Source: a virus. Taken from it: 32,286 bases of DNA. The translations under genes and the position numbers were made by a program. How positions within the stretch are numbered: position 1 is the first letter of the stretch; each line of letters begins with the position of its first letter. The DNA lies in IMG/VR virus record IMGVR_UViG_3300047477_000206, positions 1-32,286 of that record; one strand, 5' to 3'. The notes beneath the pieces are model-generated. The model searched no databases. It worked only from the letters and a program-made list of their open reading frames with translations, and was not told where the DNA came from. Positions 1 to 32,286 of the stretch are shown in pieces.

Positions 1-1
1 C

Positions 2-163
2 GAACTAAATCTAAAAGAACGAAACGAAGAACGATCACCAATTACTATAAAACTATACACAAGCGATATAGAAGCAATGAGAACTATATCAGCATCAACT
101 GGAATATCAGTACAAAATTTGGTGCGTCATGCTGTAAATAACATGTTAGATGAGTTAAAATAA
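2..163 (+). CDS. Ribbon-helix-helix-like protein, C-terminal part (start outside window)
   Basis: The frame is open from the first bases and ends with TAA at 161-163, so only the last 53 residues are visible. They contain a short stretch that could form a beta strand (SPITIKLYT), then a helix (DIEAMRTISASTG) and a second helix (SVQNLVRHAVNNML). This is the strand-helix-turn-helix order of MetJ/Arc/CopG DNA-binding domains. Such proteins act as dimers on operator DNA. Its stop overlaps the next start (TAATG), so the two are probably translationally coupled. The family call rests on pattern only; two similar small proteins lie at 3043-3210 and 3663-3809. Confidence 0.6.
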   Translation, partial: ELNLKERNEERSPITIKLYTSDIEAMRTISASTGISVQNLVRHAVNNMLDELK

Positions 164-315
164 TGTGTTATAAATGTACAGAAAATATGACTGAATGCGT
201 TAGATACAGCAATCCAGATAAATGTAAAGGTTATTATGATATGGATTGCCAACACTGTGAATGGTTTCAATGTGAAGATAATACAGAATCAGGAGAAATT
301 AAAGATGTGGAATGA
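163..315 (+). CDS. Cysteine-rich 50-aa microprotein
   Basis: This 50-residue ORF starts on the TAATG overlap with the preceding gene and overlaps the next gene by 11 bases. It has seven cysteines (C2, C5, C12, C21, C29, C32, C37), two of them in CxxC pairs, plus H31. This spacing suggests a small zinc-binding or zinc-ribbon-like fold. There is no signal peptide, so disulfide-bonded secretion is less likely. No strong ribosome binding site precedes it, and translation would depend on coupling to the upstream ORF. Function unknown. The high Cys density and tight packing between two genes argue that it is real. Confidence 0.55.
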   Translation: MCYKCTENMTECVRYSNPDKCKGYYDMDCQHCEWFQCEDNTESGEIKDVE

Positions 316-772
316 AAAAAGTGATCAGAAGAAATTACAAGAACGTATAATAGAACTTTCCGAATCTAAGGTTTGGGAAGTTGCTAAAACAGAATGGGAA
401 ATAAACACAATTTGGTATGATAAATCCGAGTGTTTATGTGAACATTCAATTATGCAGAACATTGAGATAAAGAATACCAAGAACGGCAATTTGGCAGTTG
501 TCGGCAATGTATGTATCTTTCAGTTTTTAGGTTGGGATTTAAGTGCTGTATTTAGTAACTTAAATAACATTCGTAAAGATTTAGATACACCTTGGAATGC
601 AGCCTTAGCTTTATGGGTTGGTTATAAGGGATTATTCAGTAAATATGAATTACCTTTAGCTATAACACATTGCACAGGCTCTTTGAATACGAAAGTAAAA
701 AAACGTAATCAATCAATACGCCACGAATACAATAACAGAATAATAAACAAACTAACAAAAAAACAAGGATAA
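305..772 (+). CDS. Hypothetical phage protein with CxCxH...GNxC metal-site motif
   Basis: A 155-aa protein. The ATG at 305 was chosen because AGGAG at 291-295 lies nine bases upstream; the frame is open further upstream (to 236) but no site supports an earlier start. Residues C43, C45 and H47, followed by the motif GN-V-C70, form a pattern seen in uncharacterised phage proteins (CxCxH, then NGN...VGNxC), consistent with one bound zinc ion. The C-terminal 40 residues are basic (KVKKRNQSIRHEYNN...KLTKKQ), which could bind nucleic acid. It lies directly upstream of the ssDNA-binding protein gene, so a replication or recombination role is possible but unproven. Confidence 0.6.
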   Translation: MWNEKSDQKKLQERIIELSESKVWEVAKTEWEINTIWYDKSECLCEHSIMQNIEIKNTKNGNLAVVGNVCIFQFLGWDLSAVFSNLNNIRKDLDTPWNAALALWVGYKGLFSKYELPLAITHCTGSLNTKVKKRNQSIRHEYNNRIINKLTKKQG

Positions 773-776
773 AAAT

Positions 777-1415
777 ATGAACAGCAATAACGATTTCCTA
801 ACCCTAGGCAACAGCGATATCAACACTTCAACTGGTGAATCTAATTTCACACCCCTTGAAGAAGGACTATACAATGCAGTATGTATCGGTCTTACTGTAA
901 AAGAAATGCAGAATTTTGATAAGACTGGCATTGAAGACAAAATTGAATTTGTATTCCAGATAGTGGAAGGCGAACAAACCCATTACGTGCGTTCTAAGCC
1001 ATGTAAAAAGTCTCTCCATGAGAAGGCTGGTCTATGGAAGATATTGGCTTCTTGGACTAAGCAGAAGGACGCAGAAACCCTAATATCAAAGATGGGTACT
1101 GATGGACAATTCAACATCCGCTATTTCCTTGGTAAGCCTATCCAGCTAACCATCAAATTGAAAGAAGTAGGGGATAAGACTTATCCATATATAAGCGATT
1201 ACATGGCTCCTAAGAAGGGTCAAGCAACTGATGTCAAGATTGATGCAATTCCTGCTTATATTGTAAAAGACGTAAAGATGAAGGAATTGGTTGATGGTAT
1301 TACTATCAAGGAACCAACCGTTAAGACAGAAAAAAGATCCACTATTGCAGATAAAGTAGCTACTACACAGCCTGTAGATACTGAAGCAGCTAATACAGAT
1401 GAGCTACCGTTCTGA
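777..1415 (+). CDS. Putative single-stranded DNA-binding protein with acidic DELPF tail
   Basis: A 212-aa protein with AAGGA seven to eight bases before its ATG and only four bases after the previous stop. Residues about 20-145 are rich in predicted strands and carry an EEGLYNAVCIGL start and a KIEFVFQIVEGE strand, resembling phage DUF669-type and other OB-fold-like ssDNA-binding proteins. The last 70 residues are low in structure (T, K, E, D-rich) and end DELPF. That acidic hydrophobic tip is the hallmark of SSB C-terminal tails that recruit replication partners. It would coat ssDNA during replication driven by the primase-helicase at 28849-32232. The tail supports the role more strongly than the core does. 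Confidence 0.7.
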   Translation: MNSNNDFLTLGNSDINTSTGESNFTPLEEGLYNAVCIGLTVKEMQNFDKTGIEDKIEFVFQIVEGEQTHYVRSKPCKKSLHEKAGLWKILASWTKQKDAETLISKMGTDGQFNIRYFLGKPIQLTIKLKEVGDKTYPYISDYMAPKKGQATDVKIDAIPAYIVKDVKMKELVDGITIKEPTVKTEKRSTIADKVATTQPVDTEAANTDELPF

Positions 1416-1453
1416 TCATTAGCATAATTTAAACACCCATTGTTTGGACTACA

Positions 1454-1472
1454 TCAAGGCTCGATACCTTGA
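1454..1472 (+). other. Small hairpin in the gap after the SSB-like gene
   Basis: TCAAGG (1454-1459) and CCTTGA (1467-1472) form a perfect 6-bp stem with a 7-base loop (CTCGATA). No T-run follows, so it is not an intrinsic terminator. It lies in the 94-base gap between the SSB-like gene and the next ORF and could be an RNA processing or stability element, or chance. Confidence 0.35.
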
Positions 1473-1496
1473 GATGGGCTAACGGTCTAAGTGACT

Positions 1497-1513
1497 AAGG
1501 AAGCGAAAAATGA
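1497..1513 (+). repeat. 17-bp translation-initiation cassette, copy 1 of 3
   Basis: The string AAGGAAGCGAAAAATGA occurs identically at 1497-1513, 1718-1734 and 2146-2162. Each time it supplies an AAGGA ribosome binding site, an 8-base spacer and the ATG of the next gene (1510, 1731, 2159). Confidence 0.85.
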
Positions 1514-1734
1514 AACAAAGAACACACGATGACCATGATTTTTTACTGATTGCTACAGCTTGGAGCGAACTATATGGTACGGAGTCAATTGATGTACATA
1601 CTTTCGATTGCATGAAAAGGTATCTAATAATTGACTTTGATGAAAATGACACACTAGCCGTAGCATATGACAAGCTGGTAATTAGAATGCGAAATTGGTT
1701 TAAAGAACGAATTAATGAAGGAAGCGAAAAATGA
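1510..1734 (+). CDS. Hypothetical 74-aa early protein
   Basis: The start is set by the AAGGAAGCGAAAA initiation cassette directly before ATG at 1510. The protein is small, mostly helical and mixed-charge (His/Asp-rich N-terminus, basic centre, ending INEGSEK). It has no transmembrane segment and no recognisable catalytic motif. Its TGA overlaps the next start as ATGA, so translation is probably coupled to the membrane microprotein at 1731. The last codons double as the ribosome binding cassette of the next gene. Function unknown. Confidence 0.6.
   Translation: MKQRTHDDHDFLLIATAWSELYGTESIDVHTFDCMKRYLIIDFDENDTLAVAYDKLVIRMRNWFKERINEGSEK
1718..1734 (+). repeat. 17-bp translation-initiation cassette, copy 2 of 3
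   Basis: Identical to 1497-1513. Here the repeat lies inside the 3' end of the preceding ORF, encodes its last residues (EGSEK) and provides the overlapping ATGA junction. Confidence 0.85.
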
Positions 1735-1850
1735 TTGCATTTGCGATATTAGGTTCCGTGTTTTGTCTACTACTTGGTATAGATAAAATATGTGATAGAC
1801 TAGACAACATTAGTGACAAATTAGATAAATATAAGGAAGAGAAACAATGA
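1731..1850 (+). CDS. 39-aa membrane microprotein with C-terminal helix
   Basis: ATG at 1731 follows the AAGGAAGCGAAAA cassette. Residues 2-17 (IAFAILGSVFCLLLGI) form one hydrophobic segment. They are followed by a charged amphipathic helix with leucine/isoleucine spacing (DKICDRLDNISDKLDKYKEEK) that could form a coiled coil. This looks like a single-pass inner-membrane protein with a cytoplasmic coiled coil. It overlaps both neighbours by ATGA. Function unknown; small membrane proteins in early phage regions often target host membrane functions or superinfection, but nothing here shows which. Confidence 0.6.
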   Translation: MIAFAILGSVFCLLLGIDKICDRLDNISDKLDKYKEEKQ

Positions 1851-2140
1851 ACAAAGAATTAAAAATAAATATAGTTAGTAAAGATGTTACATACAAAGAG
1901 TTGGATGAACAACTCACTAACAACGCATATAAAACAGCCAAAAATTACGAAACTTGGTTATATGAATGTATCAGAGATGTTACTGGTGATGACCTAACTG
2001 GTAAATCAGAAGCTGAATTGCGTGAATATTTTGGATATGATATACCTATAATTACAGCACCAGTAAGTCGTGATATAGTGACTTTAGTATATAAAGGGCA
2101 TATTTTCAATAAACACAGATCAGAACTAGAAGTAGTATAA
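1847..2140 (+). CDS. Hypothetical 97-aa protein with NYETW motif
   Basis: The start at 1847 overlaps the preceding stop (ATGA) and has AAGGAAGAG upstream. Residues about 30-42 read TAKNYETWLYECI, which resembles the N-x-E-T-W motif of a group of small phage and plasmid proteins of unknown function. The C-terminal half has predicted strands (DIVTLVYKGHIF). No transmembrane segment. The NYETW resemblance is a pattern impression and does not establish activity. Confidence 0.6.
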   Translation: MNKELKINIVSKDVTYKELDEQLTNNAYKTAKNYETWLYECIRDVTGDDLTGKSEAELREYFGYDIPIITAPVSRDIVTLVYKGHIFNKHRSELEVV

Positions 2141-2145
2141 TAACC

Positions 2146-2162
2146 AAGGAAGCGAAAAATGA
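2146..2162 (+). repeat. 17-bp translation-initiation cassette, copy 3 of 3
   Basis: Identical to 1497-1513 and 1718-1734. It lies in the 18-base gap between the genes at 1847-2140 and 2159-2359 and supplies the AAGGA site for the latter. Confidence 0.85.
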
Positions 2163-2359
2163 ACGAATATCAACTAGCAGATTTAAATCAGAAAATTAAA
2201 CACCTAGATAATGTCATATGGGAAGAAACTTTACGAAGCCAACACACACTATTTCACGATGAATCCATATTATTACTTGCGTCTATGAAAAGATCTGAAC
2301 TACAAAACAGGTTAGATAACTTACAAAAATCAGAAAGAAAAGAATGGATGAATTGGTAA
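2159..2359 (+). CDS. Hypothetical 66-aa helical early protein
   Basis: ATG at 2159 is placed by the third copy of the initiation cassette. The protein is predicted all-helical, with heptad-like leucines (LADLNQKIKHLDNVIW; ELQNRLDNLQKSE), suggesting a small coiled-coil dimer. It ends with a Trp-rich tail (EWMNW). It is the last gene before the terminator at 2384-2415, so it closes the first early operon. Function unknown. Confidence 0.55.
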   Translation: MNEYQLADLNQKIKHLDNVIWEETLRSQHTLFHDESILLLASMKRSELQNRLDNLQKSERKEWMNW

Positions 2360-2369
2360 TTAACCATAG

Positions 2370-2415
2370 GGTGGTAGGCCACCAGAGTCGAGGACAACCA
2401 CTCGGCTCTTTTTTA
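2370..2415 (+). terminator. Intrinsic terminator with a second hairpin in front
   Basis: AGAGTCGAG (2384-2392) pairs with CTCGGCTCT (2401-2409) through one G-U wobble, giving a 9-bp stem with an 8-base loop, followed by a T-run at 2409-2414. Just upstream a second perfect hairpin, GGTGG-TAGG-CCACC (2370-2383), abuts it. This ends the first plus-strand operon, right before the promoter at 2452. Confidence 0.85.
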
Positions 2416-2451
2416 TTATCTAAAATAAAATAAATTATTTTATAAAATATT

Positions 2452-2480
2452 TTGACTTTTCCCGAAAAATGATTTATATT
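2452..2480 (+). promoter_or_regulatory. Sigma70-like early promoter
   Basis: TTGACT (2452-2457), a 17-base spacer and TATATT (2475-2480). It lies between the terminator ending at 2415 and the gene starting at 2526, with expected transcription start near 2487. Same -10 and spacing as the promoters at 3407, 27543 (minus) and 32253. Confidence 0.8.
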
Positions 2481-2525
2481 TATATTATAGAAAGGGAGAA
2501 ACAAACAACCCTTCAAGGAAAACTT

Positions 2526-2900
2526 ATGAATTATCAAGAACGTTGCAAAATAGTATCAGTAGCAAAATCCAAGTCATCCAACAATTACTATGTTGTGTGC
2601 CAGTCAAGTAAATGCATTGAGGATACCAACAATCCATTTAACGGCCAAAAAAAGATGTACGTTATCAAGGCTGACAAGGTTTATATGCAGACACTAATGG
2701 GCTTGTGGAAGTTTGACAGACTAGGTAAATTAATTGGGAAACAAATTATTGCACGACTAGAACATAATCCATACTCTTGCTTTGATAAAGTTACTGGTGT
2801 GTGCAAGGATCAAACTTTTGCGTTTAGAGCAATACCACAGACAATACCCAATTTCGTATTAGAAGATGCAGAAGTAATATTCAAGGGAGAGATGATCTAA
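2526..2900 (+). CDS. Hypothetical 124-aa early protein
   Basis: The frame is open from 2469, but that start would lie within the promoter. ATG at 2526 has AAGGA at 2515-2519 and fits the predicted transcription start near 2487. The protein is basic and strand-rich (CKIVSVAKSKSSNNYYVVCQSS; KKMYVIKADKVYMQ), with five cysteines and no transmembrane segment. No known domain recognised. Its stop overlaps the next start (TAATG). As the first gene after an early promoter it may be an early host-interaction protein, but this is positional inference only. Confidence 0.65.
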   Translation: MNYQERCKIVSVAKSKSSNNYYVVCQSSKCIEDTNNPFNGQKKMYVIKADKVYMQTLMGLWKFDRLGKLIGKQIIARLEHNPYSCFDKVTGVCKDQTFAFRAIPQTIPNFVLEDAEVIFKGEMI

Positions 2901-3040
2901 TGTCTGATAAAATGAAACAGTTGATACAAGAAGCAATATATGAATTAAGTCAGGGATCTAGTGCAGACTTACTACTTGCAATGAATTTAGACAATGAACT
3001 AAACAACAACAAAACATTCATCGAAATGTTAGGAGAATAA
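2900..3040 (+). CDS. 46-aa acidic helical microprotein
   Basis: The start overlaps the preceding stop as TAATG. The 46 residues are predicted to be mostly helical and are acidic overall (IQEAIYELSQ; ADLLLAMNLDNEL; TFIEMLGE). No domain recognised. Its last codons contain AGGAGAAT, which acts as the ribosome binding site of the ribbon-helix-helix gene at 3043. The pairing of a small acidic ORF with a small DNA-binding ORF resembles a toxin-antitoxin layout, but no toxin motif is visible. Confidence 0.5.
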   Translation: MSDKMKQLIQEAIYELSQGSSADLLLAMNLDNELNNNKTFIEMLGE

Positions 3041-3042
3041 TT

Positions 3043-3210
3043 ATGTTAGAAAAAGCAAGCAACAAGAGATTTACCAAAAATCAAAACACACCAATGACCG
3101 ACATACAGTATGAGGCATTATGTGCTTTTGCTGAAGCTAAGAATGTAAAGATGTCGGATGTAATGAGAGCAGCACTAAGCATGTTTTTGGAAGTGCATGG
3201 AGATAAGTAA
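3043..3210 (+). CDS. Ribbon-helix-helix-like DNA-binding protein
   Basis: A 55-aa protein with AGGAG at 3031-3035 upstream of its ATG. A basic N-terminus (KASNKRFTKNQ) is followed by a possible strand and two helices (DIQYEALCAFAEAKN; KMSDVMRAALSMFLEVHG). The turn 'KNVKMSDVMRAALSMFL' matches the usual CopG/Arc helix-turn-helix pattern. It probably forms dimers that repress a phage or host promoter. Its stop overlaps the next ORF (TAATG). Similar proteins occur at 2-163 and 3663-3809. Confidence 0.6.
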   Translation: MLEKASNKRFTKNQNTPMTDIQYEALCAFAEAKNVKMSDVMRAALSMFLEVHGDK

Positions 3211-3398
3211 TGACCTACATCATCACACAAGAAGGCACCCTACGCCACAGCAAGGTCACAGCAGCCTCTAAAGCACTAGCCATGGTCAAATACACCAACA
3301 AGCACTGGAAGAGCTGTAGTGGCCCTGAAATGGGCAAGGATGGGCTATGGTATGTGTACAATAACCAGAATGATAAAATAAAATTTCAAGTTTGGTGA
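3210..3398 (+). CDS. Hypothetical 62-aa protein
   Basis: Starts on the TAATG overlap with the upstream gene and stops just before the promoter at 3407. The sequence is basic and strand-rich with several Trp residues (HWKSC; GLWYVYNN; FQVW). A MTYIITQEGTLRHSKVTAASKALAMVKYTN start resembles a small alpha/beta fold. Function unknown. More GC-rich codons at its 5' end than in its neighbours may indicate a different origin. Confidence 0.55.
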   Translation: MTYIITQEGTLRHSKVTAASKALAMVKYTNKHWKSCSGPEMGKDGLWYVYNNQNDKIKFQVW

Positions 3399-3406
3399 AA
3401 AATAAC

Positions 3407-3435
3407 TTGACATCTCCATAGGAATTTCCTATATT
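3407..3435 (+). promoter_or_regulatory. Consensus sigma70 promoter
   Basis: TTGACA (3407-3412), exactly 17 bases, then TATATT (3430-3435), giving a start near 3442. The -35 is a perfect match and the -10 differs from TATAAT by one base. The spacer contains the palindrome GGAAATTCC-like string 'AGGAATTTCCT' (3420-3430), a possible operator. Confidence 0.85.
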
Positions 3436-3487
3436 ACTAGTATAAGAGAGAAGCCGAGTGGCTAATCTAAACAAAAAAGAGGATAAG

Positions 3488-3673
3488 ATGATTAAGACAG
3501 AAGAAGAAGATTATAAGCAGATGTATGATGATCTATTCGAATTCCATATGAGGTGCACTAATCAAATGTGGGAGACTATAGATGATTTAAAATCATCGCT
3601 GGATATAGAACGGAAGAAAAATCAGCAACTGCTCGAAAAATACTGCACTGACGGAGCAACTGATGAAGCGTAA
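3488..3673 (+). CDS. Hypothetical 61-aa coiled-coil protein
   Basis: ATG at 3488 has AGAGGA at 3478-3483. A GTG start at 3458 is also possible (GAGAG at 3446-3450) and would add ten residues, but it lies within about 16 bases of the predicted transcription start. The protein is a continuous charged helix (EEEDYKQMYDDLFEFHMR; WETIDDLKSSLDIERKKNQQLLEKY) typical of a coiled coil. Its 3' end overlaps the start of the next ribbon-helix-helix gene. Function unknown; first gene of the second early operon. Confidence 0.6.
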   Translation: MIKTEEEDYKQMYDDLFEFHMRCTNQMWETIDDLKSSLDIERKKNQQLLEKYCTDGATDEA

Positions 3674-3809
3674 AAATAGTAAGACAATATCACTTGATCT
3701 CTCACTGGTCGAGTATGAGTCTTTAAAAAAGATCAGTGGGAAATTTAACATGCCAATGACACAACTTATAAGAAATATGATACGGGGAAATACGGAGAAT
3801 AAAATATGA
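3663..3809 (+). CDS. Ribbon-helix-helix-like DNA-binding protein
   Basis: A 48-aa protein. ATG at 3663 is six bases after GGAG (3653-3656), inside the end of the previous gene. It reads basic N-terminus, strand (KTISLDLSL), helix (EYESLKKISGKFN), helix (MTQLIRNMIRG), the MetJ/Arc/CopG order in minimal form. Probably a dimeric repressor controlling early transcription, for example the promoter at 3407 just upstream. The regulatory target is inference; the fold assignment is moderately supported. Confidence 0.65.
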   Translation: MKRKNSKTISLDLSLVEYESLKKISGKFNMPMTQLIRNMIRGNTENKI

Positions 3810-3922
3810 ATGAACTAACAATTGACATACTTGTGTATCTACGCAATGCCTCGAAGTATGATGCAGAAGCCAAGATTTTGTTTGAACGACTATTTGATAG
3901 CATCAAGGACAACAATGCTTAA
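3806..3922 (+). CDS. 38-aa hypothetical protein
   Basis: ATG at 3806 overlaps the previous stop and has GGAG at 3794-3797. The 38 residues are predicted helical (MNELTIDILVYLRNASKY; EAKILFERLFDSIK) and amphipathic, with no transmembrane segment. It overlaps the next small membrane protein gene. Function unknown; it is supported mainly by its ribosome binding site and overlap pattern. Confidence 0.45.
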   Translation: MNELTIDILVYLRNASKYDAEAKILFERLFDSIKDNNA

Positions 3923-3989
3923 ATATGTACTACTTGGATTAATTATGGTAGTTATGTGGTGTTGCTTACAACTGACGAAGGAATATTGA
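3915..3989 (+). CDS. 24-aa single-pass membrane peptide
   Basis: AAGGA at 3905-3909 lies five bases before ATG at 3915. The peptide is basically one hydrophobic segment (YVLLGLIMVVMWCCL) with a lysine on each side. It ends one base before the next ATG at 3991 and carries that gene's AGGA site. Very short, but the ribosome binding site, hydrophobic pattern and tight spacing on both sides make translation plausible. Confidence 0.45.
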   Translation: MLKYVLLGLIMVVMWCCLQLTKEY

Positions 3990-3990
3990 T

Positions 3991-4170
3991 ATGTGGTTTA
4001 TGGTACTTTGTTTCTATATAGGAGGCACAGTTGAATATACACCTTATGGGAAACCTTTCAGTACTTGGGAAGAATGTGATGCTGTTATTGACCATAGAGA
4101 TGATAATATCCACTCTTCAACTCAATGTTTTGATAAAGACGTATTGATAACACTTTTGAAGCATCAATAA
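3991..4170 (+). CDS. 59-aa hypothetical protein, possibly exported
   Basis: AGGA at about 3979-3982 precedes ATG at 3991. The first 12 residues are hydrophobic (MWFMVLCFYIGG), but too short and without the positive charge of a classical signal peptide. The rest contains FSTWEECDAVID and SSTQCF, whose two cysteines could form a disulfide, a pattern seen in small exported phage proteins. It is the last plus-strand gene before the bidirectional terminator. Function unknown. Confidence 0.55.
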   Translation: MWFMVLCFYIGGTVEYTPYGKPFSTWEECDAVIDHRDDNIHSSTQCFDKDVLITLLKHQ

Positions 4171-4171
4171 T

Positions 4172-4206
4172 AAAAAAGACACCTTGAACGAACAGGGTGT
4201 CTTTTA
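4172..4206. terminator. Bidirectional intrinsic terminator between converging operons
   Basis: AAAAGACACCTT (4174-4185) pairs with AGGGTGTCTTTT (4194-4205), a 12-bp stem with one G-U wobble and loop GAACGAAC. An A-run precedes it and a T-run ends it, so it terminates transcription from both sides: the early plus-strand genes (ending 4170) and the late minus-strand genes (ending 4209). Confidence 0.9.
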
Positions 4207-4208
4207 GT

Positions 4209-5858
4209 TTATTTATAAAGATCTCTTAACTTCTGATCTTTGTATAAAGTAGTACCAGTGCTAGATAATGTAGGTGTTAACAACTGCATAGCACCTTCTT
4301 CAATATTAGCTATCAATGGACTTGGTTGAGTGAATGTTTTTTGTCCTAGTTTTCGTAATGTACCTAGAGATATATCACCAATTCCTAACCCAGTTAATGG
4401 ACTTGTTGTTGGTTGTTGCACCTTTTTAAGTGCTTGTCCTTGCTTGAATAATTCATAACCTTTATCTATAGTGGATTCGGTAGGTTCAACGGCACCTAAA
4501 CGATCAGCAAGTTCTAATGGATTTACCGAAGTATTTTTAGTCAGTACATCTCGTAAATTACCCATATAGTCAGCTTCAGATTTCGACAAGTTTGCTTGTA
4601 GTACTTGAGTAAACTCTGGAATATTTCCATACTCATCAAAAAGTTCTGTTATTTTTGCCACATATTCTTTTTGGTCAATAGATCCATTTTCAAGTAATTC
4701 ATTCATAAGATCAATATCTTTTCTGGCTTGTTCTAATCTACCTATATCAATCCTAACTTCTTTCAACGAACGTTTAGGATAATTAGGTGGTGGATTTTTA
4801 CCAGCAGTGGCTTTTATATTGTCTATGATAATTTCCATATCATCAGTAGATAATATATTAGAACCCACGTCAATATCTGATGTCATCATTTGCTTACCAG
4901 ACTGTATAAATTCACCAGCTAATCTGTCGGCTTCTTTATATCCACCCGATTGTATGGTATGTATTATTTCTTCTGCATTATCACCAGAGATACCAGCCTT
5001 ACTCAACGCACCTCTTATCGCCTTATACGAGGCATTTCTAGGTAACTTATTAAGTATGCTACCTAAGTATGGTAAAGAACTCAAAGCGACATCTACAGCA
5101 ACATCTTTCCCACCATAATCATCATCCATAGCAGCACCACTAGCTATACCAGTAAGAGCCCCTGTACCAACTTGTAATGGAATTGATGCTCCACCTGTAC
5201 TTACACCAACTATGGCATTTGGAACTAACAAAGGAGACGTTAAAATACCTTCACCAGTTCTACCTTGCTCTAGACTTTCAGCGGATGTTCTACCTAAATC
5301 TGGATTTACTTCGAGATCAGTACCAAGTGTTTTATTTGATAGGTCTTGCGCATACTCTATACCAGTTGAAACTGCACGGACAGGCAAACTATACAAATCT
5401 CTCAATGTTTGTTTTATTGGAAGTAACTGGGTGCCCTCAGCATTGTAACCTTTATTTTCACTAGTTTCTGGATACATCTTTTGTAAAAATGTACGATTCT
5501 TCTTAGCTTCAGCACTACCTAATTTTACTGTTGGTGGTTCCTCGTAAGGTACTTCCTCCCCCATAGGATTCAACCCAACTTTAGGTCTTCCCATTGCATA
5601 TACATCACTTAAATGCACCCTATCAGCACCAAGTTGGCTAGTATTTACCGGAACAAATTTATTGTCACGTCTAATCATAGGTGTGTTTGATATATCCGCT
5701 TTTTGTTCTAATGACTTAGTATAATTTGGCATCATAGATGTCTTACTATAATCGTCATGAACATTTTTCACGGCAGCTTCTATCTGATCAGTTGTATATG
5801 AATCAGGTACTGTTATAATTGCTGAATTCCCATCAACTAAATTAATTTTTATCTTCAT
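4209..5858 (-). CDS. Putative DNA ejection / internal virion protein (549 aa)
   Basis: The last gene of the late operon, overlapping its upstream neighbour by ATGA. The N-terminus (about 1-38, ITVPDSYTTDQIEAAV) resembles a short beta domain found at the start of some phage internal proteins. Residues about 195-250 are Gly/Ala-rich and moderately hydrophobic (VGVSTGGASIPLQVGTGAL), and could insert in a membrane. About 350-440 are strongly helical. In P22-like phages the genes after the tail accessory proteins encode ejection proteins (gp7, gp20, gp16) that leave the capsid with the DNA. Position, size and composition support that role; no transglycosylase or protease motif was found. Confidence 0.55.
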   Translation of the reverse strand: MKIKINLVDGNSAIITVPDSYTTDQIEAAVKNVHDDYSKTSMMPNYTKSLEQKADISNTPMIRRDNKFVPVNTSQLGADRVHLSDVYAMGRPKVGLNPMGEEVPYEEPPTVKLGSAEAKKNRTFLQKMYPETSENKGYNAEGTQLLPIKQTLRDLYSLPVRAVSTGIEYAQDLSNKTLGTDLEVNPDLGRTSAESLEQGRTGEGILTSPLLVPNAIVGVSTGGASIPLQVGTGALTGIASGAAMDDDYGGKDVAVDVALSSLPYLGSILNKLPRNASYKAIRGALSKAGISGDNAEEIIHTIQSGGYKEADRLAGEFIQSGKQMMTSDIDVGSNILSTDDMEIIIDNIKATAGKNPPPNYPKRSLKEVRIDIGRLEQARKDIDLMNELLENGSIDQKEYVAKITELFDEYGNIPEFTQVLQANLSKSEADYMGNLRDVLTKNTSVNPLELADRLGAVEPTESTIDKGYELFKQGQALKKVQQPTTSPLTGLGIGDISLGTLRKLGQKTFTQPSPLIANIEEGAMQLLTPTLSSTGTTLYKDQKLRDLYK

Positions 5859-6970
5859 TTTATAACCTCATAAGTAACTCCAGCAGGTAATTTACTAGTT
5901 TTATTTAATTTTAATCCACCAGTTGTATCTCTATTATTGGTCCATTTTAGTTGATTTATAGCATCGGTGATCCACTTGTTAGTACCTTCACTTATATATT
6001 TTGTATATTTAGTATCTGAGTAGCTTTTTAATGTATTTAATGCAGTGTTGTACTTATTTTGCAAGTTGTTTAGAGCGTCGATTGCTTCAGAATCAGATAT
6101 TGTACGTGAAGTCCCGACAACTTTTGATACAGCCTTATCAAACCAATTACTACCTAGATTTAAATCGCCTTCATTGACAGATTCTGGTGTGAATGATCGT
6201 TGATTTACTTTCCAGATTATTTGCTTATCAGCCGATTTACTAGGGTTTAGTCTGGATACATTAGATCCCATAGCTAAATCACCAATTGCACTTTTAATTG
6301 GATTAAGCCAATCAGAAGTCGTTGTCTTTGGTCTTACAACACCAGCAGGAAATAACTGCTTTTTCTTCTGTTCTAATAGCTCATCAATGTACTTTTCTTG
6401 TTCAGCCGACAATTTTGCAGCACCTTTATCAGTAGCAACTTGTGACTTTACTTTTTCAAATGTGTTCTTGGTAGCACCATTTATTAATGTTTGTATACTT
6501 TCGTATGTTGCACCTGTAGTAGGAGGAGGGGTTTCAATCTCACCACCTGCATATACAGACTGAATAGATGGATTATCTTTTTTTAATTCTTTTTTAATTT
6601 TAGCAGATTCAGAAACCAAGCCAGCATATTCTGGTTCGTTTGCGTCCATTTGAGCCATTAAACCAGTTATTGCGTTCAGTCTACTTGCTAATTTAAATCT
6701 AACAGTATCAGGGTCATATTTATCCTTCATACCTGCTTGTTCTACTTTTTGTCTATCAATTTCAGTCTGTGCTGATTTATCCATCAGGTCGAATGCGCCA
6801 GTTGGATTATACTTCATCATAGTCTCAGCAGCACGTTTCAAACCAGAACCTTGCTCACGTAGATTCTTTGTAGCCACCAATTGCTCACGATATTGTTCTA
6901 ACTCTGTAAGATATGCTCTCTTTGCTTCAATATCCATATTAGCAATTTGTTCTTTACTTTTAATTTCCAT
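5855..6970 (-). CDS. Putative ejection / internal virion protein (371 aa)
   Basis: Flanked by ATGA and TAATG overlaps in the run of four putative ejection genes. The protein is helical and highly charged. It begins with a long coiled-coil-like segment (IANMDIEAKRAYLTELEQYREQLVATKNLREQG), has a Pro-rich linker (about 145-155, ETPPPTTG), and a polar Lys/Asn/Thr-rich C-terminal half. No enzymatic motif. By gene order it corresponds to a P22 gp20/gp16-type ejection protein, an inference from position. Confidence 0.5.
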   Translation of the reverse strand: MEIKSKEQIANMDIEAKRAYLTELEQYREQLVATKNLREQGSGLKRAAETMMKYNPTGAFDLMDKSAQTEIDRQKVEQAGMKDKYDPDTVRFKLASRLNAITGLMAQMDANEPEYAGLVSESAKIKKELKKDNPSIQSVYAGGEIETPPPTTGATYESIQTLINGATKNTFEKVKSQVATDKGAAKLSAEQEKYIDELLEQKKKQLFPAGVVRPKTTTSDWLNPIKSAIGDLAMGSNVSRLNPSKSADKQIIWKVNQRSFTPESVNEGDLNLGSNWFDKAVSKVVGTSRTISDSEAIDALNNLQNKYNTALNTLKSYSDTKYTKYISEGTNKWITDAINQLKWTNNRDTTGGLKLNKTSKLPAGVTYEVIK

Positions 6971-7893
6971 TATCTACCCCTGTACATACTTGCAAGACTT
7001 CTTGCTGTTGGTGAATAACTACCATAACGACTCATGGGGATATAATCTTCCATTGAATCATCTACCATAGTATCTTCTGTTGATAAAGATATATCATTTG
7101 TTGGCATTTTTTTGTCAGTTGAATAATAATTTGTTAGCGATGGTGTATATTTTGTTAGCGATGGTGTATACCCACTCATTTTAGCTGCTTCTCTATCACC
7201 TCTAGGTAGTGGAACATAACCAAGGTTACTCCAATCTTGTTCTAATTCATATGCAGGTTTCCCTTCATCTGGTGTTAAAGATAAATCAGCAGGTTTATTT
7301 ATTCTGCCTGTATCTAAAGCTGGGTTTAATCCACTACCACCACCAGTTCTAACTATCTCTCTAGCTTGTTCAGGTGTGGTCTTGGTAGCAAATCGTTCAG
7401 TAACTGTATTTTCTAGTTGTTCATTTTCTTGTTGTAGCGCAGCTTGTTCTTGTTCCTTTGCTAGTTCAGTTGCCTTGGCACTTGCTTCCTCACTTGCAAT
7501 AGAACTTTTTAGTTCTGCAATAGCAGTATCAAGTGCTTTTAATTCAGGGTCACCACCTTCACCTTTATATGACTCAGCAATTTCATTATTTATTCTACGT
7601 TCTCTTTCTTCACCATACACTTTAGCGGCATCTTGAGCAGCCTGTGGGTCGAGTGCTTTAAGCGCATCATAATATACCTGAAACTTCTTGTCAGGGTCTG
7701 TAATACCTTCAAAACGACCAGTACCAGCTCTGTATTGTTGTTGTAAAGCACCAATGTTACTTTTCTTCAACATACCGAATGCGGTATCTTGTGTTTTCTT
7801 AGTGTTACCTTCAGTCTCTTGTCTAGATGCCTTAACTTCCTGATAAATGTCAGGCGTAGCAACATCTTTATACATATCAAATAGTGTAGCCAT
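6970..7893 (-). CDS. Putative ejection / internal virion protein (307 aa) with internal 7-aa repeat
   Basis: Starts on the TAATG overlap with the upstream gene. The N-terminal two thirds are helical and Gln/Glu/Ala-rich (SIASEEASAKATELAKEQEQAALQ), compatible with a long coiled coil. The C-terminal third is Pro/Ser/Thr/Tyr-rich and disordered, and contains the tandem repeat YTPSLTK-YTPSLTN. Ala/Gln-rich helices with disordered tails fit proteins packed inside the capsid and ejected. No catalytic motif seen. Confidence 0.5.
   Translation of the reverse strand: MATLFDMYKDVATPDIYQEVKASRQETEGNTKKTQDTAFGMLKKSNIGALQQQYRAGTGRFEGITDPDKKFQVYYDALKALDPQAAQDAAKVYGEERERRINNEIAESYKGEGGDPELKALDTAIAELKSSIASEEASAKATELAKEQEQAALQQENEQLENTVTERFATKTTPEQAREIVRTGGGSGLNPALDTGRINKPADLSLTPDEGKPAYELEQDWSNLGYVPLPRGDREAAKMSGYTPSLTKYTPSLTNYYSTDKKMPTNDISLSTEDTMVDDSMEDYIPMSRYGSYSPTARSLASMYRGR
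7131..7170 (-). repeat. Tandem 21-bp-period repeat inside a virion gene
   Basis: A 19-base string beginning TTGTTAGCGATGG on the plus strand occurs at 7131-7149 and again at 7152-7170. The 21-bp period adds seven residues in frame (YTPSLTK/YTPSLTN). The near-identity of the copies suggests a recent slippage or duplication. Confidence 0.85.
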
Positions 7894-8774
7894 TATTTAC
7901 CCCCAAAATTCCAGAAACCTTTATTAAATAATCCAGCGTCATTTGCTGAATTTACACCGCCTAATAGTTGATCCCATGTAGATGGGCCACCAGTATTACC
8001 AAGTTTCCCACTTAAATTAGTGCTTGCCATTCCAGTAGATGCATCATATTGTGTTTTATTTAAATCACTTTGACCGCCACTTACGGTGTCCATTAGTTCA
8101 CGTTCTACATCGTATGCTGTACCTTTATTTTTTATACCAGTCTGATCAAGTCTCTGATTAAAGTCACCTGACTGTAGGCTACGTTCAAAATTTTCCCCAG
8201 TTATATCATTGACATCTAGACCAGCTTGACGTGCTTTTTCATATGCATCACTGTAACCTTTTTCGGCAATTGATGCCACATTAGTTGCAATCTCATTAGC
8301 AGCCGATCCACTATATAATCCGCCTTCACCAGCAGCACTTTCTTCAACATTTTTACGTGCAGATTCTTGCTGAAATTCGATTGATGGATCTAAATAATCT
8401 TTCCATGAACCAAGCGGATCTTTATACGTTGACTGATAATCACCTGCATTAATTGCATATTTTGTCGGATCTGAACTAGTTAATGCACCTGTATAACCTT
8501 CTTTAGCAGACTTTACGCCTTCTGGTGTATACAAATCTTTATATCCACCAAGGACTTCACCTTGAGCAGTAGAGTAAGCAGTACCAGCCTCTGCCATTTT
8601 TTTGTTATATTCTTTTTGTGCTTTCTTACGTGCTGCCTCTGGATCTTCACCAAATAAGGCATTTACAACGCCTAGTCCACCACCTATAGCAGCACCCCAA
8701 GGCCCACCTACTGATCCACCAGTAGCTGCCCCACTTCCAGCATTCGATACTATTTGTCCCCAATTTGTAGCCAT
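7893..8774 (-). CDS. Putative DNA-transfer / ejection protein with Gly-rich membrane-active N-terminus
   Basis: A 293-aa protein, first of the four putative ejection genes. Residues about 8-42 are Gly/Ala-rich (SNAGSGAATGGSVGGPWGAA, then GGGLGVVNALFGED), like the N-termini of phage DNA-transfer proteins that may insert in the cell envelope. A helical segment with the pattern F-x5-A-x-K-N-V-E-E...GG-L-Y-SG-S-A-A-N-E-I (about 140-185) is common in podovirus internal virion proteins. Expected to be injected with the genome to build a channel across the periplasm. The assignment rests on composition and gene order. Confidence 0.6.
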   Translation of the reverse strand: MATNWGQIVSNAGSGAATGGSVGGPWGAAIGGGLGVVNALFGEDPEAARKKAQKEYNKKMAEAGTAYSTAQGEVLGGYKDLYTPEGVKSAKEGYTGALTSSDPTKYAINAGDYQSTYKDPLGSWKDYLDPSIEFQQESARKNVEESAAGEGGLYSGSAANEIATNVASIAEKGYSDAYEKARQAGLDVNDITGENFERSLQSGDFNQRLDQTGIKNKGTAYDVERELMDTVSGGQSDLNKTQYDASTGMASTNLSGKLGNTGGPSTWDQLLGGVNSANDAGLFNKGFWNFGGK

Positions 8775-8781
8775 AATTTCC

Positions 8782-9111
8782 TCAAGTTAAATTTCTTGTT
8801 ATTAATATTATCATAGATGCAGTAGATGTTATCATCAGCTCATCTGTAAAAGTTTTTATTGCACTAGTCCCATCATCGTATGAAATAAATGCCATTGTTG
8901 TGTGCCATCCCTCAGAACCATCAGGTAAATTGTATGGATAACCAGCTAATGAACCAGAATAATTGTATCTAAAGCCAACAATTATGTTACCAATGGCAAT
9001 ATCTTCATCATTATTATCTAGTTCAGTCGAACCCCAAGTGCCTGCAATAGCTGTTATAACATCTTGTAGTTTATCACCTTCAAGGCCATTATCAAATATT
9101 CTAATGTTCAT
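8782..9111 (-). CDS. Hypothetical 109-aa virion-region protein
   Basis: Overlaps the gp10-like gene upstream by ATGA. Predicted mainly beta (IAIGNIIVGFRYNYSG; GWHTTMAFISYDDG), ending with a hydrophobic stretch (ASMIILITRNLT). It sits where P22 has its tail needle (gp26) gene, but it lacks the long trimeric coiled coil of a needle. It may be a small tail or plug protein. Function unknown. Confidence 0.5.
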   Translation of the reverse strand: MNIRIFDNGLEGDKLQDVITAIAGTWGSTELDNNDEDIAIGNIIVGFRYNYSGSLAGYPYNLPDGSEGWHTTMAFISYDDGTSAIKTFTDELMITSTASMIILITRNLT

Positions 9112-10634
9112 CGTGCTAATTCCTCAATATCCATACGAATCTGATACATTTTGATAGGTGTATGGTCACTGGTTCCAATACGAATACACAAATTCTTACC
9201 AACACCACCACCATGAATTGCAACTGTTTGTCCGTATTTACCTTTCACGCCCAGTTCTTTATCTATTCTTTCAGTAGGCCATGATGTGCCACCAGTCCAA
9301 CTTAATTGTATGAATAACTTGGATGGTTCTGTATAACTTGTGGATATACCGCTTTCAACATCGATAACTAATTTCTTTATCTTGAAGTTCTTCAAATTAT
9401 CTATATATACGGGTGATTGCCACAATCTAGTAATTGGTCTACCCATATAATCAATACAAATATCTCTGTCAAACTTACATATAGCATTACTTGTTCTTGA
9501 TCCAAAATAAATTTCGTTGTCATATCCATAACAAACGTGTGATACATCCCAATAACTAATTTGTCCATTGTCACCAGTACCACAACTGAACCATTTTTTA
9601 GTAGTTGCGTTGTAACCAAGTGTCATATCATCAGCTTCACTGGTTATGAAATAAAATAAGTTACCCTTGTCACTGTATGAAAAACCACGTGCATAACCTT
9701 GATATTTCCAATGTCTGATTATTTCTTCAATACCGTCATCGGATATGCGATTTATTCCACCAGTCTTGGTAGCCATATAAATGCCATTTGTTGATGTGTC
9801 ACCACTACCTAACCAGAACATATAATCATCTATAATTGATAAGCTATCACCTGATGCTAGACCGATCTTGCCTGTTGCACTTTTAGGGGATGAATATGGC
9901 TTTAATCTGTTTCCAGTGCGTGAAAATATGTCATATGAGAATGTGCCGAATGACCACACATTACCACCAAATTCAGTAACACGTACAGTTCGGTCATTGC
10001 GTGATTCACCAAAATATACATTGGTTTCTTTAAATGTGTCAGTGCCTGTGTCAGTAAAGAACCAAGCATTAGTATCTTTACCACACATAATCAATCTATA
10101 GTCTATCCATGAGATATATGCAGGTGTTACGTAAGCAGTGGCACTGTCTGGTCTATGTGGCAAATTACCCAATTCTTCCCATGTGCTTGCAATAGCTGCA
10201 TCAGTAGCCTTTCCATTGAATTTATATATAGTTTGTCCATCACATACATATACATAAGTATCGGTGTCAGTTTGCGCCTGATTTTCTGCAAATGTACAAA
10301 TACTAGATGTATTACCAGAGTTAATTGTGCCAATGACTGTAATGGTTTTTCTTGGACTATATCTTATAACTGAATTGCCATAGACTGCATATACAGTACC
10401 AATGTATGCATCTTCTACTGAACCTGTGGATGAACGATACATTCCACGACAGCCAGTACCAACAATATTATCCAGCTCCTGTAATGAGACACTACCAGGA
10501 ATCGGTGTTAATGTAAAAGTTGATCTACCTTTATCGGCAACAGGGTAACAATTTTGCAACACAACATTAGCAGAGAAATTACTTAATCCCTTATATTGAC
10601 TTTGATCAAACTGTATCATATGTGTTTTAGCCAT
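9108..10634 (-). CDS. P22 gp10-like tail accessory / packaged-DNA stabilisation protein
   Basis: A 508-aa protein close in length to P22 gp10 (472 aa). It shows the same pattern: an N-terminal 'conversion' segment (VLQNCYPVADKGR...TLTPIPGS), repeated beta-propeller-like blades (RLIMCGKDTNAWFFTD; VWSFGTFSYDIFSRTGN; LSIIDDYMFWLGSG), and a C-terminal beta domain ending KMYQIRMDIEEL. P22 gp10 binds under the gp4 ring and closes the DNA-filled head while providing the site for needle and spikes. Gene order (coat, small ORF, gp4-like, HTH protein, this) supports the role. Its start overlaps the preceding gene. Confidence 0.75.
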   Translation of the reverse strand: MAKTHMIQFDQSQYKGLSNFSANVVLQNCYPVADKGRSTFTLTPIPGSVSLQELDNIVGTGCRGMYRSSTGSVEDAYIGTVYAVYGNSVIRYSPRKTITVIGTINSGNTSSICTFAENQAQTDTDTYVYVCDGQTIYKFNGKATDAAIASTWEELGNLPHRPDSATAYVTPAYISWIDYRLIMCGKDTNAWFFTDTGTDTFKETNVYFGESRNDRTVRVTEFGGNVWSFGTFSYDIFSRTGNRLKPYSSPKSATGKIGLASGDSLSIIDDYMFWLGSGDTSTNGIYMATKTGGINRISDDGIEEIIRHWKYQGYARGFSYSDKGNLFYFITSEADDMTLGYNATTKKWFSCGTGDNGQISYWDVSHVCYGYDNEIYFGSRTSNAICKFDRDICIDYMGRPITRLWQSPVYIDNLKNFKIKKLVIDVESGISTSYTEPSKLFIQLSWTGGTSWPTERIDKELGVKGKYGQTVAIHGGGVGKNLCIRIGTSDHTPIKMYQIRMDIEELAR

Positions 10635-10989
10635 TAGATTCTCCCTTTAATACGAACTCCAATGGTTCCTCTTGTTGTACAGTTTGCCCCACTTGTCCTT
10701 CTGAATATTTTTGTTTCGCTAGTGTTTTCAATACGAAAAATGTGGCTTGTTTATCTCGTTCCATTACAAATTCATATAAATTTTGTTCTGCTTGACCTAC
10801 AATATCACTCACGGCTTCTTCCCACGCATCTTTACAAACTGGATATTTTTTAATATAATTGCGAACAGTTGCTGGTGTCATCTTTAATTTGTTAGCAGCC
10901 ACCCCAGTATTACCATATGCCTCAACAATCACTTGAGCAACATACTCAGGCGTGTGACTGACAGGAGGTTTTTTAATCTTAGGAATCAT
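10627..10989 (-). CDS. HTH protein resembling small terminase subunits
   Basis: A 120-aa protein overlapping both neighbours. Residues about 15-50 form a helix-turn-helix (EYVAQVIVEAYGNTGVAANKL, then TPATVRNYIKKYP), followed by a helical part ending FFVLKTLAKQKYSEGQ. The run 'D-AEQNLYEFV...D-ATFFVLKTLAK-KYSE' is typical of phage small terminase subunits. These bind the pac/cos DNA and deliver it to TerL. If so, terS sits far from terL and between the connector genes, which is unusual. It could instead be a DNA-binding regulator. HTH: fairly sure; TerS: moderate. Confidence 0.55.
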   Translation of the reverse strand: MIPKIKKPPVSHTPEYVAQVIVEAYGNTGVAANKLKMTPATVRNYIKKYPVCKDAWEEAVSDIVGQAEQNLYEFVMERDKQATFFVLKTLAKQKYSEGQVGQTVQQEEPLEFVLKGESNG

Positions 10990-11672
10990 GCAAATCTGTT
11001 CATAGTTGTGTCCAAATATACTGGACGATGATAATTGTTATTTCTAGTTATTAATTTTCTTGCTGTATCTAAATTCGCCTTGACAATAGGGATAGTCTCA
11101 ACCATTGCCAACGAACATGCTACATTATAAGCAATTAGACAAATTATGTAATCATAGTAGCGTTCTGGCAACTCTAATTCATCACTTGGTATTGTAGGTA
11201 CAGTTATTGGCTTTCTAATATGTACTGTAATTTCTGTACTAATTGACTTACCGAACATAATTGTGTCCTGATCCCAATCTGGATTCCACGCACATGTAAA
11301 TCCATCAGCATATTTAGGCAAGTCCAGTGACTCAACAATACTTAATTTTTCTGTACCACGATAAATAGCTGGGCAAACAACTGGTCTAATTGTGACTATG
11401 CGATTAGAAATATCTACAGTACCACCACCATCAATTATTGCCTGTTCATCTTCTGTATATGGCTTAAATACTAATTCAGTACCATTTACTTGTTTTACAA
11501 CACTTGTATATGCGAATACAACATCAGTTTGCTGATTTAAGTTTCTAATCGCATCCTGTGTCATTAAGAAAACCTTACGGAAATCATCACCATCCATAGT
11601 ATCCGATGCAAAGTCTTTTAGAGACACCATTTCGGAGGCTCTATGAATTATGTATGACACATCTACTGACAT
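10986..11672 (-). CDS. P22 gp4-like head-tail adaptor / tail accessory factor
   Basis: A 228-aa protein preceded by GAGGAG just before its ATG. It has an N-terminal helix (VSYIIHRASEMVSL), a strand-rich middle and a C-terminal helical block with ELPERYYDYIICLIAYNVACSLAM...A, the 'LP..Y...L..NLA..LA' pattern of P22 gp4 / T7 gp11-type adaptors. These form a ring below the portal. Larger than P22 gp4 (166 aa) because of the beta-rich middle. Position directly upstream of the HTH and gp10-like genes supports the call. Confidence 0.6.
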   Translation of the reverse strand: MSVDVSYIIHRASEMVSLKDFASDTMDGDDFRKVFLMTQDAIRNLNQQTDVVFAYTSVVKQVNGTELVFKPYTEDEQAIIDGGGTVDISNRIVTIRPVVCPAIYRGTEKLSIVESLDLPKYADGFTCAWNPDWDQDTIMFGKSISTEITVHIRKPITVPTIPSDELELPERYYDYIICLIAYNVACSLAMVETIPIVKANLDTARKLITRNNNYHRPVYLDTTMNRFA

Positions 11673-11674
11673 TA

Positions 11675-11818
11675 TTACTCCTCAATCCAATACTGAATCA
11701 TTCCACGTTGATCGCACACAGGAACTAACTTCTTTTCTTTTACTTCTACGACAGTTTCAATGACAACATCGCCATCTTTCTGTGTATCTACAACTTCTAA
11801 ATTCTTCTTTTTTGCCAT
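11675..11818 (-). CDS. 47-aa hypothetical late protein
   Basis: The first gene after late element 1 and the coat-gene terminator. A basic N-terminus (MAKKKNLEVV) is followed by a strand-like VVIETVVEVKEKKLVPV and an acidic end (QYWIEE). It ends GAGGAGTAATAATG, supplying the ribosome binding site of the adaptor gene. Small ORFs like this often occur after the coat gene in phages (decoration or assembly factor), but nothing in it identifies a function. Confidence 0.6.
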   Translation of the reverse strand: MAKKKNLEVVDTQKDGDVVIETVVEVKEKKLVPVCDQRGMIQYWIEE

Positions 11819-11833
11819 AAAATTACCAACTGG

Positions 11834-11865
11834 GTATAGTTCCCCCTACTAATATGTTATGTGAG
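11834..11865 (-). promoter_or_regulatory. Late promoter-like element, copy 1 (upstream of connector genes)
   Basis: Read on the minus strand: CTCACATAACAT, six bases, AGGGGGAA, CTATAC. Its end is 15 bases from the start codon at 11818. Shared with 14125-14157 and 25774-25805. It follows directly after the coat-gene terminator, so a new transcript would begin here. Proposed phage-specific promoter; the exact start is unknown. Confidence 0.6.
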
Positions 11866-11871
11866 TACAAT

Positions 11872-11900
11872 AAAAAAGAGGCCAGATTGCTCCAGCCTCT
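11872..11900 (-). terminator. Intrinsic terminator after the coat protein gene
   Basis: On the minus strand AGAGGCTGGA and TCTGGCCTCT form a 10-bp stem (two G-U wobbles) with a GCAA tetraloop, followed by six Ts (11877-11872). It lies 22 bases after the coat stop codon and just before late element 1. Confidence 0.9.
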
Positions 11901-11922
11901 CATTTATGTTATATTATATAGA

Positions 11923-13122
11923 TTAGATCTTGAACATTGTTACGCCAAGACCCTTACCTAAGACGGTTTCTACACCGAATAGGCCGTCAAAGCGATACAT
12001 TTGTCCACCATTGGCAGAGTCAGAGAACTTGCCTAGACGTATAGATACTGAACCAGCCATCATAGATTCGGAGGCATTACCCTGCTCTTCATACTTAGGA
12101 AGTGGTTTAGCAGCATACACCATAACTTTTGGATCAATCACGACAGCATAGGCATAAGTACCAGCAGCCTGAGGAACCCAGTTGATTAGTGCGTTCTGTG
12201 CGATTGTGGTAGTTGATACGTTCTGACGAGGATCACTCTTTCCAGAACCAGCCTTGAAGTAAATAGGAGCAACTTTTACAGTAGCAACAGATCCAACAGC
12301 AGCAGCAGAATCTTGAGTGACGATAAAGGCACGTTGATTACCAGTATCTTCACCTAGCAAGTTGACAGAATTAACGCCAGTGATACCAAATATAGTACCT
12401 TTCTTTACAATACCAGTAGCGGAAACTAGACCATCTATGATGATTTCAGTAGCACCATTAGCGGTTACAGCAGTAGTCACCTTAGAGGTTCCAGCCACAG
12501 GAAGGTTGCTTATAACTAGAGCAGGCATATCACTGGAGGCATAGTAGTCAACCATGTCATAGTTACCAATGTCACCTTTATATAGTCTTTCACCTAGGGA
12601 CTGACCGAATAAGTTGATACCAGAGTTACGGACGGTATTCAAGAAATAGCTTGAACCGAAAGCAAACATGTCGTCGCCGAACTTGGTGTCACGGATCTTA
12701 GCATGTAAGTCACCTAACTGTGCGAAAGTACCAGTAGATACAGTAGCATGTTCAGCAGTAGCAAGAGCCTTGGCAATTACTTTCTTGTTGATGAAAGAAG
12801 CAATTGATACACCAGTAGGTTTACCAATCTGTCTGTCATATGATTCTATATCTAGAGCCTTTTCCATAGCACCTAGGGCCATCTTGGTATTCCACATACC
12901 TAGAGTAACATCTACATCCTTGATATTTAAATCTTCGGCAGTTGATGTAGCACCATCAGTGATTACTGGATAAGATACGACTTCTACACGTACAGTAGCA
13001 CCATCGCCTGATGCATAGTCGTTTGATAGGTCGTTCTTTAGCTTGTCTAGAACAGGGGTTTCAGCAGTTGCGAAAGCTGCGATGTTTATTAGTTTGTCAT
13101 TTGTTGCGATAGCATTAGCCAT
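11923..13122 (-). CDS. Major capsid (coat) protein, P22 gp5-like
   Basis: A 399-aa protein preceded by GAGGA. Position right after the scaffold gene, size (P22 gp5 is 430 aa) and pattern fit a P22-type HK97-fold coat: an N-terminal arm, the helical spine (KVIAKALATAEH), and a region with GTIFGITGVNSVNLL...AFIVTQD corresponding to the inserted domain that starts 'ISFAGV' in P22. Its codons are visibly more GC-rich and uniform than those of its neighbours, as expected for a very highly expressed gene. Several hundred copies would build the icosahedral head. Terminated by its own intrinsic terminator. Confidence 0.8.
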   Translation of the reverse strand: MANAIATNDKLINIAAFATAETPVLDKLKNDLSNDYASGDGATVRVEVVSYPVITDGATSTAEDLNIKDVDVTLGMWNTKMALGAMEKALDIESYDRQIGKPTGVSIASFINKKVIAKALATAEHATVSTGTFAQLGDLHAKIRDTKFGDDMFAFGSSYFLNTVRNSGINLFGQSLGERLYKGDIGNYDMVDYYASSDMPALVISNLPVAGTSKVTTAVTANGATEIIIDGLVSATGIVKKGTIFGITGVNSVNLLGEDTGNQRAFIVTQDSAAAVGSVATVKVAPIYFKAGSGKSDPRQNVSTTTIAQNALINWVPQAAGTYAYAVVIDPKVMVYAAKPLPKYEEQGNASESMMAGSVSIRLGKFSDSANGGQMYRFDGLFGVETVLGKGLGVTMFKI

Positions 13123-13158
13123 AATTATTATTCCTCGTCCTCATTGGGACATTTTTTG

Positions 13159-14067
13159 TTATTTTCTGCGAGTAGCAAATACTCGACTTAGTTTTTGTTC
13201 GAAACGAGACTTATTGTCAACTGGCTCACTCAACTTCTCGCTCTTAATAGGGGCGATTGAAGGTAGTGGTTTGTGACGTTTAGGGTCGTCAGATTTTGGT
13301 TCGTTGGAGACTTCTGGCTTTGCGACTTCTCGTTCAATATTTACTAACAAAAGTTGTTTCTTAGCTAAAGGCATATTGTCAAACTCTTCTTTAGCACCTG
13401 GAATACTTTCAAAACGATTTACTATCAAGTCTAACATTTTTATTCCAACTGGGGATTTAAATATGTAGTCCTTTGTAGTATCATCTTTATCAATATCATC
13501 CATGTACTTATTGACGAGCTGTTTATGCTTCTCGACATCTTTTACTTGACTTGCCATCTGCTCAAAGTATATTTCACGTTCCTCGTCTTCCTTAGCAGAT
13601 TTCTCTCGCTCGTATTCACGATTTAATGTTACTTCTTGTGCCTTTCTTTCTGACAAGTCCTGTATAAAATCCATATCGGAGTCATACTGATCACGGGTTT
13701 TAGAACCATTTATTTTTATTTTGTTAAGTTCTTTCTCTAGTTCAGCAATTCGACGCTCACGCTCACGATTTTTGCGTTCTAGACCCTTGATTTTTCCTTC
13801 TTCTTTAGTATATTTGAACTTACTATCACTGGAGCTTTCTTTTACAGGTTTAGTATCTTTCGTCTCCACTACTTGTTCTGGTTCTTCCCTTTTTGAATTA
13901 TCTATGGTCGTAGACTTTTCTACTTTAGTTGGTTCCTTTCCTCGTAGACTTGCTAACTTTTCCGCAAACTTATCTTGGTTTGATTTGACCGAATCAACTT
14001 GGGATTGTTCGGGACTCGTTGCAAGATTGATACTACCTTCATTACCGCTTTCTAACGTATCGGCCAT
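13159..14067 (-). CDS. Scaffolding protein
   Basis: ATG at 14067 was chosen for the AGAGGAAG site in front; the frame is open to 14091. The 302-aa product (P22 gp8 is 303 aa) is very charged and helical, with a Lys/Glu/Arg coiled coil around 95-140 (GLERKNRERERRIAELEKEL). It ends in a basic helix (SRFEQKLSRVFATRRK), the place where P22-type scaffolds bind coat protein. It lies between the portal and coat genes, the usual scaffold place. It guides procapsid assembly and then leaves. Confidence 0.75.
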   Translation of the reverse strand: MADTLESGNEGSINLATSPEQSQVDSVKSNQDKFAEKLASLRGKEPTKVEKSTTIDNSKREEPEQVVETKDTKPVKESSSDSKFKYTKEEGKIKGLERKNRERERRIAELEKELNKIKINGSKTRDQYDSDMDFIQDLSERKAQEVTLNREYEREKSAKEDEEREIYFEQMASQVKDVEKHKQLVNKYMDDIDKDDTTKDYIFKSPVGIKMLDLIVNRFESIPGAKEEFDNMPLAKKQLLLVNIEREVAKPEVSNEPKSDDPKRHKPLPSIAPIKSEKLSEPVDNKSRFEQKLSRVFATRRK

Positions 14068-14124
14068 CGTTTCTTCCTCTTTTGGAATCAATAATCATGG
14101 AACACCCATAATTTTCGGGAGAGT

Positions 14125-14157
14125 GTATAGCTCCCCCTCAATATTATGTTATGTGAG
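14125..14157 (-). promoter_or_regulatory. Late promoter-like element, copy 2 (upstream of scaffold and coat)
   Basis: Minus strand: CTCACATAACAT, seven bases, AGGGGGAG, CTATAC, then ACTCTCCCG. It sits between the portal stop (14177) and the scaffold start (14067). One base longer between the two conserved blocks than copies 1 and 3. Shares the downstream ACTC(TC)CCG with copy 3. Confidence 0.6.
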
Positions 14158-14176
14158 CTTATTACACCCACATATT

Positions 14177-16102
14177 TTAAGCTGTAAACTTGCTATTAGT
14201 GAACACAGGTACTTCAATAGACGCTGCGGCTTGTCTTGTACGCTCTCTATCTTTTTCCAAATCAGCTAACATTTCACGTGCTGCAATTTCACTCTCCAAT
14301 TGTCTATCTTTTTCTTTTTCAACGGCATCGAATGTTAATTTACCAGCCTTGGCTTGCAACTCTAACATAAATTTCTCACGCTCCCATTGTAGATCCATAA
14401 CATGTTTACGTTCATCAGCAGCTATTTTTTGTTGTGTTTCCCACATAGATGCTTTCGAGTCCGTTTGCATCTCGAATAGACTTTGTTGCAACATATTAAT
14501 TTGTTTGTTTGCTTCAGTTTGTAGAGTTTCCAATTGCTGACTCAACACCTGAACTTGCTGATCTTTCTGAGCCATTGCTTGTTGCATTGCTGGATCTACT
14601 ACAGGTTGCTGTGCCTGTCCCAATTGCTGAATAATTATTTGTTTATCTTCCTGTGGCATATCCAAGTTCTTGATAATTACAGGAATGATCTTGCTTGTTG
14701 GATTGCTTGCCAATAGACGATCAACTGCCATCAACTGGGCCACTGTCTTGCTATTCTGACTGGCAATTACAGGGCCACTATCCACGACAACTACATAACT
14801 ACTAATATCATTCACTGCCTGTAGCATCTGATTATTATAATTACGTTCTATATCAAATAGTGTTGGTAGCCATTGTAGTATAACTTCACCAATTGCCTCT
14901 AGACCTTCGCATAATGACTTAATATATCTATTAGCAGTAGCTTCACTAATACTTTTACGTAGTAATACACTTACTTCAGTTTCATTCTTAGGTGGTTCCC
15001 CAGTTGGCGCACCTAGTATGCTTGTCACCATCTGGGTCATTGTCTGTACACCAGTTACTAGATCCCCATTATCCTTATCTACAGGGAATGGTTGAGGTAC
15101 AGGAAGTGCCATACCAGTTTCATCTACAGCGTTATATTTCACATATGCTTTAGGTTGTTTATTTATGTTATTCCAATCATCCTCATTACCAGCAATAACA
15201 CGAGCATCCAACATCATCTTCGCAGTAGGGGCAGCAGCTACACGTTCAGCATGTAAACTCATCTGGTAGTTAATTACACGCAATAGGTCGAACACGAACC
15301 AATATGCACCACGATAATGCCACTGATCTGTTGTAGGCATATAAACTTTTTCACCAGCTATTCTAACTATTGGCAATCTTCTCATACCCGAAATCAACAC
15401 AGGCTCATCGATCTCTATACCATGACATAATTTACTTACTTGCACACCACCTTCAACAACTTCATACACAGTTGCTACAGTAGTATAATTAGTAGTATCA
15501 CTAACAAAATTATATTGAGTAAAAGGATCACTCTCATTTCGCATTCTGAACTTATTTATACCAAATTGTGATTCAGCTTTAGTTTTCTTTATCACTGACA
15601 CATATATTGCCATATCACAATCAGCACCAGTTGGATCATCACAGTCATCCATAAAGGTTCTGTTACTGTCTAACATGCTTGGGTGTGGGTATTGTGATTG
15701 GGTTTCTGGATCATCAGTTTCATTTATTGTTAGTACATATGCATATCCATCGTTCAATACCGATTCTAATATGTTGCACGCAAGGTCTGTAAAATCACAT
15801 TTATCTTGCACATAATCTAGTATTGCAGCCATTTCAGGGGCGGCCATACCATTGCTATGTCTTACACCGATACCAAAGGGATTAGCAGTATAACTTGATA
15901 TTACTGTATTTATCCAAGGGCGAAGTACGTTAGCAACAATTTTAGCTCTTTCCTTGCCACGGAAAGTATCGTCTTCTTCTGTGAAAGCAAAACCACTAGA
16001 TAATGATCTACTTTGCTTCAAGTCATCACGATCTCTCTGAATGACTGGGTTTTTTCTGTCCAAAAAGTCCTTAACTCTTTGTAATAATGTTATGTCTTCC
16101 AT
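14177..16102 (-). CDS. Portal protein, P22 gp1-like
   Basis: ATG at 16102 has AGGAAA at 16112-16107; upstream open frame inside TerL is not needed. The 641-aa product has the usual portal features. The N-terminal part includes DRDDLKQSRSLSSGFAF and FRGKERAKIVANVLRPWI. A central region carries WHYRGAYWFVFDLLRVINYQMSLHAERVAA. A long Gln/Glu/Lys-rich C-terminal helix (about 510-620) corresponds to the barrel of P22 portal. Twelve copies form the ring through which DNA enters and leaves. Lies between terL and the scaffold gene as expected. Confidence 0.8.
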   Translation of the reverse strand: MEDITLLQRVKDFLDRKNPVIQRDRDDLKQSRSLSSGFAFTEEDDTFRGKERAKIVANVLRPWINTVISSYTANPFGIGVRHSNGMAAPEMAAILDYVQDKCDFTDLACNILESVLNDGYAYVLTINETDDPETQSQYPHPSMLDSNRTFMDDCDDPTGADCDMAIYVSVIKKTKAESQFGINKFRMRNESDPFTQYNFVSDTTNYTTVATVYEVVEGGVQVSKLCHGIEIDEPVLISGMRRLPIVRIAGEKVYMPTTDQWHYRGAYWFVFDLLRVINYQMSLHAERVAAAPTAKMMLDARVIAGNEDDWNNINKQPKAYVKYNAVDETGMALPVPQPFPVDKDNGDLVTGVQTMTQMVTSILGAPTGEPPKNETEVSVLLRKSISEATANRYIKSLCEGLEAIGEVILQWLPTLFDIERNYNNQMLQAVNDISSYVVVVDSGPVIASQNSKTVAQLMAVDRLLASNPTSKIIPVIIKNLDMPQEDKQIIIQQLGQAQQPVVDPAMQQAMAQKDQQVQVLSQQLETLQTEANKQINMLQQSLFEMQTDSKASMWETQQKIAADERKHVMDLQWEREKFMLELQAKAGKLTFDAVEKEKDRQLESEIAAREMLADLEKDRERTRQAAASIEVPVFTNSKFTA

Positions 16103-16103
16103 A

Positions 16104-17381
16104 TTATTTCCTATTTGGGTAATTGTATTGTTGTGGAACATTTATTTTGCTTAGTTTTTCAATTGTTTCCATGTCCAAACTAGCACCAAGACAAATTGCA
16201 TCCAGCATATCTGGAGAACGACCAATCTTGGATTTTATTTCTGCTTTAGGTATCAACTTGAAATCTCTATTATTGTTAATACCATATTCTGTCGCATAAA
16301 ATTCTTTTTCTATTTGTTTAACTATCTTTTCATCGATGGTAGAACTAATTGTCCATCCTTGATTAATCTTCTTTTTCAAGTCGAAGTAAATTTCATCACG
16401 TCTAACTGAATAACCTTTTTTGTTAGCCTTGGCACCGAAATTAACACCAATTACTTTAGCGTCTTTCCATACTTTCTGGAATTCAGCAGGTGCGAATGTA
16501 CCAATACCTGTGCTGTCAATGAGGATATAATTTGGGGAGAGTCCACCCAATGATACACGACATAGATCAATGAGAGTAGCAATGTCAGTAGTAGTTTTCT
16601 TAGCAACCACATTAACTAGCTGATTACCCCTATATACAGCAGATGCACTATCATCACCACCAGCGGCTACATCCACACCTACTATTATCTGATTACCCAT
16701 TCCATTCATCTTTCGTGTGAACATCTTCCATTCACTGTCTAGGAATACATTATTCTGGTCATTGTCTATGAAATCGCCCTCTAATTCCTGTTTAGCGAAA
16801 TCACCATCACCTAACAATCTAATTTGTTCTTCTGCATAATTCTCGCCTAATGATTTGTTATCTGAGGATTTAGCATGTATATATGTTGTATCATATTCGT
16901 TCATACAGGCTTCGTAAAACCAATTACCTTTACCTAATGGAGTCCCTATAAGATATATTTTAGGGTTTCTAACATGCTCACCACGTAGACATAGAACAGC
17001 AACCTTATAAATCTCATATTTTACTGATGCGGCCTCGTCAATCAACAACCATGACAAGCTCTTTCCTCTTATACCTCGGTCAGTTTCTGCTGATCTGTAG
17101 TAGCAAATAGCATTTTTGGTTTTTATAAAATGTTTTGATTGATTGTGTTCATACTTTGTTTTAGATTTATCTAAGAATTCAATAACATAAGGTATCATTA
17201 CAGATGACAAATCATCAAAAATCGGAGCTATAATTAATCCACTACGACCATTTCGCAATTCTTGTACAACTTTCCATGCTGCTATCAAACTTTTTCCAGC
17301 ACCACGCCCTGCGCACAAGCAAGTAACTTTTGTCCCTGAAGTAACAAATTTATATTGGTGTGGAAATAACTCAATCTTCAT
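16104..17381 (-). CDS. terL: Terminase large subunit (ATPase and nuclease)
   Basis: A 425-aa protein. Walker A AGRGAGKS at residues 24-31, Walker B LLIDE with D115-E116, and a C-terminal RNase H-like nuclease with GVDVAAGGDDSA (about 240-251), IDSTGIG and SPDMLDA acidic motifs. It pumps DNA into the procapsid and cuts it. It overlaps the gene at 17371-17952 by 11 bases, with GGAG upstream of its ATG, and is followed two bases later by the portal gene. The Pfam Terminase_6-like layout is clear; whether packaging is headful or site-specific cannot be read from it. Confidence 0.92.
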   Translation of the reverse strand: MKIELFPHQYKFVTSGTKVTCLCAGRGAGKSLIAAWKVVQELRNGRSGLIIAPIFDDLSSVMIPYVIEFLDKSKTKYEHNQSKHFIKTKNAICYYRSAETDRGIRGKSLSWLLIDEAASVKYEIYKVAVLCLRGEHVRNPKIYLIGTPLGKGNWFYEACMNEYDTTYIHAKSSDNKSLGENYAEEQIRLLGDGDFAKQELEGDFIDNDQNNVFLDSEWKMFTRKMNGMGNQIIVGVDVAAGGDDSASAVYRGNQLVNVVAKKTTTDIATLIDLCRVSLGGLSPNYILIDSTGIGTFAPAEFQKVWKDAKVIGVNFGAKANKKGYSVRRDEIYFDLKKKINQGWTISSTIDEKIVKQIEKEFYATEYGINNNRDFKLIPKAEIKSKIGRSPDMLDAICLGASLDMETIEKLSKINVPQQYNYPNRK

Positions 17382-17952
17382 CGTCTAACCGATCTCCAAA
17401 ATCCCATTCAAAATCAAACTTATTCATAACATATTTTTCAATGCCTTCATCATCAGTGAGTAAGTCATGCCTTACACAATCCGTTGACATCTCTAAATTC
17501 TTGCGTAGCTGATTATATTTGTGCCTCTTATTATTGTCCACATTAGCATATAATTTGTAACAAACATGCGATTTTATCCTGTTAAATAGACCTAGTATGG
17601 AATAAACAGGGTTAATTGTTTTCTCGCTCAACTTAACAGTATAAAATTTGCTTATTGTAGTTATGATTTCTGTGTGGATCATTTCGGCACACATTCCGCT
17701 TATATTATTGTCATGTTGCTTTATCCACATTGAATATACATACATTAGAATGTGTGACAGTTTCCTAGTTACTTTATTGTCTACTTGTGATGCTTTCCAC
17801 TCTGATTTAACCATGTCGAAGTCTAAATCAACCATGCCATTATTTAGTTTAGCCCCATCACCTATCAAATTAACCCATTGTCGTGCATAATATCTATGCA
17901 TTGGGCCGTATAATTCACTTAATCGTTCACTTGGAATACTTAAATCACTCAT
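17371..17952 (-). CDS. Unknown 193-aa protein at the usual terS position
   Basis: Overlaps terL by 11 bases and follows a promoter and small palindrome. The sequence is helical, with FDMVKSEWKASQVDNKVTRKLSHILMYVYSMW, a Lys-rich FNRIKSHVCYKLYANVDNNKRHKYNQLRK (about 122-150) and a very acidic tail (FDFEWDFGDRLDDED). Position suggests a small terminase subunit, and the acidic tail could contact TerL. However, no clear HTH is visible, and the protein at 10627-10989 looks more like TerS. Function therefore open. Confidence 0.6.
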   Translation of the reverse strand: MSDLSIPSERLSELYGPMHRYYARQWVNLIGDGAKLNNGMVDLDFDMVKSEWKASQVDNKVTRKLSHILMYVYSMWIKQHDNNISGMCAEMIHTEIITTISKFYTVKLSEKTINPVYSILGLFNRIKSHVCYKLYANVDNNKRHKYNQLRKNLEMSTDCVRHDLLTDDEGIEKYVMNKFDFEWDFGDRLDDED

Positions 17953-17956
17953 CTTG

Positions 17957-17968
17957 TACCGTTCGGTA
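17957..17968 (-). promoter_or_regulatory. Short inverted repeat at the 5' end of the packaging operon
   Basis: TACCG-TT-CGGTA, a perfect 5-bp inverted repeat located at the predicted transcription start and a few bases upstream of the start codon at 17952. Could be an operator or a 5' hairpin. Confidence 0.4.
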
Positions 17969-17973
17969 TACTT

Positions 17974-18002
17974 ACTATATAATATAGATCATTTTTTGTC
18001 AT
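17974..18002 (-). promoter_or_regulatory. Sigma70-like promoter for the packaging genes
   Basis: On the minus strand: ATGACA (18002-17997), 17-base spacer, TATAGT (17979-17974), inside the last codons of the endolysin gene. Predicted start near 17967, 15 bases before the start codon at 17952. Confidence 0.5.
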
Positions 18003-18387
18003 TAATATAAAGTATTTGTTGTCTATTTTTATTTATGTTATAACTTAAATGCACCCAAGCTCCATTGTTCTCCAGTAAAAGCTGGTCAAATGTGATACCT
18101 GATTTACATATAAAATCAAACAACTCTTTATTTTGTTCTGTTGTACCGATATCTAAATCAGCAGCTTGACCCTTAGTATGCTGGCTAGTTGCAACACCAC
18201 CAACTTTATCATTAACAGCCTTGCATCGAAAGCCACTTGTAACAATTATTGGCTTACCCCAGTCTTCACGTATTGGGTCTAACACATTATTTACTAACGC
18301 CTTCAGGTTTTCAACAGCTTGCCACGATGGGATATTTGTTATTCCAGTTTTAGTAGCACACAATTCTTCCAGTGTGAAATATTTCAT
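17989..18387 (-). CDS. Endolysin: peptidase M15-type (D,D/L,D-carboxypeptidase fold)
   Basis: A 132-aa protein of the Peptidase_M15_3 type. Zinc ligands are visible in the S-x-H-x2-G-x-A-x-D motif (S68, H70, G73, D77) and in WVHLSY (H113). SGFRC precedes them, as in the family. These enzymes cut peptide cross-links in peptidoglycan at the end of infection. No signal peptide, so it would need a holin; the membrane protein at 19299-19622 is the candidate. Its start overlaps the stop of the HNH gene (ATGA). Confidence 0.85.
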   Translation of the reverse strand: MKYFTLEELCATKTGITNIPSWQAVENLKALVNNVLDPIREDWGKPIIVTSGFRCKAVNDKVGGVATSQHTKGQAADLDIGTTEQNKELFDFICKSGITFDQLLLENNGAWVHLSYNINKNRQQILYINDKK

Positions 18388-18818
18388 TTTTTTCTCTGTG
18401 ATTTTGGATTACCTAATTTTCTATGTTCTGTATACTTATCATAATTACACCCATTTTTACCCATATGATGTTTAGCATTCTCAGACCTAGTGACCCATTC
18501 TAAATTTTCAACCCTATTATCATCATGAATATTATTAATATGATTTACTTCAGGTTTATTATCATGATTTGATATGAATAACTCAGCCACCATTCTATGG
18601 ATGTATATACGGTGTGGTTTACCATTAATCATTTGGCTTACAGCTTTATAATTTGACTTATATCCTGTACTCACTATACTAGCTGGCTCGTCAACATATT
18701 TATACCGCATTTTACCTTTTGGATCAGTTCCCCAATTTAATCTTCCTTTTTTCCAAACTTCACCGTTTTCATTTACATAGAAGCAAGTATTTTTATATTG
18801 TTTGTATGAATTATCCAT
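18384..18818 (-). CDS. HNH homing endonuclease, free-standing in the lysis region
   Basis: ATG at 18818 follows GAGGA (18827-18823); the frame is open further upstream to 18926, inside the DUF1353 gene, but without support. The 144-aa product has an N-terminal part like plant AP2/NUMOD-type DNA-recognition repeats (CFYVNENGEVWKKG) and an HNH core. The core reads HRMVAELFI (H74), EVNHINN (N92, H93), DNRVENLEW (N101, N105) and ENAKH (H117). Such enzymes nick or cut DNA to spread themselves. It is not inside a visible intron; it sits between the DUF1353 and endolysin genes. Confidence 0.88.
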   Translation of the reverse strand: MDNSYKQYKNTCFYVNENGEVWKKGRLNWGTDPKGKMRYKYVDEPASIVSTGYKSNYKAVSQMINGKPHRIYIHRMVAELFISNHDNKPEVNHINNIHDDNRVENLEWVTRSENAKHHMGKNGCNYDKYTEHRKLGNPKSQRKK

Positions 18819-18852
18819 TATTTCCTCTTGGTTAGTACATGAGTAATATAGG

Positions 18853-19302
18853 TTATTTATCATAGTGTCTGTAGTGAATTTTTGTAATATTTGGGTATTC
18901 TCTATCAGTAATAGTTGGTAATCCAAAATGATCTTTACCGAACAAACTTACTGCATTATAAATCAGTCTTGATCTAAACCAACCATATCCACATTGTCTA
19001 AGCATTGAATATAATAATTCATTAGCTTCATCAAATGTGAAACCTATATCATAGTAAAGGAGATCATGACATAAAAATGCCTTCATTTCCTCCTGACTAC
19101 CTAAATTGGGAGCAATGCCTAATGCGTCAATCCAAGCAGAACCTGATCTACCATCAAACATGAATCCATCATCCACCATTATGTGAATGCGTCCACAATC
19201 TGTAATGTAGTCTACTGTCCATGCACCCTGAACCTCGTACCATCTATCGGCAAGAGGTTTCAAAGTAATATCACGGCTAAATTCTACTTTAAGTACCTTC
19301 AT
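18853..19302 (-). CDS. DUF1353 family protein
   Basis: A 149-aa protein with the family's signature: DGFMFDGRSGSAW, followed by LGIAPN, FLCHDLLYYD and EANELLYSMLRQCG...R-IYNAVSLFG--HF. DUF1353 proteins are common in phages, often close to lysis or tail genes, and have no proven function; the conserved His/Asp (CHDLLYYD) suggest a hydrolase-like site. It overlaps the membrane protein upstream by ATGA, which supports co-expression with lysis genes. Confidence 0.85.
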   Translation of the reverse strand: MKVLKVEFSRDITLKPLADRWYEVQGAWTVDYITDCGRIHIMVDDGFMFDGRSGSAWIDALGIAPNLGSQEEMKAFLCHDLLYYDIGFTFDEANELLYSMLRQCGYGWFRSRLIYNAVSLFGKDHFGLPTITDREYPNITKIHYRHYDK

Positions 19303-19622
19303 CTTTCATTCTTTCCTGACATGTACAATAATGTCTTGATATCCCGTTGTATATCAACCAATGATGCCTTTACTTCTATATTAGTATTCTCTACATTAGT
19401 TATACGCATGTTATGCTTTTCAATGTCATTCTGCAATACGTTAATAATGCTGTCACGAGTTCTATTTTCAGCCATTATATCAGCATCAATATTGTCATTA
19501 GTTAAATAAGTGGCACCAGTTGTGCCCCCGATTAAAATACCGATAAGGGCCAGAGCTTTCAAAAAGCCAGCGAATTTTGCTAATGTGGTTTTAATTTGTA
19601 ACTCTGGTTCTTTTCGTGTCAT
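19299..19622 (-). CDS. Single-pass membrane protein with coiled coil (holin or i-spanin candidate)
   Basis: A 107-aa protein with GAGGAATAATAA before its ATG. A basic, cytoplasmic N-terminus (to about residue 20) precedes one transmembrane segment (about 21-40, LKALALIGILIGGTTGATYL). A long charged helix with heptads follows (IINVLQNDIEKHNMRITNVE; VKASLVDIQRDIKTLL). This topology (N-in, coiled coil outside) matches i-spanins such as Rz as well as some holins. Location just upstream of DUF1353, HNH and endolysin puts it in the lysis cassette. No lipoprotein o-spanin was found overlapping it. Confidence 0.6.
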   Translation of the reverse strand: MTRKEPELQIKTTLAKFAGFLKALALIGILIGGTTGATYLTNDNIDADIMAENRTRDSIINVLQNDIEKHNMRITNVENTNIEVKASLVDIQRDIKTLLYMSGKNER

Positions 19623-19633
19623 TTATTATTCCT

Positions 19634-20083
19634 CTAGATTATATGGTCTGCTGATGTACAGGCTTGAGCAAATTTACTCTTACATTCTGCTGTTATTATG
19701 TTAGTATATGGAATTGTGTTAGCTATCAAATAGGATGCCTCGCTTAACATACCAGCAAGTAATGCACATTCAATCAAATAAAACGACTGGAGCAAATCTA
19801 CTCCATTTCCAGATATACCTAGTTCAGCATTCTTGCGATATACCCACTCACGAAATTTCGCAAGTATCGACCTGCCCAATTCCATGTTTCGGATAATCTG
19901 ATCACCCATGTTATTCACAATCGAATCCCTATTTCGGTTATTATCTGCCTCATCTACAGCAACATACCTGACAACATCATTGCCAAAAATATCCTTGATT
20001 ACGGGTGTTGGATAAGAAGGCACGGTGAATGCCTTCCCGAAAACTACTTCAGTTTTATTATTATGAGTTATACTATATACCAT
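19634..20083 (-). CDS. Hypothetical 149-aa protein downstream of the fibre gene
   Basis: GGAGAG precedes its ATG; it starts 10 bases after the fibre stop. The N-terminal half is beta-like (EVVFGKAFTVPSYPTP), the C-terminal half helical with a moderately hydrophobic stretch (SFYLIECALLAGMLSEASYLIA, about 105-126) that may be buried rather than membrane-spanning. In some phages a fibre is followed by its chaperone, but this one has no recognisable chaperone domain. Function unknown. Confidence 0.6.
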   Translation of the reverse strand: MVYSITHNNKTEVVFGKAFTVPSYPTPVIKDIFGNDVVRYVAVDEADNNRNRDSIVNNMGDQIIRNMELGRSILAKFREWVYRKNAELGISGNGVDLLQSFYLIECALLAGMLSEASYLIANTIPYTNIITAECKSKFAQACTSADHII

Positions 20084-20093
20084 ATTACTCTCC

Positions 20094-23000
20094 TTATGAC
20101 TCAGTTGAAGCCATGAATACGCATGGCACTTTTACCTGAATGAAACCACCGCCTGTGGAGTCCCAGAAGTTAGGACTCCAATCAGCACCACTGCTTGTTG
20201 ATCTTATGGATACGGCATATCGTAAAGCATTGGTTCCAGGGTCGAACCCAGACGCTGCCTTGTTATACGAAATCAGTTGCATACCACGGCATACGATACC
20301 TATCCAGTATTCACCGTTGCGTTCCAATGTTAAATTTTGGTTAGGGCATGGAGTCATGGTTAACGTATTAGTACCTAGCGTGTTTAAGCCACGTGTCCAT
20401 GCCGTCATGCCTTTGCACACACCATCTAGAGTAAATAAACCTATACGTATAGCACCATAATTTCCAGGTCCAATGCCGTTATCAACATCGTTATAAGCAC
20501 TAACGTAGAACTTCACTTTGTTAATTGTACCACGACCGATTGTTGATACTCTGTAATAAGCATCGGATGTATTCTGCCCAAAACCAGTACCCCATTCACC
20601 ATCGGCATATGTACTTGAATAAGCATTACCTGTGAATCCCATCGTTCCATTTTCACTCATTAAGCCAATGGTTTGGATAAGAGGGTCTGTAATGTCGCTT
20701 TCAATGGCATCAAGTACTAATGTATCACCAACAACATTTACTGTAATTGGCGAATTAACAGCAGCAGTAATCTTATCCCCTAAATAACTTGGAGTAGTAT
20801 CATCAGCATCCACTTTTACAGTATATGTATCTGCACCACCACCTCCACCACCATTTACAGGAGTCCAAATGCTTCCATTGAATCCGAGCACTTGACCACT
20901 AATTGCGCCAGCCACATCTACATCAGGTATCGCATCTAAATTTTCTACCGTACCTGCTGGGCCTTGTGGGCCTTGAATGCCGTCAATACCTGCATCGCCT
21001 TTAGTACCAACACACATAAAACCATGTACTTCGTATTTAATGTCAGCGACATAACTACCAGCACTATATGTTAGTGTGATATAGTCACCAACAGCCATAT
21101 CAATGAGATAAGTCTTGCAACTAGATTCATTTGTATACTCAGAGAATGCATATTTATGGTCGTAGTAATTCTTTACAGCACCTGAAGAACTATATTGAGT
21201 AACAAATGTATTAACCTGTGCTATAGGGAAGTTGTACTGATTACCACTAAGTAGAGCACCACTTAAAGTAATATTTTTTACATAAGATCCAGACATAATA
21301 TCTGTATTATTAGCACCATCACCACGTACTCTAAGTTCCACACTAAAATAGTCGGATTCCTCACAATCAATTACAAATGACTTTGATAATTGTCTATACT
21401 GGGCTAGAGATGGTTCCTGATAATTTAAGTTAGTCCAGTCACCTTCATCCACCGGATAATTTGTCTTTAATGTCCCTAAAGAATTATAATGTTTAAGGTA
21501 TAATGTTACACCACCATTACCATTCTGCTTAGAATATAGATTACAACCTAAATTAACCAGTTGTTTACCAGCAACTTCTACGACACGTCTAGTATATCCA
21601 GACCAATAAGGCTGAGAACTATAGCCAGTAGATTTGGATTGATATTCTGTCCAAGTACCAAATTGGTTAGAACCAAATTTAACTAATGGATTATTTTCAC
21701 CAATGATGTATACCTGTGTACCTGTTGTACCAGAATAACAATCTTCAGAGTAGTCAAAATTACCAAAATTGCTAGTAGCTTTTAAGTTAGTAGAAAGCAA
21801 TAGCTTACCAAGTGGTAGATTCTGAATCTTATGGTTGGGGGCATCTATAAATTGGCTACCAAACATTACTTGGTCAATAGCCACATAACCTGAATTATTA
21901 GCATTGTTGTAGTTCGACTTGAAAAAGAATGTTGATGACTCAGCAAGATCAGAAGATATTTCTAATGTAGCACCATTGTCTGTAATAGCTATACCATTAC
22001 CTGCACTCAACTTGTTAATTAAGTAGTCCTTGGTATCAGCACCATCAATCTTTACTTTACCATCACCAGCATCAACTATTGCATCAGCAAGGTCAGCGAC
22101 ATCGCCTATTTCAATAGGGTCGCTTGCATTCATATAATGCCCATAGTCATCGAATTTAGGCAAGCCAGTAGCCGTAAACATTGGCGAAGTCTGGCCCTCC
22201 ATTTGTGCTATGGATTTATGGTCTATTGCAATTTCTGTACCAACATATGCAGGATTTGTCCACACGCCTTCACGGAATTTTATATTGTGTGACAATTCAT
22301 CAATAGTTCTTGATGCATTTGTAGTAGTCACATTAAATACTTGCTGACCGCTTACGGTTATATAATCACCACCAGCATCAACGGTACGTGTAAAAACAAT
22401 ACCATCACCAGCTTTAATTTTGTCTAATAGGAAACTTGTAGTAGAATCCGCAGCATCCAACTTAACCATCTGGTCGCCCAATTGGTCAATGGAGAACATA
22501 ATTACCCAGCCAGTACCAACGGCATATGGATTTACGCCAGTAGTTGTGGCAGTAGCAACATAATATCTATTAATGATTGGCGATACGCTGTCGTCATAAT
22601 ACCAAACACCGTCACCCTCACTATATGTTACGGCAATATCCCACGCCCCCCTTGGAGTAAACCCAGAACCGCCAATACCAGCACCTGACAAAATAATTTT
22701 GTTAAAGTCTGCGCTTGTAGATACAGTTATACCGCTTGTACCCTCAATAATCATGTTCAGGAAGTCTTTAACAGTTGAATATTGGCTTGCTTGGGTCTTA
22801 AATGTTTCTGGTGCAGTGTTCTCTAAAGTAATTTTGTTATTTGTATTTGATAAACCAAGACCAGTTCCAGTTACTTCAATCTTTTCATCTAAATAGCCTA
22901 ATGTGTCTAACCCAGTAGTTTTAACCTGACCGATACCAGCAGGCATTATATCACCAGCCTCTATCCAGTTATTTGGATCATCACTTTTATTATATATGAC

Positions 23001-23447
23001 ACGGCCAGTTGACGAAGTTTCATCTACTCGAATGTTCAATAATGAAATACCATCAGCACCATCTGCACCGTCTGCTCCGTTAGTACCATTTGTACCATTG
23101 CTTCCAGAGGCACCAGTTGCACCAGTTGCACCAGTATCGCCTGTTCTACCTTGTGGGCCTTGTGGGCCAGCAGTTCCAGCACCACCACCTATAACTGACA
23201 CATTCATGCGAGTTAATTTTGTTGTACCTAAGAAATCAATCACCTTAATATCATAAAGTGTTTCAGTATCTACTATGAAAGCATCACAATATCCCAATGA
23301 ATTGATATTCACAGGGTTTGTTATTTCATCACCAGAAACTGGATCGTATATTTCAGCTAAGTTAGTGCCACCAGCAAGATATACATATACCTTTCCATTT
23401 TTGCAGTCAGTATTTAGCTGAACAATTTGTAAATATCCTCTTGACAT
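20094..23447 (-). CDS. Collagen-like tail fibre / receptor-binding protein (1117 aa)
   Basis: AGAGGA precedes the ATG. Residues about 15-85 form an adaptor like the P22 tailspike head-binding domain (GKVYVYLAGGTNLAEIYDP...NPVNINSLGY...DIKVIDFLGTTKL). A collagen-like stretch of G-x-y triplets follows at about 91-133 (GPQGPQGRTGDTGATG, then NGADGADGADG), and a second at about 814-834 (GDAGIDGIQGPQGPAG). A carbohydrate-binding-like W-x-Y-x-GD-V-x-Y domain lies near 262-320 (RGAWDIAVTYSEGDGVWYY). The C-terminal 250 residues are beta-rich and probably bind the receptor. Trimeric fibre at the tail. Confidence 0.8.
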   Translation of the reverse strand: MSRGYLQIVQLNTDCKNGKVYVYLAGGTNLAEIYDPVSGDEITNPVNINSLGYCDAFIVDTETLYDIKVIDFLGTTKLTRMNVSVIGGGAGTAGPQGPQGRTGDTGATGATGASGSNGTNGTNGADGADGADGISLLNIRVDETSSTGRVIYNKSDDPNNWIEAGDIMPAGIGQVKTTGLDTLGYLDEKIEVTGTGLGLSNTNNKITLENTAPETFKTQASQYSTVKDFLNMIIEGTSGITVSTSADFNKIILSGAGIGGSGFTPRGAWDIAVTYSEGDGVWYYDDSVSPIINRYYVATATTTGVNPYAVGTGWVIMFSIDQLGDQMVKLDAADSTTSFLLDKIKAGDGIVFTRTVDAGGDYITVSGQQVFNVTTTNASRTIDELSHNIKFREGVWTNPAYVGTEIAIDHKSIAQMEGQTSPMFTATGLPKFDDYGHYMNASDPIEIGDVADLADAIVDAGDGKVKIDGADTKDYLINKLSAGNGIAITDNGATLEISSDLAESSTFFFKSNYNNANNSGYVAIDQVMFGSQFIDAPNHKIQNLPLGKLLLSTNLKATSNFGNFDYSEDCYSGTTGTQVYIIGENNPLVKFGSNQFGTWTEYQSKSTGYSSQPYWSGYTRRVVEVAGKQLVNLGCNLYSKQNGNGGVTLYLKHYNSLGTLKTNYPVDEGDWTNLNYQEPSLAQYRQLSKSFVIDCEESDYFSVELRVRGDGANNTDIMSGSYVKNITLSGALLSGNQYNFPIAQVNTFVTQYSSSGAVKNYYDHKYAFSEYTNESSCKTYLIDMAVGDYITLTYSAGSYVADIKYEVHGFMCVGTKGDAGIDGIQGPQGPAGTVENLDAIPDVDVAGAISGQVLGFNGSIWTPVNGGGGGGADTYTVKVDADDTTPSYLGDKITAAVNSPITVNVVGDTLVLDAIESDITDPLIQTIGLMSENGTMGFTGNAYSSTYADGEWGTGFGQNTSDAYYRVSTIGRGTINKVKFYVSAYNDVDNGIGPGNYGAIRIGLFTLDGVCKGMTAWTRGLNTLGTNTLTMTPCPNQNLTLERNGEYWIGIVCRGMQLISYNKAASGFDPGTNALRYAVSIRSTSSGADWSPNFWDSTGGGFIQVKVPCVFMASTES

Positions 23448-23456
23448 TAAATCCTC

Positions 23457-25748
23457 TTATTTGTATAACTGAAATTGTATTGTGCAGTCATCTCCTGCTG
23501 CAACACCACCAGCAATATTTTGTATAAACTGAACATATATTGTGGCAGCAGATCCGAACATTGCCCAATAATTTGGGTAAGTTTCATCGAAGGTGGGTGC
23601 AGCTACGAAAGGCTTAGTTATACCCACCACAGTAGCTACAGAACCATTTTCTATTTTTGTTATGTTTGAGGCATGTGTAGGGAAGTAGAATATCGAACTA
23701 GAATTAACCCAGAATCTATGATTAAATGACACTGTGTTATTTACCTTGCCATCCACGAACCCATAAGTTCTCTTTGTGTATGTTCCTTCGTTGTCACCTA
23801 TACGCACATTGTAGTGACCATTTACTGCCCATTTCTTTGTTGAGCCAGATATTGAATTTATGTTGTTTACTAAATTTAATATGCGTTGTATAGTTACGTT
23901 ATATGCAACAGCCTCTCCAGTCAGTGTCATTATTGATGCATCAAAATCAATACCTGATGCAGAACCACCTACCCAACTAACATTACAAAATTCCTTGGAT
24001 ACATTAGGCTTAAATGTTGCCTTGCCACCAACGAACACATCGGTTAATCTAAATGCACCACTGCCAGATATTGCGCCATTAGGAATATTTACTTCGTTCC
24101 ATACACCATAAGAACAATTTACAGTTCCTGTGCCACCAATAGTAACATTATTCAAGTTAGACGAAACTATACCAGGAACATTTCCAGTTATTGTGCTATA
24201 TTTTGCTATTAAATCAGCACCAAGAACGTCACCATTGACCGTAACATTTTCTAGTTCGCAATTAACTGTTACACCATCAACTGTTCCATTGTATATCTTT
24301 CCATATTTTGTTATGTTGTCAGTAGCAACCTTGCCACCCATATCCAATATACCTGTAGCATTAGCAGATGCATTCCAAGAACGAACCATTCCATTTGGTG
24401 AATTAAAATATCTGTGATCAATTGTGTTATAGCCAACATCAATACCATAATTAGCAATGATGAAATTTGGTTTGCCACCGTATCCACCACGTAATTTACA
24501 GGAAGCATTAATGTTATTTAATGTTCCTAGACCGCTTGCTTCAACATATGCAGTAATATCAGCACCTGTATGCAATGTAACTGGTGTCTTTAAATATATA
24601 ATTTCGTTAGTATTCACCATGCAATAACTTAATCTATCATTGATGAATGAAGAATCAAGTTCAGCAAATTTCCATGTATCATTGGACTGTGGGAAATTAA
24701 TTGTTCCCCATCCTTCTATATGGTCAACTGTGACGTAACTTCCAGGCATAACATATTGACTTGCTGTATATCCGTTGATTATACTTACAGCACTGAAGGC
24801 GCAAGTTGATTCCCATCTATAACTCTTTCCAGTTTCATTGAAGAAAATGTGAAATGTTGCAGTACCATGACCATATCCACGACAATTTGTGTTATTAAAT
24901 GCAGTAATTGGCACTATTGTATTTTCCCAACCAGTTCCACATATTGTTAACTTGACACTTACACCAGCCAATTTCCCACGAATTTTTGTATATGGATTAT
25001 ATAAATTCCATTTGTACCAGTTAGCCTCAACTGGGTCTAGTGCAGTACCTCGATTAAATATTACATCCTCATCTACATCTAGTGCTGCATATCCATCATA
25101 TGTACCAGATGCTGCATAGTTATATGTTCCACTAGATATATATACAACTTTCCCATTATCATTGGCCCAAGTCTGTACGGCTCTCATCTGGCTATTTACA
25201 TCCGCAATACCAGCTATAACACCGAATACTCTTGCATCTACCTTTTCGCCATTCAATTGCAATAGCCAACGCCCAGTAGGCATCACACCACTCTGAATTA
25301 CGGTACCGCCATTGTCAGTAAGTACACTTGATGCAACATATATATACTCACGTACATAACAATCGCCTACACTATAATATCCCTTGACGGCAACCAATGC
25401 CCCATCGACTGGTTCTAAGGCTCTCAAATCTTCTATGGTATCAACTACTGCATAACTTCCAGTAGATGTTCCTGACCCTGCGTTTGAGGCGAATTCATCA
25501 TATACCTTTACATCGTTACCCATGAAGTCACGTACATGTACAGTCACGGATTCATTAGCGTATATTTGTGGTGTAGTCCAACCAGCACTTGATAAAGTAA
25601 AGGGGTTCGATGCTGGTATAGTAAAATCATTATCCGAAAAAATATCGGCTAGATCAGTAGTTGCATATTTGTACACCAGTAGAGAACCAGCAGCTAGGCG
25701 AACTCCCTCTGCGCTAAAATGGGTCGTTTTTTGATCAAATATCTGCAT
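23457..25748 (-). CDS. Tailspike-like protein with pectate-lyase-type beta-helix (763 aa)
   Basis: The first gene after late element 3, with AAGG before ATG. Residues about 15-85 (LAAGSLLVYKYATTDLADIFSD, then ASNPFTLSSAG...VTVHVRDFMGNDVK) resemble the adaptor domain of the fibre gene and the P22 gp9 head-binding domain. About 155-230 contain the start of a pectate-lyase superfamily fold (DARVFGVIAGIADVNSQMRA...GKVVYISSGTYNY). Then follow regular short repeats (NITKYGKIYNGTVDGVTVNC) of a parallel beta-helix. Such spikes bind or cut surface polysaccharide. The active residues cannot be identified from sequence alone. Together with the fibre, the phage would carry two receptor-binding proteins. 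Confidence 0.8.
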   Translation of the reverse strand: MQIFDQKTTHFSAEGVRLAAGSLLVYKYATTDLADIFSDNDFTIPASNPFTLSSAGWTTPQIYANESVTVHVRDFMGNDVKVYDEFASNAGSGTSTGSYAVVDTIEDLRALEPVDGALVAVKGYYSVGDCYVREYIYVASSVLTDNGGTVIQSGVMPTGRWLLQLNGEKVDARVFGVIAGIADVNSQMRAVQTWANDNGKVVYISSGTYNYAASGTYDGYAALDVDEDVIFNRGTALDPVEANWYKWNLYNPYTKIRGKLAGVSVKLTICGTGWENTIVPITAFNNTNCRGYGHGTATFHIFFNETGKSYRWESTCAFSAVSIINGYTASQYVMPGSYVTVDHIEGWGTINFPQSNDTWKFAELDSSFINDRLSYCMVNTNEIIYLKTPVTLHTGADITAYVEASGLGTLNNINASCKLRGGYGGKPNFIIANYGIDVGYNTIDHRYFNSPNGMVRSWNASANATGILDMGGKVATDNITKYGKIYNGTVDGVTVNCELENVTVNGDVLGADLIAKYSTITGNVPGIVSSNLNNVTIGGTGTVNCSYGVWNEVNIPNGAISGSGAFRLTDVFVGGKATFKPNVSKEFCNVSWVGGSASGIDFDASIMTLTGEAVAYNVTIQRILNLVNNINSISGSTKKWAVNGHYNVRIGDNEGTYTKRTYGFVDGKVNNTVSFNHRFWVNSSSIFYFPTHASNITKIENGSVATVVGITKPFVAAPTFDETYPNYWAMFGSAATIYVQFIQNIAGGVAAGDDCTIQFQLYK

Positions 25749-25773
25749 TTTCTACCTTAAAATTGTCGGGAGT

Positions 25774-25805
25774 GTATAGTTCCCCCTACCAGAATGTTAT
25801 GTGAG
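25774..25805 (-). promoter_or_regulatory. Late promoter-like element, copy 3 (upstream of tailspike)
   Basis: Minus strand: CTCACATAACAT, six bases, AGGGGGAA, CTATAC, then ACTCCCG. It ends 25 bases before the tailspike start codon and directly follows the terminator at 25810-25846, the same arrangement as copy 1. Confidence 0.6.
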
Positions 25806-25809
25806 TACG

Positions 25810-25846
25810 AAAAAACCCAGCGAGCATCACTATGCAGCACTGGGTT
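25810..25846 (-). terminator. Intrinsic terminator downstream of the 114-aa gene
   Basis: Minus strand: AACCCAG (25846-25840) pairs with CTGGGTT (25820-25814); inside it GCAT and ATGC pair around an AGTG loop. A T-run follows (25815-25810). It separates the regulatory genes from the late tailspike operon. Confidence 0.8.
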
Positions 25847-25876
25847 CAAGGAGAACTATGAATGAAAAATCTATCA

Positions 25877-26221
25877 TTACCAATTAATTCTGTTATCTTC
25901 GTTAAGTGCTTGTATCATCTCTTCGTCCGTCATATCATCGCCATCAAGCAAACTAATCTGTTCTTCTGTAGCGGGTACTAACATAAAATCTTCGACAGTG
26001 ACCATAAACTCACTTCCACTACACTCTAGCACAACATATCCAGCACTTTCTTCTATACATCTACCCCAAGCGACTATAGTGCCATCGTCAGGGTCTAGAG
26101 CCGTCCAGTAGCCATCCAAATATTTGTTAGGTACATATACTTGGAAGTTGCTAATGATGGTGTCCAGCATAGCCGAAATGCCTGCATCATAGAGATAATG
26201 ACGGATGACGGTAGAGATCAT
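25877..26221 (-). CDS. Hypothetical acidic 114-aa protein
   Basis: Overlaps the upstream small gene by ATGA. An N-terminal helix (MISTVIRHYLYDAGISAML) is followed by a beta-rich centre (GTIVAWGRCIEESAGYVVLEC) and a very acidic tail (LLDGDDMTDEEMIQALNED). Acidic, DNA-mimic-like tails occur in phage inhibitors of host proteins, but no family is recognised. It shares a transcript with the 56-aa gene and ends at a strong terminator. Confidence 0.6.
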   Translation of the reverse strand: MISTVIRHYLYDAGISAMLDTIISNFQVYVPNKYLDGYWTALDPDDGTIVAWGRCIEESAGYVVLECSGSEFMVTVEDFMLVPATEEQISLLDGDDMTDEEMIQALNEDNRINW

Positions 26222-26388
26222 AGTTTATTTGTTATGTTATCAATGCCATTATCAACGTGCGCTTCGATGTCATCCAGCTTTAGTCGTAGTAAAGTAACTA
26301 ACTCAACCCAAGTCTTACCTTCGATTGGTTCTAATGCATCGTCTTTCCATTGATTAATGAAGTCTTTGTACTCTTTAAATGTTTCCAT
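26218..26388 (-). CDS. 56-aa hypothetical protein
   Basis: Read on the minus strand from ATG at 26388, with AGAGGAT upstream, to TGA overlapping the next ATG. The product (METFKEYKDFINQWKDDALE...LVTLLRLKLDDIEAHVDNG) is small, helical and acidic. It is first after a promoter-like region that carries the 15-bp motif also present upstream of 28499. Function unknown; likely co-transcribed with the 114-aa gene. Confidence 0.6.
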   Translation of the reverse strand: METFKEYKDFINQWKDDALEPIEGKTWVELVTLLRLKLDDIEAHVDNGIDNITNKL

Positions 26389-26407
26389 GTTTAATCCTCT
26401 GTATACT

Positions 26408-26422
26408 AGAAATATATGTTAT
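26408..26422 (-). promoter_or_regulatory. 15-bp motif upstream of the 56-aa gene (copy A)
   Basis: Minus-strand ATAACATATATTTCT, identical at 28518-28532, in both cases 19-20 bases before a start codon. It contains a TATATT that can act as a -10, without a good -35, so an activator or a phage sigma factor may be needed. Confidence 0.5.
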
Positions 26423-26459
26423 TTTTTGCACTCAGATATTTTTATTTTATTATTAAATG

Positions 26460-26491
26460 AAAAAAAGACGAGCAACTAGTTTGCAGCGTCT
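26460..26491 (-). terminator. Intrinsic terminator after rha
   Basis: Minus strand: AGACG (26491-26487) with CGTCT (26470-26466), and GCAA with TTGC inside, separated by a small internal loop; loop ACTAG; followed by seven Ts. It lies 69 bases after the rha stop and before the next promoter region. Confidence 0.8.
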
Positions 26492-26559
26492 TCTCTATAG
26501 ATAGGTTATTCTAACGGCTTACCTACTTGTGTGGATAGGTAGCTTGATTCAAATATAGC

Positions 26560-27417
26560 TTATTTCTTACGAGAAATACGTAGTTTTTCTACGCCATCAT
26601 CAATTTCATCTCTCAATGCCTTATATGTATTGTATAGCCACTCTTTAATGACTAACTTACCCTCGTAATTTCCACTCGCCAGTGTCGATTGATTACAAAA
26701 TATCTTACCTTTTTCAGTAGGTGAGTATTTACCTTTTCTATCATATCTTATCTGGTAACCACGTGAAACTAATATGTTATTAATGTCTGTAGGGCTTATA
26801 TCCTTACCGTATACCTGTGCAATATTGGATGCACTGTATCCCTGTGTACCAATACCTACTAAAGCTGCATGTGTACCATGAAAAGGAGATAACTTCAGGT
26901 CTGGATTTGTTGCCTGTACATCAGTAGCCAAGAAAGAAGGTACAACATGAACGCCTGTATCTTGTTCGATTTTAACCCCGATTTCAAGTGCTTCCTTGCG
27001 TTTATGGCCTTCAGAGTACCCTAGTAGGTCAGCCACTGAACATGCCTTTTCTGTTATATACTGGAATCTATCATGAGCTACTTTCACTGGATCTGAATAT
27101 TCACCTGACTTTTCTTTGTATTCCAACTCTGCCCAGCGGTCGATAATCGATGCTCTAAGAACAACATCATAACCACCAGCGAGTATCAAACATTCTCTTT
27201 TTGGTAGGTTAATGCATCGTTGATCTCTGCCATAAGCATCTTGATAGATCCCCTCAAATTTGGGGAGATCTTCACCTAAGTCAGATATCATCTTTTCGAT
27301 ATCTCTAACTACATGGTCATGGCGTTTACCTGTCAATTTTGCTATTTCCAAGCTACTCATGGTGTCTTTCATGTTTCCTACCATGTGCGCTACATTTTTT
27401 ATCATCAGTTCATTCAT
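26560..27417 (-). CDS. rha: Rha-family phage regulatory protein
   Basis: ATG at 27417 is preceded by TAGGAATAAT; a TTG-initiated extension to 27501 would run through the leader and terminator and is rejected. The 285-aa product has an N-terminal Rha domain (about 20-105: MSSLEIAKLTGKRHDHVVRDIEKM ... RECLILAGGYDVVLRASIIDRWAELE, interrupted by a variable stretch). Its C-terminal domain of the type found in KilA/antirepressor proteins (about 195-270) reads YSASNIAQVYGKDISPTDIN...YSPTEKGK. Rha proteins act as phage regulators, originally linked to inhibition of growth in IHF-minus hosts. It is expressed from its own promoter through an attenuator-like leader. Confidence 0.82.
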   Translation of the reverse strand: MNELMIKNVAHMVGNMKDTMSSLEIAKLTGKRHDHVVRDIEKMISDLGEDLPKFEGIYQDAYGRDQRCINLPKRECLILAGGYDVVLRASIIDRWAELEYKEKSGEYSDPVKVAHDRFQYITEKACSVADLLGYSEGHKRKEALEIGVKIEQDTGVHVVPSFLATDVQATNPDLKLSPFHGTHAALVGIGTQGYSASNIAQVYGKDISPTDINNILVSRGYQIRYDRKGKYSPTEKGKIFCNQSTLASGNYEGKLVIKEWLYNTYKALRDEIDDGVEKLRISRKK

Positions 27418-27508
27418 CTTATTATTCCTAAAAAAAGACCCACCGATTGCCGTCAGTGAGTCCGAGGTGTACACCTCTATGAAAAATGTTGATAACGGCA
27501 ATTATCGT
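27418..27508 (-). promoter_or_regulatory. Structured 5' leader of rha with attenuator-like folding
   Basis: Between the predicted start (near 27508) and the rha start codon three hairpins follow each other on the minus strand. H1 is GATAA-TTGCCG-TTATC (27506-27491). H2 is GAGGT-GTAC-ACCTC (27477-27464, also a perfect 14-bp DNA palindrome). H3 is the terminator (27462-27437). The loop of H1 (TTGCCG) is fully complementary to the loop of H3 (CGGCAA). Alternatively 27502-27493 can pair with 27455-27446 over ten positions and disrupt H3. This is the layout of a transcription attenuator. Confidence 0.55.
27430..27462 (-). terminator. Intrinsic terminator inside the rha leader
   Basis: Minus strand: GACTCACTGA (27462-27453) pairs with TCGGTGGGTC (27446-27437) over ten positions with two G-U wobbles, loop CGGCAA, followed by seven Ts. 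It lies before the rha ribosome binding site, so it would also stop most transcription coming from the sigma-like gene. Confidence 0.85.
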
Positions 27509-27514
27509 ACTTCT

Positions 27515-27543
27515 AATATAGTAAATAAATCAGCGAATGTCAA
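27515..27543 (-). promoter_or_regulatory. Consensus sigma70 promoter for rha
   Basis: Minus strand TTGACA (27543-27538), 17-base spacer, TATATT (27520-27515). It begins five bases after the stop of the sigma-like gene. Predicted start near 27508, about 90 bases before the rha ATG. Confidence 0.85.
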
Positions 27544-27547
27544 GGGT

Positions 27548-28069
27548 CTATTTATACTCCAGCAACAATTGCCTTATCTTCCACACCTGCGTCCTATATT
27601 CCCTCGGAACTTCTGTGCCATCGACAACAAATCTTTTGAAATATGGCACGGCTTGCTTCTCTGCCTTAGATAATTTATTATATATGTCATCGATGTAACT
27701 TAACCAACGTGCAGTCTCTTTATCCTCGGCATCATAAGCCTCGTTCTCGTCCTCGATCATGTCCAGTAGGGTCAATGTATCATCATCATTAGAAACGGGC
27801 TGAGAGAGGCTGGAAACAGGAAATAAATCGGTATCCTGCTTCATACGTGGGACATGCACCAAGTTTGAGTTGTAGGTTAGATAATCTTTTAACCACCCGA
27901 TCAGGGATGTCCTATAATATGTGCTAAAATTGCTGTACTCTGGTTGATAATGCTCTTTACAATGGAGATAACATAAATATGTTTCGGCACGGAGTTCGTC
28001 TATGTTACCACCGAAGTATTTATTGATTACCCATAAGCCCAGTTTTTCTATGTCAGTCCATTCCATCAT
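27548..28069 (-). CDS. Sigma-factor-like protein (sigma70 regions 2-3)
   Basis: ATG at 28069 (or 28066) follows GAGG at 28079-28076. The 173-aa product shows NIDELRAETYLCYLHCKEHYQ then FSTYYRTSLIGWLKDYL (residues 22-64), which matches sigma70 region 2 (DLxxEAYLxLLxAxxxF...FSTYAxxxIRxxIxDYL). It continues with VHVPRMK and SLSQPVSNDDDTLTLLDMIEDEN (like region 3: 'hxIP...LS-D-P--D-D--LxDhIxD'). The C-terminal part (LSKAEKQAVPYF...YRTQVWKIRQLL) is a short, weak region 4. It would bring host RNA polymerase to phage promoters. It overlaps the RusA-like gene by 17 bases. Its likely targets are the three late elements. Confidence 0.7.
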   Translation of the reverse strand: MMEWTDIEKLGLWVINKYFGGNIDELRAETYLCYLHCKEHYQPEYSNFSTYYRTSLIGWLKDYLTYNSNLVHVPRMKQDTDLFPVSSLSQPVSNDDDTLTLLDMIEDENEAYDAEDKETARWLSYIDDIYNKLSKAEKQAVPYFKRFVVDGTEVPREYRTQVWKIRQLLLEYK

Positions 28070-28499
28070 TGATAACCTCAACATCATCTTTAGTCAATTG
28101 AACCCAGCATTCCTCATCTCCACTTTCACTAGGGCCAAGGTATACACAACGTGATTCTACTATATATGCATAACTATCGTCTGGTATTGGCGTAACTTGT
28201 ACAAGGACATCTTCCACCCACTTTAATAACAAAGAAAAATTACTTATATCAAACCGCTTGCTACTCTTACCTTTATAAAATCCAATTGATAATCTATACT
28301 TAGATTCATTAACATGCGGAAATTGATTTCTGCTATATGCTTGATGTATAGTATGTTTTGTAGCATTAAGCCAAGCATGATGTGCATCATTGTATACTTG
28401 CCAACCACCTAATAGATAATTGTTACTTAATTTACGAATTGACTTTCCATGTTGAATTGAATGTGGAATACAAAGTTTTAATAGTAATTTCTGCTTCAT
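28053..28499 (-). CDS. RusA-like Holliday junction resolvase
   Basis: A 148-aa protein, the first minus-strand gene left of the divergent control region. The core RFDISNFSLLLKWVEDVLVQV...IPDDSYAYIVESRCVYL corresponds to the RusA pattern D-x-DN-x-K-x2-D-x-L...-DD-x2-V, with acidic residues D in FDISNF and DD in IPDDSY for metal binding. RusA cuts four-way DNA junctions during replication and recombination, useful before packaging. The usual 'DLDN' is altered to 'DISN', so activity is not certain. An N-terminal extension (about 60 residues) is basic. Confidence 0.6.
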   Translation of the reverse strand: MKQKLLLKLCIPHSIQHGKSIRKLSNNYLLGGWQVYNDAHHAWLNATKHTIHQAYSRNQFPHVNESKYRLSIGFYKGKSSKRFDISNFSLLLKWVEDVLVQVTPIPDDSYAYIVESRCVYLGPSESGDEECWVQLTKDDVEVINDGMD

Positions 28500-28517
28500 G
28501 ATAAATTTCTCTTTATA

Positions 28518-28532
28518 AGAAATATATGTTAT
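28518..28532 (-). promoter_or_regulatory. 15-bp motif upstream of the RusA-like gene (copy B)
   Basis: Minus-strand ATAACATATATTTCT, identical to 26408-26422 and placed 19 bases before the start codon at 28499. A second -10-like TATAAA follows. The palindrome TGTTAC-ATA-GTAACA (28536-28550) lies where a -35 would be. Confidence 0.5.
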
Positions 28533-28589
28533 ATTTGTTACATAGTAACATTTATTTTTGCTCTAATGCAAAAACTAAAATACAAAACA

Positions 28590-28602
28590 CAAATAACTCA
28601 AT
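28590..28602 (+). repeat. 13-bp direct repeat, copy 1
   Basis: CAAATAACTCAAT, repeated exactly at 28692-28704. The two copies flank the nested inverted repeat and are 102 bp apart. Confidence 0.8.
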
Positions 28603-28620
28603 GTTACAAAAATGTAATAG

Positions 28621-28685
28621 TTCAACATCAAAAGTCCCTTTTTAACTATATAGACTATAGTTATTACCGACCTTTTGATGTTGAA
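28621..28685. repeat. Nested inverted repeat (65 bp)
   Basis: Outer arms of 14 bp are perfect (28621-28634 and 28672-28685); allowing one bulged C, GTC/GAC extend the pairing inward. The inner arms TAACTATA (28643-28650) and TATAGTTA (28656-28663) are also perfect, with loop TAGAC. No T-run follows, so it is not a terminator. Confidence 0.9.
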
Positions 28686-28691
28686 TATACT

Positions 28692-28704
28692 CAAATAACT
28701 CAAT
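28692..28704 (+). repeat. 13-bp direct repeat, copy 2
   Basis: CAAATAACTCAAT, identical to 28590-28602; iteron-like position on the right side of the nested inverted repeat. Confidence 0.8.
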
Positions 28705-28805
28705 TATAACATCTATAATTATATCATAACTAGGGATATTTAAATAGGAAAGTCAAAAATAAAAATTATTTTGTAATAAAAGTAAATAAATATGTTTTTT
28801 TGTAA

Positions 28806-28820
28806 AAAAAGATGTATATT
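28806..28820 (+). promoter_or_regulatory. Promoter -10 region of the primase-helicase gene
   Basis: AAAAAGATGTATATT, with TATATT at 28815-28820, predicted start near 28827 and ATG at 28849. No good -35 hexamer is seen 16-18 bases upstream. The same 15 bases recur at 32267-32281. Confidence 0.55.
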
Positions 28821-28848
28821 ATGTTATATACAACAAAAGGTAAAAAAG

Positions 28849-31800
28849 ATGAAATTTATTATATCAAACAGTGCAACTTCAATCAGTAGTAAAAATGCTA
28901 CATCACATGATGTAACATTTAATGAATTTGTACAAATGTTGAATAAACCAGAATTAATAACTGCTGATTTCAGCAAGTATAAAAGTAAAATTGTAATACC
29001 AGCAAGTATGATACCTGCTGATATCAGATACACAAGAACTGAACCTAAAATTGAAATAACAAAAGATGCTGGAGGTAATAACATTGAACGTAAGTTTTTA
29101 TGTTGTTATAATGAGGATGAATTAGTAGCTGAGTTGTGGTTAAATAAGGATGGAAGTGCTACTGCATTACGTAAAACAAAGACCAACATGGTTAAAGTAT
29201 CTATGTTAGCCATTGATTTTGATGATATCACTGATAAAAATGAACTATTTCGTGTACATGAAGTATTTAATTCAATGAATTTGAACCATGTATTATATCA
29301 AAGTATATCATATGGAATTGAAAAGGAAGGCTCAATGAAATATAACTTTCGTGCTTTCATACCATTGGCTGTCGAGATACCAAAACATATGTGGGGTTAT
29401 GTTGCATCATATCTAATGATCGAACTAGAACAAAAATTATATAATGATGCTAAATGCACAGTATTGGAATTGAGAGACTGGAAATCAAAGAAAGATATAC
29501 GTAAATTCATTGATAATAGCACAATACAGGAGACTAGACACCAAATGTTTCCTTATGTACGCAATGGGCAAGATTTTGTTATTGTATCTAAAATAGATGG
29601 TAAACCAATTGAAACATATGAAGCATGTAAAAATGCAAGTAAGTTATTGAAAGAAGATAAAAATAATGCATTAGCTGTTGCAGAAAGACGAGAGAATGCT
29701 AAGAAAAAAGATGTTACAACTGGTGGTACAATAGATTTAGGTCGCAATGTATTGGGTCAAATATCATGGAGTGATTTTGATTTAGAACATTTTATATATT
29801 CAATAGGTGCTGATTTAACATTTGATAACCATGATAAATGGGTTGGTCGTTGCCCTAATGAAGCAAGTCACAAATCTGCCTCTGGTTCAAAGGACTTTCA
29901 TATAAGAGATACAGGAGAAATTCCAGTTGTATCTTGTAGTCATGCTTCATGTGCATATCATGGAGAAGGGGCAACAACTCGCCTGTTCACTGATTATTCT
30001 AATAGAGTTGATAGTAACTACATAAAACATTATAAGTCCAGTCCAAAAATAGAATTTGTTCCTTTAGTAGAAGAGTTTGAACAAAAAGTAATAGAAAAGA
30101 AATCTTATGAACTAGAAATTGAAAAAACATATGGTAATATTGAAGATGCTTTCAAATTAAATAATGATTATCAACTTATCATTGGAAAGACAGGTGTTGG
30201 TAAAAGTACAATTATTGCAAAAAAGACAGCAAAAATAGATGGCCCTGTATTAATTCTATGTAGTACAATTGCAGAATGCTCACAAATGTACGAAACTCTA
30301 GTTAAAGAAGGAATAAGTATAGATGACATGCATGTTTTAACATCTGAAAATTCTAAAATAGAAAATGCTAGGATAGTTATAACTCACTATTACTACACAT
30401 TGAGAAGAGGTCATAGCACAGATTTATACAATCTAGTAGATTGGGTCGATGAACATGAACCAACTCTTTTCTGTGATGAAATAGATACGTATACTCAAAT
30501 TGCATTCAATCAGATTCAATTATCAACTCGTTATGGCAAAAATATAGAAAAAGATTTACATATTAAAATTGATACTTGTAGAAGTTTTGCTTGTAATAGA
30601 ATGATGTGTGATAATTGTCACAAACAAGATCGTGTATGGCGTGAATATCAATCAGGTCAGCCTATTTTTAAATATTATAATAACCCACGTAATTACATTT
30701 TTCATGATGATAGACGTACTAACCTAGATCAATTAAGTAGTGTTAATAACGTAACTGATGAAATTGTTATAAAGAGCACAAAATTACATACATTATCATA
30801 TAAGAAATTAGCATGGACAGTTGCTGATCTTGATAATCCATTTGAACTTGATTCCAATGATCATTACTACATTAATGATATCATAGCAACTTCATTATAT
30901 GCATTCAAAATATCTACTAATGAAGATTTAAAGGAATACAATTTGAATATATTTCGTCAGCTTGCTGATAAATATAAGAATGCACATCAAAAAGATTATT
31001 CAGAAGATAAAATGAAAACATGGGTAAATAATGAAATGAATAAGATGCATCTATATCCATATCATACATGTGGAGTAGAAACATTGTGCTATTTAGACAC
31101 TAAGGGTTTTTCTCGTATTATAAGCCGTTCTAAGAAGCGATTCTTCTTGACTGGTACTATCACTCCATACCAGTTAAAAACACTTAATAGCCTATGCTCT
31201 GGGGAATTAAAACAGTATATAGTAGAGACTCCTGTAGATGCAAATGGAAAACCATTATTTCAGCCTATTAAAAATCTATTGGTACTAACTACAACTGGTG
31301 ATATTGACTTTTCTAAACACTATAAATATGTAGTTGATAATATTAAAGTAAAAACTATAAATGGTGTTAAGATAAATAAAGTATTTACTGTAGTAGATAC
31401 AAAATCAACATTGGATAAATTAAAAACTACTTCACATGAGCATATGGGATTCTTTGACCCTGATAGTAAATGTGTTACTGTTACTGAAAATCTACGCAAT
31501 GGAAATTGGAACATATTAGCAACGCACAAGCGTTCATCACTAACTCGTGGTATAAATTTAGGTGAATTCTCTGTAATTTACTATGATTATCAAGCTAATA
31601 AGAGTATGAATGCCTATGATTTTGGTGAAACACAAGACATTGAAGAAGCTAGAACACTGGAACATACTACATTAACGCTTCAAGGAACAGGTCGTATCAA
31701 TAGAAAGCCAATCATCAATGGTGAATTAAGCGACGATGCTCCTAATAAAGTAATAATTATTTATAACGCATTTGAAAACGATTCTGAAAATAATGAAATT

Positions 31801-32232
31801 GATGTAACTGATAGACTTAACGAAATGATGCTTAAAGAATATGAAGGTAGATGTGATACAGTAAATGCTATAAAATTAAATCGTTATTTCAATGAAGAAG
31901 ATTTGGTTCGTATTTCTGCTCATGCATTTAATAAATTTATTAACTATGGTGAAGTAGATATTATTAGACCTATGATTCCTAAAGAATATTTTACTAAATC
32001 TTGGAGCGATTTCAAGGATAGTCATATAGTTCATAAACTTTTTACTAAAGAAGAGTTCGATGAAATAAAGGAATTAGCTAAATATTCAGAGAAATTAGAA
32101 GAATATATAGAAAAATATACAGGTTTATCATTAGTAGAACGTAGAAGATCATGCAATTGGGATAGATTGAAGGATAAAATTCCTCAAAAACTTCTAAAAT
32201 CTTATCTAAATTTCTTTGAAGAAGAAAAATAA
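28849..32232 (+). CDS. Primase-polymerase (AEP) fused to an SF2 helicase
   Basis: ATG at 28849 follows AAAGG and the promoter; an upstream in-frame ATG at 28792 would lie before the transcription start. The 1127-aa product has three parts. (1) Residues about 60-240: archaeo-eukaryotic primase-like domain with D123-F-D125, a FRAFIPL strand (R168), D222 and R230...P235. (2) About 325-372: zinc finger C335-x5-H341...C363-x4-C368. (3) About 430-980: helicase with GKTGVGKST (446-454), DEID (543-546), LTGT (767-770) and QGTGRINR (945-952), typical of superfamily 2. It would unwind DNA and make primers at the phage origin. The expected motif-II histidine (SxH) reads SIS here. Confidence 0.8.
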   Translation: MKFIISNSATSISSKNATSHDVTFNEFVQMLNKPELITADFSKYKSKIVIPASMIPADIRYTRTEPKIEITKDAGGNNIERKFLCCYNEDELVAELWLNKDGSATALRKTKTNMVKVSMLAIDFDDITDKNELFRVHEVFNSMNLNHVLYQSISYGIEKEGSMKYNFRAFIPLAVEIPKHMWGYVASYLMIELEQKLYNDAKCTVLELRDWKSKKDIRKFIDNSTIQETRHQMFPYVRNGQDFVIVSKIDGKPIETYEACKNASKLLKEDKNNALAVAERRENAKKKDVTTGGTIDLGRNVLGQISWSDFDLEHFIYSIGADLTFDNHDKWVGRCPNEASHKSASGSKDFHIRDTGEIPVVSCSHASCAYHGEGATTRLFTDYSNRVDSNYIKHYKSSPKIEFVPLVEEFEQKVIEKKSYELEIEKTYGNIEDAFKLNNDYQLIIGKTGVGKSTIIAKKTAKIDGPVLILCSTIAECSQMYETLVKEGISIDDMHVLTSENSKIENARIVITHYYYTLRRGHSTDLYNLVDWVDEHEPTLFCDEIDTYTQIAFNQIQLSTRYGKNIEKDLHIKIDTCRSFACNRMMCDNCHKQDRVWREYQSGQPIFKYYNNPRNYIFHDDRRTNLDQLSSVNNVTDEIVIKSTKLHTLSYKKLAWTVADLDNPFELDSNDHYYINDIIATSLYAFKISTNEDLKEYNLNIFRQLADKYKNAHQKDYSEDKMKTWVNNEMNKMHLYPYHTCGVETLCYLDTKGFSRIISRSKKRFFLTGTITPYQLKTLNSLCSGELKQYIVETPVDANGKPLFQPIKNLLVLTTTGDIDFSKHYKYVVDNIKVKTINGVKINKVFTVVDTKSTLDKLKTTSHEHMGFFDPDSKCVTVTENLRNGNWNILATHKRSSLTRGINLGEFSVIYYDYQANKSMNAYDFGETQDIEEARTLEHTTLTLQGTGRINRKPIINGELSDDAPNKVIIIYNAFENDSENNEIDVTDRLNEMMLKEYEGRCDTVNAIKLNRYFNEEDLVRISAHAFNKFINYGEVDIIRPMIPKEYFTKSWSDFKDSHIVHKLFTKEEFDEIKELAKYSEKLEEYIEKYTGLSLVERRRSCNWDRLKDKIPQKLLKSYLNFFEEEK

Positions 32233-32252
32233 TGAAAAAAGTGAAAAATAAT

Positions 32253-32281
32253 TTGTCAAACGTAATAAAAAGATGTATATT
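32253..32281 (+). promoter_or_regulatory. Promoter at the right edge, downstream of the primase-helicase
   Basis: TTGTCA (32253-32258), 17 bases, TATATT (32276-32281); the last 15 bases equal 28806-28820. It would drive a plus-strand gene beyond the window, probably another replication gene. Confidence 0.7.
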
Positions 32282-32286
32282 TATAT

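Follow-up and report, generated by a model that had tools for sequence, protein, structure and literature searches.

A repeated -10-like element ahead of three late gene blocks is a probable late promoter of a phage with P22-type head genes

The late promoters of phage T4 (TATAAATA) are -10-type elements that lack a -35 box and are read by the short phage sigma factor gp55. Phage P22 combines a single late promoter with a Q-type antiterminator, and the gene 10 transcript of phage T7 starts with a G-run inside a 5'-terminal hairpin. Phages phiEco32, 7-11 and SU10 encode an ECF sigma factor, sigma-36, and their early genes are left to host sigma70 (PMC4281155, PMC4331800). The sigma-36 promoters of phiEco32 consist of one motif, tAATGTATAtA, located 6-8 nt upstream of the start (PMC4281155, PMC4331800), and the phages of this kin have three middle and three late promoters, low in copy number and strongly conserved (PMC4331800, PMC4281155). 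Among known systems these phages stand closest to the element described here, from a 32,286-nucleotide stretch of DNA of a short-tailed phage (the window), and the element seems to work like theirs.

The element occurs on the minus strand of the window in three copies of the same orientation, at the coordinates that the preliminary description had given:

11834..11865, minus strand: late promoter copy 1 (predicted), exact match, CTCACATAACATATTAGTAGGGGGAACTATAC
14125..14157, minus strand: late promoter copy 2 (predicted), exact match, CTCACATAACATAATATTGAGGGGGAGCTATAC
25774..25805, minus strand: late promoter copy 3 (predicted), exact match, CTCACATAACATTCTGGTAGGGGGAACTATAC

All 25 specified bases are matched in every copy, with spacers of 6, 7 and 6 bases in copies 1, 2 and 3. 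A fourth copy did not emerge from a two-box scan of the window; among sites that do not overlap the three, the highest score was 18/25, within the 17-19/25 obtained in 20 shuffles, and the three exact copies are thus real and far beyond chance. Copies 1 and 3 resemble each other beyond the element itself (68 nt at 78%). Outside the window the element was found in IMG/VR only on a contig (L004) that is 99.99% identical to the window and so is no independent witness. The GTDB genomes searched held neither the motif nor a coat relative, hence no host was found.

The late genes run leftward from 25.7 to 4.2 kb and are flanked on both sides by early genes. Their head and tail genes are of P22 type, as judged by portal (Pfam P22_portal, 1.3e-31), coat (phrog_283), TerL and the tail-closure protein Hc3, the nearest named phages showing only about 20-25% identity in portal and Hc3. 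The features that surround the three copies are the following, the relative being the genome described below:

25807..25847, minus strand: intrinsic terminator with T-run, directly upstream of copy 3 (-19.8 kcal/mol, z -4.0)
23457..25748, minus strand: tailspike-like gene, first behind copy 3
13159..14067, minus strand: scaffold gene, first behind copy 2 (41% identical to the gene between portal and coat in the relative)
11923..13122, minus strand: major coat protein (phrog_283, 1.1e-22)
11876..11901, minus strand: intrinsic terminator after the coat gene, directly upstream of copy 1 (11-pair stem and T-run; -20.1 kcal/mol, z -5.4)
11675..11818, minus strand: 47-aa ORF, next gene behind copy 1, with a conserved counterpart in the relative

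The distances of 15, 57 and 25 bases from element to next start, as first reported, are correct (57 being counted to the scaffold ATG at 14067). For copy 1, which had been placed before the connector gene, the 15-base distance stands, but the next gene is the 47-aa ORF and a connector-like 228-aa gene (70% identical in the relative) follows it. Copies 1 and 3 start 4-8 bases past the T-run of a terminator; copy 2 starts 19 bases past the portal stop codon, with no terminator between. Genes placed immediately after a terminator depend on a new start of transcription, and this provides the strongest local argument for promoters.

Comparison with a second genome carries the argument further. The relative was reached through the Hc3 query only: the protein search led to a sequence (L018) from a contig of 30,155 bases. 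A 141-base repeat at the ends of this contig is the reason for treating it as a complete circular genome. R coordinates refer to the reverse complement of this contig. IMG/VR queries with the sigma-like protein, coat, TerL and a 1146-aa helicase-like protein returned at most the near-identical L004, the portal query gave in addition one weak, short match (L017), and distant Hc3 proteins, once aligned, proved too divergent to serve as a search query. Identity between window and relative is 83% for coat, 74% for Hc3, 66% for portal and 59% for tailspike (over 674 aa). The relative has a diverged form of the element, in exactly three copies, at the three places of the window:

R 3885: copy after the portal gene and before scaffold/coat, counterpart of copy 2, CCCACATTATGATTTAATAGGGGGAGGTATATCC
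R 6197: copy behind the post-coat terminator and before the connector, counterpart of copy 1, CCAACATTATGATTTAATAAGGGCCATCATGCCC
R 21637: copy behind a T-run with a weaker hairpin and before the tailspike, counterpart of copy 3, CCAACATTATGATTTAATAAGGGATGCTATGTCCC

A lack of conservation before the same genes had been named beforehand as a refuting result; conservation was found for tailspike, scaffold/coat and connector alike. A matrix built from the window only places R 3885 at the top in the relative (17.6 bits vs 10.1 for the next-best place) and ranks the other two copies about 44th and 642nd; these were recognised through their identity to the R 3885 copy. The terminator after the coat gene occupies the same place in both genomes, and in each genome a terminator or T-run immediately precedes two of the three copies. 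No comparable repeated intergenic element was seen in VvAW1, P26218, DSL-LC05 and the Manatee Spring phages, the named distant relatives. The right-end promoter and the left-end gene fragment of the window seem to be two pieces of a single unit, which the relative has intact, so the window probably lacks little of its genome.

Box 1 reads CTCACATAACAT in the window and CCAACATTATGAT in the relative. The parts of the three copies, all on the minus strand, can be assigned as follows:

11865-11854: box 1 of copy 1, with the -10-like TAACAT at 11859-11854
11853-11848: discriminator of copy 1
11847: putative start A of copy 1, with G-run and leader hairpin at about 11845-11832
14157-14146: box 1 of copy 2
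14145-14139: seven-base discriminator of copy 2
14138: putative start A of copy 2, with leader hairpin at 14137-14117
25805-25794: box 1 of copy 3
25793-25788: discriminator of copy 3
25787: putative start A of copy 3, with leader hairpin at 25786-25768

Both conserved blocks had been taken at first as recognition boxes of a two-box promoter. Within the window, box 2 is conserved among the copies equally well as box 1; the discriminators differ, and the bases that follow them are the same in all copies. The relative keeps box 1 and the following six bases nearly invariant, whereas everything past GGG differs among its copies and only a hairpin with its loop is retained. Box 2 is therefore better read as the transcript start, and the two-box view is not supported. 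The MAFFT alignment of the six copies opens a single gap, one base long, which falls between box 1 and the G-run; apart from it, C..ACAT.A and TA.GGG are invariant. A SigB-like reading with GGGGGA as the -10 was ruled out, as the relative keeps GGG only and the rest varies.

The hexamer within box 1 is TAACAT in the window (4/6 vs TATAAT) and TATGAT in the relative (5/6). No minus-strand match to a -35 TTGACA was found at 16-18 bp at the three sites, and for copies 1 and 3 the -35 position falls in or beside terminator T-runs. The initial view that the element does not look like a host sigma70 promoter is right about the -35, but box 1 does contain a -10-like hexamer. Box 1 appears to behave as a -10-type element without a -35, and the variable 6-7 bases fit a discriminator. 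From the G-run onward, a short hairpin with TAT or CAT in the loop can be drawn in all six copies of the two genomes. Its predicted leader fold is -5.0, -11.2 and -6.3 kcal/mol for copies 1, 2 and 3; against shuffles it is significant for copy 2 (p 0.023), not significant for copies 1 and 3 (0.15 and 0.22) and clear for the copies of the relative (p 0.002, 0.002 and 0.045). No formally compensated pair was present among the six copies. It is likely that a single box is recognised and that transcription starts at the G-run.

Promoters of host type, TTGAC[AT]-17-TATATT, number three in the window and three in the relative; they occur in early regions only and none precedes late genes. Those of the window are:

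2452..2480, plus strand: host-type early promoter TTGACT-17-TATATT
3407..3435, plus strand: host-type early promoter TTGACA-17-TATATT
27515..27543, minus strand: host-type promoter TTGACA-17-TATATT before a Rha-like gene

This confinement suggests host sigma70 for the early genes and the element for the late ones. A separate host-type class for early genes only, together with the same three places in the relative, speaks for the phage-specific late promoter class first proposed. The genomic context makes it highly probable that the element is a phage late promoter.

The mechanism that we propose is as follows. Recognition would be of box 1, as an extended -10-type element lacking a -35 and ending 6-7 bases before the A preceding the G-run. 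We infer that transcription begins at the A or G of the G-run, with box 2 as the first transcribed bases, which would fold into a small 5'-terminal hairpin. Copy 3 would serve the genes from tailspike to portal. Copy 2 would raise the output of scaffold and coat, as far as the terminator at 11901, past which copy 1 would restart transcription to serve the connector and ejection genes. Early genes would depend on host sigma70, and for the late switch a sigma-like protein would most likely direct host RNA polymerase to box 1. As a whole (single-box late promoters, start at the G-run, phage sigma as likely reader), this model is the one that we favour, if by no great measure. The gene for the sigma-like protein, which the preliminary description does not mention, is located near the right end of the window:

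27548..28087, minus strand: short sigma-70-family protein, candidate reader (179 aa, or 173 aa from the ATG at 28069)

This protein matches phrog_351 (2.6e-10), TIGR02937 (3.6e-6) and SigB/F/G (4.8e-5), all below the curated cut-offs, and its reversed and shuffled decoys gave no matches. With the same sigma model, the experimentally proven phiEco32 sigma scores 4.1e-5 vs 3.6e-6 for the window protein, which calibrates the weak scores of the latter. Our reading of its sequence gives a region 2 (YSNFSTYYRTSLIGWLKDYL), VHVPR, LLDMIEDEN (resembling region 3.2) and a shortened region 4, which, if degenerate, would be in keeping with the missing -35. The single-sequence structure model (pLDDT 54, best Foldseek E 1.5) was of too low a quality to bear out the fold. 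The gene is the best candidate reader, and that the phage sigma reads the element in the window falls a little short of an even call. Nothing sigma-like was found in the complete genome of the relative, and a search of its record with the window protein, which had no positive control, was empty; there, a homologue of the 148-aa neighbour of the sigma gene is followed by a short spacer and then by the next conserved gene. A sigma family search of the named distant relatives was likewise empty, at settings that also missed the window's own sigma gene. As the relative appears to lack a sigma-like gene, this promoter family cannot have the sigma as its general reader: either a different one acts in the relative, or the sigma does not read the element even in the window. 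That the promoters were kept in both phages, with their three places and the layout of start and hairpin preserved, and the reader exchanged, with the sigma in the window and another reader (host sigma70 plus a small phage protein) in the relative, seems rather unlikely; the -10 core would then have changed to match its reader, TATGAT versus TAACAT.

The apparent absence of the sigma gene from the relative is accommodated if host RNA polymerase with sigma70 acts at TAACAT/TATGAT, and a small phage activator at CTCACA/CCAACA replaces the -35; this fits both genomes, and the TATGAT of the relative is a 5/6 match to the sigma70 consensus, correctly spaced to the G-run. Conserved small early proteins would be the candidate activators, such as a ribbon-helix-helix ORF (3043-3210; weak family matches) and a 124-aa ORF (2526-2900). 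Small early ORFs are indeed common to both genomes: the 124-aa ORF is 83%, a 46-aa ORF 59% and the ribbon-helix-helix ORF 37% identical. (The 46-aa ORF was considered as an anti-sigma of AsiA type and rejected: E was 0.094, and the relative's homologue does not reproduce the match.) However, none of these proteins is known as an activator, the conserved block coincides in part with the -10 instead of lying near the -35 position, and neither the presence of a sigma gene in the window nor the shift of the window hexamer from consensus is explained. We regard an activated sigma70 promoter as possible, if doubtful.

Readings other than a sigma-dependent promoter fare worse. An RNA element (processing, translation control) or a DNA site (packaging, replication) before the late genes would agree with the hairpin close to the gene starts, with the single orientation of all copies and with copy 2, which no terminator precedes. 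Two of the three copies per genome, however, begin no more than about a dozen bases from a terminator or T-run, a position that little transcript from upstream should reach; conservation is highest in an unpaired stretch that lies upstream of the hairpin, no Rfam family was matched, and packaging or replication would give no reason for a location at gene starts. The packaging or RNA-processing alternative raised at the outset has thus become less likely, because copies 1 and 3 directly follow terminators, and we consider a non-promoter function improbable. Promoters for a single-subunit, T7-type phage RNA polymerase with a start at GGGGGA are resembled in the GGG start and in a conserved block about 17 bp upstream, but the distance from block to start differs by one base (6 vs 7) and no polymerase gene is recognisable in the complete relative or the nearly complete window; the T7-type reading, which would call for an unrecognised polymerase, is rejected on this ground, and we assign it a negligible likelihood.

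A late promoter with a single recognised box would make a plan of late transcription readable from sequence in a lineage with very distant named relatives only (20-25% protein identity): host promoters early, three phage-type promoters splitting the late genes, terminators between, and a candidate sigma. Window and relative form a testable case of a phage changing its late-promoter reader and, were the exchange true, a natural before-and-after of such a swap. The new -35-less promoter with its predicted start-site hairpin could be tested in vitro with few components.

How the locus compares with the systems introduced above can now be stated. The order of portal, scaffold, coat, tail-closure and ejection genes in the window is that of P22-type podoviruses. 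Unlike P22, three late promoters are predicted here, with terminators between the units; no Q-family match was present among the window proteins scanned, unassigned small ORFs remaining beside them. The predicted G-run start within a 5'-terminal hairpin recalls the T7 gene 10 leader, in the absence, unlike T7, of a single-subunit RNA polymerase gene from either genome and with variable spacing. T4 late promoters share with the element the -10 type, the lack of a -35 and a short phage sigma (here the candidate reader), and differ in motif and in phage type. The element is not a member of the phiEco32-type promoters, by motif and by sigma homology: box 1 is CTCACATAACAT and not tAATGTATAtA, and the window sigma shows no detectable similarity to gp36 (BLASTP E 3.2) and belongs with phrog_351 instead of phrog_1740, the superfamily model alone being shared. 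The G-run with a predicted 5' hairpin at the start, and a relative that keeps the promoters, apparently without the sigma gene, further set it apart from phiEco32. From sequence alone, the distance from box 1 to the predicted G-run start would fit the 6-8 nt of the phiEco32 type. Common to both are a phage-encoded sigma-family protein (in the window; not seen in the relative), early genes with host sigma70 (apparently so here), and few conserved copies located before late genes only (here three blocks in two genomes), three late promoters in phiEco32 and three predicted here.

A second repeated element, AACATATATTTCT, which has no -35 box, occurs in the window at 28529 and 26419 (-), preceding the 148-aa and sigma genes (the latter encoding a short sigma-70-family protein) and a 56-aa gene, respectively. 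In the relative, a 30 kb phage genome taken as complete and circular, TATTATATGTAT is found ahead of the same two genes. The AACATATATTTCT/TATTATATGTAT element possibly represents a middle promoter class.

Divergent early genes flank a 30-nt inverted repeat (28621-28685, 80% complementary), close to which lie GAGTTATTTG repeats. Is this an operator, or a replication origin? The helicase- or primase-like P-loop protein of 1146 aa (28792-32232, +) has no family match, and its place in the relative is occupied by two separate genes, encoding a 292-aa primase-like protein and a 636-aa primase/helicase (DUF5906).

The 124-aa ORF at 2526-2900 (+) matches no known family and no phage; it is 83% identical to the relative's version, a conservation equal to that of the coat protein. 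Three small ORFs (3043-3210, 3663-3809 and 1-163, all +) have a ribbon-helix-helix (Arc-like) appearance. As the last is truncated by the left end of the window and its promoter appears to be located at the right end, the record is probably nearly complete.

An HNH endonuclease ORF (18384-18926, -) is situated within the lysis region. None was seen at the matching place in the relative; its own HNH/NUMOD-like ORF lies in the early region (19431-19952 on the reverse complement of its contig).

The leader of the Rha/KilAC-type antirepressor gene contains the following features ahead of that gene:

27543-27420 (-), the leader, holding a sigma70 promoter and two palindromes
27463-27436 (-), an intrinsic terminator

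This layout is like that of an attenuator.
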